Below, one piece after another: positions 1 through 64,000 of a DNA stretch of 64,000 nucleotides. Each line of letters starts with the position of its first letter. Positions within the stretch are counted from its first letter, which is position 1. The stretch is from Desulforhabdus amnigena (GTDB lineage Bacteria; Desulfobacterota; Syntrophobacteria; Syntrophobacterales; Syntrophobacteraceae). The notes under the pieces were generated by a model. That model made no database searches. It was not told where the DNA came from and worked only from the letters and a program-made list of their open reading frames with translations. The stretch covers positions 3,313,001 through 3,377,000 of the forward strand of contig NZ_BSDR01000001.1 of NCBI RefSeq assembly GCF_027925305.1, in the 5' to 3' direction. The translations under genes were made by a program, and so were the position numbers.

Positions 1-93
1 AACGAGGGTCCCGATGATGCCGCAGGCGATACTTGTGAGGAAGCCTGCCAAAAGAGCATTCCGCATGAATTCCATATGAAAGGCTTCAAGCAT
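1..93 (-). CDS. Metal ABC transporter permease, N-terminal part only (ZnuB-like)
   Basis: The reading frame starts at 93 and runs off the left edge, so only 31 residues are visible. They begin MLEAFHMEFMRNALLAGF and enter a hydrophobic, glycine-rich segment, as in the first membrane helix of ZnuB/MntB-type permeases. It lies 3 nt downstream of the ATPase gene on the same strand, so the two are almost certainly co-transcribed and translationally coupled. The substrate, probably zinc or manganese, is inferred from the family and cannot be read from this fragment. Confidence 0.7.
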   Translation of the reverse strand, partial: MLEAFHMEFMRNALLAGFLTSIACGIIGTLV

Positions 94-96
94 ATT

Positions 97-870
97 CTAT
101 TTATCCTTGTGCTCCCCCAGCACACGGTGAGGGAATCCGTGTGCGATCAATTCCACAGGACAATGATAGGCCATATCCATCATCTCCTGAGTGATTTCTG
201 CAGCGGCGTGAAAATAAAGAGTCTGGTTCAAACAGGCTACGGATTTGATATAGCTCGAAAGAACACTCAAATCGTGACTGACCACTACAATGGTCATGGA
301 CCGATTCAGTTCCTTCAAAAACTCATAGAGCTCCGTTTGAAGGGCTTTGTCCACATTGGAGGTAGGCTCATCCATGAAAAGAATGGACGGGTTCGCTGCC
401 AGGGCTCTCGCGATGAACACTCGCTGCCTCTGCCCCCCTGAAAGTTTCCCGATGGGCCGCCCCCGGTATTCCCACATTTTCACCCTTTCCAATGCCTGCT
501 GAACGATGAGTATATCTTCATGGGAATAGCGCCGGGAACGTCCCGTTTGCCCCAGGCGCCCCATGAGAGCCACATCCTGTACGGTTATGGGAAAATCTTT
601 GTTTATGTTCGTATCCTGGGGCACATATCCGATACGATCGACCACTTTATGCGGTTCCTTGCCGAAAATGCGAACGGTCCCCCGCTGGGGCTTGAGTATG
701 CCGAGCATCAGTTTCAACAGAGTGGTCTTACCACTCCCATTCGGACCCAGGATGGCAAGGAATTCCCCGTGCTCTATTTTCAAGTTCACATCCCGAAGAA
801 CCAAGTGGCCGTCATAAGAAAAGAAGACATCTTCGATTTCAATTGCCAGTGGGTTCAATTTCACTTCCAT
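97..870 (-). CDS. Metal ABC transporter ATP-binding protein (ZnuC/MntA-like)
   Basis: This is the cytoplasmic ATPase that powers a metal-ion importer. In its 257 residues the Walker A motif GPNGSGKTT lies at about 42-50, the Q-loop Gln at 85, the signature LSGGQRQR at 143-150, Walker B ILFMDEP at 163-169 and the H-loop His near 199. Its length and the short C-terminal tail fit the zinc/manganese (ZnuC, MntA) branch. The permease follows 3 nt downstream. The substrate-binding protein would be expected nearby but is not visible, so it may lie beyond the left edge. Upstream there is only a short repeat-rich gap before the acyl-CoA synthetase gene. Confidence 0.88.
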   Translation of the reverse strand: MEVKLNPLAIEIEDVFFSYDGHLVLRDVNLKIEHGEFLAILGPNGSGKTTLLKLMLGILKPQRGTVRIFGKEPHKVVDRIGYVPQDTNINKDFPITVQDVALMGRLGQTGRSRRYSHEDILIVQQALERVKMWEYRGRPIGKLSGGQRQRVFIARALAANPSILFMDEPTSNVDKALQTELYEFLKELNRSMTIVVVSHDLSVLSSYIKSVACLNQTLYFHAAAEITQEMMDMAYHCPVELIAHGFPHRVLGEHKDK

Positions 871-985
871 TTCATTCCGACCTATACCCCCCTGACCCCC
901 GGTGGATCACAACGAAGAATGGGTGCTTTACCTTGACATTCCAACACTTACCCTGTTTACGCTGAAGTTCCACCCCTTTTATCTT

Positions 986-1020
986 GAAATCCCCCCTTGA
1001 GGGGGGCAGGGGGGTGTTTT
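986..1020. repeat. Dispersed intergenic repeat, family A
   Basis: A C-run, a short CTTGAGG-type palindrome and a G-run are followed by TGTTTT. The same arrangement recurs at about 5966-6001, 27985-28024 and 53734-53803. It falls between genes or overlaps gene ends and can fold into a GC-rich hairpin. Frames crossing it are translations of the repeat and are not called as genes. Confidence 0.6.
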
Positions 1021-1076
1021 CCGCCACACTCCATGAGAACCGCCGTCTCAGCAGCCCCACAAATGGCCCGAAACGC

Positions 1077-3170
1077 TTATTCTAAAACGATACGAGCATC
1101 CACGCAGCGGCATCCATGCGAATCTGCGAAAACCGGGTTGAGATCCAGTTCGCTGATTTCCGGATAGTCCACGGCCAGCCGCGAAAGATTCACCATGACA
1201 TCGACCAGGGCGGATATATCGACCCCCGCCTGGCCGCGGATTCCCTTGAGAATGGGGTAGATGCGAAGGGATTCGACCATCTCTTCGGCCTCCGGGCGAC
1301 CGACGGGGACGAGTCCTCTTGCGACATCCTTGAAGACTTCCGTATAGATGCCTCCCATTCCAACGACCAGAACATGCCCTACCTGCGGGTCTCTCTTGAT
1401 GCCCATGAGCAGTTCCATTCCCTGGATCTGTTTTTGCGCGAGTATTCCTTCCAAAGACCCCAGGGGCGTGCGGGTCCGAAACAGCTCTTCCAGCTCACCG
1501 TAAGCCTTCCGAAGCTCACATTCGTTTTCCAGGCCGAGGCGGACGCCGCCCCAGTCCGACTTGTGGAGCCACTGGGGGGAAACGATTTTCAGGACCATCG
1601 GGTATCCCTGCTTTCCAGCAAGGGCAACCGCCGCTTCCACATCCTTCGTCAACTCCCCTACCGCCAGAGGAATTTGATATTCTCTCAGGAGCGAAAAGGC
1701 CTCTTCTCCCACAAGAAGACCCCGGGAAGGCACCGCCACGGGGCGGCCCGTCGAGACGGGAAGTACAGGGCCGGAATCCGCACCCTCCTCCTGCAGTTCC
1801 TTTTGTAACTTGCTGTAACGCCATACGGCAGCCAGCCCGGCGACCGCTTCATCGATGCTGTCAAAAGCGGCCACATGCGGTTCGTTCCGAAGGACCTCCC
1901 CCTGTGCAACCTGGTCGCCGCCATAGAGCCACAGGGCGATGGGCTTTTGTTCCGTATTGCCCCGGTTCAGTTCCAAAACGGCATCCGCCAGATTCAGATC
2001 TTTGTGCAGGGGGGAAGACATGGCCGCCGCGATGGCAAAAACTGCATCCACCTCGCTGCTGCGCAGGAGCCCTCCGACGGCGCGTTTGAACACCTCGACG
2101 AACGAGCCTGTAACCATCCCCAGGGGCCAGATGTCCACGGGATTGCGCAGGCGGTGCCAGGCAATGCGCGTATTTTCCAGCTCACTTCTAATTTCTTCGG
2201 GAAATGGAGCCAGCTCCAGGCCATAGTCCTCACAGGCGTCCGCCGTCATAATGCCGCAGGCCCCTGTTGCCGTCACTACCCCGATGCGCGGACCCGCCAT
2301 GGACCGGAAATGCAAAAGAGCCTGACAGGCGGCACGCAGCTCCACCATGTTCCGCACGCGAATCAAACCGGCTTTCTTGAAGGCCGTATCGATAACCGCA
2401 TCCTCCCCCACCAGTGATCCCGTGTGGGAAAGGGCGGCCTGAGCCCCCGCCGCGCTCCTTCCCGTTTTCAATATAACGATGGGTTTCTTCGCCGCCACGC
2501 GCCGGGCCACCTTCAAAAATTCCCGCCCCCGCAGCATGCCTTCCATATGAAGGGCGATCACTTGAGTCTGAGGGTCCGTTTCAAAGTATTCCAGCACGTC
2601 GATAAAATCCACGCCACCGGCATTTCCAATATCGATGGCCTTCCCGAGGCGCCCCGTAAAGCTTTCAAACCCAACCTGGAGCACGCCCGTCTGAGCTCCT
2701 ACCGAAATAGGCGGCGGAGCGTCCTCTTTTTCGATGTCCACAAAGGCGGTGCTGAAGCTGGAAAAAGCGTTGATCGTCCCCATCGTGTTCGGGCCGAGCA
2801 CACGGACACCATACTGGCGGGCGACTTCCTGCAGTTCCCCCTGGAGCTCCTTTCCGCGGTCATCCGCATCGGCAAAGCCCTGGCTGATCACCACTACATG
2901 GCGGATTCCCTTTTGAGCGCACTGCAAAAAGGCCGGCAGCACTCTGTCCCGTCCCACGGAGATGATTGCCAGATCGGGAATTCCATCGAGCGCATCCACA
3001 TGGGGCACAGTCTTTTTCCCTAAAATTTCTGAAACTTTGGGATGCACCACATCGATCCGTCCTCGGTAACCGTAGCGCTGCATCACTTCCAGGTTGTTAT
3101 ATGCTCCCGGTCCGCTCTGCCTCGAAACACCGATGAGCACTACCCACTGGGGATCAAAAAATTGCTTCAT
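1077..3170 (-). CDS. Acyl-CoA/acetyl-CoA synthetase, ADP-forming, fused alpha-beta subunits
   Basis: This enzyme interconverts an acyl-CoA plus ADP and phosphate with the free acid, ATP and CoA, the energy-conserving step of acetate or fatty-acid formation. Of 697 residues, the N-terminal half is a CoA-binding Rossmann domain (VSRQSGPGAYNN near 15-26) followed by succinyl-CoA-synthetase-like domains. The segment ALSHTGSLVGED near 245-256 carries the expected phospho-histidine. The last 220 or so residues are an ATP-grasp domain (YPMVLKIVSPQWLHKSDWGG, then GMGGIYTEVFKD). The fused architecture is common in archaea and syntrophic or sulfate-reducing bacteria. It appears monocistronic. The substrate (acetate, propionate or a longer acid) cannot be told. 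Confidence 0.85.
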   Translation of the reverse strand: MKQFFDPQWVVLIGVSRQSGPGAYNNLEVMQRYGYRGRIDVVHPKVSEILGKKTVPHVDALDGIPDLAIISVGRDRVLPAFLQCAQKGIRHVVVISQGFADADDRGKELQGELQEVARQYGVRVLGPNTMGTINAFSSFSTAFVDIEKEDAPPPISVGAQTGVLQVGFESFTGRLGKAIDIGNAGGVDFIDVLEYFETDPQTQVIALHMEGMLRGREFLKVARRVAAKKPIVILKTGRSAAGAQAALSHTGSLVGEDAVIDTAFKKAGLIRVRNMVELRAACQALLHFRSMAGPRIGVVTATGACGIMTADACEDYGLELAPFPEEIRSELENTRIAWHRLRNPVDIWPLGMVTGSFVEVFKRAVGGLLRSSEVDAVFAIAAAMSSPLHKDLNLADAVLELNRGNTEQKPIALWLYGGDQVAQGEVLRNEPHVAAFDSIDEAVAGLAAVWRYSKLQKELQEEGADSGPVLPVSTGRPVAVPSRGLLVGEEAFSLLREYQIPLAVGELTKDVEAAVALAGKQGYPMVLKIVSPQWLHKSDWGGVRLGLENECELRKAYGELEELFRTRTPLGSLEGILAQKQIQGMELLMGIKRDPQVGHVLVVGMGGIYTEVFKDVARGLVPVGRPEAEEMVESLRIYPILKGIRGQAGVDISALVDVMVNLSRLAVDYPEISELDLNPVFADSHGCRCVDARIVLE

Positions 3171-3385
3171 GCAGGATCTCCTGTTGATAGACGTGTTAAA
3201 AGAATAAATAAAAGCGTCTCTCTCGTGATATGCCGCAAGAGCAGATGAGAGTTTATTCTCAATGAGGACTTGAGATCAAATAGAATACGCTTCAAACCGG
3301 AAAAAGGCGAAATCCTCCGGTTGTCCATTGGCCAGGATGAATACCGGGTAATTCTTTTCAAGCAGGAACAGGAAAGCAAGTACCG

Positions 3386-4456
3386 ATGAAAAAGGAAAAA
3401 TATGCCTCCATTCGAAAAGGGTTGCTTCAGTGGTTCCAACTGCACCAGAGGAAGCTTCCCTGGCGGCGAAACCACTTGCCATACGAAATATGGATTTCCG
3501 AAATCATGCTTCAGCAGACCCAGGTCAAAACCGTACTCCCCTATTATGAACGATGGATGGCACGCTTCCCGGACATAGCGTCGGTGGCCGAAGCTACGGA
3601 GGAGGAGCTCCTGAAGTACTGGGAAGGCATGGGATATTATTCACGGGTGCGCAATATCCACAAGACGGCACACATCGTGATGACGGATCATGGCGGAGAG
3701 TTTCCCCGGGAGCACGGAGCGGTCCTGAAGCTGCCCGGCATCGGTCCCTATACGGCGGGTGCGGTCATGAGCCTTGCGTTCAACGAGGATTTTCCTCTCG
3801 TGGACGGCAACGTGGAAAGGGTCTTCGCACGCCTTTTCGATATCGATTCCCCCGTGAAGGAGAAAGAAAATCAAAAGCTCATCTGGAAGACAGCGAAGGA
3901 ATTGATCCCCTCAGGAATGGCGAGAGACTTCAACCAGGCACTCATGGAACTGGGCGCCCTCATCTGCCTTCCCAGAACTCCCCTCTGCGGCGACTGCCCC
4001 GTCAGTGGTTCCTGTGAAAGCCGTCGGGCAGGCATTGTGGACCAGAGGCCGGTGGCGGGGAAGCGCAAAAGCCTCCAACCCATTCAGGTGGCCATAGGCC
4101 TTCTTTTGCGCGACGGGAAAATATTCATTCAAAAGCGTCCACCCCACGGCCTGATGCCTCATCTTTGGGAGTTTCCCGGCGGAAAGATCCAGGAAAATGA
4201 AACTCCCGAAGCGGCCCTGGTGCGGGAATTCAGGGAAGAACTGGATCTCGACATCTGTGGGCTGAATAAAATCGCTCTCATCCGCCACAACTATACGTCT
4301 TTCAAGGTCACTCTGCACGCCTATTTCTGCACCCTCGTCAGCCCGCACCAGGAACCGGTGCTTCGAACCGCCGTGGACGGGCGTTGGGTGACGCCGGACC
4401 AACTCCAGGACTACGCTTTTCCCGCGGCAAATCGAAAGCTGATACGCATGCTTTGA
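3386..4456 (+). CDS. mutY: A/G-specific adenine glycosylase MutY
   Basis: MutY removes adenine mispaired with 8-oxoguanine. The 356 residues show a helix-hairpin-helix glycosylase core with catalytic Glu39 in SEIMLQQTQV, the hairpin LPGIGPYTAGAV near 116-127 and catalytic Asp140 in VDGNVERV. A [4Fe-4S] cluster motif C-x6-C-x2-C-x5-C follows at Cys194, 201, 204 and 210. The C-terminal part is a Nudix-type domain with a near-complete Nudix box (GGKIQENE...REFREELD, about 265-288). In MutY this domain recognises 8-oxoG, but here the box is retained well enough that hydrolase activity is not excluded. It is a stand-alone gene with a weak GGAAAG ribosome site. Confidence 0.95.
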   Translation: MKKEKYASIRKGLLQWFQLHQRKLPWRRNHLPYEIWISEIMLQQTQVKTVLPYYERWMARFPDIASVAEATEEELLKYWEGMGYYSRVRNIHKTAHIVMTDHGGEFPREHGAVLKLPGIGPYTAGAVMSLAFNEDFPLVDGNVERVFARLFDIDSPVKEKENQKLIWKTAKELIPSGMARDFNQALMELGALICLPRTPLCGDCPVSGSCESRRAGIVDQRPVAGKRKSLQPIQVAIGLLLRDGKIFIQKRPPHGLMPHLWEFPGGKIQENETPEAALVREFREELDLDICGLNKIALIRHNYTSFKVTLHAYFCTLVSPHQEPVLRTAVDGRWVTPDQLQDYAFPAANRKLIRML

Positions 4457-4635
4457 AGGTCCTTTGGCCTTGCCACCCCCGCGGCAGAGGATTAAGGTAT
4501 TGGCGACACCGTCACTATGGCGCCTTGTTGTTTCTCTATTCTCATAACGTTCAATACCTTCAATGGATGAACCGTCTTTGATGGCTTCTTTTTGCGTGTA
4601 ATTTCAATTTTATCCGCTTCAGGAGATTCTAAACC

Positions 4636-5805
4636 ATGTTGAACGCCTTCAAGAAAACTTTCCTTTCGGGAACGGTCCTGCTTCTCATGGTGGGCTGCGC
4701 CACTCTTCCTTCGTTGAAACCTGCAAAGCCCAAAACTCCTCTGGAGGGTTTGAAAGTGGACGAAATTCTGAGCACCAACAACGGAACGACCCTTTCTTTC
4801 GAGAAATTCCTGGAAGACCTCGCCGCTGCCCGGATCGTCTATGTCGGTGAGACGCACACCAACACGGAAGATCACCGTGTTCAGCAAAAGATCCTGGAAT
4901 CCCTGTACGAGCGGAACCCAAAACTGGTCCTTGCCCTGGAAATGTTTCCCAGGGAGTCTCAGTCCATACTCGACCGGTATTCCAAGGGTCAGATCTCCGA
5001 GGAAGAATTTTTGAAAGAGGTCGACTGGAACGAAGTATGGGGATTTCCCTTCGAGCTGTATCGCCCTATGCTGAATTTCGCCCGGGAAAAGCGTCTTGAA
5101 ATCCTGGCGCTGAATGCCCCCCGCAAGGTGGTTGAAAAAATTGCCTCATCGGGGCTTGCGTCCCTTTCGGCCGCGGAACAAACCCAGGTGGCCAAAGATT
5201 TTCACATGGATGATCCCGCACACAAAAATTATGTGCGGCAACAATATGATGCGCACGTCAAAGGCGGCATCAGGGATTTTGAGAGCTTTTTTCAAGCGCA
5301 ACTGGCCTGGGAGGAAACCATGTCGGAAACTCTGGCGCGGAGGCTCTCGAAATCGGCCGGAGACGAGCAGATCCTGGTGCTGATTGGTAAGGGACATATT
5401 ATGAATCGGGTGGGTGTTCCCATGCTCACTTTCAAAAGGGTCAAACAGCCCTTCAAAACGGTGGTCCCCATGCCCATCAACTATCCTGAAAGCCTGTTCG
5501 ATCCCAACCTTGGCAACTATGTGTGGATTACGGAACCCATGGAGACACCGCACCGCCCCCGCCTCGGAATCATGCTTCGCCCGGCGCCCTCAGGCATGGG
5601 GCTCGAAGTCCTTGGAATTGCGTCGGGAAGCCCTGCGGAAAAAGCCGGTATTCAGAAAGGGGATATTCTTTTCATGATCGACGAAGTTCCCCTCCAGTCC
5701 ATAGAAGATCTTCACCGGGCCCTGGAAGGAAAATCCCGGGACCATGAACTGAAAATCTTGAGGGGAAAGAAGGAAATCTCCGTTCCGGTAACCATTTCAC
5801 CGTAG
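4636..5805 (+). CDS. ChaN-family lipoprotein with C-terminal PDZ domain
   Basis: The 389-residue protein has a lipoprotein signal ending in the lipobox LLMVGC (Cys21). A ChaN-like domain follows (RIVYVGETHTNTEDHRVQQ near 70-88, LALEMFPRESQ), the family named after a haem-binding lipoprotein. The last 80 or so residues form a PDZ domain (GIMLRPAPSGMGLEVLGIAS, then GIQKGDILFMIDEVPL). A strong AGGAGA ribosome site lies 8 nt before the ATG. ChaN proteins in other groups are linked to haem or iron handling, and a PDZ tail suggests binding to a peptide or periplasmic partner. Its actual role is unknown. Confidence 0.8.
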   Translation: MLNAFKKTFLSGTVLLLMVGCATLPSLKPAKPKTPLEGLKVDEILSTNNGTTLSFEKFLEDLAAARIVYVGETHTNTEDHRVQQKILESLYERNPKLVLALEMFPRESQSILDRYSKGQISEEEFLKEVDWNEVWGFPFELYRPMLNFAREKRLEILALNAPRKVVEKIASSGLASLSAAEQTQVAKDFHMDDPAHKNYVRQQYDAHVKGGIRDFESFFQAQLAWEETMSETLARRLSKSAGDEQILVLIGKGHIMNRVGVPMLTFKRVKQPFKTVVPMPINYPESLFDPNLGNYVWITEPMETPHRPRLGIMLRPAPSGMGLEVLGIASGSPAEKAGIQKGDILFMIDEVPLQSIEDLHRALEGKSRDHELKILRGKKEISVPVTISP

Positions 5806-6138
5806 CACGTGTGCAAAAAAAGGCTCATGGTTCATGGCTCATGGTTCATGATAACATCGCTTTTCAAGAGCGTTTCCTGCTTTCCCCCTTGCCTTGCATT
5901 TCTTTGGCCTTTTTTATTTTTCGTTGTGACCGTTCCGGTCATGGGAATTAATGTGGGACATTTCAAAACAATCCCCCTTTGAAGGGGAAGGGGGATGTTT
6001 TCTGAGCTTTATCCCCCTTGACCCACCGAAAGGGGAATTTGAATCTTCAATTGAGCAATTTTATGCTTAACCCGATGCCAATCCCCCCAGAGGGGAAATC
6101 CTTTTGCTTCATTCAGCAGCATTGCCCCCCAAGGGAGC
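5806..6138. other. Intergenic region with family A repeat and short tandem repeats
   Basis: No gene is seen. It contains a GGCTCATGGTTCATG-type tandem stretch (about 5821-5851) and a copy of repeat family A (about 5966-6001), followed by a second GC-rich stretch near 6012-6037. Confidence 0.6.
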
Positions 6139-6247
6139 ATTGAATCGTTCAATAAGATGAAAACTCTTTCCACTGAGCTTGCAGCTGGTTGCATATGGCG
6201 TCATCGCCGAAAATTGAATCGTTCAATAAGATGAAAACTCTTTCCAC
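6139..6247. CRISPR. Two-unit CRISPR-like direct repeat (35 bp repeat, 39 bp spacer)
   Basis: An identical 35-nt unit occurs at 6139-6173 and 6213-6247, separated by 39 nt of unrelated sequence. The unit begins ATTGAATCGTTCAAT, itself a perfect 6-bp inverted repeat with a 3-nt centre, and ends CTCTTTCCAC. Repeat length, spacer length and internal dyad are CRISPR-like, but the sequence differs from the main array's 36-bp repeat. With two copies and no dedicated cas genes, it may be a relic mini-array or a chance direct repeat. It sits just downstream of the DsrE gene. Confidence 0.45.
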
Positions 6248-6253
6248 CGTGCA

Positions 6254-6604
6254 CTAGAAGTTGAACACTTGAGCTTCAGCCGCCATATCGATCAAGTGCG
6301 GTCCGCCATCCAGGGCCATGTTGTGGAAAAACTTCGATTCATCGAGATTACGGTTTTTGGCGCAAGGAGTGCAAACCCCTATCTCGACCTCATTTTCGAC
6401 CAGGTAAGGCAGGTAATCATTGGGACAATCTCCGGTGACGGTCTTCTGGCTCAAATCCCTGGTGGAATCCGCCCACATGACGCCGGCGTCGATAAAAAAG
6501 AGATTCACCTTGTGCCCCTTGGAATGCGCAACTTTAGCGAATTGAAAGCACCGGGTTGCAGCCTCGTTATCATCTTTGCTCAAGATAAACAAGAAATTAG
6601 CCAT
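6254..6604 (-). CDS. DsrE-family sulfur relay protein
   Basis: A 116-residue cytoplasmic protein with the DsrE/F-like alpha-beta fold: FLFILSKDDNEAATRCFQFA at the start, a KVNLFFIDAGVMW strand-turn, then GVCTPCAKNRN with two cysteines (about 87-90) where family members carry the sulfur-accepting cysteine. Such proteins shuttle persulfide sulfur in sulfate or thiosulfate metabolism and in tRNA thiolation. An AAAGGAAAGG-rich ribosome site precedes the ATG. It stands alone, close to the CRISPR remnants, with no other dsr gene in view, so the partner is unknown. Confidence 0.8.
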   Translation of the reverse strand: MANFLFILSKDDNEAATRCFQFAKVAHSKGHKVNLFFIDAGVMWADSTRDLSQKTVTGDCPNDYLPYLVENEVEIGVCTPCAKNRNLDESKFFHNMALDGGPHLIDMAAEAQVFNF

Positions 6605-6767
6605 GACCTGTCCTTTCCTTTTGCATTTTAAAGTAATGGATAGTGAGCATTTGAGATATCAATACTTCGCTTAAAATAAATGAGAACGCGGACGGGATTC
6701 AACCAATAAAATGCAAAATCGATTTGATATTCCCTGTGACACAGATCACTTCCCATACATTTCGCGC

Positions 6768-6803
6768 GTTTCAGTCCGTTGCAGGGAGTTCAGATTTGGC
6801 CAA
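6768..6803 (-). CRISPR. Strongly decayed CRISPR repeat at the leader-distal end
   Basis: This stretch aligns without gaps to the 36-bp repeat of the main array with about 6 mismatches, including the terminal base. It is the outermost recognisable copy, 2.8 kb from the start of the regular array. The 150 nt to the next copy is too long for one spacer, and no intermediate repeat was found in it. Confidence 0.65.
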
Positions 6804-6953
6804 TATCGCGGACTATAACAGGCGCGGGAGGACGCCCCTTCCCTCCATTGGCCCGCCCGTCCAGGTTTTTTGCCTGTGGGTGCGCCCGACTCGCCAGAGC
6901 GAATTTTCGAGTCCTCGCGCCTGAAAAAAATATAGCAATTTCATGGAGATTTC

Positions 6954-6989
6954 GTTTTAATCCCTTGCGGGGAATTCTGATGTGGCCAG
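6954..6989 (-). CRISPR. Slightly decayed solo CRISPR repeat
   Basis: It matches the main array's 36-bp repeat at 34 of 36 positions (C5T and A16G on the plus strand). The following 336 nt up to the next repeat contain a complete small gene rather than a normal spacer. Confidence 0.85.
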
Positions 6990-7027
6990 GCCCACAAAGG
7001 CCGCATTCAGATTGCAGGATAAAATAT

Positions 7028-7312
7028 TTACCGTTTTACAGAATGGCCGATAACATGCCCCAGCTTATCATAATAAACCGTCTTACCCTTATAAGCCTTA
7101 CCGGTGCTGATCACGCGACCTTGCTTGTTGTAATAGACCGTCTTACTCTTATAAGTCTTGTCCGTACCAATCACGCGACCCTGTTTGTCGTAATAAACCG
7201 TCTTCCGGTTCTCGCCGCACGTTTTCATTCCAACACAATTGCCGGACAGGGCAGGGCAAGTGAACAACGACACACATACGGAGGACAACACCACAACCTT
7301 CAACCAATTCAT
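7028..7312 (-). CDS. Small secreted protein with YYD-repeat motif (paralogue 1)
   Basis: A 94-residue protein with an N-terminal hydrophobic signal (MNWLKVVVLSSVCVSLFTC). Three degenerate repeats of about 20 residues follow, each reading K-T-V-Y-Y-(D/N)-K-x-G-(R/H)-V-I. The ribosome site AGGAGA overlaps the edge of the CRISPR repeat at 7326-7361, so the gene fills the interval between two repeats. Its frame is also open upstream through the repeat into the truncated gene. It is clearly paralogous to the gene at 8930-9211. The role is unknown; the repeats suggest a short beta-strand periplasmic or surface protein. Confidence 0.7.
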   Translation of the reverse strand: MNWLKVVVLSSVCVSLFTCPALSGNCVGMKTCGENRKTVYYDKQGRVIGTDKTYKSKTVYYNKQGRVISTGKAYKGKTVYYDKLGHVIGHSVKR

Positions 7313-7325
7313 AAAGTTATCTCCT

Positions 7326-7361
7326 GTTTCAATCCCTTGCAGGGAATTCTGATGTGGCCAG
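7326..7361 (-). CRISPR. Perfect solo CRISPR repeat inside the gene cassette
   Basis: It is identical over 36 nt to the repeats of the array at 9568-10793, yet lies 2.2 kb away with genes on both sides. On the minus strand it interrupts the gene starting at 7534 and in that frame encodes WPHQNSLQGIET without a stop. It abuts the ribosome site of the next gene. Confidence 0.95.
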
Positions 7362-7534
7362 ACGAGCTCCACGTTGTTTTCGTACCACCGCTCCTGCTTT
7401 GTCATGTGCTCACGGTACTGGATCAACATCTGGTCGAAGCGCCTGGAATCCAGCCACCACATGAACAGCACCAGGCCGGGAAGCCCAAAGCTCGAGAGGA
7501 TCGTAAGCACCTCCTTGATCGCTATGGATTCCAT
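7362..7534 (-). pseudogene. Truncated small membrane protein gene, cut by a CRISPR repeat
   Basis: The start ATG at 7534 lies 3 nt after the preceding gene. About 58 residues remain: one hydrophobic helix (LTILSSFGLPGLVLFMWWLD), then a charged amphipathic segment ending YENNVELV. The sequence resembles small one-helix phage or prophage proteins with a cytoplasmic coiled tail, and such a tail would normally continue. Here it stops exactly where the CRISPR repeat begins. The frame stays open through the repeat into the next gene, so a 168-residue fusion is theoretically possible. Loss of the 3' end by recombination at the repeat is the simplest reading. Confidence 0.6.
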
Positions 7535-7537
7535 GGC

Positions 7538-7813
7538 CTATGCTTCCTTGACGAGAGCCACGGCCATTTCTATCGCCAGATTGATGGCCGAAGCGCCGAG
7601 CTCCTTGCCTTCACGCACCGCGGCGGCCTCGATCCTTGAAAACGCGATCCTGCGCTTCTCTTCTCCGGTAAAATTCCCGGACGCCAGCTCCGAAACCACC
7701 GACACGGCGATGTCCTTGATGCTCTCCGCCGCCTTACCGGCCAGAGTCGCAGCCACCCTCTGAAAAAAACCACTTCTTTTGACCCACTGGTAAATCTTTG
7801 CAAAAAACTCCAT
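7538..7813 (-). CDS. Small phage-type protein, possible holin (LLH-like)
   Basis: A 91-residue protein with an aromatic N-terminus (MEFFAKIYQWVKRSGFFQRV). Alanine-rich amphipathic helices follow, ending GKELGASAINLAIEMAVALV. The pattern EEKRRIAFSRIEAAAVREGKE resembles the C-terminal part of Holin_LLH-type phage proteins. The start has a good GAGGGGAA ribosome site, and the upstream lipoprotein frame overlaps it by 80 nt. Assignment as a holin is tentative and rests on composition, size and neighbours (cell wall hydrolase, lipoprotein). Confidence 0.55.
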   Translation of the reverse strand: MEFFAKIYQWVKRSGFFQRVAATLAGKAAESIKDIAVSVVSELASGNFTGEEKRRIAFSRIEAAAVREGKELGASAINLAIEMAVALVKEA

Positions 7814-8027
7814 CGATTCCCCTCACTTCTTCCTGGAACGCCGATGCGTCCATTTTTTCACGACAGTTGACGCCTACAAAAAAAGTCCCGATCTTCGCCT
7901 CATTCCATCTGGCCCCTTCCTCCCATCTCGGAACCACCTTCATGCACGGCCTGCATTCCCAGTTGCGCAGGGTGCAGGAGCACAAAAGGGCCGGCAGGAG
8001 GACCGCGAGCATCGTATTGCGACACAT
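7734..8027 (-). CDS. Small cysteine-rich lipoprotein, possible outer spanin
   Basis: The 97-residue frame starts at an ATG that overlaps the previous gene's stop (TGATG) and begins MCRNTMLAVLLPALLCSCTL. That is a short signal with a lipobox-like LLCSC, followed by several further cysteines and charged residues. Size, lipobox and position downstream of a hydrolase and membrane gene fit an Rz1-like outer spanin. It lacks the usual proline-rich segment, so this is only a suggestion. Its 3' end overlaps the next gene by 80 nt in another frame, as in compact phage lysis modules. Confidence 0.45.
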   Translation of the reverse strand: MCRNTMLAVLLPALLCSCTLRNWECRPCMKVVPRWEEGARWNEAKIGTFFVGVNCREKMDASAFQEEVRGIDGVFCKDLPVGQKKWFFSEGGCDSGR

Positions 8028-8290
8028 CAGCTCCAGGGGTCCTTGAGATTGGGTTTTGCGATCACCGTGCTGGTGAAAAATCTCCTGGAAACCCAGATGA
8101 AAACCCCCAGCAGCGCCATGATCCGTGAGAACATCCCCTCCGGGACCGACACGTTGAAGTCCTTGAACAGCCCCAGCAAAATAGACTGGGTGAACGGGTC
8201 CTGGATTGCCGCCAGGAGCACAATGATCTTGGCACCCCATTCGATCTTGCTCTTTACGGGGGGCTTCGAAGGCAGCTCCGCCTGAGCCAT
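8027..8290 (-). CDS. Small membrane protein of the phage-like cassette
   Basis: An 87-residue protein starting MAQAELPSKPPVKSKIEW with a very strong AAAGGAGG ribosome site. It has two hydrophobic stretches, AKIIVLLAAIQDPFTQSILLG (about 20-40) and MALLGVFIWVSR (about 58-69), and a charged C-terminus. Two-helix topology and location between a cell wall hydrolase and a lipoprotein suggest a holin or anti-holin-type role, but no family was recognised. It is translationally coupled to the lipoprotein gene through a one-base stop/start overlap. Confidence 0.6.
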   Translation of the reverse strand: MAQAELPSKPPVKSKIEWGAKIIVLLAAIQDPFTQSILLGLFKDFNVSVPEGMFSRIMALLGVFIWVSRRFFTSTVIAKPNLKDPWS

Positions 8291-8304
8291 GCTCGTTCCT
8301 CCTT

Positions 8305-8742
8305 TTATCCCTCTTTCCAGAACAGATGGTTCCCGATTTTCACGCAAAACGTCATGTTGGACGAACCCGCCCAGTAGGGGCGGATAGACGCTGCGTGGTA
8401 ATGCGTGGCCCCGTGCGTCGGGTCTTCCTTCCTCCTCGCCCCGGGGGTCATCTCCAGAAGCAAGTCGGCCACACTCCTGCAAACGGAAATCAGATCGCCC
8501 ACCATCTCTCTTTGCGTAATTTGCTTGAAATTGGGATCGTCGGAGTTGAAACACGAAAACTGACGGGGCTTCAGAATGACACCCTTCAATCCCACCCCGT
8601 AACGCCCTCCGGCGTCGTAACGGTTCATCACGACATGGCCGACGGCGATCATGCCGTTGAGCCCTTCGCCCCTGGCCTCCCCGTAGATGCACCGGGCGAG
8701 CAGCTCCGCATCTCCCAGCTCCTGAAGTGAAAGCATCACCAT
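8305..8742 (-). CDS. Cell wall hydrolase, SleB-like (Hydrolase_2)
   Basis: A 145-residue catalytic domain of the SleB/CwlJ type, which cleaves peptidoglycan. Diagnostic features are ARCIYGEARGEGLNGMIAVG (about 16-35) with the family's conserved Glu in GEARGE, then GHVVMNRYD and PRQFSCFN. It ends GATHYHAASIRPYW...NHLFW. There is no signal peptide or peptidoglycan-binding domain, as in phage endolysins that rely on a holin. The ATG at 8742 has AGGAGG 8 nt upstream and is preferred over the TTG at 8748. It heads the run of small genes to its left and is separated from the gene to its right by a terminator. Confidence 0.85.
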   Translation of the reverse strand: MVMLSLQELGDAELLARCIYGEARGEGLNGMIAVGHVVMNRYDAGGRYGVGLKGVILKPRQFSCFNSDDPNFKQITQREMVGDLISVCRSVADLLLEMTPGARRKEDPTHGATHYHAASIRPYWAGSSNMTFCVKIGNHLFWKEG

Positions 8743-8855
8743 GGTCAAACCTCCTATCCGAACAACGATTTAAAAATACGGCTTCCACTTCCTTCTTACT
8801 GATCCAGTGCTCCGGATATCAACCGCGAGTCTTAAAGGATGGATAAAAACAAACA

Positions 8856-8888
8856 AAAAAGGGGCGATCCGTAATGGATCACCCCTTT
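8856..8888 (-). terminator. Rho-independent terminator after the right-hand YYD gene
   Basis: A stem of GGGGCGATCC pairing with GGATCACCCC (one mismatch) is followed on the minus strand by TTTTTTGTTTGTTTTT. It separates the HTH/YYD unit from the hydrolase unit. Confidence 0.8.
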
Positions 8889-8929
8889 TCGATGGTCAAA
8901 ATAGTGGGACGCAGGTATGCCCGCAGGAT

Positions 8930-9211
8930 TTACCGCGCCAGGGCGCGCCCGATGATGCGCCCCCGCCTGTCATAATAAACCGTCTCGCCCTTGCGGGTCA
9001 CACTCTTGCCGCTGATGCGCCCCCGGCTGTCATAATAAACCGTTTTATCGCCATGCGTGACGCTGCGCCCATCGATACGCCCCTTGCCGTCATAATAGTA
9101 CACCGTCGCACGGCTGCCGTCACGGCAGCCCCCCGCATGCACGAACCCCACCGGACCGGCCAGCACCAGCGCCATGGACGTCGCGGCAAACAAACCGGAT
9201 ATCCAACGCAT
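8930..9211 (-). CDS. Small secreted protein with YYD-repeat motif (paralogue 2)
   Basis: A 93-residue protein with a clear signal peptide (MRWISGLFAATSMALVLAG...VHAGG). Three near-perfect repeats of 20-22 residues follow, reading TVYY(D/Y)x(R/K)GRI(D/S/I)G(R/K). The ATG at 9211 is preceded by AAGGAGGG at ideal spacing; the ATG at 9229 has only a weak site. It is paralogous to the gene at 7028-7312, with more regular repeats and higher GC. YYD/GR repeats occur in small exported proteins of proteobacteria and prophages. No function is known to me. Confidence 0.75.
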   Translation of the reverse strand: MRWISGLFAATSMALVLAGPVGFVHAGGCRDGSRATVYYYDGKGRIDGRSVTHGDKTVYYDSRGRISGKSVTRKGETVYYDRRGRIIGRALAR

Positions 9212-9244
9212 ACACAACCCTCCTTTCATTATCCTTTCATTATC

Positions 9245-9496
9245 CTATTGAATCCCCATCAATTTTCTTACGGATTCGGACTTGATCCGCACACTCTTCT
9301 TCAGCTTCACGCTTTCAATGACGCCTTCAGCACAGAGCTCATACACCTTCGACTGGCATATGCGCAGGATGTTCGCCACTTCGTCCGGCCTCAGCAGGTA
9401 CTTGAACTGTAAGATGCGCAAATCTGGAATCACATGATCAAAATCCCCTATGAACATCGGAACCATGGTTTTTTTGAAATCTATTATATCGGACAT
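9245..9496 (-). CDS. Small helix-turn-helix protein (excisionase/MerR-like HTH_17)
   Basis: The ATG at 9496 with AGGAAGGTGG upstream gives 83 residues. The core LLRPDEVANILRICQSKVYELCAEGVIESVKLKKSVRIKSESVRKLM has the helix-turn-helix-wing pattern of HTH_17/excisionase proteins. There, the LLRPDEVANIL helix and SKVYEL recognition helix precede a wing ending in a conserved Arg-Ile strand. Such proteins regulate excision or transcription in mobile elements. It is the first gene of the cassette, 71 nt from the first regular CRISPR repeat. No integrase is visible nearby. Confidence 0.7.
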   Translation of the reverse strand: MSDIIDFKKTMVPMFIGDFDHVIPDLRILQFKYLLRPDEVANILRICQSKVYELCAEGVIESVKLKKSVRIKSESVRKLMGIQ

Positions 9497-9567
9497 ATCA
9501 TCCACCACCTTCCTGCTAAGCCTCACGAACGGTTTTCCGCTTTCCTTCGAACTTTTCCACTTTTACC

Positions 9568-10793
9568 GTTTCAATCCCTTGCAGGGAATTCTGATGTGGC
9601 CAGATATTCCGAGTCAAGGCCTTCGTGGACCTCGACGAGATCGTTTCAATCCCTTGCAGGGAATTCTGATGTGGCCAGGAGCGATCTATCCAGGGGAGAG
9701 ATCGTGGACCGGATGGTTTCAATCCCTTGCAGGGAATTCTGATGTGGCCAGATGCTGAGTCATTTCAACCCTCAACTTTGCCGTACTGTTTCAATCCCTT
9801 GCAGGGAATTCTGATGTGGCCAGTAAATCCTACACGTTGAATCCGTCCATAGGCATCTCTTATGTTTCAATCCCTTGCAGGGAATTCTGATGTGGCCAGC
9901 TGCCAATCCCACAGATCCGCCCATTACCCAAAGAATTTGTTTCAATCCCTTGCAGGGAATTCTGATGTGGCCAGTCCATGTCGACAACCCCTGCGCCTGT
10001 CCGCCTTCCATGTTTCAATCCCTTGCAGGGAATTCTGATGTGGCCAGAGACGGGGCCGAATCTCTACAACTCGCACTCAGGAAAGTTTCAATCCCTTGCA
10101 GGGAATTCTGATGTGGCCAGCTGGCTACCAGGGAATGGTGATGGAGGGCGAGGAGACCGTTTCAATCCCTTGCAGGGAATTCTGATGTGGCCAGCAGTCG
10201 TTATTTGGTCCGGATACAGCCTGGATCTGGCCAGGTTTCAATCCCTTGCAGGGAATTCTGATGTGGCCAGCAGTCGTTATTTGGTCCGGATACAGCCTGG
10301 ATCTGGCCAGGTTTCAATCCCTTGCAGGGAATTCTGATGTGGCCAGGGGGATAACGTCGAGCTGCTTTATGCCTATCGTGACGGTTTCAATCCCTTGCAG
10401 GGAATTCTGATGTGGCCAGTCCACGACGATGGCGTATTCCTGCCCGGCCCCCAACATGTTTCAATCCCTTGCAGGGAATTCTGATGTGGCCAGCGAATCA
10501 AGGAAAAATCGCTTACATGCGGTGTGCCGCAGTTTCAATCCCTTGCAGGGAATTCTGATGTGGCCAGGGGACGGCTCCCATCGGAATCGGGGAGGACATT
10601 ATTCTTGTTTCAATCCCTTGCAGGGAATTCTGATGTGGCCAGCTGCAGCAGCACTCCGACATCGTAGGCCTGCTTCGTAAGCGTTTCAATCCCTTGCAGG
10701 GAATTCTGATGTGGCCAGCCGGCACGGGCGTTCTTGTATCCAGTGGATCTCAGCTCAGTTTCAATCCCTTGCAGGGAATTCTGATGTGGCCAG
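9568..10793 (-). CRISPR. CRISPR array, 17 repeats of 36 bp, 16 spacers of 36-40 bp
   Basis: The 36-nt unit begins GTTTCAATCC and ends GATGTGGCCAG on the plus strand. It is repeated without visible change at 9568, 9643, 9716, 9788, 9864, 9939, 10012, 10085, 10159, 10235, 10311, 10384, 10458, 10532, 10607, 10683 and 10758. Read on the minus strand the repeat ends ATTGAAAC, the usual 3' tag of type I/III repeats, so transcription should run leftwards from a leader near cas2. Spacers at 10195-10234 and 10271-10310 are identical. Decayed and solo repeats further left mark the older end. Confidence 0.98.
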
Positions 10794-10992
10794 CTCATTT
10801 CGAATTTTAGGATATACTTTGAGCGCTTGCAATACCGAATGCGAGATGTTCTTATTTTGAGAGTATTTCATCTTACCTTTCCAAGATTCATTCGGCTTAT
10901 TCATAACCCAATACCCTGATGTCAAAAGAAAAACAGGAATTGCGAGCGCTCCCCGCATTTTTTCTTCTCCGTCACCTCTCGCAGAAGAAGAT
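10794..10992 (-). promoter_or_regulatory. Probable CRISPR leader
   Basis: An AT-rich gap of about 200 nt between the last regular repeat and the end of cas2, on the side where repeats are perfect. Its position next to the integrase genes and the repeat polarity make it the likely leader with the array promoter and integration-anchoring site. No promoter boxes were assigned. Confidence 0.65.
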
Positions 10993-11274
10993 CTAAAAAA
11001 TGATCACCCCTTCAATCTCTATCTGCGTTTTCACGCCGATGAACTCCAGGTTTTTGAGCTGACTCTCCTGGACGGGAAGAATGATGACCTGATCTTCGTT
11101 TTCATGAATCACTTTCCGTACGCGATCCATGAGCCTCTTCTTTTGGATTTCGGAGATACAGCAATGGAAAAAGCTGTATTGCAGGCGGTAGCCATATTCC
11201 TTCATGATCCTGGCTACTCGTCCCAACCTTTTACCGTCCGAAATGTCGTAGCCGATGAGGTAATTCTTTTTCAT
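10993..11274 (-). CDS. cas2: CRISPR-associated endonuclease Cas2
   Basis: A 93-residue ferredoxin-fold protein, the structural partner of Cas1 in spacer integration. It starts MKKNYLIGYDISDGKRLGRVA, where Asp10 in the YDI(S) strand is the conserved acidic residue. RLQYSFFHCCIS and a C-terminal strand ending EGVIIF follow. The start overlaps the Cas4-Cas1 stop by ATGA, showing translational coupling. It is the last gene of the cas operon before the leader and array. Confidence 0.93.
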   Translation of the reverse strand: MKKNYLIGYDISDGKRLGRVARIMKEYGYRLQYSFFHCCISEIQKKRLMDRVRKVIHENEDQVIILPVQESQLKNLEFIGVKTQIEIEGVIIF

Positions 11275-12929
11275 CGAATTCGAAACCCTGTGTATTCTTC
11301 GATATCGCCCAAAAGATATTTTCCAAGAATTCGGTACTGGAGCTCAATGGTCCTTTCATAGCTCATGCGATACTGGAAGAGAGGATGTGTCACATGGTCC
11401 TTCTTTCGCATTTCATATTGACCTATAAACTTTTTTCTACCCCGTTCATTGAGATAACAGGTTCCCTGGTATATTAAAAAATCCTTTGCCGAAAAGACCC
11501 CGTTATTGATGGCGGTTATCACCATGGAATCTACAATGGGCTGCCGAAAATATTCCATGATGTCCAACGCCAGCGACGGCCTCCCATACTTCATGATGTG
11601 ATAGTAACCACAGTATGGATCAAGACCGACTCGAAGGGCGGCTCCCACACAATCCTTGGCAAGGAGAGAATAGCCAAAGCTGAGCAGTGCGTTGACAGGA
11701 TTATTGGGAGGCCTTTTCACCCGGCCGTCAAAAGCAAAAAGCTCCTGCTGCACCGGTTTGATGAACCTTTGAAACTGCTGGAAATAAAGCTTTCCGCCCA
11801 TCCCCTCGAATCCCCGTAAGGAATCCAGATCCAGGGCTGTTTCTGTCTGCCTGATCAGTCGTTTGAGCTGGTCAATAAGTTGGCTGTCTTCCGGTTCCTT
11901 CTTTTGATCGCGAAGATAACGCATGAGAAGCGTTCGGCTGCTGGCGAGCTTGGCCTGAACGATATTCTGAGCAATCTTGAGAGAAAAAGCGGGATTGAAA
12001 TGAGCTCGCCACTGAGATTCCCTCAACAAACCATGGCGATGCAGAGACGGGCTGGCCACTCCGATGTAACGTCCCCGAAGGCTCATGTAATGGACAGGGA
12101 TTTGATTATACAGGCAACTGTGGAGCAACTGAGTCGACATCTGGACAGGACCGCAGAGTACAACTTCCTGAAGGTGTTCGAGGGAAACCTCCCCCAGTAC
12201 CTCACCACCGGGGGCTTTCACCACAATCTGCCGGTCCGACAGACTGAGATAAGCACCCAGTTTATCCACGTACAGGACCTGGTCTTCAAGCCGCCTGGGC
12301 AATATGCATTTTGCATTTACCTTTCTGCCACGGATGACTTCTTCCTCTTCGGGCAGGCAAATGGGATAGAGCGAGCAGGCAAAACACTGGTTCCGGTTGG
12401 AGACCGGGGGAGGCAGTTCTTCCTTGCGGGCTACGGCCAGGCCGGCCTCTATGGTCTTCAGTGTCTCGTTCCTCAAAGAGGCGTCGAAGGGAACCTCAAC
12501 ACGAGCTTTGGAAGCAATGTAATAAAGGTAGCCCTTTCCGGGATAGGGCAGTCCGTTTTCTTCCATCAGTAATCCCTGAGCACATAGCTGAACGCGATCG
12601 TTCAACCAGGGTTCCCTCCCCCGTGGTTTGTAGCCTTTCTTGTACTCGACGGGATAGACTTCCCCGCTGCCGTCCTCTTCCAGCAGGTCGAGCCGCCCGG
12701 TAATGCCCAGCCGATCCGATTTCCACATGACGGAACGACGGTGAATGTATTCTTCCTTCTTGACTGCCCGCCCCTCTTTGCCCCTGGCATCTACAACCTC
12801 ATGCCGAGATCGCCCTTCCTCCGTATGAAGATTGTCTTCAAACATGCCGCGTACAAATTCCAGGTAAAAGCGTCTGGGGCAGTAAACATAGGCATTGAGA
12901 CAGGATATGGGAATCAGACGTTCTTCCAT
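11271..12929 (-). CDS. Cas4-Cas1 fusion protein (adaptation nuclease-integrase)
   Basis: A 552-residue fusion. Residues 1-200 are a Cas4 RecB-like nuclease: Cys17 in YCPRRFYLEF, Asp81 in GRLDLL, Glu95 and Lys97 in VEYKKG, and a C-terminal cysteine set at 182, 185 and 191 (CFACSLYPIC) for a 4Fe-4S cluster. Residues from about 210 are Cas1, with GGKLYFQQF, NPVNALLSFGYSLL and the metal-site region GYYHIMKYGRPSLALDIMEYFR. Cas4 selects and trims PAM-containing prespacers and Cas1 integrates them. The ATG at 12929 has GAGG 7 nt upstream and is preferred over the TTG at 12941. The fusion is best known from I-G systems but also occurs elsewhere. Confidence 0.93.
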   Translation of the reverse strand: MEERLIPISCLNAYVYCPRRFYLEFVRGMFEDNLHTEEGRSRHEVVDARGKEGRAVKKEEYIHRRSVMWKSDRLGITGRLDLLEEDGSGEVYPVEYKKGYKPRGREPWLNDRVQLCAQGLLMEENGLPYPGKGYLYYIASKARVEVPFDASLRNETLKTIEAGLAVARKEELPPPVSNRNQCFACSLYPICLPEEEEVIRGRKVNAKCILPRRLEDQVLYVDKLGAYLSLSDRQIVVKAPGGEVLGEVSLEHLQEVVLCGPVQMSTQLLHSCLYNQIPVHYMSLRGRYIGVASPSLHRHGLLRESQWRAHFNPAFSLKIAQNIVQAKLASSRTLLMRYLRDQKKEPEDSQLIDQLKRLIRQTETALDLDSLRGFEGMGGKLYFQQFQRFIKPVQQELFAFDGRVKRPPNNPVNALLSFGYSLLAKDCVGAALRVGLDPYCGYYHIMKYGRPSLALDIMEYFRQPIVDSMVITAINNGVFSAKDFLIYQGTCYLNERGRKKFIGQYEMRKKDHVTHPLFQYRMSYERTIELQYRILGKYLLGDIEEYTGFRIR

Positions 12930-13046
12930 TTGACGCCTCAAACTTCAAATGAAGGATGAAAATCTTTCAACCTTAGAACTTATCCGTCTCCAAAACTTCA
13001 CCCCTGCCCTCTCCTTAAAAGGTGCAAAAAACCCTGCGGATAGGCT

Positions 13047-13838
13047 CTAAGCCAGCTTCTCGATCACCCGGCACATCCCCATGCCCTGTGTCGTTTTGAC
13101 TCCGATTCCGGAATAGAAGGCAAAACGGAGCAAAGTATGGTAATAACACCGGTCGGCCTCGCTCCCCTTCATGATGAAAGTCAATTTTCCAACGGCTCCA
13201 ATCACTGTGCCGCTTTTTCGAAGGGCGTACGGTTCGGTGTGGATATCGAGATTTGCGTAGCTCACATCACTATAATCCTGCTTTTCCTGGAATTTGACGG
13301 GGGAAAAAAGATTCCACCTCCGCGCCAGGTTGGCGAAAACCAGTGCGGGTTCAGGCAAAGGATAATGCAGATCTCCTCTTTTGAAGGCAGTGGGGCTCAA
13401 CAGATGCAAAGTCGTTTTACCCGAGCTGCAGGCTTCGGAAAGCAGCTCTTCATAGTCCAACCTTCCGCTCCATATATCGTTCTCCTCTTCTCCCAGAACG
13501 ATATCCTCCACCTGAAAGAACAATCCGGAAAGATCAAACGGAGCGTCCCAGAATCCCCTGGCTATGGTTTCCAGAAAGACCTCTTCCAGTTCATTGTTGA
13601 GTATGGCGACTCGAATGCGGTAGGTTTCGTTTTCAACGATTTTCTCTCTTATCTTTTTGCCCATGACCGGTGAAATGGAAAACGGCGCCATCCCACCGGA
13701 ATCATGCAGGCCATGCCCGACGGTGGCGTTGCCGGCAGTCATCCGATTCAGAAACACGGGATGAAAGAGGGCGTGAAAAGAACGGGGCACAAGTCCCCCC
13801 GTGAGAGAGCGAAGGTTGATGATGGCGGTGACGGGCAT
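13047..13838 (-). CDS. cas6: CRISPR RNA endonuclease Cas6
   Basis: A 263-residue RAMP protein that processes pre-crRNA at the repeats. It starts MPVTAIINLRSLTGGLVP one base from the helicase stop. FRIRV-like strands follow, and near the end is the glycine-rich loop FYSGIGVKTTQGMGMCRVIE typical of Cas6. The frame is open further upstream inside the helicase gene, but the ATG at 13838 matches normal Cas6 length. About 120 nt separate it from the Cas4-Cas1 start. No catalytic His was assigned with certainty. Confidence 0.85.
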   Translation of the reverse strand: MPVTAIINLRSLTGGLVPRSFHALFHPVFLNRMTAGNATVGHGLHDSGGMAPFSISPVMGKKIREKIVENETYRIRVAILNNELEEVFLETIARGFWDAPFDLSGLFFQVEDIVLGEEENDIWSGRLDYEELLSEACSSGKTTLHLLSPTAFKRGDLHYPLPEPALVFANLARRWNLFSPVKFQEKQDYSDVSYANLDIHTEPYALRKSGTVIGAVGKLTFIMKGSEADRCYYHTLLRFAFYSGIGVKTTQGMGMCRVIEKLA

Positions 13839-13839
13839 G

Positions 13840-15687
13840 TCAAGACTCCATTTCCAATACCCAAAGGCTTCCCTCGTATTTGACGGAGTTGTTTTCCACA
13901 GCGAACCTGCCATCGCTTTTCAGGAACGGTCTGTACTGTAAAATGCGCTCAAATCCTTTCCTGTAGCCTTTCACCAACACGGTAGGAATATCCACGTATC
14001 CCAAATCGGCATCGAAATACTTCGATTCAAATTTTTCCCCGATCACACAGAATAAACTGGTTTCATAGGGACTGACCCGCTGCCCCAGAGGATACATGTC
14101 CCACGAGCTTCCTTCGCCGGCGTTCAGGTTGTAGTAACCTTTCAGAAGCTCTGCGTGCCATTGCCCGTTCTCTTCAATGGACAAATGATCGCTTACCTTC
14201 TCCTTTTTCAATTCTTCCGGCGTCTTACCGATATTGCGAGCCAGGCGGCTGATGCCGATCTGCACAGGGTTGATGGGAGTGTTCGTCTTTTCATGCAAGC
14301 CGGTGCATAAAGTGACGGAGGGTTCCCAACACCGCGTGACCAGGATGCCCCGGTCCCAGAGGGGCTTGCTCGTCAGCTCTCCTTCGTAAACATATTCCCA
14401 CAGCATATCGAAGAGGACCTCCCCCATCCAGTCCCCCTGGACCATGCGGAAATAATTGAAGAGAACGGTCGGATCGAAGCGGTTCCCCATGTTCTTCAGG
14501 TCCTCGAGATAACGGTCTGAAAGATTTCCGGGAAGAGAGCAAAGAAAAGGCTTGATCCCATCGCCCACAATCACCAGCTCCGCATCTTCCATTTTTCCCC
14601 TGCGATTGAGCCGCCCGGCCAACTGAACCAGGCTGTCTGGGTTGCAGAGTTCCGTGACAATGACATGCGCATCCAGGTCACAACCGGCTTCAATGGCCGA
14701 GGTCGCGAGGATCAGAAACCCTTCGCCCTCTCGCTGCCGGGCAATCAGTTTTTGAATGACCGAACTGCGCTGAACGGCGGTGAGCCTTCCATGATAGACG
14801 AGAGGGCGGAGATCTTTGAGCTTTCCATAGAGCTGCACAAGGTCCTTCACGAGTTCAGTCCGGACGATGATCCTCTTGGCCGGATCAAAGCGTTTCCTTG
14901 TTTCGCGTTCCATGATATTCAGAAACTCTTCGGGATCGCGCGATGTATTGGGGGCCTCTACCAGTTGAAGTCCTTTACGGGCATGAACCATTTTCCGCGT
15001 CTCTTTTTGAAAGAGGGCCATTTCTTCTGCAAGGTCCCCCTGAGTTGCATCCACTGTATTCAAGAAATCACCGAATTCCGCCGGCAGGGTGGCGCTCATG
15101 ACACACAGGTCTTTACCCTTGAGAAACAACGTTTCCAGGAGCTTGCGAAAATTGGAAAAGGCGAGTCCATCGTAATCGTGAGCCTCATCAAAAATGAGAA
15201 AGGGGCGTTTACCCAGTGCGGAACCGAAAATGCGGTGGGGAAAAATATAGGATTTGATTTTTTCCCCATATCCGAAAAGCCTGAAAAGGAACTTGTCGAG
15301 AGTGGTGACGATGATATCGTCGGCAAAGAGGTGGCGCTGATAATTCTGGTGAAAAGACTCTCCCGACCGGCAAACCGAGCGCCTGCAGCTTCCGCCCATA
15401 TCCACGGTAATGGTCACTTCACGGGCATTGCCGCGTGAGAGGTTTTCTCCGATTTTTACAACCCGCTGCCCCATGTCTTCAATGAGAGCCTTGGTGGGAA
15501 GGACTATGACGACCCTCCTTCCATCCGCCAGCGCGGGAAGCAGAGAGGCTTCCGTTTTGCCCGTACCGGTGCCCGCCCGAATGAGCAGAGCGGGATGCGC
15601 ATCCTGTTCATAGGCGTTCCACACCGCCTTCTGTAGGGGATTGGGCAGGAAACCAACGGCCTGCCGATAGTATGTTTCAATTTCCAT
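13840..15687 (-). CDS. CRISPR-associated helicase Cas3'
   Basis: A 615-residue superfamily 2 helicase without an HD domain. Motif I RAGTGTGKTE lies at about 37-46, motif II FDEAHDYD at 166-173, motif III SATLP near 198 and motif VI QLAGRLNRRGK near 350. A C-terminal region of about 200 residues probably contacts Cascade. It unwinds target DNA during interference while the separate HD nuclease cuts. The start lies inside the end of the cas3'' gene (11-nt overlap), so the two halves of Cas3 are tightly coupled. Separate helicase and HD genes are normal for I-A but not for most other subtypes. Confidence 0.9.
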   Translation of the reverse strand: MEIETYYRQAVGFLPNPLQKAVWNAYEQDAHPALLIRAGTGTGKTEASLLPALADGRRVVIVLPTKALIEDMGQRVVKIGENLSRGNAREVTITVDMGGSCRRSVCRSGESFHQNYQRHLFADDIIVTTLDKFLFRLFGYGEKIKSYIFPHRIFGSALGKRPFLIFDEAHDYDGLAFSNFRKLLETLFLKGKDLCVMSATLPAEFGDFLNTVDATQGDLAEEMALFQKETRKMVHARKGLQLVEAPNTSRDPEEFLNIMERETRKRFDPAKRIIVRTELVKDLVQLYGKLKDLRPLVYHGRLTAVQRSSVIQKLIARQREGEGFLILATSAIEAGCDLDAHVIVTELCNPDSLVQLAGRLNRRGKMEDAELVIVGDGIKPFLCSLPGNLSDRYLEDLKNMGNRFDPTVLFNYFRMVQGDWMGEVLFDMLWEYVYEGELTSKPLWDRGILVTRCWEPSVTLCTGLHEKTNTPINPVQIGISRLARNIGKTPEELKKEKVSDHLSIEENGQWHAELLKGYYNLNAGEGSSWDMYPLGQRVSPYETSLFCVIGEKFESKYFDADLGYVDIPTVLVKGYRKGFERILQYRPFLKSDGRFAVENNSVKYEGSLWVLEMES

Positions 15688-16381
15688 GACGGCGTTCCCT
15701 CACAAGCGTGATGGTGATTGCGCTTTCCTCATCGAGAGGAAGATTCTTCAATGCCCGTTCTATCTCTTTGGGTTCTTTCCCTCGAAATTCCTTTTCCGGT
15801 AGTTTTTTCAGTCGGACACTCAAAGTGAAACCCTCTTCCCTGAAGGGCCATGGAACGACTCCAAATGTCCTGAAGGCATCGTCCAGCCGTTCCGTGCTGA
15901 ATTCCATAAACGTGCGGGGAACCGAGTCTTTCTTCTCAACGGATTTTACCGCAAGTTCCGCTTCGAGCTGGTCTGCCATGCACAGGAGATAAAGATCGTC
16001 GGGAAACCATGACTTCTCGCTCTCCGAGCCCTGACGCGCTCTTTCGTGATTGACCTGTTCCACGGAGAATTCATGATGAGCCCTTATGAGGCTTGCAATA
16101 TAGGGATCTTCGTGAGGCACACGGAAACGGTGCCCCGCAAAGCTGTAAAGGAGCCGATGCGTTTTATCGTCCCTGCGAATCCGGAAAGTGTCCCGCTTGC
16201 CCAAATCATGGAGTTCCACCGCACGAAAGAGCCGTTCCCTGGTTGCTTCATGAAAATAGTGGGTATCAAATTTCTCCAAAATGCTTCTGCAGTTGCCCAC
16301 ATGGTTTTGGAGCGGCTGTCCGTAAACGGATGAAAGCTCTTCGGCTTCATAGATAAAAAAGATGCGCCCCCAATGATTCAT
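15677..16381 (-). CDS. CRISPR-associated HD nuclease Cas3''
   Basis: A 234-residue stand-alone HD-domain nuclease. The metal-binding set is complete: His27 (QNHVGN), His58-Asp59 (ELHDLGKRD), His84 (AGHRF), His102-His103 (RAHHEFS) and Asp137 (MADQLE). It should nick and degrade target single strands opened by the Cas3' helicase. The C-terminal 70 residues are a charged alpha-beta tail of unknown function. The start overlaps the preceding cas5 stop by ATGA. Canonical I-D systems carry this HD domain inside Cas10d, so its separate state is notable here. Confidence 0.87.
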   Translation of the reverse strand: MNHWGRIFFIYEAEELSSVYGQPLQNHVGNCRSILEKFDTHYFHEATRERLFRAVELHDLGKRDTFRIRRDDKTHRLLYSFAGHRFRVPHEDPYIASLIRAHHEFSVEQVNHERARQGSESEKSWFPDDLYLLCMADQLEAELAVKSVEKKDSVPRTFMEFSTERLDDAFRTFGVVPWPFREEGFTLSVRLKKLPEKEFRGKEPKEIERALKNLPLDEESAITITLVRERRHGN

Positions 16382-17238
16382 GACTGTCCCTCATGATAGA
16401 AAAGTTCGACATCTCCCCTTAAAAAAAGGTCGGGAACGACCGCAGGAAATCCGAACCCGGGTTCCAGCGCCCAGTAAGCCCCCCCGAGGTGATTCACATT
16501 CCACCATGCTCCCACTTGAAAAAATCCATCCACTCCGCCTTTTTGCCCGTTCTTCCAAAGGTATTCGTCACTCCAGTGATGGCCGTAAAGTGAATAATAG
16601 GTCCCGGAGGAAGGACTGAAAAAAGCGGGCGCCAGACCGGCAGGCCGAAAATCCCCGTCTTGTAAAAACAGTTCACGAGGAGGCTCGATTGCAGCCACAT
16701 ACAGATAGCCTTCCTTTCCCGCCTTGCCGCCGAAGTTTTTCAAGCATCGAAGCCTGTCGAGGTCCCTGCTCTCACGGGCGGCCACCCAACCCTTGAGGTT
16801 ATCACAAAAAAGATAATCCCAATGGTGCAGCTGGTAATTTTCTTTATGGTCCTCACGAAGGATTTGAGAGAACTGTGCATGTTGAAAATTCTTGGGGCCG
16901 TGCCGCCTCGTTTTGTGGATCTTCCATTGGTTGGGTTGGGGGTAGGCCCCAAGAGTCCGGAATTCCTTTCCCAGGGTCAGGGTAAATTCTTTTCCCGGGG
17001 GCTTTTCCTTTCCCTTGGCACCGGTTCCAAACCAATCTTCGCCGTATCCGGGCCACTCTCCCCCGTCCTCCCCTTGAGCTCCTTCCGCAATGATCAAAAG
17101 CCTCTGAAGAAAGCCGCTCATGGTCGTCGGCGGCATGAAGGGATAGCTCATGATGGGCAGGCTTCCCGAGGGCATTCTTCTGAAGGTCAGCGGACCCGTG
17201 GGCTTGAAGGTCATTTCTGTGATCCAGATGGATTCCAT
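16378..17238 (-). CDS. Cas5-family Cascade subunit (Csc1-like)
   Basis: A 286-residue RAMP-type protein. The N-terminus, ITEMTFKPTGPLTFRRMPSG then SYPFMPPTTMSGFLQRLLII, has the strand, proline loop and GFL helix typical of Cas5 proteins, which cap the crRNA 5' handle. The middle is long and rich in Trp, Tyr and His. Position between the Cas7-like and HD genes agrees with Cas5/Csc1. There is no clear Csc1 diagnostic motif, so the subtype label rests on the neighbours. It starts 17 nt after the cas7 stop. Confidence 0.75.
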   Translation of the reverse strand: MESIWITEMTFKPTGPLTFRRMPSGSLPIMSYPFMPPTTMSGFLQRLLIIAEGAQGEDGGEWPGYGEDWFGTGAKGKEKPPGKEFTLTLGKEFRTLGAYPQPNQWKIHKTRRHGPKNFQHAQFSQILREDHKENYQLHHWDYLFCDNLKGWVAARESRDLDRLRCLKNFGGKAGKEGYLYVAAIEPPRELFLQDGDFRPAGLAPAFFSPSSGTYYSLYGHHWSDEYLWKNGQKGGVDGFFQVGAWWNVNHLGGAYWALEPGFGFPAVVPDLFLRGDVELFYHEGQS

Positions 17239-17254
17239 GACGGAAAATTCCTCT

Positions 17255-18148
17255 CTAAGCTTTCAGAAATTTTTCTTCAAACAGAACGGCCGCATCCTGA
17301 AGGACTTTGAGGGCGGAAGCCCCGGTACTTCTCCTGAACTTTTCAGGCTGTTCCGAGCGGAAATCTTCGGCCAGCTGCACAAAAGTTTTGACCGCTTCGT
17401 CGTTGTCGGTAAGGGACGGGCTCAGGATGGGCCTTTCTCCGAGAGGGACCCGGTATTCATCCACCACCAGCAGAGGCTCCACACCGCCCTCCCATCCACC
17501 CCGCGCCAGGGCCACCCCTTTGGGGTTTCCAGCCCCAAGGCGGTTGAGGCTCATGAGAAAGGCATAGGCCACGGTCGTGAATTCCTCCCGGCTTATGGAA
17601 AGGCAGTGGTTGCTCACGGGATAAAGAATCCCGGGCTGAGCGTATTCCTTGCGGTAAGGCATGGGGGTGCTGTCCTTTTCCTTGTAAATGAGGGCCGGAT
17701 GCATGGCACGCTGCTTTTCCAATGCAATCTGTCCGGAAACGGCCACACCCCCCGAATGGGTCAGGCGGCCGATGAAGGTCTTTTCACCTGCTATCAGCCC
17801 GCCAAAAACGGCGCAGACCGGGCAGGAATCCTTGCAGCACGTCCCGGGAATACCGCAGGACAACTTGTCCATGAGGAGCTGCCCCCCGGCATCGCTCCAA
17901 AGCAGGCACCGTCTTTCCACTCCGCGCCGTTTGGTGGGACTGATGTAACATTTTTCCATCACTCCTTCGGAGGTCTGGACCCGCACTTTTTCGACCATAT
18001 TGACGTTGACCTCTTTTTCATCCCCGAAATAGAGTTCCTGCGGCGCTTCGAGAATGGCATAAATGTCGTAGTGTTTTCGCGGGCCATCGGTTTTCGGCAA
18101 TCCGCTCGAAATTTTCTCGGCCTGTTTTTCCGAATTCTTCCCTGCCAT
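17255..18148 (-). CDS. Cas7-family backbone subunit (Csc2-like)
   Basis: A 297-residue RAMP protein that would form the crRNA-binding filament. It has a cysteine-rich loop SCGIPGTCCKDSCPVCAVFGG (Cys98, 104, 105, 109, 112). The loop follows the C-x(n)-C-K-x-x-C-P-x-C-x-x-(Y/F)-G pattern remembered from type I-D Csc2. Near the C-terminus, SLNRLGAGNPKGVALARG corresponds to the glycine-rich segment of the family. The ATG at 18148 has AAGGAGG upstream, and a longer open frame to 18301 lies inside the preceding gene. The assignment is by motif and order only. Confidence 0.75.
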   Translation of the reverse strand: MAGKNSEKQAEKISSGLPKTDGPRKHYDIYAILEAPQELYFGDEKEVNVNMVEKVRVQTSEGVMEKCYISPTKRRGVERRCLLWSDAGGQLLMDKLSCGIPGTCCKDSCPVCAVFGGLIAGEKTFIGRLTHSGGVAVSGQIALEKQRAMHPALIYKEKDSTPMPYRKEYAQPGILYPVSNHCLSISREEFTTVAYAFLMSLNRLGAGNPKGVALARGGWEGGVEPLLVVDEYRVPLGERPILSPSLTDNDEAVKTFVQLAEDFRSEQPEKFRRSTGASALKVLQDAAVLFEEKFLKA

Positions 18149-18188
18149 GAGTGCCTCCTTGTTTTGCTGCAAATCGAGAATGAGCCGC

Positions 18189-20207
18189 CTATTGATTGTC
18201 CGAACCGAGATGCTGCGGAAACATGCTCCACAATGCCAGCTTCGCCTGGTAGGCAAATGCCCGCCAGTCGGCTTCGTTCTGGTAGGGCTTCTCGCCTTCA
18301 TTCACCAGAGCGCCGGTCACGCGGGCGATCTGGTCGGGACCGATGAAGATCTTTTCCCCGGCATCCCTGGCCCATGACAACCCATCATTTTCATTGACAA
18401 TCCTTGCCCCTTCCCTTTTGAGTTCCTCGACGTCCTCGCCGGCCCATCCGAGCAGTTCCAGGGCCTTTTCAAAGAAATACCTGTTGCGTGGCTGACGGCA
18501 GAAAATGAAGTCTCGTGCCCCACTCTCCCGGGATGCCGTGTAGGCGTACTGAATGGGACGATCCACTTCCTCCAGAAGTTTACTCACAGCGCGCTTCTTT
18601 TCATTGCCCGCTGTTTTGCTGTTTTCCACCCGCTCGGCCAAAGGCAAAAGCAGACCGGCAAAGCCCACTATTTTCGGGTAGTCCGGAATAGGCATGGGTT
18701 CCTCCTTCGATAGAATTCTCTCAAATTGTTCCCAAATGTCCTGGATTTGAAACCGCCTCCATGATCTGGAATAGTCTTCGATCACCCCGCCCTTCAGCAG
18801 GGTATAAAAGCTCTCAAAGACCTTACCGCGAGAAATGAGGCGCAGGAATCGGCCGAAATGAGGCCTCAGCTTTTTGTCGCTGTAACACCGGTACTCGAAC
18901 ACCTTGTCCCAGTGCACCAGCGCCGAAGTCAGCCACAGTTGCCAGCGGGGCAAGGTGAAAATTTCTTCTCCCGGATAGACTTCCACACTGAACCCCTGGG
19001 CGAACAGTTCGGGAGAAAAAGTCAAAGCCATTTTCCACAGCGCATAAGAATAGGCCCCAAAAGTTTGAACCAGCGGCTTCCGGTCCACAGATTCATTGAC
19101 GTGCAAACTGACGAAACTCCCGGCCGCCACATGCAGCGTTTGAGCGACGTATTTCCTCAATTCCATTTGGACCGCCGGCAGGTCTTTGCTGTCTGGGAGT
19201 TCTTTCCGGGCAGGATCGAGAAAGCGGACGGTGAGTGTTTCAGGAGTCAACTTCACGGGGCATAGGAAAACCGTGGCAACGCAACGGGGGCAGAAGCAGG
19301 GCTTGTCGTCCTTCAATTTTCCCGACTGCGGCCTTTCGTCCGCATCTTTGACGAAAACCGCCAGGCGTTTATAGCTGTCGTTTTTGGGGAGAATCTCTCC
19401 ACAGGCAAGGCAGGCAACCTCTTTCGCATCCCTACCTGAAAAAAAGTCCCCTCCTTTTACAAACTTGTCTGATTTCGGCTCAGGAAAAACAACCTGCGCA
19501 TAACTCCCTTTTTCTAAAACTCCCTTTAAGGAGTCTATAGCCGATGGAATGCTTTTTTCCTTGAAAAGTTTTTTTCGGTTGCTGCCGGTTTGGTAATAGT
19601 GGATGAGAAATTTGGCCATATCTGCCGAAAGAATGGGGACTTCCTCTCTTCCCCACGCCTTAGCCTGGTTCTTGAACAGGGTTTTATGGTTCAAATAGAT
19701 TTCCACCGATTTTTTCAAATGTTCCCGCGAAGCGAGTTTCTCCCAGAATGCGGCCCACAACTCTTTGATTGTCGCTTTCAGTTCACCGCAACTGTCGGCC
19801 TTGCCCCCTTCATCCGATTTCGCAATTACCTTGAACTGATTTCCTGAAAGGATCGCCCAGAAGGACCTCTCACACAGGAATGCGCTGAACTCTTCCCAGA
19901 ACCAGTCGTAACCGAGGGCCATCTGAGGTTCTCCCGGACGCGCCGGCAGGGGAAAGATGGCATATTTTCCGCGTATTTTTCCCGTATCGTCTTTGACAGT
20001 GCCGTCGCCCTCTTCTGAAAAAACAGGCGGCTTCCATTCCACGAGTTCCGGAGCAAAAGAGAGTCGTCTCAGTTCTTTCAGTTTCCGTGAGGCATTAAGG
20101 TATGTTTTGAGTTCGGGCTGAAATGCATCTCTATTCTTGGCAGAAACCAGTGCGCTCAGTTCGAAATCGCTCAGCAGAACGAAGTATTCCGACAAAAACT
20201 CATTCAT
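18189..20207 (-). CDS. Large Cascade subunit, Cas10d/Cas8-like, without HD domain
   Basis: A 672-residue protein at the large-subunit position of a type I operon. It has a zinc-finger-like cysteine cluster, C-x2-C at 266-269 (CLACG) and C-x-C-x2-C at 304-309 (CFCPRC). The middle segment TFGAYSYALWKMALTFSPEL followed by GFSVEVYPGEEIF recalls Csc3/Cas10d palm-like regions. No N-terminal HD motif and no GGDD motif are present, which separates it from canonical Cas10d. It would recognise the PAM and recruit the nuclease-helicase. The alternative is a divergent Cas8 of I-A or I-B type. Confidence 0.65.
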   Translation of the reverse strand: MNEFLSEYFVLLSDFELSALVSAKNRDAFQPELKTYLNASRKLKELRRLSFAPELVEWKPPVFSEEGDGTVKDDTGKIRGKYAIFPLPARPGEPQMALGYDWFWEEFSAFLCERSFWAILSGNQFKVIAKSDEGGKADSCGELKATIKELWAAFWEKLASREHLKKSVEIYLNHKTLFKNQAKAWGREEVPILSADMAKFLIHYYQTGSNRKKLFKEKSIPSAIDSLKGVLEKGSYAQVVFPEPKSDKFVKGGDFFSGRDAKEVACLACGEILPKNDSYKRLAVFVKDADERPQSGKLKDDKPCFCPRCVATVFLCPVKLTPETLTVRFLDPARKELPDSKDLPAVQMELRKYVAQTLHVAAGSFVSLHVNESVDRKPLVQTFGAYSYALWKMALTFSPELFAQGFSVEVYPGEEIFTLPRWQLWLTSALVHWDKVFEYRCYSDKKLRPHFGRFLRLISRGKVFESFYTLLKGGVIEDYSRSWRRFQIQDIWEQFERILSKEEPMPIPDYPKIVGFAGLLLPLAERVENSKTAGNEKKRAVSKLLEEVDRPIQYAYTASRESGARDFIFCRQPRNRYFFEKALELLGWAGEDVEELKREGARIVNENDGLSWARDAGEKIFIGPDQIARVTGALVNEGEKPYQNEADWRAFAYQAKLALWSMFPQHLGSDNQ

Positions 20208-20331
20208 GTCGCCGACTCCTCAAAAATTTCAGAAGGAATTTTAAGACAGCCTCTCAGAGAAAAGGAATGTGATAACCGGTTTTGATCCTCGTTCCGTCCG
20301 TATGACGTGCTTCAATCCCGCGAATGCAAAC

Positions 20332-21303
20332 TCACCCATACAACTCGGACATTTTCTTCACCGATTCCCTCGCCTCTTCTCGCAGCCAGGCCGGTTCTAC
20401 AATCTCCGCATCGGCGCCCCATCCCATCGCCCACCAGAGGACTTCCCGGGGTTCAGCCACTTCCACGGTGAGAAGGATGCCTCCATCCCCGGAAGGAACA
20501 ATTTTTTGGGAATGGTGCCAGAGAGATTCTTCGATATAAGGCCTGGCATGAGCATTGAAACGCACCGCTACTCTTTGAGGCTCTTCCCCTCCGAAGACCG
20601 AAAAGACGGACCGGTTGCGTTTTGCGAAGTCATAGCCCTCCAGCCTTTGAAAATGCATCGCCGTAAATTCCACTTTTCGCATACGGCTGACCCGGTAAGT
20701 TCTTATTTCCTTTGACTTCACAGAGAATGCTTCCAGGTAAAGAGATCTTTTTCTGAAGAAAATGGAATAGGGATCTATTTCATATTCGCTGGTCTCGGAC
20801 TCGGAAGGTTTCTGATATCGGATACGGACACGGCGGCTCTCGGAAATCGCCAGTTGAAGTTTTTCAAGAACAGCGGCGTCACAACCAAAACCTTCTCGAA
20901 ACACCAGGTCGTCAAAAAGATTGGAGACTGATTCGCGCAGAGGGCCCTGGAGGCCGCTGATGAGTTTTCGGGCCGCGAGGAATCCGTGGTAGCTGAGAAA
21001 ATAATCTCCTGTTGTGGAGAGCTGGCGGACCGCCATGATCAGGGCAAACCTCTCGCTCAAACTGAGGTCTTCGGCTGGAAGGTAACAGTCCTGATCGATA
21101 ACGAAACAGTCATTTTTTCGGTCATGATGAAATTGGAATCCAAGCCCTTTCAGGAACTCCCGGTCCTTGTAAAACTGAGCCCTGCTGACACCCACCCTGG
21201 CAATGAGATCTTGAAGAGACTGCCGGGGCTGGCATTTGATCTCTATAGCCAGTTTTAATATGCGCTGTAATCTAGATGTATACTTTCTCATGATATTCGA
21301 CAT
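20332..21303 (-). CDS. WYL-domain transcriptional regulator of the cas operon
   Basis: A 323-residue protein with an N-terminal winged helix-turn-helix (SLQDLIARVGVSRAQFYKDREFL, about 29-51). A WYL domain follows (RVRIRYQKPSE...EIDPYSIFFRKRSLYLEAFSV, about 158-200), then a WCX-like C-terminal region. WYL regulators bind nucleic-acid ligands and often control CRISPR and other defence loci. It is the first gene of the cas block, on the same strand, 124 nt before the large-subunit gene. A role in repressing or activating this operon is inferred from position. Confidence 0.85.
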   Translation of the reverse strand: MSNIMRKYTSRLQRILKLAIEIKCQPRQSLQDLIARVGVSRAQFYKDREFLKGLGFQFHHDRKNDCFVIDQDCYLPAEDLSLSERFALIMAVRQLSTTGDYFLSYHGFLAARKLISGLQGPLRESVSNLFDDLVFREGFGCDAAVLEKLQLAISESRRVRIRYQKPSESETSEYEIDPYSIFFRKRSLYLEAFSVKSKEIRTYRVSRMRKVEFTAMHFQRLEGYDFAKRNRSVFSVFGGEEPQRVAVRFNAHARPYIEESLWHHSQKIVPSGDGGILLTVEVAEPREVLWWAMGWGADAEIVEPAWLREEARESVKKMSELYG

Positions 21304-21534
21304 CCTTCGAGCGCATTTGTAATACTCCCACCGCGAAAACTCAAATCCTTTATGGGCTTACGTCTACAAGTGGATAGACACACGTAAAGATATATTGAAA
21401 CGCTTATATACGGATTATATACGGACTACGAAGGCAGGAACGCAGCTTCTCGCTACAGTCGTTTCAGAAGTGCGGATAGTCGTCGGCTGGAAATTTCAGG
21501 CACAATGGAGGTTTTGGTTTAATGTTCGAAAGCT

Positions 21535-21966
21535 TCAGACATCCAGAATAACGGTACATTCCCAACCGAGCGGTGTCTTTTCCACCCGGTAGCGGTGTAA
21601 AGTCACGGCCTTGACGTCCACGATGAGATCGTGCTTTTCGGGGTTGATTTCTTCTCCGTAGGCTTCCGCACTCAACGTGAAGCGGCCCTCCTCCCCCTGC
21701 ACCTCCACCCGGGGAACACGGAGCAGGAGATTTTGGGCGTCTTTGAAGAAAATCAGTTCCTGCAGCAGTTCGAAGAGCAGCATATCGATGGCGTAGGATT
21801 CCAACCGAAACTTTCGCACCTCCTTCGCATCGATGGTGTCGAGGTCCGTTACCATGGTATTCATTGTGGCGTCGGCCGCGGAGACAAACATCTCTTCCAG
21901 GGTTTTCCCCCAGGCTTCAAAGGCCACATCCGCAGTTGCAATGTCTTCCAGGTATTTGAAGGGCAT
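21535..21966 (-). CDS. Archease, RtcB activator
   Basis: About 143 residues from the ATG at 21966 (GGAAAG about 11 nt upstream; a TTG lies further upstream). The sequence begins MPFKYLEDIATADVAFEAWG, the archease hallmark with the conserved metal-binding Asp in the IATADVAF segment. It ends VDVKAVTLHRYRVE...CTVILDV, where a conserved terminal Asp completes the calcium site. Archease speeds RtcB guanylylation and turnover. The RtcB gene lies two genes upstream in the same minus-strand cluster, supporting a joint role in RNA ligation or repair. Confidence 0.85.
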   Translation of the reverse strand: MPFKYLEDIATADVAFEAWGKTLEEMFVSAADATMNTMVTDLDTIDAKEVRKFRLESYAIDMLLFELLQELIFFKDAQNLLLRVPRVEVQGEEGRFTLSAEAYGEEINPEKHDLIVDVKAVTLHRYRVEKTPLGWECTVILDV

Positions 21967-22010
21967 ATGAAAGCTGCTTTCCGGAATCAAGAATTCCAAT
22001 AGTCTCTATA

Positions 22011-22904
22011 CTACTCTTTTACTTCGCATTCCTTGAGATCTTCCAGAATGGTCTGGCGCATGTCATTCAAATGCCGGCCGATGAAGACCAGCTGCGTCTT
22101 ATCGGCGTGGAATTCCTCCAGGTCAGCGCGTCCCACCACGTAATTGAAAATATGGTCTGTATCATGAAATCGCACAAAACCCTTGACCCGAAAAACCAGC
22201 GGGGGCAAAGCGGAGATGAAATATCTGAACTTTTCCTCATCCAGGCGGGCATCGGTCGTGTATGCAAAAGACTGTAACGGGGCTTCCCCATGGGGCGTTC
22301 TGGGCAAGGAGGGTCTTTCCTCCGTTTCCAGTCCAAAAAGCAGGTTCGTGTCCACATCGCATCCCATGGTTCTGAAATACATGGCGCCCGCATTGAATCT
22401 TCTGATCTGATTTTCCACCTGATTCACCACATCCGTCGTCACCTGATCGATTTTGTTGATGAGAATGACGTCAGCCACCTTGAGCTGGTTCAGGGTAGTA
22501 TATCCAATATGAGGGTACCTGTGGCTCAGATAAGCATCCACAATGAAAACAACACAGTCCAATCTCACTTCGGGCAGGTTTTCCTGTATGCCATACACCA
22601 AGGCATCCGATTCGGCCACACCGGTCGCCTCGACGATGATGAATTCCGGTTGGACATCATGGATGATTTCCCTGACAGCCGCCTCGAATTCCCCCGTCAG
22701 AGAACAGCAGACACATCCGCCCAGCAGTTCGACGATTTGAACGTTGCGTCCCTGAATCACCTTACTGTCTACGGCAATTTCTCCGAATTCATTCATGAGA
22801 ACAGCCATTCGCCGCTGCGGCTTTCTTAAAATCCTCTTCAGAAGCGTCGTTTTTCCGCTGCCCAAAGAACCCGTTACAAGTATGATGGGTGTTTTCGGTT
22901 GCAT
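22011..22904 (-). CDS. COG0523/CobW-type G3E GTPase, putative metallochaperone
   Basis: A 297-residue P-loop GTPase. Walker A GSLGSGKTTLLKRIL lies near 12-26, the metal-binding CxCC motif near 65 (GGCVCCSL), the switch/Walker B region EFIIVEATGVAES follows, and the guanine-specificity NKID lies near 150. The C-terminal CobW domain ends in an amphipathic helix. Family members deliver Zn, Co or other metals to client enzymes. The gene lies between those for metal-dependent RtcB and archease, so RtcB is a candidate client. The ATG at 22904 with AGGAGA upstream is preferred to 22928. Confidence 0.88.
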   Translation of the reverse strand: MQPKTPIILVTGSLGSGKTTLLKRILRKPQRRMAVLMNEFGEIAVDSKVIQGRNVQIVELLGGCVCCSLTGEFEAAVREIIHDVQPEFIIVEATGVAESDALVYGIQENLPEVRLDCVVFIVDAYLSHRYPHIGYTTLNQLKVADVILINKIDQVTTDVVNQVENQIRRFNAGAMYFRTMGCDVDTNLLFGLETEERPSLPRTPHGEAPLQSFAYTTDARLDEEKFRYFISALPPLVFRVKGFVRFHDTDHIFNYVVGRADLEEFHADKTQLVFIGRHLNDMRQTILEDLKECEVKE

Positions 22905-22978
22905 GACTTCTCCTGGATCAGCCTTCACCCCGACTCTCTGTCGGCGAAAGATCGGGCATTTCCAATCCCTTGCATCTC

Positions 22979-24436
22979 CTATCCTTTAATATTCCCGATG
23001 GGAATAAACCGGGTCACTTTCTTGCTTATGCCGGAACGCTCCGTGGCCTGGACCACCTCGTCGATATCCTTGTAGGCAGGGCCTGCTTCCTCGGCCAGCC
23101 CCGAAAAGGAAACACTCCTTACATAAATACCCCGCTGCTCCATATCCTCGAGCAGCTTCTTCCCATGGAACTGCTTCTTGGCCTGATGCCGGCTCATGGT
23201 ACGACCGCTCCCATGGGCCGTGCTGAAAAACGTCTGCGCCCCCTCTTCCACTCCGACCAACAGATAAGAACCGGTTTCCATGCTCCCTCCCACGATGACG
23301 GGCTGTCCGGTTTTTTTATAGATTTCAGGCAGCTCAGCGGCACCAGGGCCAAAAGCGCGGGTCGCACCTTTGCGATGGACGAGCAGTTGGCGGGGCTTTC
23401 CGTCCACAATATGCTCTTCCACTTTGGCCGTATTGTGCGCCACGTCATAAACCTGGTGCATCCCCAAATCTTCAGGGTCCCTATTGAAAACCTCCGCAAA
23501 GACTTCCCTCACTCGATGCAGGATCACCTGCCGGTTGGCAAAAGACATATTGATGGCGCATTTCATCGCCGCAAAGTAGTCCTGTCCCTCGGGGGAGAAA
23601 AACGGCGCACAGGCCAACTCCCGGTCCAGGATTTTGATACCGTATTTTTTTTCCATGACTTTGAGGAAACTCTGGAGGTAGTCCGTCGCCACCTGGTGCC
23701 CGAACCCCCGGCTGCCGCAGTGAAACATGACCACGATCTGTTCGGGTTGGGTGATTCCAAAGGTTTTGGCCAACTGGGGATCGAATACGTTCTCCGGTCT
23801 GACCACCTGAATTTCCAGGTAATGGTTTCCGGAACCGAGAGTCCCGATCTGCTTGAAGCCCCGCTCGATGGCTTTATTGCTCACCTTGGAGGAATCCGCC
23901 CCGGAAATACATCCCCGCTCCTCGGTGCGTTCCAGGTCTTCCTGCCAGCCGTATCCATTTTTGATGCACCACCGAGCCCCCTGTTCCAGGACATGCCGGA
24001 ACTCATCCTGGGATATCCTGACAAACCCACTGCCCCCTACCCCCGATGGAACGCGGGCAAAGAGCCTGTCCACCAGTTTTCGCAGCTGCGGCTTCACTTC
24101 GTCGTAGGTGAGGTTGGTGAGAACGAGCCGCATACCGCAATTGACATCAAATCCGATACCTCCCGGAGAGATGACCCCCGTCTTCAAATCCATGGCGGCC
24201 ACGCCCCCGATGGGAAAACCATACCCCCAGTGGCCATCGGGCATACAATAAGCGTATTTGACGATACCCGGAAGCGTCGCCACGTTGGTCACCTGGTCGA
24301 TAACGCCCTCGTCCATGTTTTCCATGAGTTTCTGGGTGGCATAGATCCTCGCCGGAACGCGCATTCCTTCCTTATAGGTTATGGGAAGCTCCCAAATGGT
24401 GTCCGAAATTCTAATGAAATCTTTGAGTACTGCCAT
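22979..24436 (-). CDS. rtcB: RNA-splicing ligase RtcB
   Basis: A 485-residue GTP- and Mn-dependent ligase joining 2',3'-cyclic phosphate (or 3'-phosphate) RNA ends to 5'-OH ends. Metal ligands are visible at Asp97 and Cys100 (FDVNCGMR), His205 (GSGNHYLE), His239 (MFHCGSRG) and His334 (VAHNTAKVE). The guanylylated histidine is probably His408 in HGSGRTMSR. The ATG at 24436 has GAGGAA 4 nt upstream; the frame extends to 24517 without a better start. It is followed by the metallochaperone-type GTPase and archease genes. This suggests an RNA repair unit that is not sigma54-RtcR controlled, as no rtcR is seen. Confidence 0.93.
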   Translation of the reverse strand: MAVLKDFIRISDTIWELPITYKEGMRVPARIYATQKLMENMDEGVIDQVTNVATLPGIVKYAYCMPDGHWGYGFPIGGVAAMDLKTGVISPGGIGFDVNCGMRLVLTNLTYDEVKPQLRKLVDRLFARVPSGVGGSGFVRISQDEFRHVLEQGARWCIKNGYGWQEDLERTEERGCISGADSSKVSNKAIERGFKQIGTLGSGNHYLEIQVVRPENVFDPQLAKTFGITQPEQIVVMFHCGSRGFGHQVATDYLQSFLKVMEKKYGIKILDRELACAPFFSPEGQDYFAAMKCAINMSFANRQVILHRVREVFAEVFNRDPEDLGMHQVYDVAHNTAKVEEHIVDGKPRQLLVHRKGATRAFGPGAAELPEIYKKTGQPVIVGGSMETGSYLLVGVEEGAQTFFSTAHGSGRTMSRHQAKKQFHGKKLLEDMEQRGIYVRSVSFSGLAEEAGPAYKDIDEVVQATERSGISKKVTRFIPIGNIKG

Positions 24437-24842
24437 GGCTTCCTCACTTTCTGCGCCCTCGTCAAGCCAAATGCCTCGTCGCGGGCGACGGTCGGCTGGA
24501 AAATGGATCGGATGCAAAATATTTCAACAGTTCACGAGCGAAAAGAAATCTCGCAAATACGGACAGAGAAGGCAATCAGGGTCGAGAGCAGGATGTAACT
24601 GATTCACGGGATGTAACTGATTCAAATGATACATTAAACAATTGAATTAACTATACTGCTCTTGTCGGCTTTTGTCCATCCCACTCGGCGGTTCTCATTG
24701 CAATTCTCATTGTGGACATTTACGAGGAGTTGATTTGAGAATGCATCACAATTTTCTTGACAGTCTTCGTGGTACCCTTTTATTCTATCCAAACATTTTT
24801 AACAGGTATGTTCATCACGATCAAAGAGGATGCAGCTTTAAA

Positions 24843-24911
24843 ATGACAGGTCAGGCTTTTTTCGATTATTATTTTTATTATTATTTTCCCGCAAGCGGAG
24901 AGTTGCGCTGA
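24843..24911 (+). CDS. Leader peptide of aromatic operon attenuator (22 aa, Phe/Tyr-rich)
   Basis: ATG at 24843 to TGA at 24909-24911 encodes 22 residues, with the core FFDYYFYYYF: five Phe and five Tyr codons within ten. A purine-rich AAAGAGG lies about 14 nt upstream. Such codon runs mark attenuator peptides that sense charged tRNA-Phe and tRNA-Tyr. It stands 147 nt before the first gene of a phenylalanine/chorismate operon and is followed by alternative hairpins. Confidence 0.85.
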   Translation: MTGQAFFDYYFYYYFPASGELR

Positions 24912-24987
24912 CCTGCCTGTAATTTAGAAAACCCGAGAGTAAGTCTTCAGAAAGCCGCAGGTTCAGCCTGCGGCTTTTTTGTTTTTT
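24847..24987 (+). promoter_or_regulatory. Transcription attenuator of the aro/pheA operon
   Basis: Four pairing segments are visible. Segment 1, CAGGTCAG (24847-24854), is complementary to segment 2, CTGACCTG (24908-24915). Segment 2 with the next base (CTGACCTGC) pairs with segment 3, GCAGGTTCAG (24957-24966), with one bulged T. Segment 3 overlaps the left arm of the terminator hairpin (24951-24977). A ribosome stalled at the Phe/Tyr codons would cover segment 1 and allow 2:3, the antiterminator. Free translation would favour 1:2 and then termination. This is the classical trp/phe-type design. Confidence 0.82.
24951..24987 (+). terminator. Attenuator terminator hairpin
   Basis: Stem AGCCGCAGG (24953-24961), loop TTCAG, stem CCTGCGGCT (24967-24975), extended by A-T pairs and followed by TTTTTGTTTTTT. 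Confidence 0.92.
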
Positions 24988-25057
24988 AGCATCATCGCAT
25001 GGCGCACATACTAATGGTGCTGAACCTTTTTACCTTTCAATCCGTGGGGGAACTCCT

Positions 25058-26095
25058 TTGAAAGAAGCCTGGGTCTACATCGATGAATGGTCCAAAGAGA
25101 TGGTGACTACCGCTCTTGAAAATGGTGCCGACGCCCTGGTGATTCCGCCGGGCTGCCAGGAAAGGGTCAAAGCTCTGGGCCGAATCGCCACCATCGGCTC
25201 AGACGGAGACTTGAAGCCGGGAAAGGATGTCTTTTTCGAACCGCTCAATTCCCCGGAAGACGAGGCGCGCATCGCCCGACTGCTCCCTCAGGGGCCCGTC
25301 GTTCTGGAAGCTCGAACCCCCAATGTTGATGAAGCGCAGGGCGAAATTCCCAGCAAGCGGCATTGGGAAGTGATTCCCCTGGAAAACCTTGTGGCTCGGG
25401 GCGGCCGCCTCCTGGTGCCGGTTCACTCCACCGAAGAGGTCGATCTGGCCATGGGCATTCTGGAAAAAGGAGTGGCAGGCGTGGCTATACATGCCCTGGA
25501 CCCCGGGGAATTGAAAAAACTTTTGAAACGGGTGAAAGAAATAAACGAAAACGAAACGCTTGAATCGGCCACCATTGAAAACATCCGTTCGGTAGGGTTG
25601 GGGGATCGCGTTTGCATCGATACCTGCACCCTCATGAAGGAAGGTGAAGGAGTGCTCGTGGGAAACTCGAGCGCCTTTCTTTTTCTGGTTCAGGCCGAAG
25701 CCAAGGTAAATCCCTACGTGGCTCCCCGCCCTTTCCGAGTCAACGCAGGACCTGTTCACGCCTACGTCAAGATTCCCGACGGACGCACGAGGTATTTGAG
25801 CGAGCTTGCCTCGGGAGATCCCGTCCTCATCGTGCGTGCGAACGGGACAACCCAAACCGCCACCGTCGGCCGCGTCAAGATAGAACGCAGACCCCTGCTG
25901 CTCATTGAAGCCGTTTGCCGGGAGATAAAGGGATCGATTCTGTTGCAAAATGCGGAGACCATCCGCCTTTCGAGCCCTGACGGACAGGCTGTTTCCGTTG
26001 TGGATCTGAAGCCCGGGGATTCTGTTCTGGTCGCCATGGAAAAAGCCGGACGGCATTTCGGGATGAAAGTGGAAGAAACCATTTGGGAGAAATGA
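25058..26095 (+). CDS. 3-dehydroquinate synthase II (AroB', archaeal type)
   Basis: A 345-residue enzyme of the MJ1249 family, which makes 3-dehydroquinate from 2-amino-3,7-dideoxy-threo-hept-6-ulosonate by NAD-dependent oxidative deamination. It is distinct from classical AroB. Recognised segments are EGEGVLVGNSSAFLFLVQAE and NPYVAPRPFRVNAGPVHAYV in the middle, and DLKPGDSVLVAMEKAGRHFG near the end. The start is a TTG after GGGGGA. First gene of the aromatic operon, behind the attenuator. The partner aldolase-type ADH synthase is not in the window. Presence of this enzyme implies the non-DAHP route to chorismate. Confidence 0.88.
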   Translation: MKEAWVYIDEWSKEMVTTALENGADALVIPPGCQERVKALGRIATIGSDGDLKPGKDVFFEPLNSPEDEARIARLLPQGPVVLEARTPNVDEAQGEIPSKRHWEVIPLENLVARGGRLLVPVHSTEEVDLAMGILEKGVAGVAIHALDPGELKKLLKRVKEINENETLESATIENIRSVGLGDRVCIDTCTLMKEGEGVLVGNSSAFLFLVQAEAKVNPYVAPRPFRVNAGPVHAYVKIPDGRTRYLSELASGDPVLIVRANGTTQTATVGRVKIERRPLLLIEAVCREIKGSILLQNAETIRLSSPDGQAVSVVDLKPGDSVLVAMEKAGRHFGMKVEETIWEK

Positions 26096-27225
26096 TTGTG
26101 GAAGACCGACTGACAGCACTACGAGAAGCGATAGACGAGGTGGACACGGAGCTTCTGAAGCTCTTGAACAAACGCATGGAGCTTGCCTGCGAGGTCGGCC
26201 GCTTCAAGGCGGAAAAAGGAGTCCCTCTTTTCCATCCCGGCCGGGAGGAACTCATTTTCGAACGCCTCACCAAGGCCAATCCCGGTCCCATTGCCGCAGA
26301 ATCCCTGCGGGCCATTTACAGGGAAATCTTTGCAGCCTCGAGGCTGCTTCAGTATGTTCTGCAGGTGGCCTACCTCGGCCCGGAATGGACCTACTCTCAC
26401 CTGGCGGCCCTTTCCCTCTACGGACATTCCGCCCGTTACATTCCCTGTTCCACGCTGGAAGATGTGTTCGAAGCCGTTCTCAAAGGAAAAGTGCACGTGG
26501 CGGTCATCCCTATCGAAAATTCCCTGCAGGGAGGGGTCGGCCGCAGCATGGACCTCCTCTACGAATCGGAAATGCGCGTGGTGGGAGAATGCTACCTGGA
26601 AATCGCTCACAATCTCTGCAGCACGTCAAGTTCCATCGCGGATCTGAAACATCTCTATGCGCACCCCCAGGCCATCGAGCAATGCAGGCGCTGGATTTTG
26701 GGAAACCTGCGCCATGTTGAAATCTATGAGAGCACCTCCACAGCCCAGGCGGCCCAGATGGCAAAGAAGGACCCCATCGGGGCCGCCATCTGCAACCTTT
26801 ACGCGGCTCATCATTACGGCCTGAACATCCTGGCCGACCGTATCGAGGACCAGGCGGGAAACACTACCCGTTTTCTGGCCCTCTCGAGCCAGCTGAACCC
26901 TCCCACCGGAAGCGACAAGACTTCCCTGCTGTTTGCGGTTTCAGATCAGCCCGGAGCCCTTCATGCCGCTCTGGAAGCCTTCTCAGATGCCCATGTCAAC
27001 ATGACGCGGATCGAATCGCGCCCCAACCGCCTTTTTCCCTGGCAGTACCTCTTCTATGCCGATATAGAAGGGCATGTGGAAGACGAAAACGTGCACAAGG
27101 CTTTGGACGAACTCCGGACCAAAGTCACTTTTCTAAAGGTACTGGGATCTTACCCCAAGAGAGACCCCAAGCTTCCCATCCGCTTCGAAAAAGAAAAGCT
27201 GCGTCAGTCGGACCGGCAGGGATAG
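26092..27225 (+). CDS. pheA: Chorismate mutase-prephenate dehydratase
   Basis: A bifunctional enzyme of 377 residues converting chorismate to phenylpyruvate. Residues 1-90 form an AroQ-type mutase (LTALREAIDEVDTELLKLLNKRM). A prephenate dehydratase domain follows (VAYLGPEWTYSHLAAL, IPIENSLQGGVGRSMD, and the conserved TRF in NTTRFLALS). A C-terminal ACT domain has the Phe-binding ESRP motif (RIESRPNRLFPW). Phe feedback inhibition is therefore likely. The ATG overlaps the previous stop as ATGA; a GTG 6 nt later is an alternative. The Phe-rich leader peptide upstream fits a Phe-regulated operon. Confidence 0.94.
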   Translation: MIVEDRLTALREAIDEVDTELLKLLNKRMELACEVGRFKAEKGVPLFHPGREELIFERLTKANPGPIAAESLRAIYREIFAASRLLQYVLQVAYLGPEWTYSHLAALSLYGHSARYIPCSTLEDVFEAVLKGKVHVAVIPIENSLQGGVGRSMDLLYESEMRVVGECYLEIAHNLCSTSSSIADLKHLYAHPQAIEQCRRWILGNLRHVEIYESTSTAQAAQMAKKDPIGAAICNLYAAHHYGLNILADRIEDQAGNTTRFLALSSQLNPPTGSDKTSLLFAVSDQPGALHAALEAFSDAHVNMTRIESRPNRLFPWQYLFYADIEGHVEDENVHKALDELRTKVTFLKVLGSYPKRDPKLPIRFEKEKLRQSDRQG

Positions 27226-27266
27226 AGGCCGAAACAGGAAGTTCAGAAAACGAAAGCGCTGTTTCC

Positions 27267-28010
27267 ATGAAACGAAAAACTGCCTTATGTGGCTGTCTGC
27301 TGGATGTTCCCATCGAGGAAATCCCAAAACTGCTCACCAACGACCAGGTGGACCTCCTGGAGTGGCGCCTGGATATCTTCATTCAAAAGCATTCCCTGAA
27401 AAAAACGCTGGAGGCTCTGGGTTTTCTTTCCACGGAACCGCGGCTTCCCGTTCTGGTGACCAACAGGCCTGTGAGAGAGGGGGGAGTACTCGAAATGAAT
27501 GAAGAACTCCGCCTGGAGGTGCTTCGAAAGGCCGTGGGGGCCGGAGCCGAATGGGTGGATCTCGAGGAGGACACCCCGGAAAGCATCGTGGAAGAATTCA
27601 AATCCAGGGGAACTCGGACGCTTCTCTCGCACCACGTTTTTTCCGGAACGCCAGACCGGCTGACTTTGCAGCGCTTGGCAGAGAGAATGGCCATCAAAAA
27701 GCCTCATGTGCTCAAGATCGTGACCCTCGCCCACGCGCCGGAAGACAATCTCAGGGTACTGGATCTCATCCCTTTCGGCCGCCAGGAACTGGGCATGGAA
27801 GTCATTGCATTCTGTATGGGCCCGGCGGGGCGCTGGAGCAGATTCGCCTGCCTGCCTCTCGGAAGTCCATGGACATACGTGCAGCTGCCGGGGCCTTCAG
27901 TGGCCGCACCGGGACAATTCACGGCAGCTGAAATGCGCACCATCCTGGAAACAGGCAACTGGCTGGAAGAGATGGATACCGCGAAATTTCCCCTTCGAAG
28001 GGGGGATTGA
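27267..28010 (+). CDS. aroD: Type I 3-dehydroquinate dehydratase AroD
   Basis: A 247-residue class I enzyme dehydrating 3-dehydroquinate through a Schiff base. Lys150 in VLKIVTLA is the imine-forming residue and His122/123 in LLSHHVF the general base. DLLEWRLD near 29-36 is the substrate-binding start of the barrel, and SPWTYVQLPGPSVAAPGQ forms the closing loop. The last residues, KFPLRRGD, are encoded by repeat family A, which has replaced or extended the original end. It stands 41 nt after pheA, in operon. Confidence 0.92.
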   Translation: MKRKTALCGCLLDVPIEEIPKLLTNDQVDLLEWRLDIFIQKHSLKKTLEALGFLSTEPRLPVLVTNRPVREGGVLEMNEELRLEVLRKAVGAGAEWVDLEEDTPESIVEEFKSRGTRTLLSHHVFSGTPDRLTLQRLAERMAIKKPHVLKIVTLAHAPEDNLRVLDLIPFGRQELGMEVIAFCMGPAGRWSRFACLPLGSPWTYVQLPGPSVAAPGQFTAAEMRTILETGNWLEEMDTAKFPLRRGD

Positions 28011-28024
28011 AGGGGGAGATGTTT
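27985..28024. repeat. Dispersed repeat, family A, overlapping the end of aroD
   Basis: CCCCTTCGAAGGGG followed by a G-rich tail and ATGTTTT. It supplies the final codons and the stop of aroD. Confidence 0.6.
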
Positions 28025-28098
28025 TGAGAGTCCCCCTCTGCCTTCCTCAAAGTGGGAATTTGAATTTTTAATTCAACAACATACAACGGAGCTTTTTT

Positions 28099-28941
28099 AT
28101 GATCCGTCCCGTTCAAAAGGATCTTTTCGCCGTCATAGGAAACCCGGTGGCTCACAGTCTGAGCCCAGCCATGATGAACGCGGTTTTTCTGAAGCTCGGC
28201 ATGGCCTGTGTATATGTCGCCCTGGAGGTGGATGCCCTCGAGGAAGACCTGGAGACCCTGCATCGCATGGGAATCCGGGGGATGAGTGTGACGCTGCCTC
28301 ACAAGGAAACCGCCTATCGCCTGGCAAAGGCTGTGGATAACACAGCACAGGCCATAGGAGCGGTGAACACCCTGCGGCGTCTGGAAAATGGGTGGGAAGG
28401 CTGCAACACCGACTGGCTCGGATCCAACCGATCCCTGGAACAGGTGACTTCCCTCGAAGGCAAAAGGTCCCTGATTCTGGGCGCGGGAGGCGTGGCAAGG
28501 GCCGTGGCCTATGGACTCAAACGGAGCGGAGCTTCGGTGACCGTGAGCAACCGCACGGTTAAGCGCGGAGAAGCTCTGGCCGAAGCCTTTCATTGCGATT
28601 TCATTCCGCTCGATGAACTGAAGCGGTCTCCAGAGGATCACGGCTTTCAGGTGGTCGTTCAATGCACTTCCGCCGGCCTCATGGGAAAGGAATCTTCACC
28701 TCTCGTTCCCGAATCTTTTTTTCAACGGGGCATGGTGGTCCTGGACACGGTTTACCGGCCTCTATGGACCCCATTCATGCTGACGGCTCAAAAAGCCGGC
28801 TGCATAATGGTTCCCGGACTGGAGATGCTCCTGCACCAGGGCGTGGCCCAGCTGGAATGGTGGCTGGGACTGCAGCATCTTCCCAGTGAAGGAATCCAGG
28901 TCATGAGAGATACTTTGAAGAGGGCTCTTGAAAATGAGTAA
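28099..28941 (+). CDS. aroE: Shikimate dehydrogenase AroE
   Basis: A 280-residue NADP-dependent enzyme reducing 3-dehydroshikimate. The substrate loop SLSPAMMN begins at 20, catalytic Lys69 is in SVTLPHK and Asp105 in CNTDWLG. The dinucleotide site is GAGGVARAVAYGL near 128-140, and NRTVKRGE near 151-158 is the NADP-preferring motif. C-terminal GLEMLLHQGVAQLEWW is typical. Its last bases overlap the aroA start by 8 nt, so translation is coupled. Confidence 0.95.
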   Translation: MIRPVQKDLFAVIGNPVAHSLSPAMMNAVFLKLGMACVYVALEVDALEEDLETLHRMGIRGMSVTLPHKETAYRLAKAVDNTAQAIGAVNTLRRLENGWEGCNTDWLGSNRSLEQVTSLEGKRSLILGAGGVARAVAYGLKRSGASVTVSNRTVKRGEALAEAFHCDFIPLDELKRSPEDHGFQVVVQCTSAGLMGKESSPLVPESFFQRGMVVLDTVYRPLWTPFMLTAQKAGCIMVPGLEMLLHQGVAQLEWWLGLQHLPSEGIQVMRDTLKRALENE

Positions 28942-30214
28942 AACCATCAAAAAAATTGAACCCGTTTCCCGCGTCAAGGCACGGATCCGCCTTCCTGGAT
29001 CCAAATCCGTCACTCACAGGGCCCTGCTTATGGCGGCTCTGGCCCAGGGAGAGAGTCAAATAAAAAATCCCCTGGTGGCCGAGGACACCCTCCTCACTGC
29101 CAAAGCGCTCGAGCAATTGGGTGCTGAAATGCAATGGGGAGAACAAATTGTCCGGGTGATTCCGGCTCAAAAGCGGTGGAAAGAGCCCCATGGCCCCATT
29201 TTCCTCGGCAACAGCGGCACCAGCACGCGGCTTCTCCTGGCCGTGGCCGCTACGGGAACCGGGGAATTCCTCTTCGACGGAAGTCCCCGCTTGAGGGAGC
29301 GCCCCATCGGCCCCATTCTGGAGGCCCTGAAGACCCTCGGTGTGCAATGTCAGTGCCTGGGGCAGGAAGGATATCCTCCCGTCAAGATCATCAGCCGAGG
29401 GCTTGCGGGAGGCGAAGTCTGGGTGGATGCCGGCCAGAGCAGCCAGTTTCTTTCGGCTCTCCTCATCGCTTCTCCCTGCGCCCGGAAAGAAATGCGCGTG
29501 GGATGGCACGAACCCATAGCCTCATTCCCCTATGTGGCTCTCACCCTTTCCATGATGGAAGAAGTGGGAATCGAGTACCGCTGGTCGGGCACGAACCGGA
29601 TCATCGTTCCGGCCCCACAGCCCTACCCCGCATTGAAGTACACGGTGGAAGGGGATTGTTCCTCGGCATCCTACTTTTGGGCTGCCGCTGCCCTGACTCA
29701 AGGGGAAGTCTACACCCATCCCATTTCTCCCGGCAGCTCCCAAGGAGACTGCCGCCTCCTGGAAGTCATGGAAAATATGGGATGCCGCGTGCAGTGGGAA
29801 GAGGAAGGCGTCACGGTTTCGGGCCCCGAGCGCTTGAAGGCCGTGGATCTCGACATGAACAAAATGCCCGACATGGTTCCCACCATAGCGGTACTGGCAG
29901 CCTTCGCGGAAGGTCACACACGGATCCGCAATGTGGCGCACCTCAGGGTCAAGGAATCCGACCGCCTCCACGTGGTGGCCATGGAATTGAGCAAACTCGG
30001 AGTCCCGGTTCGGGAACTCCCCGACGGTCTGGAAATCGATGGAGGGCATGCCCACACTCCCGATACGGGCCTGGAAGCCCACGACGATCACCGCATCGCC
30101 ATGGCCTTCGCCCTGGCGGGGCTTTGTGTGAAGGGTGTTGAAATTCACGGGGCGGAATCGGTGGCCAAATCCTTTCCCACCTTCTGGGACGTCTTCGCGC
30201 AGTTGCAACCCTAA
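28934..30214 (+). CDS. aroA: EPSP synthase AroA
   Basis: A 426-residue 5-enolpyruvylshikimate-3-phosphate synthase. LPGSKSVTHRALLMAAL near 20-36 holds the substrate-binding Lys and Ser. GNSGTSTRLLLA near 90-101, SSQFLSALL, and LRVKESDRLHVVAMELSKLG are also diagnostic, and EAHDDHRIAMAFALAG closes the active site. The ATG overlaps the aroE end, so it is translationally coupled. Position 101 of the E. coli enzyme (Pro) falls in the GNSGTSTR region, where Thr-Ser is seen. Last gene of the operon. Confidence 0.95.
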   Translation: MSKTIKKIEPVSRVKARIRLPGSKSVTHRALLMAALAQGESQIKNPLVAEDTLLTAKALEQLGAEMQWGEQIVRVIPAQKRWKEPHGPIFLGNSGTSTRLLLAVAATGTGEFLFDGSPRLRERPIGPILEALKTLGVQCQCLGQEGYPPVKIISRGLAGGEVWVDAGQSSQFLSALLIASPCARKEMRVGWHEPIASFPYVALTLSMMEEVGIEYRWSGTNRIIVPAPQPYPALKYTVEGDCSSASYFWAAAALTQGEVYTHPISPGSSQGDCRLLEVMENMGCRVQWEEEGVTVSGPERLKAVDLDMNKMPDMVPTIAVLAAFAEGHTRIRNVAHLRVKESDRLHVVAMELSKLGVPVRELPDGLEIDGGHAHTPDTGLEAHDDHRIAMAFALAGLCVKGVEIHGAESVAKSFPTFWDVFAQLQP

Positions 30215-30232
30215 TCCATGTATGCTGAGGAA

Positions 30233-30350
30233 GTTGGCGGATTCCAATATCCCGTTATTCACCACGGAGACACAGAGAAGATTTTGGAATTCTTATGGGA
30301 TTCCTCCGTAATTTCTATGCCTCCGTGGTGAATGTGACAATGTCACATTT
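30233..30350. repeat. Dispersed repeat, family B (CACCACGGAGACAC type)
   Basis: It starts GCGGATTCCAATATCCCG, continues TTCACCACGGAGACACAGAG and ends with the inverted CCTCCGTGGTGAAT. Related copies are at 48381-48496 (inverted), 52090-52129 (partial) and 57195-57300. It can form a long imperfect hairpin. Confidence 0.75.
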
Positions 30351-30424
30351 ACTTGCGTAATCTGCGGATAAGAAAAAAGGAAAAAAAACCTCGCGATGAA
30401 CTCGAACATTCAAAGAGATTCGGC

Positions 30425-31879
30425 ATGAAGCGTTTCAGATTTCTTTATTCAGTCCCGATCCTGGTTTTTTTGTTCCATTTCTCGGCAACGGTTTTCGCGA
30501 GCCAGGCTTCCGACGGTTTTTACGGGTCGTTCATCGACCGTTTTCAAAAAACCTCGGGGCAGTTCGGTCTACAGGTCATTGCGCTCCCATCGGGGCATGA
30601 AGTGTGGGAACACAAATCCCGGAACACCCTGGTACCCGCATCCCTCGTCAAAGTTCTTACCAGTTACGCCGCCCTCAAGACGCTCGGTCCCTTTCACCAT
30701 TTCAATACGGAAATCTGGGCAATGGCTGCACCTCAGCAAGGCACCCTGGCGGGCGATATCTGGATTCGAAGCGACGGTGACAACTACCTTTTGAGCGAAA
30801 AAGCCTGGACGCTGGCCCAAAAAGTCAAAGAGCAGGGCATTCAGACCATCCGTGGTAGAATCATTGTGGACAACAGCTTCTTTTTTCCTCCATCCGAACA
30901 CATCTGTGTGGATGAAAAATGCGACCGCAGCTACAATCCGGTCGTTTCCGCCACGGCCATGGAGTTCAACACGGTCACTCTGAACATCACTCCCGGTGAG
31001 AAAGCGGGGGCTCCGGTCGAAGTCAGCCAGTTTCCGCCGGGGGACTACATTGAAGTGCAGAATATGGCTACCACCGGATCATCCGGTTCCAAACTGCAAC
31101 TTCAGCTCAAATCCCGGGGTTTGACCAGAGACGGCCACGAAATCTACCAGTTGTCGGGCAACCTGCCCATCGGTTCGGAAGGCGGACGTCAATACCGGGT
31201 CAATGTGGATGACCCGGCAGCTTTTTTCGCTCATTCCTTCAGCATGCTCCTGAAGCAGGCAGGTATCGACGTCCTCGGGAAAATTCCCGGAACGGGAACC
31301 GTACCGCCGGGAGCCAAAAAGATCGCTTCGTACGAATCCGCACCCCTTGGAGACATGCTGTTCGGATTGAACCGCTACAGCAACAATTTCATGGCCGAAA
31401 TGCTTCTGAGAAGCCTCGGAGCCGGAGTCGTGGGTACGCCGGGCAGCGTGAACAAGGGAGTCTCCGTCATTCGAAACACCCTCGAACAGCTGGGGGTGCC
31501 GGGAAACGAGATCCTGCTGGACAGCGGGTCGGGACTCAGCCGCAACTGCCATGTCAGCCCCCGGGCTTTTTGCAGCGTACTCACAAGTGCATACCGGGAT
31601 TTTTCCATAACCCCGGAATTCATCTCCTCCCTCGCCATGAATTCCAATGAAGGGACTCTCAGGAGAAGACTGCGCCATTCGGGAGTCACCGTTCGCGGAA
31701 AAACGGGAACTCTCAAGGATGTCGTGGGATTCTCGGGCTATGTATCCGGCCCACAGGGGGATCTCTATGCCGTGACCGTCATCCTGAATGATGTCAAAAA
31801 TCTCTGGGAAGCAAGGGAGGTTTTGGACAGCTTCCTGGAAGAACTACCTTCGGCGGCGTCTTCATCCGCACCGGGTTGA
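30425..31879 (+). CDS. dacB: D-alanyl-D-alanine carboxypeptidase/endopeptidase DacB (PBP4 family)
   Basis: A 484-residue periplasmic penicillin-binding protein of class C that trims or cleaves peptidoglycan cross-links. A signal peptide is present (MKRFRFLYSVPILVFLFHF...FASQ). The active-site motifs are SLVK (Ser73, Lys76) in LVPASLVKVLTS, SNN in LNRYSNNFMAEM, and KTG in VRGKTGTLKDV. The long insertion between SxxK and SxN is normal for PBP4. The ATG at 30425 begins a proper signal; the frame extends 72 nt upstream without one. It stands alone behind a family B repeat. Confidence 0.92.
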   Translation: MKRFRFLYSVPILVFLFHFSATVFASQASDGFYGSFIDRFQKTSGQFGLQVIALPSGHEVWEHKSRNTLVPASLVKVLTSYAALKTLGPFHHFNTEIWAMAAPQQGTLAGDIWIRSDGDNYLLSEKAWTLAQKVKEQGIQTIRGRIIVDNSFFFPPSEHICVDEKCDRSYNPVVSATAMEFNTVTLNITPGEKAGAPVEVSQFPPGDYIEVQNMATTGSSGSKLQLQLKSRGLTRDGHEIYQLSGNLPIGSEGGRQYRVNVDDPAAFFAHSFSMLLKQAGIDVLGKIPGTGTVPPGAKKIASYESAPLGDMLFGLNRYSNNFMAEMLLRSLGAGVVGTPGSVNKGVSVIRNTLEQLGVPGNEILLDSGSGLSRNCHVSPRAFCSVLTSAYRDFSITPEFISSLAMNSNEGTLRRRLRHSGVTVRGKTGTLKDVVGFSGYVSGPQGDLYAVTVILNDVKNLWEAREVLDSFLEELPSAASSSAPG

Positions 31880-32209
31880 TGGTCTGTATATTTTCTTGTT
31901 GAACCCGTAACGGGTAAAAACTTCTCCCACAGGCGGGATCTCCAGCATACACCCGCCTCAAGCCAAGGGCTGCCCCCAAAGTTCACACTCTGTTCAACAT
32001 CTGAAAATTCCATGGAATTGCCCCAACCGGCGATTCATGTTATCTTGACTTCTACCAGCCTGCACCCTATTTTATGGTCACACTTGGTACCGGCATTGTC
32101 GAATCATTTGCGTTTATTTTCAGCACCTTGGAAAATCAATCGCTCTTCCGGATGAAGGCAATGTAAACCGCAGTATGGATTTTTTATGATCACTCTCAAG
32201 GAGAAAAGA
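31880..32209. other. Intergenic, no gene seen
   Basis: About 330 nt. It contains a small ACCCGTAACGGGT hairpin followed by AAAAA near 31906-31922 and the ribosome site AAGGAG of the next gene; nothing else was recognised. Confidence 0.5.
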
Positions 32210-32704
32210 ATGAAAAAGGTAGAAAACGGCGATTATGTTAAGGTGCTTTATACCGGCAAGTACGACAATGGTGATGTTTTCGATTCCAACGAAGGGTGTG
32301 AGCCCTTCGAGGTTCATATCGGATCGCGTGAAGTGATTCCCGGTTTCGAAAATGCCCTGATCGGCATGAGCGCCAATGAAAAAAAGACTTTTACGCTTGC
32401 AGCTTCCGAAGCATATGGAGAACGCGACGACAGCCTCGAGAAAAGCTTTCAGCGCTCGGATTTTCCCGATGATTTTCAGCCTGAAGTGGGGCAGGTCATC
32501 GTTTTGCAGAGCTCTCAAGAGGGGCAGTTCCCCGCTACTGTCAAGAGCATCGAAACGGACTCCGTCATTCTCGACTTGAATCACCCTCTTGCGGGAAAGA
32601 GCCTTACCTTTGACGTTCAGGTTATAGAAGTCAACGATAAACCCACAGTGTCACCCTGCACATCCGGTTGCAGCAGTTGTGGATGTGGTGGTTCCTGCTC
32701 GTAA
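32210..32704 (+). CDS. FKBP-type peptidyl-prolyl isomerase, SlyD-like
   Basis: A 164-residue cytoplasmic foldase. The FKBP core has GDYVKVLYTGKYDNGDVFDSN at the start and REVIPGFENALIGMSANEKKTFTL. An insert-in-flap region follows (the GERDDSLEKSFQRSDFP stretch), the chaperone part of SlyD. The tail CTSGCSSCGCGGSC is cysteine-rich, like the nickel-binding tail of SlyD but with Cys in place of His. It may serve nickel enzymes such as hydrogenases. The ATG at 32210 has AGGAG at ideal spacing. A terminator follows at once. Confidence 0.9.
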   Translation: MKKVENGDYVKVLYTGKYDNGDVFDSNEGCEPFEVHIGSREVIPGFENALIGMSANEKKTFTLAASEAYGERDDSLEKSFQRSDFPDDFQPEVGQVIVLQSSQEGQFPATVKSIETDSVILDLNHPLAGKSLTFDVQVIEVNDKPTVSPCTSGCSSCGCGGSCS

Positions 32705-32757
32705 CCCCTCACCTCGGATTTGTAATCCAAAACCGAGATAGATGATCCTGGAAGCAG

Positions 32758-32797
32758 AAAGGCCGTATGATTCGTTACGAGTCATACGGCCTTTTAT
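32758..32797 (+). terminator. Terminator of the SlyD-like gene
   Basis: AAAGGCCGTATGA pairs with TCATACGGCCTTTT around an 11-nt loop; both sides are A/T flanked, so it could act in both directions. Confidence 0.85.
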
Positions 32798-32848
32798 ATC
32801 GTCTGGAGAAAAGGATGGGTAAAAATCCCATGAACAATTTTTTGAAAG

Positions 32849-34273
32849 CTACCCCTTCAGAGGTAGAATGAAATAAAAAAGATTTCCGAATTTCTGGGGT
32901 TCACACCCCACTCTGCCCCCGTGAATTTCCACCACATTTTTCACAAAACTCAATCCATGACCCGTCCCCCGCTCTTTTCCCGCAGATGCCGCACGGTATC
33001 CTTCCTCGAAAATCTTTCGAGACTCTTCCATTGAAAGGGGCTTGCCGGTGGTAAAGAAGTTGAACCGGAAGCCGTTGATGCCTTTACCGAAAAAGTCTTT
33101 GAGGATCTGCCGGTTATAGGAAAGAAGCTTTATCTTGTTTCCCAATTCGTCTTCCACCTGCTGCACGTATTTGACGGCATTGGAAAAGAGGTTGTCGAAA
33201 ACCTGGGAAATGAGCCCCTTATCTACGAACAATGTCACCTCTTCGTCGGGAACGCTTTCCAGGAGATTGTCGATCATGATCTTCTTTTTCTCGAAGATGG
33301 GAATATAACGTTCTAAAAGGGGCTCGATGATTTCCGCTCTGAAATTGCAGACCTGCCTTCTCAAAACATACGTGCCCTTCTCGAAATGGTCACGCCTCAA
33401 AAGGGTTTCAAGAAAGAGACTCGTGTGTTCATAATGTTTGGAGAGCGCTTTCCAGTCTTCTTCCAGGGATTGATTGTTGCGTTGAATGCACTGACAAATT
33501 TCACTCAATTCCCTGGAAAGCCCCTCGTCCAGGTCTTTGACGGACCCCAGCAGATTCCCCAGTCTTTCCTGCGCCTGCCCATAGGTAACGAGGCTTTTTT
33601 TCAGGCGAATCAGAAAGAGCCTGTAATACATGTTGGGCGATATCACGTTGTGTTCGATATCGGAAACCAGCTGGTTGATGAATTTCAAGTGATTGATATT
33701 CTGCTGAATAAGCATTTTCTGATGCAGGTTGAAACCAATGCGGTTGGTGAACTTTTCCAAAAAGAACCGCCTCTTGGTATCCATCCCCTCTTTGGGACAT
33801 ATTTCGAAAAGCCCCAGGATAGGGCTTTTACTGAGAAAGGGAATCAATTGTGTGAGGGCTTCGTTTCCACGAATGGGAAAAATCATGCAGTTATGAGTTT
33901 CATAGGGGTGCTCCAGAATATTCAATCCGGATTGGACCCGTTTTTCCGGGGGAATCAACCCTTGCACACTGTCACAGACTTTTTCCAGCCTGGATGTCTT
34001 GAAATCTAGGATGTGAAGAGCGCTCTCGAGCCCCAGAAACTCTTTGGGCACGGCCACACTGATAAGGTAGAGAACATCGATGCTTGTGTATTCCTGAGCC
34101 AGGTCAAAAAAAGTGGCAAAAGCCTCCTCTTGAACGCGTTCGAGATTATAGTGCCTGTATTTTTCCTTTTTGTCTTTCACCCGGTCGTAAATGATCGAAC
34201 CCAAATTCTGAAATATGCTTTCACTTCGCGGTTTTTCTTCGGCGTTCAAAGTTGAAAGAGTACTTTCGGCCAT
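32849..34273 (-). CDS. Sensor histidine kinase-like protein, soluble
   Basis: A 474-residue protein without obvious membrane helices. The first 180 or so residues look like a degenerate GAF-type sensor region. The ATPase domain has the N-box DNLFSNAVKYVQQV near 370, and GTGHGLSFVKNVVEIHGGRVG near 435. The phospho-acceptor region is unusual: FINQLVSDIEHNVISPNMYYRL carries a His but not a standard HisKA motif. It has no receiver partner next to it. The ATG at 34273 with GGAG 7 nt upstream is preferred over the frame extending to 34366. Confidence 0.75.
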   Translation of the reverse strand: MAESTLSTLNAEEKPRSESIFQNLGSIIYDRVKDKKEKYRHYNLERVQEEAFATFFDLAQEYTSIDVLYLISVAVPKEFLGLESALHILDFKTSRLEKVCDSVQGLIPPEKRVQSGLNILEHPYETHNCMIFPIRGNEALTQLIPFLSKSPILGLFEICPKEGMDTKRRFFLEKFTNRIGFNLHQKMLIQQNINHLKFINQLVSDIEHNVISPNMYYRLFLIRLKKSLVTYGQAQERLGNLLGSVKDLDEGLSRELSEICQCIQRNNQSLEEDWKALSKHYEHTSLFLETLLRRDHFEKGTYVLRRQVCNFRAEIIEPLLERYIPIFEKKKIMIDNLLESVPDEEVTLFVDKGLISQVFDNLFSNAVKYVQQVEDELGNKIKLLSYNRQILKDFFGKGINGFRFNFFTTGKPLSMEESRKIFEEGYRAASAGKERGTGHGLSFVKNVVEIHGGRVGCEPQKFGNLFYFILPLKG

Positions 34274-34375
34274 GAGATCACTCCACGAAAATCGGATGAT
34301 TGGTGAATACCGGACGTTCAACCCTGGCCACAGGTACAAGAAATTGGAGATGATCTCAATATACACTAAAAATCA

Positions 34376-34405
34376 CCGTTGAACCAATAATTATTGGTCC
34401 AACGG
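34376..34405. promoter_or_regulatory. 30-nt near-perfect palindrome
   Basis: CCGTTGAACCAATAA is followed directly by TTATTGGTCCAACGG, two 15-nt arms with one mismatch and no loop. It lies between gpsA and the kinase gene, 100 nt upstream of the kinase start. It could be an operator for a dimeric regulator, or a terminator for gpsA, since the minus strand continues TGATTTTTAG. Confidence 0.5.
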
Positions 34406-34437
34406 ATTCGGTCTCACATCAAAACAATATCCAGATA

Positions 34438-35457
34438 TTACGCATGTTCCAATTCGTGTTTGAGGTCCCTGCCCATCAGTTCCTGAACGGCTGTCCTGGG
34501 ATCTTTGTCCTCGTAGAGGACCTGATAGACTCTTTCGGTGATGGGCATTTCCACTTCCATCCGCCGAGCCAGGAAATAAGCGGAGCGCGTCGTTTTGACT
34601 CCTTCCGCAACAGTACGGGTTCCTTCCAGGATTTCTTTCAGCTTCTTTCCCTGCCCCAACTGCATGCCGACGGAGCGATTGCGGCTGAGATCCCCCGTGC
34701 AGGTCAGCACGAGATCTCCCATGCCCGCCAGGCCGGCGAAGGTGAGAGGATGGGCCCCCATTTTGACGCCCAGGCGTGAAATCTCAGCCAATCCACGTGT
34801 GATGAGAGCCGCACGGCTGTTGAGTCCAAATCCCAGGCCATCGCATGCGCCCGCGGCGACGGCGATGACGTTTTTGAGAGCGCCGGCCAGTTCCACGCCA
34901 ACCTTGTCCAGGCTGGTGTAGACCCGGAAATAATCCGTTGAAAAGATCCTTTGAACGTACTGGGCTGCTTCGATGGTATCGCCGGCCACGGTGACAGCGG
35001 TGGGAATCTTCTGACTCACTTCGCGGGCAAAGGACGGCCCGGAGAGAGAAAGCTCGTGAATGAAGTCCTGATCCGGAAGGATCTCTTTCCATATGCCGGA
35101 CATGGTCAGGAGTGTCTCATTCTCGATTCCCTTGGTTGCGTTCACCACCATGGCGCCGGGCTTGAGATAAGGAAGCATCCGGCCGGCCACTTGCCTGTAG
35201 ACGTGGGAAGGAACCACCATAACGAGCAGATCATGGTCTTTCACCACACTTTCCAGATCGTTGTGCGGAACGAGGTTTTCGCTCAAGACAAAACCCGGAA
35301 GGTAATATTCATTGACGCGAGTCTCCCGAATGATGCCGCAGAGATCCTCCTCATAAACCCATAAATCCACCGGATAACCTTTCTCCGCCAGCAATTGCGC
35401 CAGAGTGGTTCCCCAGGCCCCAGCACCAAGAACGCCTATAGGTCCTGAATGTTCCAT
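34438..35457 (-). CDS. gpsA: Glycerol-3-phosphate dehydrogenase GpsA
   Basis: A 339-residue NAD(P)-dependent enzyme making glycerol-3-phosphate for phospholipids. The Rossmann motif IGVLGAGAWGTTLA is near 7-20, and NATKGIENETLLTM near 104-117. The catalytic Lys lies in ELAGALKNVIAVAAGACDGLG near 185-205, and the helix GMGDLVLTCTGDLSRNRSVG near 245-265 is a family signature. The ATG overlaps the gyrA stop by one base (TGATG), so the two genes are translationally coupled. Confidence 0.95.
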   Translation of the reverse strand: MEHSGPIGVLGAGAWGTTLAQLLAEKGYPVDLWVYEEDLCGIIRETRVNEYYLPGFVLSENLVPHNDLESVVKDHDLLVMVVPSHVYRQVAGRMLPYLKPGAMVVNATKGIENETLLTMSGIWKEILPDQDFIHELSLSGPSFAREVSQKIPTAVTVAGDTIEAAQYVQRIFSTDYFRVYTSLDKVGVELAGALKNVIAVAAGACDGLGFGLNSRAALITRGLAEISRLGVKMGAHPLTFAGLAGMGDLVLTCTGDLSRNRSVGMQLGQGKKLKEILEGTRTVAEGVKTTRSAYFLARRMEVEMPITERVYQVLYEDKDPRTAVQELMGRDLKHELEHA

Positions 35458-37886
35458 CAAACCTCCGTTTCTTCCTTTGAATCGTCGGATTCCGTCAAAA
35501 CCGTCATATCCACCACTTTCTCGCCTTCGTCCAGGCCCATGAGCTTGACTCCCTGAGTCACTCGCCCGATGAGTCTCAGCGGAGCAACAGGGAAACGAAT
35601 CAGATGTCCTTTGTCCGTGATGAGCAGGATGTCATCTTCTTCCGCCACTTGGCGAAAACCGATGACATCCCCGTTGCGTTCGGTAATGCGGATATTGAAC
35701 ACCCCCTTGCCTCCGCGGCTCTGGGGGCGGTAGTCCTCATTGGCTGTACGCTTGCCGAAGCCGTTTTCCGTCACCACAAGCATCGACTTGCCCGGATCGA
35801 TGACATCCATCCCCACCAGCTGGCTGCCGTCCAGGTTCATTCCCCTTACACCGCGGCTCACTCTCCCCAAGGGCCGAAATTCCTGCTCGTCCACGCGAAT
35901 GGATTTCCCCGACTTGCTCATGAAGAAAAGATGGCGGCTGCCGTCTGTGATGGCAACAGAGATGAGCTCATCGTCGTCATCCAGCACGATAGCCTTGATG
36001 CCCGTGGAACGCGGATTCCCGTAAGCGGCCAGTTCCGTCTTCTTGACAATGCCGTTGCGTGTGGCCATGACGGCGTACAACCCTTCCTTGAATTCTCTGA
36101 CGGGCAGAATGGTTTGAATCTTTTCACCTTCCTGCAGCGGCAGCAGGTTGACGACGGCTTTTCCTATGGCCGAAGGACCCACCTCAGGTATTTCATAGAC
36201 CTTGAGCCAGAACACCTGCCCCCGATTGGTAAACACCAAGAGATAATCATGAGTGGAAGCCGTAAACACCGTGGTGACCACATCTTCCGGCCGGGTGCTC
36301 ATGCCGCTGCGGCCTTTTCCTCCCCGCTTCTGGCTGCGGTAAAGCGCCACGGGAGTCCGCTTGATGTACCCGGCCCTGGAGATGGTGACCACCATCTCCT
36401 CATCGGCAATGAGATCTTCGATGCAGATATCCCCAGTTTCGGCCACGATTTCCGTTTTGCGCAGGTCCCCATATTGATCCACAAGTTCTTTGATCTCCTC
36501 GCGAATCACTCCATCGAGCAGAACCGGTGAAGCCAGGATCTGACGGAGCCGTTCGATTTCCTTGAGCAGCTGATTGTATTCCTCGATGATTTTTTCCCGT
36601 TCGAGCCCTGTCAGCCGCTGCAGCCTCATGTCCAGGATGGCCTGGGCCTGAACATCTGTAAACTCGAAGCGCTCCATGAGTTTCCGCTTGGCTTCCGGGG
36701 GACTGGGTGCGGCCCGGATCAGCTGAATGACTTCATCCAGATTTTCCAGGGCGATTTTCAAGCCTTCCAATATATGAATGCGTTTTTCCGCCTGCTTGAG
36801 CTCGTACTGAGTTCTCCTGATGACCACCTGGCGTCTGAAATCCAGGAAGTTCTGCAGCAGCCCCTTGAGAGTGAGCACTTCCGGCTTGTTGTCCACCACC
36901 GCCAGCATGATGACCCCGAAGCTGCTCTCGAGGGCGGTGTGTTTGTAGAGCTGATTTTCAACGACCTTGGGTTCATCTCCCTGTCGCAGGGTCAGGACGA
37001 CCCGCATCCCTTCCCGGTCCGATTCGTCCCGGATGTCCTGGATGCCCTCGATTTTCTTCAGCTTGACGAGCTCCGCGATGCGTTCGAGCAACCGCGCCTT
37101 GTTGACCTGGTAGGGAAGCTCCGTAATGATGAGGTGGTTTCTTTTTCCCGACTCCTCCACTTCCACCCGTGCCCGCATCTTGATGATGCCGCGCCCCGTC
37201 TCGTAAGCATCCTTGATGCCGTTGCGCCCGTAGATAAACCCCCCCGTCGGGAAATCAGGCCCCGGGATGTGACGCATGAGTTCACTGATGCTGATCTGAG
37301 GATCATCGAGGAGGGCGAGCAGGCCCCGGCAGAGTTCCCGGAGGTTGTGAGGAGGAATATTCGTCGCCATGCCCACGGCGATGCCCGCAGATCCGTTCAG
37401 CAAGAGGTTCGGAACGCGGGTGGGCAGAACCGTCGGTTCCAGAAGAGAATTGTCGTAGTTGGGTTGAAAGCTGACGGTTTCCTTTTCTATGTCCCGCATG
37501 AACTCGTGACCGAGCCGGTGCATGCGCACTTCCGTGTAACGCATGGCTGCGGGAGGGTCTCCGTCCACCGAACCGAAGTTTCCCTGCCCGTCCACCAGTA
37601 GGTAGCGCATGGAAAAATCCTGAGCCATACGCACCAGGGCGTCGTAGACAGCCATGTCCCCGTGGGGATGGTATTTACCGATGACATCACCCACAATGCG
37701 GGCGGACTTCTTGTATGGCTTGTTGTAGTCGTTCCTGAGTTCGTGCATGGCGTACAGGATACGCCGGTGGACGGGTTTCAGGCCGTCCCGGGCGTCCGGA
37801 ATGGCACGCCCGATGATGACACTCATGGCATAATCGAGATATGAAAGCTTGATTTCATCTTCGATGTTGATTGAATTTAAATCCAT
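35457..37886 (-). CDS. gyrA: DNA gyrase subunit A
   Basis: An 809-residue breakage-reunion subunit. Catalytic Tyr117 is in [10 protein letters not shown]. The quinolone region reads [17 protein letters not shown], with Met78 at the place of E. coli Ser83 and Asp82 at Asp87. The C-terminal beta-pinwheel has the GyrA box SQKRGGKG, which marks gyrase rather than topoisomerase IV. Downstream gpsA is coupled. Upstream gyrB is separated by 210 nt containing a family C repeat. Confidence 0.96.
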
Positions 37887-37977
37887 CTAAAAATTTCCTA
37901 TGAGCATGAGCCTCTCGCGAGACTTTTTCAACGCCGCTTCCACGAAAGAGGGAATTCGTAAGATATGATGAATTCGT

Positions 37978-38094
37978 AAGAAGGCATCACCCCGGTGAAA
38001 ACCGGGGTCCATGGAGGCAAGCCGCTAAAAAACACCGGATTCCGGCTCTCTCCGGAATAACGAAACAGCGCCTTTCGGGATCTTTTACGAGACC
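37978..38094 (-). repeat. Dispersed repeat, family C, copy 1
   Basis: ATCACCCCGGTGAAAACCGGGG and CCGGATTCCGGCTCTCTCCGGAAT are an inverted version of the copy at 45597-45738, with both GC hairpins in the reverse order. This type resembles the widespread CATTCCGGCGAAAGCCGGAA intergenic elements. Confidence 0.75.
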
Positions 38095-38095
38095 A

Positions 38096-40958
<2,863 letters not shown>

Positions 40959-42068
40959 TCAAACCACCATGGGCATGATCAGGCTGAGATAGGCGGTATC
41001 TTCGGAGCTCAAAAAGACCCCTCCGTGAAACTGATCGACCCATTCGAAGCGCACCTGAGGACTCTCTATGGTTTGTACCGTATCCATCACGTATTTTATG
41101 TTGAAAGCGACGGTGAAGCTTTCGCCTTCATACTCGATATCCAGAGTGTCTTGAGCCCTCCCCATCTCGGGATTTCCCGCCTCCAACTCCAAGATGCCGG
41201 AAGATATAATGAAGCGCACATGGCGCCATTTCTGGTTGGTGAGAACTGCCACGCGTTTCAAGGCGTGAAAGAAGGGCTCACGGTCCACCAGAAAAGAGAA
41301 AGGCCTTTCGTCGGGAATGATCAGTTGGTAGTCAGGAAACTCCATTTCAAGAAGTCGAATACTGAGCATGGTATTAGGGGTTTTCAACACCAGGCAGTTT
41401 TCATAGATGGCCATGGAGATTTCTTCTTCCTTTTCCAGGACCTTCAAAACCTCCTGCACCCCCTTGCGAGGGATGATAATTCCTCTCCCCAGTTCGAGTT
41501 GAGAAAAAGAATCTTCCCCTGTTTGATAGTAGGCCAGGCGATGGCCGTCGGAAGAGACAAATCGAAAAGAATTCGGTTCCACTGGATGCCAATAGAGGCC
41601 GGCGATGCTGAAAGGATCTTCTTCCACAGGCACGGCATAAAGGGTTTTGGTCAAAGAGGTCCTCAGCATGGAAGCATCGCATTGGGCAAAATCAATATCG
41701 CGATAAAAGTTCATGTGGGGAAAATCTTCGGAAGGAATGGTCGAAAGTTCAAAACGGGCGCGTCCGGATTGAATCAACAATTTATCGTTGGGGAGTTGCT
41801 CCAGAGAGATATTTTCATCAGGCAGCTCCCTGACGATCTCGAGAAGTTTGCGTGCAGATACGGTAGTACTGCCCGGCAAATCTACCCGGGATTCCATTTG
41901 CGTCCAAAGACTCAATTCCAGATCCGTAGCAGAGAATTCAATGACCTGACGATCGGATGCCGTCAGCAATGTGTTGAATAAAATGGGCATATTGGTCTTT
42001 TTTTCGGTAATGCTTTGTACCTTCTGCAAAACTTGCGTTAGAATTCCCTTGCTTACCTGGACTTTCAT
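40959..42068 (-). CDS. dnaN: DNA polymerase III sliding clamp, beta subunit
   Basis: A 369-residue three-domain clamp. It begins MKVQVSKGILTQVLQKVQSI. Conserved segments are SARKLLEIVRELPDE near 70-84, DGHRLAYYQ near 175, and PDYQLIIP near 240. It ends LSSEDTAYLSLIMPMVV, the usual (M)P(M)R-like clamp terminus with V in place of R. It precedes gyrB and gyrA, an arrangement often found beside oriC, but dnaA is not adjacent: the upstream neighbour is a divergent fhs gene. Confidence 0.95.
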   Translation of the reverse strand: MKVQVSKGILTQVLQKVQSITEKKTNMPILFNTLLTASDRQVIEFSATDLELSLWTQMESRVDLPGSTTVSARKLLEIVRELPDENISLEQLPNDKLLIQSGRARFELSTIPSEDFPHMNFYRDIDFAQCDASMLRTSLTKTLYAVPVEEDPFSIAGLYWHPVEPNSFRFVSSDGHRLAYYQTGEDSFSQLELGRGIIIPRKGVQEVLKVLEKEEEISMAIYENCLVLKTPNTMLSIRLLEMEFPDYQLIIPDERPFSFLVDREPFFHALKRVAVLTNQKWRHVRFIISSGILELEAGNPEMGRAQDTLDIEYEGESFTVAFNIKYVMDTVQTIESPQVRFEWVDQFHGGVFLSSEDTAYLSLIMPMVV

Positions 42069-42149
42069 TCTTCAGCCCTCAACGCTTGCCGGAAGTGTTT
42101 TTATTAAGAGTTTTTTTCTATATAAAGGATCATCATCTTAATAAGAGCA

Positions 42150-42324
42150 TGTTCAAATGTCAAAAAGTTTATTATCCTCTTGTTTTTACATATAATATTT
42201 CTGAACAATTCTTGAACAAAAACCGAACGGATTGGACAGTGAGTGTATTGTGCAATCGTTATTTGACATTCTCTCGACATGTTTTGAACAGTTTTTGAAC
42301 ATTCTTTCAACAGGGTTTTGAACA
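42150..42324. repeat. Cluster of TTGAACA heptamers upstream of dnaN
   Basis: Exact TTGAACA occurs at 42212, 42284, 42295 and 42318, the reverse complement at 42150, and CTGAACA at 42201. Six sites within 175 nt exceed expectation even in AT-rich sequence. They may bind a regulator of dnaN or an initiator. Confidence 0.5.
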
Positions 42325-42413
42325 ATAGCCCTTTGTCTCCCTTTCTTTTCCCCAATGATGGAAATTTTCTTTACAGGTGATACATTGGGACCGCTTGCAC
42401 TTTTCTTTTCTTC

Positions 42414-42442
42414 TTGACAAGGATTCACATTTTATCTAGGTT
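42414..42442 (+). promoter_or_regulatory. Possible sigma70 promoter of fhs
   Basis: TTGACA at 42414-42419 and TAGGTT at 42437-42442 with a 17-nt spacer. The -10 box is poor, and the start would leave a leader of over 300 nt. Confidence 0.3.
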
Positions 42443-42766
42443 GGAAGCACTTGTGAAAAGTAGTATTCTCCAATCTTCCAGTGCAAAGCTCGAGCAGCAT
42501 TCTTTCCAAACGGACAACTCGTCATAGAAGAGCAAGCGGGGAGCGGTATTCGCGCTTATCCAGTTGTCCTTTCTCTCGACTCCAATCTTTGTCGTTCGTT
42601 TTTAAAATTCCTTTTTTCTTGGTCATATATTTCACAATTTATGGATCCTAAAGGCAAAAGGGAGGTGAAACGAAGTACGTTCTGCTGGTTCTGTTCTTTC
42701 TTAGATGGCGATGAGAACACGTTGTGCTTAACCGGGGACTAAAATGAAAGCAGGTGGAGGACAAAA

Positions 42767-44530
42767 ATGCCCTACGATGCAACTAAGCTGAAAGATTGGC
42801 AAATTTCTGAAGAAGCTGAAAAAAATATGCCCACTCCTTGGGATTGGCAGGAAAAGCTGGGATTGCAGAAAGATGAAATCCTTCCCATGGGCAGACTGTG
42901 CAAACTCGACTTCATGAAGATCATTGATCGCCTGAAAGACCGTCCCGATGGAAAATATATCGAAGTAACCGCCATCACCCCGACCCCCCTCGGGGAAGGA
43001 AAAAGTACGACTTCGTGCGGCCTCATGGAAGGCCTTGGCAAGCGCGGCGTGAATGTCGGTGGAGCCCTGCGGCAACCCTCCGGCGGCCCCACCATGAATG
43101 TTAAAGGCACCGCCGCCGGTGGCGGAAACTCCCTCCTGATCCCCATGACCGAGTTTTCCATGGGGCTCACCGGCGACATCAACGACATCATGAATGCCCA
43201 CAACCTGGCGATGGTCGCTCTGACCGCCCGTATGCAGCATGAACGCAACTACAACGATGAACAGCTGGCCCGCCTGACGGGAATGCGCCGCCTGAACGTG
43301 GATCCCACCCGCGTTGAAATGGGCTGGATCATCGATTTTTGCGCGCAGTCTCTGCGCAACATCATCATCGGCATCGGGGGACGCACCGACGGCTTCATGA
43401 TGCAGTCCAAATTCGGCATTGCGGTCAGTTCCGAATTGATGGCCATGCTCGCCATTGTAAGGGATCTTGCCGACATGAGGGAGCGCATGGATCAGATTAC
43501 GGTGGCCTTTGACAAGAGCGGTAAGCCCGTTACCACGGGCGACCTCGAAGTCGGCGGCGCCATGACCGCGTTCATGAGAAACACCATCAATCCGACCCTC
43601 ATGTGTACGGCCGAATATCAGCCCTGCATGGTACACGCCGGTCCCTTTGCCAACATTGCCGTAGGCCAGTCTTCCATCATTGCCGACCGTATCGGTCTCA
43701 AGATGTTCGATTACCATGTCACGGAAAGCGGTTTTGCCGCCGATATCGGTTTCGAAAAATTCTGGAACGTCAAATGCCGCTTCAGCGGGCTCAAACCCCA
43801 CGTTTCCGTTCTCACCACGACCATTCGTGCTCTCAAGATGCACGGCGGCGGACCCAAGGTGGTTGCCGGTATCGCCCTGCCCGAAGAATACACCAAGGAA
43901 AACGTTGGACTGGTGGAAAAGGGCATCCCCAACATGGTCCACTGCATCAATATCATCCGCAAGGCCGGCATCAATCCCGTGGTTTGCCTCAATGCCTTCC
44001 ATACGGATACCAAGGCCGAAATCGCCCTGGTGCGTGAGCATGCAGAAGCTGCGGGCGCCCGCTTCGCCGTTTCCGAACACTGGGCCAAGGGTGGCGAAGG
44101 CGCTCTGGAATTTGCCGATGCCGTCATGGATGCCTGTAAAGAAGAAAATCAGTTCAAGTTCCTCTATCCCATCGAGATGAAGCTCAGGGATCGCGTGGCC
44201 CTGGTCGCCAAGGAAGTGTACGGAGCCGATGGTGTATCCTGGACCCCCGAAGCCGAAGCCAAGGCGAAAATGCTGGAAGCCGATCCCAAGTACAACGACT
44301 ATGCCACCATGATGGTGAAGACTCATTTGAGCCTCAGCCATGATCCCACTCTCAAAGGGGTTCCCAAAGGCTGGGTTCTCCCCATTCGCGATGTCTTGAT
44401 CTACTCGGGGGCCAAGTTTCTCTGTCCTTGTGCCGGCACCATCAGTCTGATGCCTGGAACTTCTTCCAACCCGGCTTTCCGCCGCATCGACGTGGATCCC
44501 AAGACGGGTAAGGTCAGTGGATTGTTCTAA
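42767..44530 (+). CDS. fhs: Formate--tetrahydrofolate ligase
   Basis: A 587-residue enzyme making 10-formyl-THF from formate, ATP and THF; it is reversible in the Wood-Ljungdahl methyl branch. The P-loop [12 protein letters not shown] is near 71-82. Also conserved are [41 protein letters not shown] and [22 protein letters not shown] ribosome site lies before the ATG. The next gene is folD, 93 nt downstream, giving a formate-to-methylene-THF unit. The N-terminus is longer than in clostridial enzymes by a few residues. Confidence 0.96.
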
Positions 44531-44623
44531 AGGCGTCATCATTCTGTAGAACTTCATTTTGAAACAAAACATCAGGGGGCAGGACAGAGACTCTCCTGTT
44601 CCCTTTTTAAGGAGGAATCCCTT

Positions 44624-45514
44624 ATGGCGGCCAAGTTACTGAAGGGTGCCGATGTGGCCAAGGAAATCCGCGAGGAACTCAAAGCCGAAGTCGAGGCCAT
44701 GAAGGCGAAATATGGAGTCGTTCCCGGACTGGTAACGATCCTGGTGGGAGAAAATCCCGCATCTCAAAGCTATGTGCGGGCCAAGCAGAAAACGGCTCAT
44801 GAACTGGGCTTTTATTCGGTTCAGGACAATCAGCCTGCCGATCTGTCCGAAGACAAGCTGCTGGCTCTTATCGATAAATACAACAAGGACCCCAAGATCG
44901 ACGGTATTCTCGTTCAGTTGCCTCTTCCCAAGGGTGTCGATGAAAACAAGATCCTTCTCTCCATCGATCCGGGTAAAGACGTGGATGCCTTTCATCCGGT
45001 CAATGTAGGCAAACTGATGATTGGCAAACCCGATTACCTGCCCTGTACTCCTGCCGGCATTCAGGAACTGCTGGTTCGTTCCGGGGCGCCGATTGAAGGT
45101 GCCGAAGTGGTTGTCGTGGGACGGTCCAACATTGTCGGCAAGCCCATTGCCATGATGCTCATGCAAAAGGGAAAAGGCGCTAACGCCACGGTCACCGTTT
45201 GCCACACCCGCACCAAGGACGTTAAATTTCACACCAAACGTGCCGATATTCTCATCGTGGCTGCGGGCGTCACGGAATATGTGACGGGAGATATGATCAA
45301 ACCCGGCGCTGTGGTCATCGATGTGGGGGTGAATGAAGTGGGCAAGACGGCTGATGGAAAACGCATTCTCAAAGGGGATGTGGCCTTCGAAGCGGCTTCG
45401 GAAGTCGCGAGTGCCATTACCCCCGTTCCCGGAGGTGTGGGACCCATGACCATCACCATGCTCATGAAAAACACGGTACGCGCCTGCAAGGTGCACAACA
45501 ATATCAAGGATTAA
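44624..45514 (+). CDS. folD: Methylene-THF dehydrogenase/methenyl-THF cyclohydrolase FolD
   Basis: A 296-residue bifunctional enzyme. The catalytic Tyr50 and Lys54 lie in SQSYVRAKQKTAHELG, and DGILVQLPLPKG marks the substrate pocket. The NADP site is VVGRSNIVGKPIAMMLM near 164-180, and PVPGGVGPMTITMLMKNT near 270-287 closes the protein. Shine-Dalgarno AAGGAGG precedes the ATG. It follows fhs and ends with a strong terminator, so fhs-folD is a two-gene operon of C1 metabolism. Confidence 0.96.
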   Translation: MAAKLLKGADVAKEIREELKAEVEAMKAKYGVVPGLVTILVGENPASQSYVRAKQKTAHELGFYSVQDNQPADLSEDKLLALIDKYNKDPKIDGILVQLPLPKGVDENKILLSIDPGKDVDAFHPVNVGKLMIGKPDYLPCTPAGIQELLVRSGAPIEGAEVVVVGRSNIVGKPIAMMLMQKGKGANATVTVCHTRTKDVKFHTKRADILIVAAGVTEYVTGDMIKPGAVVIDVGVNEVGKTADGKRILKGDVAFEAASEVASAITPVPGGVGPMTITMLMKNTVRACKVHNNIKD

Positions 45515-45542
45515 AAATAGATCCATCTTGATGGACCGAACA

Positions 45543-45578
45543 AAAACCCCGCGGATCCTTTGATCCGCGGGGTTTTCA
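45543..45578 (+). terminator. Terminator after fhs-folD
   Basis: AAAACCCCGCGGATC pairs with GATCCGCGGGGTTTT around a 4-nt loop and continues CATTTTTG. It is a strong hairpin, possibly bidirectional. Confidence 0.93.
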
Positions 45579-45596
45579 TTTTTGACTCAACTCTTG

Positions 45597-45738
45597 ATGG
45601 TCTCGCAAAAAGCCCCGAAAAGCGTTGTTTCGTCATTCCGGCGAAAGCCGGAATCCAGTATTTTTAGTGTCTTACAAAATTCCTGGACCCCGGTTTTCAC
45701 CGGGGTGACGACTTTTTATGAATTCATCAACTCGTACT
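45597..45738 (+). repeat. Dispersed repeat, family C, copy 2
   Basis: It contains CATTCCGGCGAAAGCCGGAA and CCCCGGTTTTCACCGGGGTG hairpins, flanked by a GGTCTCGCAAAAAG-type start. It is inverted relative to the copy at 37978-38094, and both share the outer GATGGTCTC / GAGACCATC end. Confidence 0.8.
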
Positions 45739-45992
45739 TTCCCATAACTTCCCCCACCTTGATTCAACCGGCCCAAAGAATTCCAAAGTGAATGGATTTA
45801 CCTGATCCCTCTACTCATTTTGCACTCAAGGTCAAGTTTTAATATGCCGATAATTATGGCTGTGTCTACCTTGTTACCCTGGTTAACCTGAGATGTAAGT
45901 GTTAGACGGTTTTTCAGAGCTGCAAGAGAAAAAAACATTTCACCGCCTTTGCAAGAGGCAGTTCACTTCAATTTGAAAGGAATGTTGAAACC

Positions 45993-48344
45993 ATGAACAG
46001 ATCGAAAGTCGGAATCGGTTTTAAAATCTTTGTGGGCTTTGTTGCACTGGTACTCGTCGGTATCGGCATTGGAAGCTCGGGACTTTTTTCTCTCAATCGG
46101 GTCATCAAGGCTTCGGATCTGGAAAGTAAGGCCAATGAAGTGAAGATCAAGATTCTCGACGCGAGGAGGTTTGAGAAGAATTATATCATTCGAAAAGACG
46201 ACGAATCCTACAACAACCTGACTAAAACCCTGGATGAACTCGACCGGACGGCCACGGAGCTCAAGTCCCTAATGGGCTCGAATACGGCAGAAGATGAACA
46301 GATCCTCGAAGCGGGGAAAATATACAAGAGCGCGGCCCAGGAATTGAAGCGGCTGGAACAGGACGATGCCGCCATCCTGAAAGATCTCATAAAGACCGCC
46401 GGAGTCATTCGAACACTCTCGCAAAACGAGTCGGAAAAACAAGTGACGAAAACCAAAGAGATCATTCTGGATGCCAATGCAAAGACTCTAAAGGCGGAAG
46501 CTCTCAAAAGGGTGAAAGACGTTGTGGCCGTGGCTTACGATGTCCTGAAGTTCTATAATGAAAGGTCGATGCCGAAGGATGCGGCCTTGGAGGTTCTGCG
46601 CAATATGCATTTCGACGGCGATAACTACTTTTTTCTTGTTCAGGAAGACCTTACGCTGGTAGCTCACGGAGCGGATACCAAACTGGAGGGAATGGATTTC
46701 GGCAAAATTCAGGATAAAAAAACCGGGAAGACCTTTATGAAGGATGTGGTGGGGGACGCCATAAAAAATGGAGACTCCTTCACCGAGTATTTCTGGACGA
46801 AACCCGGGAAGGGAGATGCGATTTTTCCGAAAATAACCTACGCCAAATATTATAAACCCTGGGGGCTGGTCGTTTGCGCCGGGGCCTATACGGAGGATAT
46901 CGAAGCCGAAGTCGTCAAGACCGGTAAAATGCTCGAAGACGGTCTTTCAAAACTCCAAGAAGCGGAAGCGATCGACAGTCTGACCCTGGAAGCGCGGCTC
47001 AATGCGAACCAATATTATGCTTTCAGGCAGGATCCAGAAAAAGTTGGGGAAAGTCTCACCAAACTGAAAGGGCTGGCTAGTGTAACGGACGAAATAAAAA
47101 AACTGGCCGAATCTTATCTTTCAGGGTTCAACCAGTGCGTGAAAAACAATGAAAAGCGCACTCAGGCGATCGCTGAGATTATCGAAGCAGCGAGAAAGGT
47201 CTTGAGCAACACCGAAAAAATCGAAATGAGCGCCGTGGAAAAACTGGAGAAAAGCACTTCGGCGGAAAAAATGCTCATGATCCTCTTCATGGTAATCGGT
47301 GCTGCGGGAGGTTTGATCCTCGCCTTTTTCCTCACGAGGAGCATCACCAAACCGGTCAATCGTGCCATCGAGGGATTGCAGGAGGCCGCTGAACAGGTGG
47401 CCACCGCTGCGGGCCAGGTCTCCTCATCCAGCCAGCAGCTCGCGGAGGGATCCTCGGAACAGGCGGCAGCCATCGAAGAGACATCCTCCTCTCTCGAGGA
47501 GATGTCTTCCATGACCCGGCAGAACGCAGAGAATGCGGGGCAGGCCAATATCCTCATGGGTGAAGCGAAGAGTGTGATCGTTCAGGCAAATGCATCCATG
47601 GAGCGGTTGACCCATTCCATGGGGGAAATATCTTCCGCCAGTGAGGAAACGCAAAAAATCATCAAGACGATCGATGAAATCGCTTTTCAAACGAACCTCC
47701 TGGCGCTCAACGCCGCCGTGGAAGCGGCTCGTGCGGGAGAAGCCGGTGCGGGTTTTGCCGTGGTGGCGGATGAAGTGAGAAGCCTGGCTTTGCGTGCGGC
47801 GGACGCCGCAAAAAATACAGCGGACCTGATCGAGGGGACAGTGAAGACCGTTAAAGGAGGCACGGAGCTGGTGGGAAAAACCAGCATCGAATTCAATGAA
47901 GTGGCAAATACGGTTTCACGGGCGGGTGAACTGGTGGAAGAAATTGCCGCCGCGTCCAACGAGCAGGCTCAAGGGATCAGCCAGGTCAACCAGGCCGTAT
48001 CCCAGATGGACAAGGTCGTTCAGCAGAATGCGGCCACCGCCGAAGAATCCGCTTCGGCCTCCGAAGAGATGAGTGCACAGGCGGAGCACATGAAAGAATA
48101 TGTCATGGAGCTGGTCAGACTCACAGGAGCAGACATCAAAGAGGGAAGCATCGGAAAAAGATCCTTTAAATCTAAACTGTCGTCTTTGACGGCTAAAACT
48201 GTTGCAGCCAGGACATCGCATACACATGCAGGCAATGGGAACGGCAGGAGGGACGGGAACGGAAAAGCCCACCCCACCCAGACCGGCCGAGGAAAGCCCG
48301 AGGAATTGATCCCCTTCGACGAAGAAGATTTTTCCAATTTTTAG
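45993..48344 (+). CDS. Methyl-accepting chemotaxis protein with Cache inside an HBM-like domain
   Basis: A 783-residue chemoreceptor. TM1 lies near 10-32 and TM2 near 428-447. The periplasmic part shows a first helical half ([20 protein letters not shown] near 57-75, an HBM hallmark) and a Cache-like domain at about 170-310 ([19 protein letters not shown], then [18 protein letters not shown]). A second helical half follows ([17 protein letters not shown] near 332-348). HAMP and a standard signalling hairpin ([32 protein letters not shown]) come next. The C-terminus is a flexible tail without an NWETF-type pentapeptide. No che genes are adjacent. Confidence 0.92.
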
Positions 48345-48380
48345 TGAGTTTTTAGGGAGTGAGTCGCTGTTAAAATCCCC

Positions 48381-48496
48381 ATTTACCACGGAGGCACAGA
48401 GATCACAGAGCAATTCCATAGGAATTCCAGAATATTCTCTGTGCCCTCCGTGTTCTCCGTGGTGAATAACGGCGTATTGGAATCCGCCAACTCCCT
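48381..48496 (-). repeat. Dispersed repeat, family B, inverted copy
   Basis: TTTACCACGGAGGCACAGAG ... CTCCGTGGTGAATAACG, ending TTGGAATCCGCCAACTCCC. It is the reverse complement of the copies at 30233 and 57195. Confidence 0.75.
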
Positions 48497-48507
48497 TGTG
48501 GGAAGGG

Positions 48508-48894
48508 TTATTTTTTTTGCTTCAGCAAGGCTTCGAGACCGGCGAATGCCTTGTAGGTGGTGGTCGGCTTTTTCTCCTCATCTCCCGGCGTCGGTGCATC
48601 GTAATACTCCGAGTTCAGATCCCGGGAGTGCTCATTGTCGTGACAATAGAGGCAGAGGAGCTCCCAGTTGCTGCCGTCGGGCGGGTTGTTGTCGTGATTG
48701 TGGTCTTTGTGGTGTACCGTGAGCTCGCGAAGCTTCTTGCCCGAGAATTCCCTCCCGCATCGCGCACAGATGGGCGGGAAAATCTTCATCGCCTGCTCGC
48801 GGTAACTCTTTTCCCGGCGCTCCCGGTTGCGCAGGGCCTCCGCAATGACCTCGTCCAGATTGCTCCCTTCGGTTGATGTTTTTTTCTGTGGCAT
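48508..48894 (-). CDS. HNH endonuclease, YajD-like
   Basis: A 128-residue HNH-family nuclease. The zinc-binding and catalytic core is ICARCGREFSGKKLRELTVHHKDHNHDNNPPDGSNWELLCLYCHDNEH. It has a CxxC pair, HHKDHN with the catalytic His, Asn in NWELLC, and a second CxxCH, as in small YajD-type or McrA-like HNH proteins. The N-terminus is charged and the last 30 residues are Lys/Glu-rich. It follows the RND pump gene on the same strand 16 nt downstream, though a functional link is doubtful. Function may be DNA repair, restriction or phage-derived. Confidence 0.85.
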   Translation of the reverse strand: MPQKKTSTEGSNLDEVIAEALRNRERREKSYREQAMKIFPPICARCGREFSGKKLRELTVHHKDHNHDNNPPDGSNWELLCLYCHDNEHSRDLNSEYYDAPTPGDEEKKPTTTYKAFAGLEALLKQKK

Positions 48895-48909
48895 ATTCAG
48901 TTCCTCCAG

Positions 48910-51900
48910 TTACTTGATCCCGGTTTCTTTAGACGCTAAATCCTCCTCGTCCTCTGTGTCCCCTTTGCCTTTCCGCCGAATCCACCATTCGCTCAACTGC
49001 TGAAGGATCACGAAAAATACGGGAACGAAAAGGACCGTCAGCAAGGTGGAGGCGAACATGCCGCCCATGACCGCCGTTCCCAGCACCCGACGACTGGCAG
49101 CACCGGCTCCGGTGGCCAGCGTCAGCGGCAACACTCCTAAAATGAATGCAAAGGACGTCATGAGAATCGGCCTGAGCCTTCGACGTGCCGCTTCGATGGC
49201 TGAATCCGTAATGGAATGCCCGGCGGCGCGCATGTCTCTCGCAAAATCGACAATCAAGATAGCGTTTTTACTGGACAAAGCAATGAGCAACACGATTCCG
49301 ATCTGGGTATAGATATCGTTGCTGTACCCACGTGCCGCCAGAGCCAGTACGGTCCCAAGCATCGCAAGGGGCACGGCCAGAATGACGGCGGCGGGGCTGG
49401 CCCAGCTTTCATACTGTGCGGACAGTACCAGGAACACAAACAGCACCGACAGCACAAAAACGATGATGGCCTGGTTACCCACCAGTTTTTCCTGATAGGA
49501 TTGGCCCGTCCATTCAAAACCCATGTCCGGAGGCAGCTTTTCCGACGCCATCTGTTCCATGAGCTCGAGAGCTTCGCCGGAGCTGAACCCGGGGGCCGCC
49601 TGACCGCTGATGACCGCAGCAGGGTAAAGATTGTAAAGGGTGACCAGGAACGGCGTGTTGGCATACTCCACATCGATCAGAGTGCCGAGGGGCACCATTT
49701 CGTTCCTGCTGTTGCGTGCGTAGAGGCGGCGAATGTCTTCCGGCTGCATGCGGTATGGGCGGTCGGCCTGGACGTACACCTGGAAGGTCCGTCCGAATTT
49801 ATTGAACTGGTTCACAAAGAAGGAACCGAGATAGGACTGGAGTGTACCGAAGACGTCACTTACCGGTACATCGAGGGTTTCCGCCTTGGTCCGATCCACA
49901 CGAGCGAGAATCTGCGGAACATTAGGGCTGAAGGATGTGGCCATGCGGGTCAACCCCGATTGAGAGTTGCCGTCGCGAATGATCTCGTTCACCATCTGTC
50001 CGAGCTTTTGAAAGTCGAAGTCGCCCCCGCGAAGCTCCAACTGCATCTGAAATCCCCCCGCAACGCCCAAACCCTGGATGGCCGGAGGCATGAACACGAA
50101 AACAAAAGCATCCTTGATTTTGGATACCTTTTTCTGCAGTTGATCCGCAATGCGTTCGGCGCTTTGACTGCTGTCGCGTTCGTCCCAATCTTTGAGTGGA
50201 ATGAAAGTTACGGCGGCATTGGGGAGGCTCGAAAAATTGTCGAGAATGGAAACCCCGCCGATGGTGACCCAGTCCGCCACCCCAGGAGTGCTGCCGAGGA
50301 TTTCATTCAGTTGCTTCGTGACCTTGTAGGTGCGTTCCAGGGATGCCGCGTCAGGAAGAAGCGTTCCGGCGATGAGGTATCCCTGATCTTCCATGGGTAA
50401 AAAACCGCGGGGCAGTTGGGTGAATCTCCAGCCGGTAAAAGCGATCAATGCAATAAATACCAGAATCATTGGAAAGCAATGCTTCACCATCCATCCCACT
50501 ACACGGGTGTAAAGCTTTTCTCCTATTCCGTACACGTAGTTGAAAGTGCGAAAAAATATGTTGAGCCTGGCTTTCTGGGGCCGCAGATAGACGGCGCACT
50601 GTGCGGGTTTCAGAGTGAGAGCGTTGATGGCGCTGATGAAAGCGGTGGAAGCTATGACCAGTGCGAACTGGCGATAGAGCTGTCCGGTGACTCCTGGAAT
50701 GAACGCTGCCGGCAGGAACACGGACATGAGCACGAAGGTGATGCCAAGAATAGGGCCTGCCAGTTCCCTCATGGCCTCGATGGTCGCGCCCTTGGGCCGC
50801 ATTCCCTGTTCGATGTGGTGGGCGGCCCCTTCCACGATGACGATGGCGTCGTCCACGACGATCCCGATGGCGAGCACCAGCGCGAACAGTGTGATCATGT
50901 TGATGGTGAAACCCAGCGCCGCCATGGCAATGAAGGCGCCGATGATGGTCACCGGCACTGTGGTGGCTGGAACCAGCATGGCGCGCCAATCCTGCAAAAA
51001 GACCATGATGACGAGAAGCACCAGGAGCGCGGCTTCCAGAAGAGTCTTATACACTTCGTCAATGGACGACTTGACGAATTTGGTCGTATCGAAGGGTATA
51101 TCATACTGCATTCCTTGCGGAAAACTCCGGCTGAGGGAATCCATGGTGTTGCGCACTTCCCGGGCGACATCGAGAGCGTTGGCTCCAGGAAGCTGGTAGA
51201 TGGCGATGCCGGCAGAGGGCTTGCCTCCCTTTTCGGAGAACTGGCTGTAGGTCTGAGCGCCGAGTTCCACTCGAGCGATATCCTTGATGCGTACGATGCG
51301 CGCCGATTCTCCCGTTTCCGATTTGACGATGATATTTTCGAATTCTTCGACTTCCTGTAACCGTCCGCCCACACTGATGGTGAACTGAAAGGCCTGATTG
51401 GGCGACGCCGGGGGACTGCCGATCTGGCCTGCCGGCACCTGGATGTTTTGCCCTTGAATGGCTCGAATGACATCTCCTGGAGTGAGGTTGAGGTTTTGCA
51501 GGGCGTTGGGATTCAGCCAGACGCGCATGCTGTAAGAGCCGATGCCGAAGATGAAGACATCTCCCACGCCGGGCGTCCGGGCAAGGACGTCTTTGAGGTG
51601 AATGAGCGCATAGTTGCTGAGAAATAGGCTGTCGTAGCGGTTGTCCGGCGAGGTGAGTGTGATCACCTGCAGAATGGAGGTGGATACTTTGCGTGTGGTG
51701 ACGCCCTGCTTCTGAACTTCCTGGGGCAGGAAGGGCGTAGCCGTAGAGACGCGGTTTTGTACCTGCACCTGGGCCATATCCAGGTCGGTGCCGATCTGAA
51801 AGGTCACCACCAGTTTGTAGGAGCCGTCGCCGGAGCTCGTGGATTGCATGTAGAGCATATTTTCGACGCCGTTGACCTGCTGTTCGATGGGCAGGGCCAC

Positions 51901-52083
51901 TGTGTCGACGATGGTTCTGGCGCTGGCTCCCGGATAAATCGTGCTCACCTGCACCGTGGGCGGTGTGATCTCGGGATAGCGCGTCACTGGAAGCCGCAAA
52001 AGGGCCACTACACCCAGGATCATGGTGAGGATGGCGATCACATTTGCAAATATGGGGCGTTCAATGAAAAACGAGGATATCAT
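48910..52083 (-). CDS. RND multidrug efflux transporter, HAE1 family (AcrB/MexB-like)
   Basis: A 1057-residue inner-membrane proton-driven pump of the AcrB type. The N-terminus, FFIERPIFANVIAILTMILGV, is the first helix. PVTRYPEITPPTVQVSTIYPGA opens the porter domain. TM4 carries the proton-relay Asp pair in GIVVDDAIVIVEGA, and the partner Lys lies in SSKNAILIVDFARDMR. Internal duplication and length are normal. The membrane fusion protein gene precedes it by 43 nt, and no outer-membrane channel gene follows, so a TolC elsewhere is probably used. Confidence 0.95.
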   Translation of the reverse strand: MISSFFIERPIFANVIAILTMILGVVALLRLPVTRYPEITPPTVQVSTIYPGASARTIVDTVALPIEQQVNGVENMLYMQSTSSGDGSYKLVVTFQIGTDLDMAQVQVQNRVSTATPFLPQEVQKQGVTTRKVSTSILQVITLTSPDNRYDSLFLSNYALIHLKDVLARTPGVGDVFIFGIGSYSMRVWLNPNALQNLNLTPGDVIRAIQGQNIQVPAGQIGSPPASPNQAFQFTISVGGRLQEVEEFENIIVKSETGESARIVRIKDIARVELGAQTYSQFSEKGGKPSAGIAIYQLPGANALDVAREVRNTMDSLSRSFPQGMQYDIPFDTTKFVKSSIDEVYKTLLEAALLVLLVIMVFLQDWRAMLVPATTVPVTIIGAFIAMAALGFTINMITLFALVLAIGIVVDDAIVIVEGAAHHIEQGMRPKGATIEAMRELAGPILGITFVLMSVFLPAAFIPGVTGQLYRQFALVIASTAFISAINALTLKPAQCAVYLRPQKARLNIFFRTFNYVYGIGEKLYTRVVGWMVKHCFPMILVFIALIAFTGWRFTQLPRGFLPMEDQGYLIAGTLLPDAASLERTYKVTKQLNEILGSTPGVADWVTIGGVSILDNFSSLPNAAVTFIPLKDWDERDSSQSAERIADQLQKKVSKIKDAFVFVFMPPAIQGLGVAGGFQMQLELRGGDFDFQKLGQMVNEIIRDGNSQSGLTRMATSFSPNVPQILARVDRTKAETLDVPVSDVFGTLQSYLGSFFVNQFNKFGRTFQVYVQADRPYRMQPEDIRRLYARNSRNEMVPLGTLIDVEYANTPFLVTLYNLYPAAVISGQAAPGFSSGEALELMEQMASEKLPPDMGFEWTGQSYQEKLVGNQAIIVFVLSVLFVFLVLSAQYESWASPAAVILAVPLAMLGTVLALAARGYSNDIYTQIGIVLLIALSSKNAILIVDFARDMRAAGHSITDSAIEAARRRLRPILMTSFAFILGVLPLTLATGAGAASRRVLGTAVMGGMFASTLLTVLFVPVFFVILQQLSEWWIRRKGKGDTEDEEDLASKETGIK

Positions 52084-52089
52084 CTAATG

Positions 52090-52129
52090 ATCTCCGTGTC
52101 TCCGCGGTTAATGTGACAATGTCGCATTA
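52090..52129. repeat. Partial family B repeat between the efflux genes
   Basis: ATCTCCGTGTCTCCGCGGTTAATG then TGACAATGTCGCATT, closely similar to the end of the copy at 30233-30350. It includes the stop codon region of the adaptor gene. Confidence 0.55.
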
Positions 52130-53332
52130 AGAGGCATCCTCTTTCTTTTCCGTCTGCTTTTCGTTGCTGGATTCCACAGGCGTCACCTTGGCCCCGGGCC
52201 GCGCTCTCTGGGCGCCGTAAACCACCACTCGTTCCTCTTTTTTGAGACCCTCTTCAATCACCCGCAAATCATCTACCTGGCGCCCCAACTGGACGGTGCG
52301 CTGCTCCACGACATTTTCATTGTTCACCACCAGCACGTAGTGTCTTCCCTGATTGATGCCAAGCGCCACCTCCGGTATCAGAAGGGCTTTCTTATCTACG
52401 GCCACGGGTATTCGCACTGCGGCATACATGCCCGGCAGAAGAGCAGGGACATTGTTCATGACAGGATTGGGAAATACTCCACGCAGAAGGAGCGTGCCGG
52501 TGGTCTGGTCAACTTCAGTGGAGGCGAAATCGATGTATCCTTCGTACGGATAGCCTTTTTCCCCTTCAATACTGAGGAAAACGGGAACGGGCTTGTCCCT
52601 GCGGTTGGGTTCGCCGGCCTGCCAGGTTTGAGCCAGCAAGCGGGCCAGGTCGCGTTCGTTCAGAGTAAAATAGGCGTAAATGGGATCGAGCCGGTATAGG
52701 GTGGCAAGTTTCGTGGGACTTCCCGAGCCGACCAAGTTTCCGGGGTCTTCCAATCGTCTGCCGATACGTCCCTTAAAGGGTGCGGTGATTCTTGTGTAGC
52801 CGAGATTGATCTGCGCCAGTTTGAGGTTGGCCTGGGCCTGGTTGAGCGCTGCCTTGGCCGCATCGCTTTCCGACTGCCATTTTTCCACTTCCGACTGGGA
52901 AGTGGCGTTCTGTTTGATGAGGCGAAGCTGACGGGCGTATTCCTGTTGGGCGCGGTCCATGGTGGCCTTTTGTTGTTCCACGTTGGCCTGGGCCAGTTGT
53001 ACTCTGGCTTCATACGGTTGCGGTTCGATCACGAAGAGCAACTGCCCTTTGTCCACCACGTCTCCGTCTTTGAATTCGATGCTCTTGAGAAAGCCTTCTA
53101 CCCGCGCCACCAGGTCGACTTTCTCGTAGGCCTGAAGATTTCCCGTGAGATCCAGATATTCGGTGACGGCTTTCTGAATTGGCCGGGTGACATTGACCTC
53201 CGGGGGAGGAGGAGGAACATACTTATTTTCCTGGCTGCTGCACGCGGCAACCAACAGCACAAGGGAGATCAGCCAGGCCCACGCCGCAAGGGACGTCGAA
53301 AACTCATGCCGGATTCTGTTTGTCATGCACAT
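52127..53332 (-). CDS. RND efflux membrane fusion (adaptor) lipoprotein, AcrA-like
   Basis: A 401-residue periplasmic adaptor. It has a lipoprotein signal with lipobox LLVAAC (Cys near 31), and the lipoyl half RVEGFLKSIEFKDGDVVDKGQLLFVIEP. A coiled-coil hairpin follows (QLAQANVEQQKATMDRAQQEYARQ...), then the second lipoyl half GRIGRRLEDPGNLVGSG. Beta-barrel and membrane-proximal domains end VVYGAQRARPGAKVTPVE. It partners the RND pump gene downstream. The start at 53332 or 53326 is undecided; both ribosome sites are weak. No local repressor gene is seen. Confidence 0.94.
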   Translation of the reverse strand: MCMTNRIRHEFSTSLAAWAWLISLVLLVAACSSQENKYVPPPPPEVNVTRPIQKAVTEYLDLTGNLQAYEKVDLVARVEGFLKSIEFKDGDVVDKGQLLFVIEPQPYEARVQLAQANVEQQKATMDRAQQEYARQLRLIKQNATSQSEVEKWQSESDAAKAALNQAQANLKLAQINLGYTRITAPFKGRIGRRLEDPGNLVGSGSPTKLATLYRLDPIYAYFTLNERDLARLLAQTWQAGEPNRRDKPVPVFLSIEGEKGYPYEGYIDFASTEVDQTTGTLLLRGVFPNPVMNNVPALLPGMYAAVRIPVAVDKKALLIPEVALGINQGRHYVLVVNNENVVEQRTVQLGRQVDDLRVIEEGLKKEERVVVYGAQRARPGAKVTPVESSNEKQTEKKEDAS

Positions 53333-54020
53333 CGCTTAAGATCTCCTAACCGTCAGGTGTCTGCGACAAAACATCGAAGGGATTTACAGGGGACGTTGGA
53401 ACTTCCGCCTGGCCCAGGGGGACCTGCCCTGTGGGCTTGCTCCGCCATGATTTCTTGAGCTTTGGAAGGAATAAAATCGGGTTCTTCGTGGATATCACCA
53501 CCGCTGCCCGCTGTGTAGTAGAGGTGGATTGATCGCCGAAGAACATAACATCGGGCAGCGGTGGGAGCATCTCCCCTCAGTGCAGTATGTTCAACAAGTT
53601 GTTTATACACTTTTAAGTGCTTCTGCAACAGGGATCAAACAACATCGACCTGTTCCCAATGAGCCAAAGCTCCTCAAAAGGATCCAAATCACGATTTTTC
53701 CGGCCATCAGCAATTCTCATTTTGAAAAACCTATACCCCCCTGCCCCCCTCGAGAGGGGAATTTTTAGGCTAAAGTCCCCCTTTGAAGGGGGATTGAGAG
53801 GGATGTCGGAAATGCGAATATCATGAGAGCCATCCAAAATAAGAATTGCTGCCCGGCCATGGTTCCAGGTTGAAAGTGACGTGCAAATGAAATAATTAAG
53901 GCTTTTTGTGCTTTCATCCGATACTGGGTAAGTTACTGAGAGAATCTATTCACATGGGTTGATATCTGTTCCAAACCATCACCATTAGTAGAGCGTTACA
54001 GATCAGATTGGGTTTCCATT
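53333..54020. other. Intergenic 690 nt with family A repeat; no recognised gene
   Basis: A 91-residue frame at 53353-53628 on the minus strand has no recognisable domain and overlaps a second open frame, so it is not called. A family A repeat in two halves lies at 53734-53803. The remaining part presumably carries promoters for both flanking genes. Confidence 0.5.
53734..53803. repeat. Dispersed repeat, family A, double copy
   Basis: CCCCCCTCGAGAGGGG then CCCCCTTTGAAGGGGG about 33 nt apart; both are family A palindromes. Confidence 0.6.
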
Positions 54021-57000
54021 ATGAAATTGAGAAATAAGACCTCTTTACTTCTTGCCGTTATCATCCTGACAGTTCTCAGCGCTATGGGCTTTTTTTACCT
54101 TCGCTTTCTGGAGAAGGCTATCGAGAGCTCCATCTTCGCCGGCCTCAGTGGTGTTTCCAGCACCTCTGCCGAAGCCGTGTCAAAATTTCTGCAAGTCAAT
54201 CTTCGGGATGCTCAGGTGATTGCTTCCGGCATTCCCAAAGGTATTCTGGAAAAACAGGACAAAAAAGGGATGCAGGAATATCTGCGGGAAGTGATGGAGG
54301 TCTACCCTCAGTTCAGCAATGGAATTTTTATTCTTGACTCTAAAGGAACACATTGGGCCGATTACCCTCCCCACCCTGAATTGTACGGTATGTCCCGATC
54401 CTTTCAGGAATACTTTATTCGCACCATGCAGGAGCAAAAGGGGGTGGTTTGTCCTTACCGGTCAGGAAGGACGGGGGAACCCGTCCTGACTTTCACTGCC
54501 CTCCTGAGAGGGGCTAAAAATGAAGTATTGGGCATGGTGGGATGTTCCGTGCAGCTTTTGCATCCCGATGCACTGGAAGGAATTCGAAAAACGAAAATCG
54601 GTAACTCCGGATATATCTATATCTTCGATACTTCCAGGCTGATGATCCTGCATCCCGATAAGAAGAGAATACTTCAAAGAGATGTGCCTACCGGTCGAAA
54701 CCGGCTTTTTGACAGGGCCATCGAAGGATTCGAAGGAGTGGGGGAGACCATCAATTCCCGCGGAACGGAAATGCTGCTTTCCGTCCAGCATATCCCCGGG
54801 TCGAACTGGATCATTGGAGCGCAGCAACTTAGAACGGAGGCTTTCGCTCCCATTCGGCAGGCCCGCTTTCTGATTCTCATCAGTATTCTTTTTGCCGTAG
54901 CGACTGCGGTGGGGATCGGTTTCCTGGCGGTGCGGAGAATCACGGCTCCCCTCGAGAAACTCAGAGGGGCAGCGATGCAGTTAGGGCAGGAAGCCCAGTT
55001 CGCCTCTTCAGAGTCCCAAAAAATACATGGAAATTTTGTGGAAGAACTGAACCGTATCGAAATGAAAGATGAAGTCGGAGAACTGGCGCGCGTCTTTCTG
55101 GAGATGTTCCAAAAACTGGATCAGAGTTTCGCGCAGCTCAGGAATTCGGCAAGGGATTTGCGGCACCAAAACGAATACCTGGAGGCCATACATGAAACCT
55201 CGCTTGGGTTGCTCAGGCGGTTGGATGTGAGCGACCTGCTCGAGGCCATTTTAATCAGGGCGGGGGCTCTCGTTGGATGCCCCAATGGATATCTCTGCCT
55301 GTATCAGGCAGAGGGAAATTTCCTGGAAATGCAAGTGGGTATCGGCGTATATGAAAAAAGCGTAGGTTTCCGGTTAACCCCGGGGGAGGGTTTATGTGGA
55401 AAGGTGTGGCAAACCGGCCGGCCCATGGTGCTGGAAGATTACAAGAAATGGCCGGCACGACTGCCCGACAGTGCGTTCGATGAACTGCGGGCGGTTGTGG
55501 GGATACCGCTCAAGTCGGAAACACAGGTCTTGGGTGTCATAGGACTTGCCCATGTTGAAGAAGAGAGGCGGTTTAGGGAAGAAGAGGTCCTCCTGCTCAG
55601 CCGATTTGCCGAACTGGCCTCCATCGCTCTCGATAATGCCAGGCTTTACGCTGAACTGCAAAAAGAGCTCGATGAGCGCAAAAAGATGGAGAGGGCTCTC
55701 AAAGAATCCCATGAAAGATTCGTGACAGTGCTGGACGGCATGGATGCGGATATTTATGTCGCTGACATGAAATCTCATGAAATCCTTTTTATGAATAAAC
55801 ATATGGCGCGAACCTTCGGTGAAAATCTCGTGGGAAAGATTTGCTGGCAAGTCTTCCGCGGAGAATCGAGCCCGTGCCGACACTGCACCAACGACCGATT
55901 GATGAACGACGCTGAACATCCTGCAGGTGTGTGCGTATGGGAATCCCAGAATCCTGTTACCGGCAACTGGTATCTCAACTATGACCGTGCCATCAAATGG
56001 GTGGATGGACGTTTTGTGCGCCTGCAGGTTGCTACGAACATCAATGAACGCAAAAAAATGGAAGAAGAGAGCCTGAAGTCCCAGAAACTTGAATCCCTGG
56101 GGGTGCTCGCAGGGGGGATCGCTCATGACTTCAACAACCTCCTCACTGCCGTGACGGGTAATATCTCTCTTGCAAAAACATATGCTCCCCTGGATACACC
56201 CTTGATGGAGCGGCTGGAAGAGGCGGAAAAGGCATCCGTGCGGGCAAAAGATCTCACTTTTCAGCTGCTGACTTTCGCCAAGGGGGGGGCTCCCGTCAAG
56301 CAGGTCACTTCCCTCAAGGGAGTGATCGAGGATTCCTGCCGGTTTGCACTCCCGGGATCGAAGTGCAAATGTCTGATCGATGTTCCAGAGGACCTGTGGT
56401 TAGTGGATGCGGATGCCGGGCAGATTTCTCAGGTGCTCCACAATCTTTTGCTGAATTCGGAGCAGGCCATGCCGGGCGGCGGGAATATAGAGGTGAAGGC
56501 TCAAAACGTTACTCTCGATGCGTCTCGGGATCTGTCTCTACCTCCCGGAGACTACGTGAACATTTCCGTTTCGGATAATGGGGCCGGAATTGAAAAAGAA
56601 CACCTCTCCAAGATATTCGACCCCTATTTTACCACTAAACTTCATGGAAACGGGCTCGGCCTCGCTACGGTCTACTCTATTGTCAAGAAGCATGAGGGGC
56701 ATATTACCGTTCAATCCCAAAGGGATATCGGTACAACTTTTAGCGTTTTTTTGCCTGCTTCCAAAGAGCACGGGCATGAGAGGAAGAAGGTGCAAAATGC
56801 GGGACTTACAGGGGGACAAGGCCGGATATTGCTGATGGATGATGAAGAGATTGTAAGGGACGTGACCAGTCTCATGCTTCGGTCCATGGGGTATGAAGTG
56901 GAGCATGCGGAAGACGGTGAGGAAAGTATCCGCATGTTCAAAGCCGCTATCGAATCAGGAAAACCCTTCGATTCCGTAATCATGGACCTTACGATTCCCG

Positions 57001-57194
57001 GAGGGATGGGAGGCAGGGAAGCCGTCGCGGAGCTTCTTAAAATCGATCCTTCCATAAAGGTCATTGTTGCGAGCGGTTATTCCAATGATCCCGTGATGGC
57101 CAGTTACCGGGAATACGGCTTCAGTGGTGTGTTGGGGAAGCCTTTTCGCATTGAGGAATTGAGCGAGATATTGCACCGGGTCATGAGTGCTTAG
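54021..57194 (+). CDS. Membrane hybrid histidine kinase (dCache-HAMP-GAF-PAS-HK-REC)
   Basis: A 1057-residue sensor. TM1 is near 7-28, then a periplasmic double-Cache region (SNGIFILDSKGTHWADYPP, later IGNSGYIYIFDTSRLMILHPD). TM2 lies near 285-308 with HAMP after it. GAF (about 395-545, VGCPNGYLCLYQAEG) and PAS (about 560-670) follow. The HisKA motif is LGVLAGGIAHDFNNLLTAV and the ATPase motifs are NLLLNSEQAM and GNGLGLATVYSIVKKHEG. A C-terminal receiver has LLMDDEE and phospho-Asp in SVIMDLTIPGG. The H-box style matches NtrB-like kinases of this phylum. Ligand and output are unknown. Confidence 0.92.
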   Translation: MKLRNKTSLLLAVIILTVLSAMGFFYLRFLEKAIESSIFAGLSGVSSTSAEAVSKFLQVNLRDAQVIASGIPKGILEKQDKKGMQEYLREVMEVYPQFSNGIFILDSKGTHWADYPPHPELYGMSRSFQEYFIRTMQEQKGVVCPYRSGRTGEPVLTFTALLRGAKNEVLGMVGCSVQLLHPDALEGIRKTKIGNSGYIYIFDTSRLMILHPDKKRILQRDVPTGRNRLFDRAIEGFEGVGETINSRGTEMLLSVQHIPGSNWIIGAQQLRTEAFAPIRQARFLILISILFAVATAVGIGFLAVRRITAPLEKLRGAAMQLGQEAQFASSESQKIHGNFVEELNRIEMKDEVGELARVFLEMFQKLDQSFAQLRNSARDLRHQNEYLEAIHETSLGLLRRLDVSDLLEAILIRAGALVGCPNGYLCLYQAEGNFLEMQVGIGVYEKSVGFRLTPGEGLCGKVWQTGRPMVLEDYKKWPARLPDSAFDELRAVVGIPLKSETQVLGVIGLAHVEEERRFREEEVLLLSRFAELASIALDNARLYAELQKELDERKKMERALKESHERFVTVLDGMDADIYVADMKSHEILFMNKHMARTFGENLVGKICWQVFRGESSPCRHCTNDRLMNDAEHPAGVCVWESQNPVTGNWYLNYDRAIKWVDGRFVRLQVATNINERKKMEEESLKSQKLESLGVLAGGIAHDFNNLLTAVTGNISLAKTYAPLDTPLMERLEEAEKASVRAKDLTFQLLTFAKGGAPVKQVTSLKGVIEDSCRFALPGSKCKCLIDVPEDLWLVDADAGQISQVLHNLLLNSEQAMPGGGNIEVKAQNVTLDASRDLSLPPGDYVNISVSDNGAGIEKEHLSKIFDPYFTTKLHGNGLGLATVYSIVKKHEGHITVQSQRDIGTTFSVFLPASKEHGHERKKVQNAGLTGGQGRILLMDDEEIVRDVTSLMLRSMGYEVEHAEDGEESIRMFKAAIESGKPFDSVIMDLTIPGGMGGREAVAELLKIDPSIKVIVASGYSNDPVMASYREYGFSGVLGKPFRIEELSEILHRVMSA

Positions 57195-57300
57195 GGAGTT
57201 GGCGGATTCCCAATATCCCGTTATTCACCACGGAGACACGGAGGGCACGGAGAAGATTTTGGAATTTTTATGGGATTTCTCTGTGCCTCCGTGCTAAATG
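57195..57300 (+). repeat. Dispersed repeat, family B
   Basis: GAGTTGGCGGATTCCCAATA, TTCACCACGGAGACACGGAG and the inverted TCTCTGTGCCTCCGTG; a full-length copy. Confidence 0.75.
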
Positions 57301-57376
57301 GAGGATTTCAAGAGTGATTCATTCCCTTAAATAACCCTTCCATTCCGAGGTTGGTCGGAAAAAAAGAGGTGAAGAA

Positions 57377-58090
57377 ATGAAGCACAGCAGAAAAAAACAA
57401 CTTTTTCCTTTGGTTCTGTTCTTGTCGGTTTTCATGACGTCTACGACGGCCTTTGCCGATCTCTACTGGGAATTCAAACAAGTATCTAAAGGGGTGGAGG
57501 GACAACCTGATGCCACGAGGATACAGAAAAACTACTATACTGACAGAGCTTCTCGTGTGGAGACGGGCAGTGGCGCCGTCATGATCATGGATCTGGATTC
57601 CATGACCATCTATCAATTGGATCCCAGAAGCAAGACTTACATAAAGAGCGATATGCGAAAGATGGGCGCTCCTGAACAGATGCCCGGTATGAGCGCCGAA
57701 CAGCGGAAGAAAATGATCGAAAATATGGCAGGAAGCATGAAAGTTACCCCCACAGACGAAACCAAGACCATAGCCGGTTATAACTGCCGGAAATACAATG
57801 TCGGTTTCATGAACTCCAGTAACGAATATTGGTTGTCAAAGGATGTGAAGGGCTACGATGAGCTGAAGAGGATCGGCGCAAAGATGGCCATGAGTTTTGA
57901 AGCCAATCCTGTCTTGAAACAAATGAACATCGCCGGCATCATGGATAAACTGGACGGTTTTCCAGTGCAGATCATTACCCATGCCGGGCGAGGCACAATG
58001 ACTTCCACGTTAATCAAAATAGAGCAGAAGCCGCTCCCTGCGGAGTTGTTCCAAGTGCCAAAAGGCTATAAGGTGATGAAAAGAGAATAA
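57377..58090 (+). CDS. Periplasmic DUF4412-like protein
   Basis: A 237-residue exported protein with a signal peptide ending near TTAFADLYWEF. The mature part has the order seen in DUF4412 proteins: KNYYTDRASRVETGSG, MIMDLDSMTIYQLDPRSKTY, then TKTIAGYNCRKYNV (about 132-145) with a Cys, and a C-terminal VPKGYKVM. The family resembles outer-membrane lipoprotein carrier-like beta folds; function is unknown. AAAGAGGTGAAGAAATG gives a good ribosome site. It follows the hybrid kinase gene across a family B repeat. Confidence 0.75.
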   Translation: MKHSRKKQLFPLVLFLSVFMTSTTAFADLYWEFKQVSKGVEGQPDATRIQKNYYTDRASRVETGSGAVMIMDLDSMTIYQLDPRSKTYIKSDMRKMGAPEQMPGMSAEQRKKMIENMAGSMKVTPTDETKTIAGYNCRKYNVGFMNSSNEYWLSKDVKGYDELKRIGAKMAMSFEANPVLKQMNIAGIMDKLDGFPVQIITHAGRGTMTSTLIKIEQKPLPAELFQVPKGYKVMKRE

Positions 58091-58187
58091 TTTCTATCCA
58101 GAGATGGTGTTTGAGGAAAATCAGAGGGGAGCAGTCCCGGCTGGGAGGCCATTGGAACAAAATGAATCATTTGGGGGGGCCAACATT

Positions 58188-58217
58188 GGTAGCGCCGTCG
58201 TAGAAGACGGCGCTACC
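58188..58217. other. Strong hairpin GGTAGCGCCGTC / GACGGCGCTACC
   Basis: A perfect 12-bp stem with a 6-nt loop downstream of the DUF4412-like gene and upstream (convergent) of the PilZ gene end. No T-run follows, so it may be a repeat element or a factor-independent stop of low strength. Confidence 0.5.
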
Positions 58218-58288
58218 GTTCTGTTCGAGTGCACTCCTTGCGTCGCTCCCAAAAAGCTGTACCCAACAACCTTTGTCTCTGTCAATGT

Positions 58289-58957
58289 TTACAGAAATTT
58301 TATGACGCTGTTTACATAGGATTCTATTTTATTCAGAAGCTCTGTGTTCGTTTGATCAAAGCTGATCCCCAGGGTGACCTTTTTGTCGTCCATGCTGAGA
58401 CTTCGAATTTCGCCGGAAATGGTTCGAATATTTCTGATTCCCATCAGTTCAAAAGTCGTATTCAGCCTGTCTCCCACTTGAATGGGATGTTCATTCAAAT
58501 TTTCCGGTTCGAGAAAAGTGAATTTGCATCCCCCCGTGCTGATATCCAAAATGACTCCCCGGTAAACCGCATCATGCCCTTCTAGGCTTATTTCAGCCGG
58601 AATATTGCACTCCACTCGATAATGCCTGCGGAGCTCGTGCTTTTCGATTTTTTCGGGATAAGAGAGAAACACAAGCCTGGCAGGTACAAAAATATGATTC
58701 AGGATATTGGCTCGAAATCCATACACCACACCCTCGGACAGGAAGGTGATCGTAACGGTATTTCCTTCGTAGATGTAGCTTTCGACTCCAGGAGTTCTTG
58801 GAGCGGTAAGGATCAGGTATCGTCCCGGCAAGGCTCCGACAAGGATGCTTTTCAACCTGGAGGATGTTCCTTGAATTTGAATGAAAAGTTGACTGCCCAG
58901 CCCGATGCTTAACTCTTTTGCGACTTCGGTCTTTTCAACCGGCCTGTCATTCTCCAT
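58289..58957 (-). CDS. PilZ-domain c-di-GMP receptor, YcgR-like
   Basis: A 222-residue protein with an N-terminal YcgR-type barrel (GSQLFIQIQGTSSRLKSILVG) and a C-terminal PilZ domain. The c-di-GMP motif RRHYRVECN lies near 115-125, followed by DISTGGCKFTFLE near 145-157 (the D/NxSxxG motif). Such proteins brake the flagellar motor or alter surface attachment when c-di-GMP rises. The ATG at 58957 is preferred; the frame extends to 59005. It stands alone, with no flagellar genes in the window. Confidence 0.9.
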   Translation of the reverse strand: MENDRPVEKTEVAKELSIGLGSQLFIQIQGTSSRLKSILVGALPGRYLILTAPRTPGVESYIYEGNTVTITFLSEGVVYGFRANILNHIFVPARLVFLSYPEKIEKHELRRHYRVECNIPAEISLEGHDAVYRGVILDISTGGCKFTFLEPENLNEHPIQVGDRLNTTFELMGIRNIRTISGEIRSLSMDDKKVTLGISFDQTNTELLNKIESYVNSVIKFL

Positions 58958-59104
58958 ATGACCTTTGACCTTCCCCTCAAGCGGTTTGGAGGAGCACTGA
59001 AGCATGAAACAATCGGTTCACTTTTGACTTTGAAGCGTTTTGTTCTTCAGCATCACTCTGTAAGTTTCCGATCTATTACCGAAAATTGTAATACGCGGTC
59101 ATTT

Positions 59105-59185
59105 CTTTGTAGAAACGGCTTCCAGCCCTGAGAGGAACCGGCAACTGCACACCTTGTCGCGGCAGGATGCCTCTCCTACAAAAAC
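59105..59185. repeat. Single copy of a GC-rich TAGAAACGGCTTCCAG-type repeat
   Basis: TGTAGAAACGGCTTCCAGCC ... GGCAGGATGCCTCTCCTAC has two inverted arms; this resembles common dispersed intergenic elements of proteobacteria. Only one copy is seen here. Confidence 0.4.
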
Positions 59186-59238
59186 GTGTGGGTAAACGGG
59201 TACGTAATTGCAATCATGAGTAATTATAGAACTTGGCC

Positions 59239-61488
59239 CTAATGGTCCTGCGGACATAGAAAACTGTCCAGCACTTCTCTCAGTTTTTGAAGAGAGTACG
59301 GCTTGGTGATCGCTCCGCAAAATCCGTACTGTTTGAAGGATGCAATGACAGGGTCCTGGGAATAGCCGCTCGAAACAATGGCTCTCGTTTGCGGGTCATA
59401 CTGCTGGAGTTCTTTCAAGGCCTGAAGGCCGCCCATGCCTCCCTTTACGGTGAGATCCAATATGACCATGTCGAAAGGTTCTCCGCGCTCTTTGGCGTCT
59501 TTGAAAATTTGAATCGCTTCGGCTCCGTCACTCGCTACAGCGACCTGGTAGCCAAGGCGGTGAAGCATTTGAGAGACCATGTCTCGCATCAACTTTTCGT
59601 CGTCCATGAGGAGAATCTTTAATGGATGCCCGGTTTTTCCGGGGTTTTTTTCTGCCGTTGCCGGCTTATCGAGAGTAGGAAGATAAATATGGAAGGTGGT
59701 TCCGACTCCCAGACGGGAGTCCAGCATGATGTAACCTTCATGCTTCTTGATGATGGAGTGTGCAATGGACAGGCCCAACCCCATTCCCTTCTGGACACCC
59801 TTGTCCTTGGTCGAAAAATAGGGATCGAATATTTTGTCCTTATCCTTTTCAGGAATTCCAACCCCCTGGTCGCTGATGGAGATTTTGACATAAAGACCAG
59901 CTTTGAGGGGTAGCCCTTTTGCGGAGCTTGCATCAAAGTTCTCTGCAACGATACGGATCAGCCCGCCCTGGGGCATGGCTTCCCTTGCGTTGAGGATCAT
60001 ATTGTAAATCACCTGGTTCATCTGGCTTTCATCGATTTCGACTTTCCAGAGATCAGGGGGAAATTCACATTGACATTCGACGTTGGACCCGCTGCATGCC
60101 AGGCTCACTGCGTCCTGAATCAATTTCTCAATGGATGTGACCCGCTTGAGAGGGCTGCCTCCCGTGGCAAAGGTAATGAATTGCCTGGTGAGATGGCTGG
60201 CCCTTAAAGCGGCTTTTTCGGCATCCTCCAGGAGTTTGAAGGCGGGAGACCCCGTTTCAAGGTATTCCTGGGCCATATTGATGTTTCCCAGGATAACTGC
60301 GAGCAGATTATTGAAATCGTGAGCGATGCCGCCGGCAAGCACCCCTGATGCCTCCAGTTTTTTTGCCTTGATGAGCTCCTCTTCCATTTGTTTCTTTTGA
60401 GTAATGTCGCGGACGACATACACTATGCTGGTCATATTCCCCGTATCATCTAGGACTTGCGTTACCGTTTGTTCGGTGAAGAGGGTGCTCCCGTCCTTTC
60501 TTCGCATTTGGAATTCGGCATGATAAACTCCGTTGGCGGGCAGGGCCGCTGCCATTTCCTCCTGGAAGGCTTCGTAGCTCTCTTGGTCCACATGTAAAAA
60601 GCCGGTGTCCCGTCCCCGCACCTCCTTTTCCGTATAGCCGAAAATGCGCTCCACTGCGGGGTTGGAAGCAAGGATCGCCTGGGTCTTTGCATCTACAACA
60701 AAAACCGCCTGGTCCATACTGGCAAAGGTCTTTTCGAGCAACTGCTGTGACTGCAGCACTGCTTCTTCCATCCGTTTACGCTCCGTGATATCGGTCAGAG
60801 TACCGGCTGCACGCAGTGGTGTTCCACTATTATCCCGTTCAACAACTTTACCCCGATCCAGGAACCATTTCCACTCACCTGAGCGAGTTTTCAAGCGGTG
60901 TTCAGCCTCATAGTGATCTGTCTTACCCTTTAAATGGGCTTCCAATATCTTTTCGACATTCGGCATGTCTTCAGGGTGTATGCGGTCTTTCCAGAAATCG
61001 ACATGAGCTTTCAACTCATCCAGCGTGTAGCCCAGCATTTCGGCATAGCGCAAACTATAATAAACTTCCCCAGACGCTACGTTCCAATCCCAGAAACCGT
61101 CTTCGCTTCCTTCCAGCACCAGCTTGAGACGCTCTTCGCTTCGACGCAGTGCGTTCTCCACTTGTTTATGTTCCGAGATTTCCGTGAACTGAGCCAAACG
61201 GAATAATGCCCATTTCTTCAGAAACAGCAGGATCGCCAGTCCTGAAAGGAGACCTGTGGTCAGGAGTGAGAAAACATGGTAGGGAGACCGGCCGGTCGTT
61301 TTGCTGTCCGGATTGGAGAGAACATCGGATATGGCTTCCGCTATAGGGGTAACAAGCTGTTTGGCAGCTTCTTTTTCCGGTCCGGCAAAAGAAGTAGGCA
61401 GTATATTGTAAAAAATGACGTATGCCAGCAAAAGCAAGCCGGAAAATGTCAATCCTATGATGAGCAGTGTTTGGGTGCGCAGAGTCAT
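59239..61488 (-). CDS. Membrane hybrid histidine kinase (2 TM-PAS-PAS-HK-REC)
   Basis: A 749-residue kinase. Two hydrophobic helices flank a short periplasmic loop of about 50 residues (TM1 near 7-28, TM2 near 72-89). Two PAS/PAC domains follow (DGFWDWNVASGEVYYSLRYAEMLGYT with WKWFLDRGKVVERD; AVFVVDAKTQAILASNPAVERIFGYTEKEV). The H-box is SGVLAGGIAHDFNNLLAVI, the ATPase NMILNAREAMPQGG and GMGLGLSIAHSIIKKHEG, and the receiver LLMDDEK with phospho-Asp in DMVILDLTVKGG. It closely parallels the kinase at 54021 from the H-box onward, suggesting a shared ancestor for that part. Confidence 0.92.
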   Translation of the reverse strand: MTLRTQTLLIIGLTFSGLLLLAYVIFYNILPTSFAGPEKEAAKQLVTPIAEAISDVLSNPDSKTTGRSPYHVFSLLTTGLLSGLAILLFLKKWALFRLAQFTEISEHKQVENALRRSEERLKLVLEGSEDGFWDWNVASGEVYYSLRYAEMLGYTLDELKAHVDFWKDRIHPEDMPNVEKILEAHLKGKTDHYEAEHRLKTRSGEWKWFLDRGKVVERDNSGTPLRAAGTLTDITERKRMEEAVLQSQQLLEKTFASMDQAVFVVDAKTQAILASNPAVERIFGYTEKEVRGRDTGFLHVDQESYEAFQEEMAAALPANGVYHAEFQMRRKDGSTLFTEQTVTQVLDDTGNMTSIVYVVRDITQKKQMEEELIKAKKLEASGVLAGGIAHDFNNLLAVILGNINMAQEYLETGSPAFKLLEDAEKAALRASHLTRQFITFATGGSPLKRVTSIEKLIQDAVSLACSGSNVECQCEFPPDLWKVEIDESQMNQVIYNMILNAREAMPQGGLIRIVAENFDASSAKGLPLKAGLYVKISISDQGVGIPEKDKDKIFDPYFSTKDKGVQKGMGLGLSIAHSIIKKHEGYIMLDSRLGVGTTFHIYLPTLDKPATAEKNPGKTGHPLKILLMDDEKLMRDMVSQMLHRLGYQVAVASDGAEAIQIFKDAKERGEPFDMVILDLTVKGGMGGLQALKELQQYDPQTRAIVSSGYSQDPVIASFKQYGFCGAITKPYSLQKLREVLDSFLCPQDH

Positions 61489-61914
61489 GCGTCTGATTTT
61501 CCTCTCTTTTAGACTTCGATATTATCGGAAAATTCGAATCGTATCATTAAGGAAAAAAACAGAAGGCAGCATATTTCCGCGGCGGAACGCACTCTTCGCA
61601 CACATGTTCCATTTGAACAAGTCAAACTTTAACGATTCAGAGTGCCCTGGTAGGATTTGATGGCAAATTTATCGGTTCAGTGGGTTCGATGAGTTAGGAA
61701 GCAATCTGTTCCGAAATCATGCAAGTGTTTAAAAAGAATAATATTTTTTGTGATTGAATACTTACGGTTTCCTTCCGACCGAAATTGTGTACAGAATGCC
61801 GAAAGGCTGTCGTGAATCCAGTGACAGCCTTTTGGCTTCTTTTTTCCAAATTTTCAGGTGAGTTACCCAGAAAAAGCCGAGACGTAGGCCCCTATCGATC
61901 TTGAGTTACAGGGT
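61489..61914. other. Intergenic 426 nt with orphan terminator
   Basis: No gene is recognised. A plus-strand terminator (61802-61845) lies here although no plus-strand gene ends upstream. Confidence 0.5.
61802..61845 (+). terminator. Rho-independent terminator, plus strand, no gene attached
   Basis: AAAGGCTGTC pairs with GACAGCCTTT around an 11-nt loop and continues TTGGCTTCTTTTTTCC. Confidence 0.7.
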
Positions 61915-62949
61915 CTAGTCGACGACCTTGAGTTCCACCCGGCGGTTGATGGCGCGGCCTTCTTCTGTGGTATTGTCGGCCTTGGGGCGGCTCTTGCCGT
62001 ATCCGATGGTCTGCAGGCGGTACGGTTTGATGCCTCTGGCCACGAAGTAATCGTAAACCGCCCTGGCGCGACGTTCAGATAATCTTTGATTGTATTCGAT
62101 GCTCCCCATTCCGTCGCAATGCCCTTCGATGATGACTTTCATGTTGGGGCGTTTCTGCAGAATTTGCACGCCTTCCTGCAATACAACCGACCATTCCGGC
62201 TTGATGTCGTATTTGTCGAAGTCAAATTGAATGCCGCGGAGAATCAGCACCTCTTCCTTTACTGCGGGCTTTTCCACTTTCTTGGGAGTGCAGAAGACAT
62301 CAGCTACAAACTGAGCCAAGGCAGCTTGGTCTTTAGCCAGTGCAAATCCGTCCACCATGATGCTGCAGGTGTTCATTCTGTTGATGGCTTGTAGGATTGC
62401 CTTGCCTTTGGTGTCACCGGCATCGGCCAGCGAGATGATATGGATGCAAACGTCGGGATATTTGCTATAGAGGGCTCGGGCTTCCCCCACGGGGTCGGGG
62501 CCCAGGTTGGCCATACCATCGCTTACCAAAATGATGTCCGTGTTTCCCCTCATTCTGGCCAATACGGGATCCAGAGACATAATTCCCGGCCCCATGGGAG
62601 TCAAACGGCCGAAGATCTCCTGTTCATCCTTGATGCTCTTCAGAGCTCTACCCATTTCCGAACGGTCGTATCGTGCCGGCGGATAAACCTCCCGCACGGG
62701 AGCCATCAACTGCAGTGCCGAATTGTAGTCTGCCTGGGGAATCAAATCATTGATTTCCAAAAGCACTTGCTTGGCGACTCCCATTTTCAATTCCTTGTTC
62801 TCGCTATGCATATACATGGAACCTGATTGATCCACCAGGAAAACAAAGTTTTCGGGACATCTCTCCCGTGCCTCCGCAAATCCCGCTCCTACCATGAATG
62901 CCAACGCCAACACAAATCCGATAATCGATAACGCCTTGCCCCTTCTCAT
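61915..62949 (-). CDS. Periplasmic VWA-OmpA protein
   Basis: A 344-residue protein with a signal peptide (MRRGKALSIIGFVLALAFMVGAGFAEA). A von Willebrand A domain with complete MIDAS start follows (FLVDQSGSMYMHSENKEL near 36-53, later DIILVSDGMANLG). The C-terminal OmpA domain (FDFDKYDIKPEWSVVL, IEGHCDGMGSIEYNQRLSERRARAV) binds peptidoglycan. The ATG at 62949 with GAGGGGGA is preferred over the longer frame to 63018. It may tether a metal-dependent binding module to the wall. A TonB receptor gene lies upstream on the same strand, 225 nt away. Confidence 0.9.
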   Translation of the reverse strand: MRRGKALSIIGFVLALAFMVGAGFAEARERCPENFVFLVDQSGSMYMHSENKELKMGVAKQVLLEINDLIPQADYNSALQLMAPVREVYPPARYDRSEMGRALKSIKDEQEIFGRLTPMGPGIMSLDPVLARMRGNTDIILVSDGMANLGPDPVGEARALYSKYPDVCIHIISLADAGDTKGKAILQAINRMNTCSIMVDGFALAKDQAALAQFVADVFCTPKKVEKPAVKEEVLILRGIQFDFDKYDIKPEWSVVLQEGVQILQKRPNMKVIIEGHCDGMGSIEYNQRLSERRARAVYDYFVARGIKPYRLQTIGYGKSRPKADNTTEEGRAINRRVELKVVD

Positions 62950-63173
62950 AATAATCCCCCTCAATGATTTGAATGGATGCAATGTCCAAAGGCACCCGAA
63001 ATCATCAGCGATTACCAAACGATTTCAGTCAATGCCGAGATCTCGCGGCCTTTCGAAGCGAGGGGAATATTTATAGACTAAATAAGCCGTTTCGAAAATA
63101 AAGTTTTTTGAAAAATTATCTCTGGTCTTTCGCCCTTCGATATTTTTGGATGCATTCTCCTTTTGTTTATACT

Positions 63174-64000
63174 CTAAAATTTTGCCTCAAGCGCCACATT
63201 GAAGGAACGGCCGGGGGCCGGAAAGTAATATTCCTCGACATATTTTTTGTCGAACAGATTTTCCACCCCTACCGACAGAAGCCCCACAACCTGTTTCTTT
63301 CCCACGGCGTACTGAATCACCGGATAGCGGAAAAGAAGGTCCATTGTGACGAAGCCTCCCAGATGCTCCAGTTCGACGGCACTGCTCAGGGGCACTCCGG
63401 AAGCATAGTTCTCTCCATTTACGACGAGAACACCGGTCGGCCCTACATAGCGGAAGGCTACGCTGGCCAGGGCGCCATCCGCTCGCTGATATTTGATCCC
63501 CCAATTGGCCTTGTACTCGGGCAGTTCCGAGAGTTCATCGGAGAGGTCATTACTTCCATCCAGCACGTCCCCCTCTTTTTGTGTATGTTGATAGGTGAAA
63601 TTGGCAAAACCGAAGAAGTTCTTCCAGATACGGCCCTCAGCGGCAAGCTCCACGCCCTGTAACCGGACTTCATCGATGTTGTAGACGAGCGAGCCCGGCA
63701 TATAGCCCCAGATCCATCGGATATAGTCATCCACCTGATAGTCGTAGTAGGTGAGCCATGAGGTGAAATTGTCGGAAAAGCGGTAACTGGCCCCGCCTTC
63801 GAACTGCAGCGCATCTTCATAGGTGAGGTCACTGCGGCGGACATTGCTGTTCGGGTCTACCTCAGGACGATATCCTCCATAATACCAATATAATTCGGGA
63901 TTGTTGGGAAAGCGCGTAGCCCGTCCGATCCTTCCATAGAGCGATAACGGCTCAACAGGCCGATAGACCGCGCCGAACTTGGGAAGCACTGTTGTTTCAT
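63174..64000 (-). CDS. TonB-dependent receptor, C-terminal part
   Basis: About 275 residues of an outer-membrane beta-barrel, open to the right window edge. It shows alternating aromatic strands typical of TonB receptors: VLPKFGAVYRPVEPLSLYG, YNIDEVRLQGVELAAEGRI, VGVENLFDKKYVEEYYFPAPGRSFNVALEAKF. The terminal Phe is the BamA recognition signal. The plug domain and TonB box lie outside the window, so the substrate (siderophore, cobalamin, metal) cannot be deduced. Confidence 0.9.
   Translation of the reverse strand, partial: ETTVLPKFGAVYRPVEPLSLYGRIGRATRFPNNPELYWYYGGYRPEVDPNSNVRRSDLTYEDALQFEGGASYRFSDNFTSWLTYYDYQVDDYIRWIWGYMPGSLVYNIDEVRLQGVELAAEGRIWKNFFGFANFTYQHTQKEGDVLDGSNDLSDELSELPEYKANWGIKYQRADGALASVAFRYVGPTGVLVVNGENYASGVPLSSAVELEHLGGFVTMDLLFRYPVIQYAVGKKQVVGLLSVGVENLFDKKYVEEYYFPAPGRSFNVALEAKF

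Follow-up and report, generated by a model that had tools for sequence, protein, structure and literature searches.

Several described systems bring phage DNA and CRISPR arrays together. In staphylococci, recombination between spacers and their targets has been reported (Varble 2019, doi 10.1038/s41564-019-0400-2), as far as that work is summarized in PMC8616872 and PMC10434264. In Streptococcus pyogenes, according to its title and to the text citing it, temperate prophages integrate into the CRISPR locus via repeat-like sequences (Varble 2021, doi 10.1038/s41564-021-00996-8; PMC10651486). The locus described here would share with the first case, as summarized in those sources, the joining of array and phage DNA by spacer-target homology; however, in staphylococci a CRISPR locus was moved into phage particles, whereas here phage DNA is kept in a natural type I-B array, with repeats at both ends. 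As in S. pyogenes, on the evidence of the citing text, phage DNA lies between CRISPR repeats, but here we find an internal fragment only, no integrase and a relative phage devoid of the repeat. CRISPR repeats also stand beside phage genes in solitary repeat units and RNA anti-CRISPRs (PMC10651486), although the repeats analysed here are those of the host array and no phage bearing them was found. Compared with an ordinary spacer (29-49 nt here), pieces of 2206 and 336 bp are of another size; like an ordinary spacer, the DNA starting at 7362 is foreign and bounded by a repeat. Finally, casposons and Cas1-family integrases likewise involve kilobase-sized DNA and the duplication of a repeat-like target, but the piece found here has no terminal inverted repeats, DNA polymerase or solo Cas1.

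The window, i.e., the whole stretch of 64,000 nucleotides of Desulforhabdus amnigena DNA that was analysed, belongs to a genome assembled in one contig (4.54 Mb, 99.4% completeness), and the features of its CRISPR-cas island are listed in Table 1. The genes that define type I-B (cas8b, cas7b, cas5b, cas6 and cas3) are all present in the cas operon. Two pieces of 336 and 2206 bp occupy spacer positions at the trailer (old) end of the array; indeed, the inter-repeat lengths from that end inward are 150, 336 and 2206 bp, followed by 16 ordinary spacers, and the right border of the largest piece is the repeat at 9568-9603 (0/36 mismatches). These measurements bear out the earlier note on this DNA, which had placed repeat copies at 6954-6989 and 7326-7361 and a decayed one at 6768-6803 (exact positions, with 2, 0 and 6 mismatches, respectively), and 336 nt and 2.2 kb in place of spacers at the old end. 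Since the best random match to the repeat in shuffled versions of the 3.8 kb (n = 200) had 14 mismatches, the decayed copy, with 6, is real. The 150-bp interval had no match among 30 other genomes, and an Rfam scan of 5.8-11 kb gave no matches. The same note had proposed searching close relatives for the array without the cassette; the same-genus genome G001 lacks instead the entire 14.8-kb array-plus-cas island, whose flanks lie 46 bp apart there, as an empty site.

Table 1. Features of the CRISPR-cas island (positions in the window)
Feature	Position	Strand	Remarks
Whole CRISPR-cas island	6711-21532	.	array, captured pieces, cas operon, WYL regulator
Terminal repeat, decayed	6768-6803	-	6/36 mismatches
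150-bp interval right of decayed repeat	6804-6953	-	
Repeat	6954-6989	-	2/36 mismatches
336-bp captured piece	6990-7325	-	starts with ribosome-binding-site-like AGGAG
YYD-repeat exported-protein gene inside 336-bp piece	7028-7312	-	
Repeat separating the two captured pieces	7326-7361	-	0/36 mismatches
2206-bp captured internal fragment, Mu-like phage (by sequence comparison)	7362-9567	-	
Phage protein, first 57 residues (~107 aa in relatives), cut at repeat	7362-7534	-	phrog_25899
Holin (Holin_LLH, PF09682)	7538-7813	-	
Small lipoprotein, putatively Rz1-like	7734-8027	-	from position and signal
Small membrane protein, probable holin	8027-8293	-	86% identity to Ch74 prophage protein
SleB-type cell-wall hydrolase (endolysin, PF07486)	8305-8748	-	
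Terminator-like hairpin	8856-8890	-	matched in relative phage too
YYD-repeat exported protein 1	8930-9229	-	
HTH_17 DNA-binding protein	9245-9526	-	62% identity to Ch74 prophage protein
Open frame ...VKVEKFEGKRKTVREA* adjoining repeat	9516-9567	-	last 16 codons of putative second cut gene
Regular array	9568-10793	-	17 perfect repeats, 16 spacers of 36-40 nt; leader at right
Ordinary spacer against same phage family	9752-9787	-	STAKLRVEMTQH vs TTAKLRVEMTQH, head-region protein
Leader	10794-10992	-	promoter-like TTGCAA-17-TAAAAT at 10832-10804, by consensus match only
Type I-B cas operon	10993-20207	-	cas2, cas4-cas1 fusion, cas6, cas3', HD cas3'', cas5b, cas7b, cas8b

The relatives of the cassette are a prophage of the Syntrophobacteraceae MAG Ch74, which carries Mu Gam, GemA, Gp27 and Portal_Mu, and one IMG/VR contig, in agreement with the earlier idea of a phage-derived lysis module inside the array. 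Nucleotide identity to the relative phage is 73%, and collinearity with its interior is broken only by the position of a YYD gene. It harbors internal genes of the lysis region only, with no integrase, transposase or recombinase; the 2206 bp are an internal fragment of the lysis region of a Mu-like phage. No second copy of the cassette was found in its own genome, no match to its DNA in phage records and no relatives of the HTH and YYD2 proteins in IMG/VR; a search for a Mu-like terminase elsewhere in the genome returned none, an empty answer that alone proves little. The hairpin at 8856-8890 could insulate the lysis genes against transcription of the array.

The left edge of this fragment deserves attention. 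The alignment to the Ch74 prophage reaches base 7362 and ends there, flush with the repeat; beyond this point both phage relatives run on (GAGCTGGT/AAAG, the stroke marking the edge), and the gene truncated here encodes 107 aa in both of them. An exact border between repeat and phage DNA is thus demonstrated against two phages at 7362, one of the four edges. At the opposite end, the frame adjoining the repeat is probably the C-terminus of another gene, cut at 9567. The genes had previously been described as intact, but this does not hold for the one at 7362-7534 nor, apparently, for the one at 9516-9567.

A survey of 51 arrays (50 besides this one), embedding 1903 inter-repeat intervals, revealed that 1897 of these measure 29-49 nt and none 50-149 nt, the six outlying ones being 150, 336, 844, 1816, 2206 and 5989 nt long; a 254-nt interval in G025 was rejected, being a run of N. 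Two other arrays, from unrelated genomes, harbor kilobase-scale fragments of mobile elements in which genes break off at the repeats: a 1.8-kb phage fragment retaining only the C-terminus of the portal protein, and a 6.0-kb tra fragment (G171) retaining only that of TraF. The tra relatives of the latter fragment (25-28% identity) are too distant for testing its spacers. The two ends of each fragment are unlike one another. Furthermore, the array analysed here also carries an ordinary spacer from the phage family of its fragment, which ranked first among the 1897 spacers tested (score 56, runner-up 48) and matches on the same strand as the captured genes. This match was found only by ungapped and protein-level comparison, plain BLAST of the spacers against phage sequences giving nothing.

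The recurrence of this kind of scar in two unrelated genomes points to occasional recombination between the immune memories of bacteria and the invaders on record, and we regard it as probable, though far from certain, that the 2206-bp insert is the scar of a recombination between the array and the phage against which it was immunised. According to this model, a single Mu-like phage would once have supplied the array with two or more ordinary spacers, among them S1 and S2, which shared a strand and followed the order of their protospacers in the phage. Phage DNA might have recombined into the array at S1, the presumed entry point; S2 would then have targeted the integrated phage, self-targeting being the possible driving force, and an exchange between S2 in the array and its protospacer would have deleted the remaining phage DNA. 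Alternatively, a linear piece of phage DNA might have entered by a double crossover, with the same outcome in a single step. In either case the product would be a repeat, the phage DNA from protospacer 1 to protospacer 2 and another repeat, with edges at the repeats and genes cut where the protospacers lay; the 336-bp piece might be a second, smaller scar of like origin. The lack of intervals of 50-149 nt fits a length set by the distance between two protospacers rather than a relaxed ruler. Since the fragment has two different ends, integration via one spacer alone was discarded. The model requires that two spacers from the same phage were suitably ordered and on the proper strand, and that ~37 bp of homology served for each of two exchanges; the 336-bp piece calls for one more event of this kind. 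In the sequences searched, S1 and S2 were both absent as free spacers; the triplets lying 36-40 nt inside the 7362 end (AAA, CAA, ACA, GAC and TGA) include no familiar PAM such as TTN/TTC, and the PAM of this system may differ.

A different, rather unlikely explanation is that phage DNA of 0.3-2.2 kb, left untrimmed, was inserted at the leader repeat by Cas4-Cas1/Cas2, with duplication of that repeat as happens with regular spacers, and that 16 normal spacers followed. Casposases do integrate kilobase-sized elements with duplication of the target, and edges flush with the repeats together with arbitrary cuts in genes are what spacer integration predicts. Besides, Cas4-Cas1 fusions accompany all three kilobase-scale cases, and the phage triplet just outside the 7362 edge is TTT (plus strand), a TTN-type motif. 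However, this motif lies on the leader-distal side, the reverse of the normal type I orientation, and the link with the fusion stems from the choice of arrays: kilobase fragments occur in 2 of ~25 arrays with the fusion (this one left out) and in 0-1 of 23 without it, a difference that is not significant. Moreover, Cas1-Cas2 gauges the length of prespacers, and the literature searched gave no kilobase precedent. For the acquisition of kilobase spacers, which the earlier note had mentioned, the gap in lengths is a poorer fit than for recombination and argues for the latter. It is rather unlikely, on present data, that adaptation complexes, perhaps with a fused Cas4-Cas1, occasionally insert kilobase-sized DNA as giant spacers, in which case arrays could store whole genes of the invaders.

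It appears improbable that a Mu-like phage with solitary repeats or a mini-array of its own recombined into the host array through them, even though PMC8616872 and PMC10651486 relate that phages can bear such repeats and may, by one proposal, integrate by means of them. Indeed, the repeat was found, among 60 relatives, in its own genome only; it is absent (≤3 mismatches) from the Ch74 genome bearing the related prophage, and IMG/VR lacks its 27-nt core. In addition, a repeat would be required within the phage gene at 7362, and three of them in 2.6 kb. Hence the ancestral prophage with its own repeats, one of two origins proposed in the earlier note, finds no support; the note had suggested looking for phages with the cassette flanked by the repeat, and the phage relatives hold the genes without it. 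The other proposed origin, a mobile element landing in the array, fares no better, the insert being an internal fragment cut mid-gene without element ends; a search of the captured region for an inverted-repeat pair and a transposase, the marks of an IS or transposon, found neither, its edges being the repeats. It is hardly probable either that the array received a complete Mu-like prophage by transposition, or a phage whose integrase used the repeat as attachment site, as in S. pyogenes, and that deletions then left 2.2 kb. The relative is indeed a Mu-like phage and the integration of prophages into CRISPR loci has a precedent (Varble 2021, as cited in PMC10651486), but spacer remnants would be expected at the edges, whereas phage homology adjoins the 7362 repeat (about 1 in 75 by chance), and the largely collinear fragment shows neither a joint left by a deletion nor a phage end or an integrase. 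Finally, an assembly artefact is very improbable, since, even though the two other examples come from draft genomes, the host genome is a single, nearly complete contig, the pattern recurs in three unrelated genomes, and a mis-join at 36-bp repeats may reorder inter-repeat segments but not make repeats flush with phage DNA.

If the recombination model is correct, then arrays retain physical scars of the recombination between memory and invader, and a route would exist for genes of mobile elements (lysis, structural, conjugation) to enter host chromosomes; immunity would be lost by the same route, two spacers being consumed. Such scars can be counted in existing genomes, with two more cases among the 50 other arrays, and the sharp gap in interval lengths offers a simple test between spacer-mediated recombination and relaxed acquisition.

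The repeat of the type I-B CRISPR array (Cas5b, Cas7b and Cas8b by PADLOC, with a Cas4-Cas1 fusion encoded in the same locus), GTTTCAATCCCTTGCAGGGAATTCTGATGTGGCCAG, occurs without mismatches at 7326-7361 and 9568-9603, with two at 6954-6989 and with six at 6768-6803, whereas the best chance match in 200 shuffles of the region had 14. The copies that the earlier note had placed at 6768, 6954 and 7326 are thus confirmed, as are genes in spacer positions, within intervals of 336 and 2206 bp between array repeats; the remaining 16 spacers measure 36-40 nt. The array runs in the minus-strand direction, with cas2, cas4-cas1 and the leader (holding a promoter-like TTGCAA-17-TAAAAT, 10832-10804) to its right and decaying repeats to its left, so the odd intervals lie at its trailer (old) end. 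Two identical neighbouring spacers (10195-10234 and 10271-10310) form a duplicated unit, which is a sign of recombination inside this array.

Odd intervals of the window array, genes of the 2206-bp fragment, and long intervals in other arrays
Feature	Position	Strand	Size or content	Basis or placement
Odd interval	6804-6953		150 bp	spacer position
Odd interval	6990-7325		336 bp	spacer position
Odd interval	7362-9567		2206 bp	spacer position
Open frame ending VKVEKFEGKRKTVREA and stop	first in phage order, right edge	minus		gene reading
HTH_17 protein	second	minus		sequence search
YYD-repeat exported protein	third	minus		gene reading
SleB-type endolysin	fourth	minus		sequence search
Probable holin	fifth	minus		sequence search
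Small lipoprotein	sixth	minus		gene reading
Holin_LLH protein	seventh	minus		sequence search
Small membrane protein, first 57 residues only	last, left edge	minus		sequence search
G413 (L125, G413:C133:9000-23182)	10488-12304		1.8 kb, phage structural genes	between two repeats, mid-array, 42 repeats
G171 (L122, G171:C12:93000-112000)	3374-9434		6.0 kb of conjugative element	orphan repeat to regular array
L156 (G010:C83:31000-44495)	7245-8162		844 bp	between decayed repeat and short array

The module of the 2206-bp fragment is also present in a prophage of the Syntrophobacteraceae MAG Ch74 (JABUEY010000012.1), whose genes include Mu Gam, GemA, Gp27, a terminase and a Mu portal, and in part on the IMG/VR contig 3300038674_000720. 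The cassette shares 73-77% nucleotide identity with these phage relatives, the chief difference from the Ch74 prophage being where the YYD gene is placed. The resemblance to a lysis module holds, given the endolysin, holins and lipoprotein and the same module in this Mu-like prophage. The 336-bp piece holds a second YYD gene; a third YYD-like exported repeat protein is encoded at L084 9562-9855 (G000:C1 ~2828061-2828354), close to WYL-type regulator genes and not to phage genes.

The alignment to both phages stops at base 7362, directly beside the repeat. The membrane protein cut there has 107 aa in both phages and continues past the edge (YENNVELV before it, KACNRICENQQ after), the next phage bases being AAAG. 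Not all of the genes said to be intact are so: the left-edge gene, cut at the repeat, retains 57 of 107 aa. At the right edge the frame is open up to the repeat, and no homologue was found to cover it; of the four edges of the two pieces, exactness is proven at one, 7362. The two ends of the fragment differ in sequence. A single open frame (7028-7534) crosses the repeat, so that the truncated membrane protein is fused with the YYD protein encoded on the 336-bp piece.

Arrays adjoining Cas1 relatives in the same phylum, that of the window included, numbered 51 and comprised 1903 intervals, of which 1897 were 29-49 nt long, none fell at 50-149 nt, and six were longer (150, 336, 844, 1816, 2206 and 5989). 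Because arrays were selected by similarity to the window Cas1, these counts give no rate for CRISPR at large; within them, arrays with fused and unfused Cas4-Cas1 did not differ significantly. The G413 fragment, on a short draft contig, has just the C-terminus of a portal protein (phrog_12 positions 372-421 of 646) where it meets the repeat, and also encodes a tail-completion protein. The G171 fragment, whose orphan repeat has 1 mismatch, encodes only the C-terminus of TraF (PF13728 positions 192-224 of 224), then TraH, TraG and a final frame running into the repeat; that array neighbours a Cas4-Cas1 fusion and a gene for a large (1536-aa), probably Cas12-like effector. The L156 interval carries an apparently intact MazEF-like toxin-antitoxin pair and is not clearly of the same kind as the gene-cutting fragments. 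Integration of kilobase phage DNA by Cas1-Cas2, as giant spacers, would account for edges at repeats but leaves the gap at 50-149 nt unexplained, and we consider it unlikely.

Plain BLAST of the array spacers gave no match to phage sequences. In ungapped comparison, spacer 9752-9787 shows 26/36 identities to the Ch74 prophage (22/36 at best after shuffling), and its translation, STAKLRVEMTQH, matches TTAKLRVEMTQH in a head-region protein of that prophage with a BLOSUM score of 56, where shuffling of this spacer gives 38 at most; it ranks first among the 1897 spacers of all arrays examined (runner-up 48). It falls on the phage strand that the captured genes also occupy. To judge from these matches, the window array remembers a phage of the same kind as the captured fragment. 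In a different array, from the same-genus genome (L137, G001:C15), the spacer at 4025 encodes PKTGNESAML, compared with PKTGNESGML of the Mu-like prophage (score 47, close to the upper end of chance).

In G001, the sole same-genus genome compared, the left flank (mutY, ChaN-like and DsrE-like genes) and the right flank (archease-like and RtcB-like genes, all named by sequence reading) are contiguous, 46 bp apart. Since ~6711-21532 is missing there as one block, the cassette is part of an island spanning the whole CRISPR-cas locus. The earlier note had looked to relatives that possess the array and lack the cassette; no such allele was found among 60, and G001 lacks the entire island. A 40-nt direct repeat (6139-6178 and 6213-6252, 95% identical, spacing 74 nt), which looks like a one-spacer CRISPR of a different type, falls within ~400 bp also missing from G001.

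An ancestral prophage bringing its own repeats is disfavoured, the repeat (up to 3 mismatches allowed) being absent from the other genomes of the 60 relatives, the Ch74 genome with its related prophage among them, and its 27-nt core from IMG/VR. A mobile element landing in the array by transposition or site-specific integration is likewise disfavoured, as the enzymes are missing from the fragment and the exact edge falls inside a gene. Spacer-phage target recombination and a proposed phage integration via repeats figure in PMC8616872, PMC10434264 and PMC10651486; literature searches covering few subscription papers found no description of natural arrays in which repeats enclose kilobase fragments of mobile elements. 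We infer a two-spacer chain of spacer-target recombination, the ancestral array itself being unseen, because it accounts for the repeat-exact edges and arbitrarily cut genes, the unlike fragment ends and the ordinary same-phage spacer, and kilobase lengths with 50-149 nt empty. Two spacers against one phage would recombine with their targets and leave a phage fragment between repeats, the length of the fragment being set by how far apart the protospacers lie; the targeting spacer still in place would both cause the break and select for shortening of the integrated phage.
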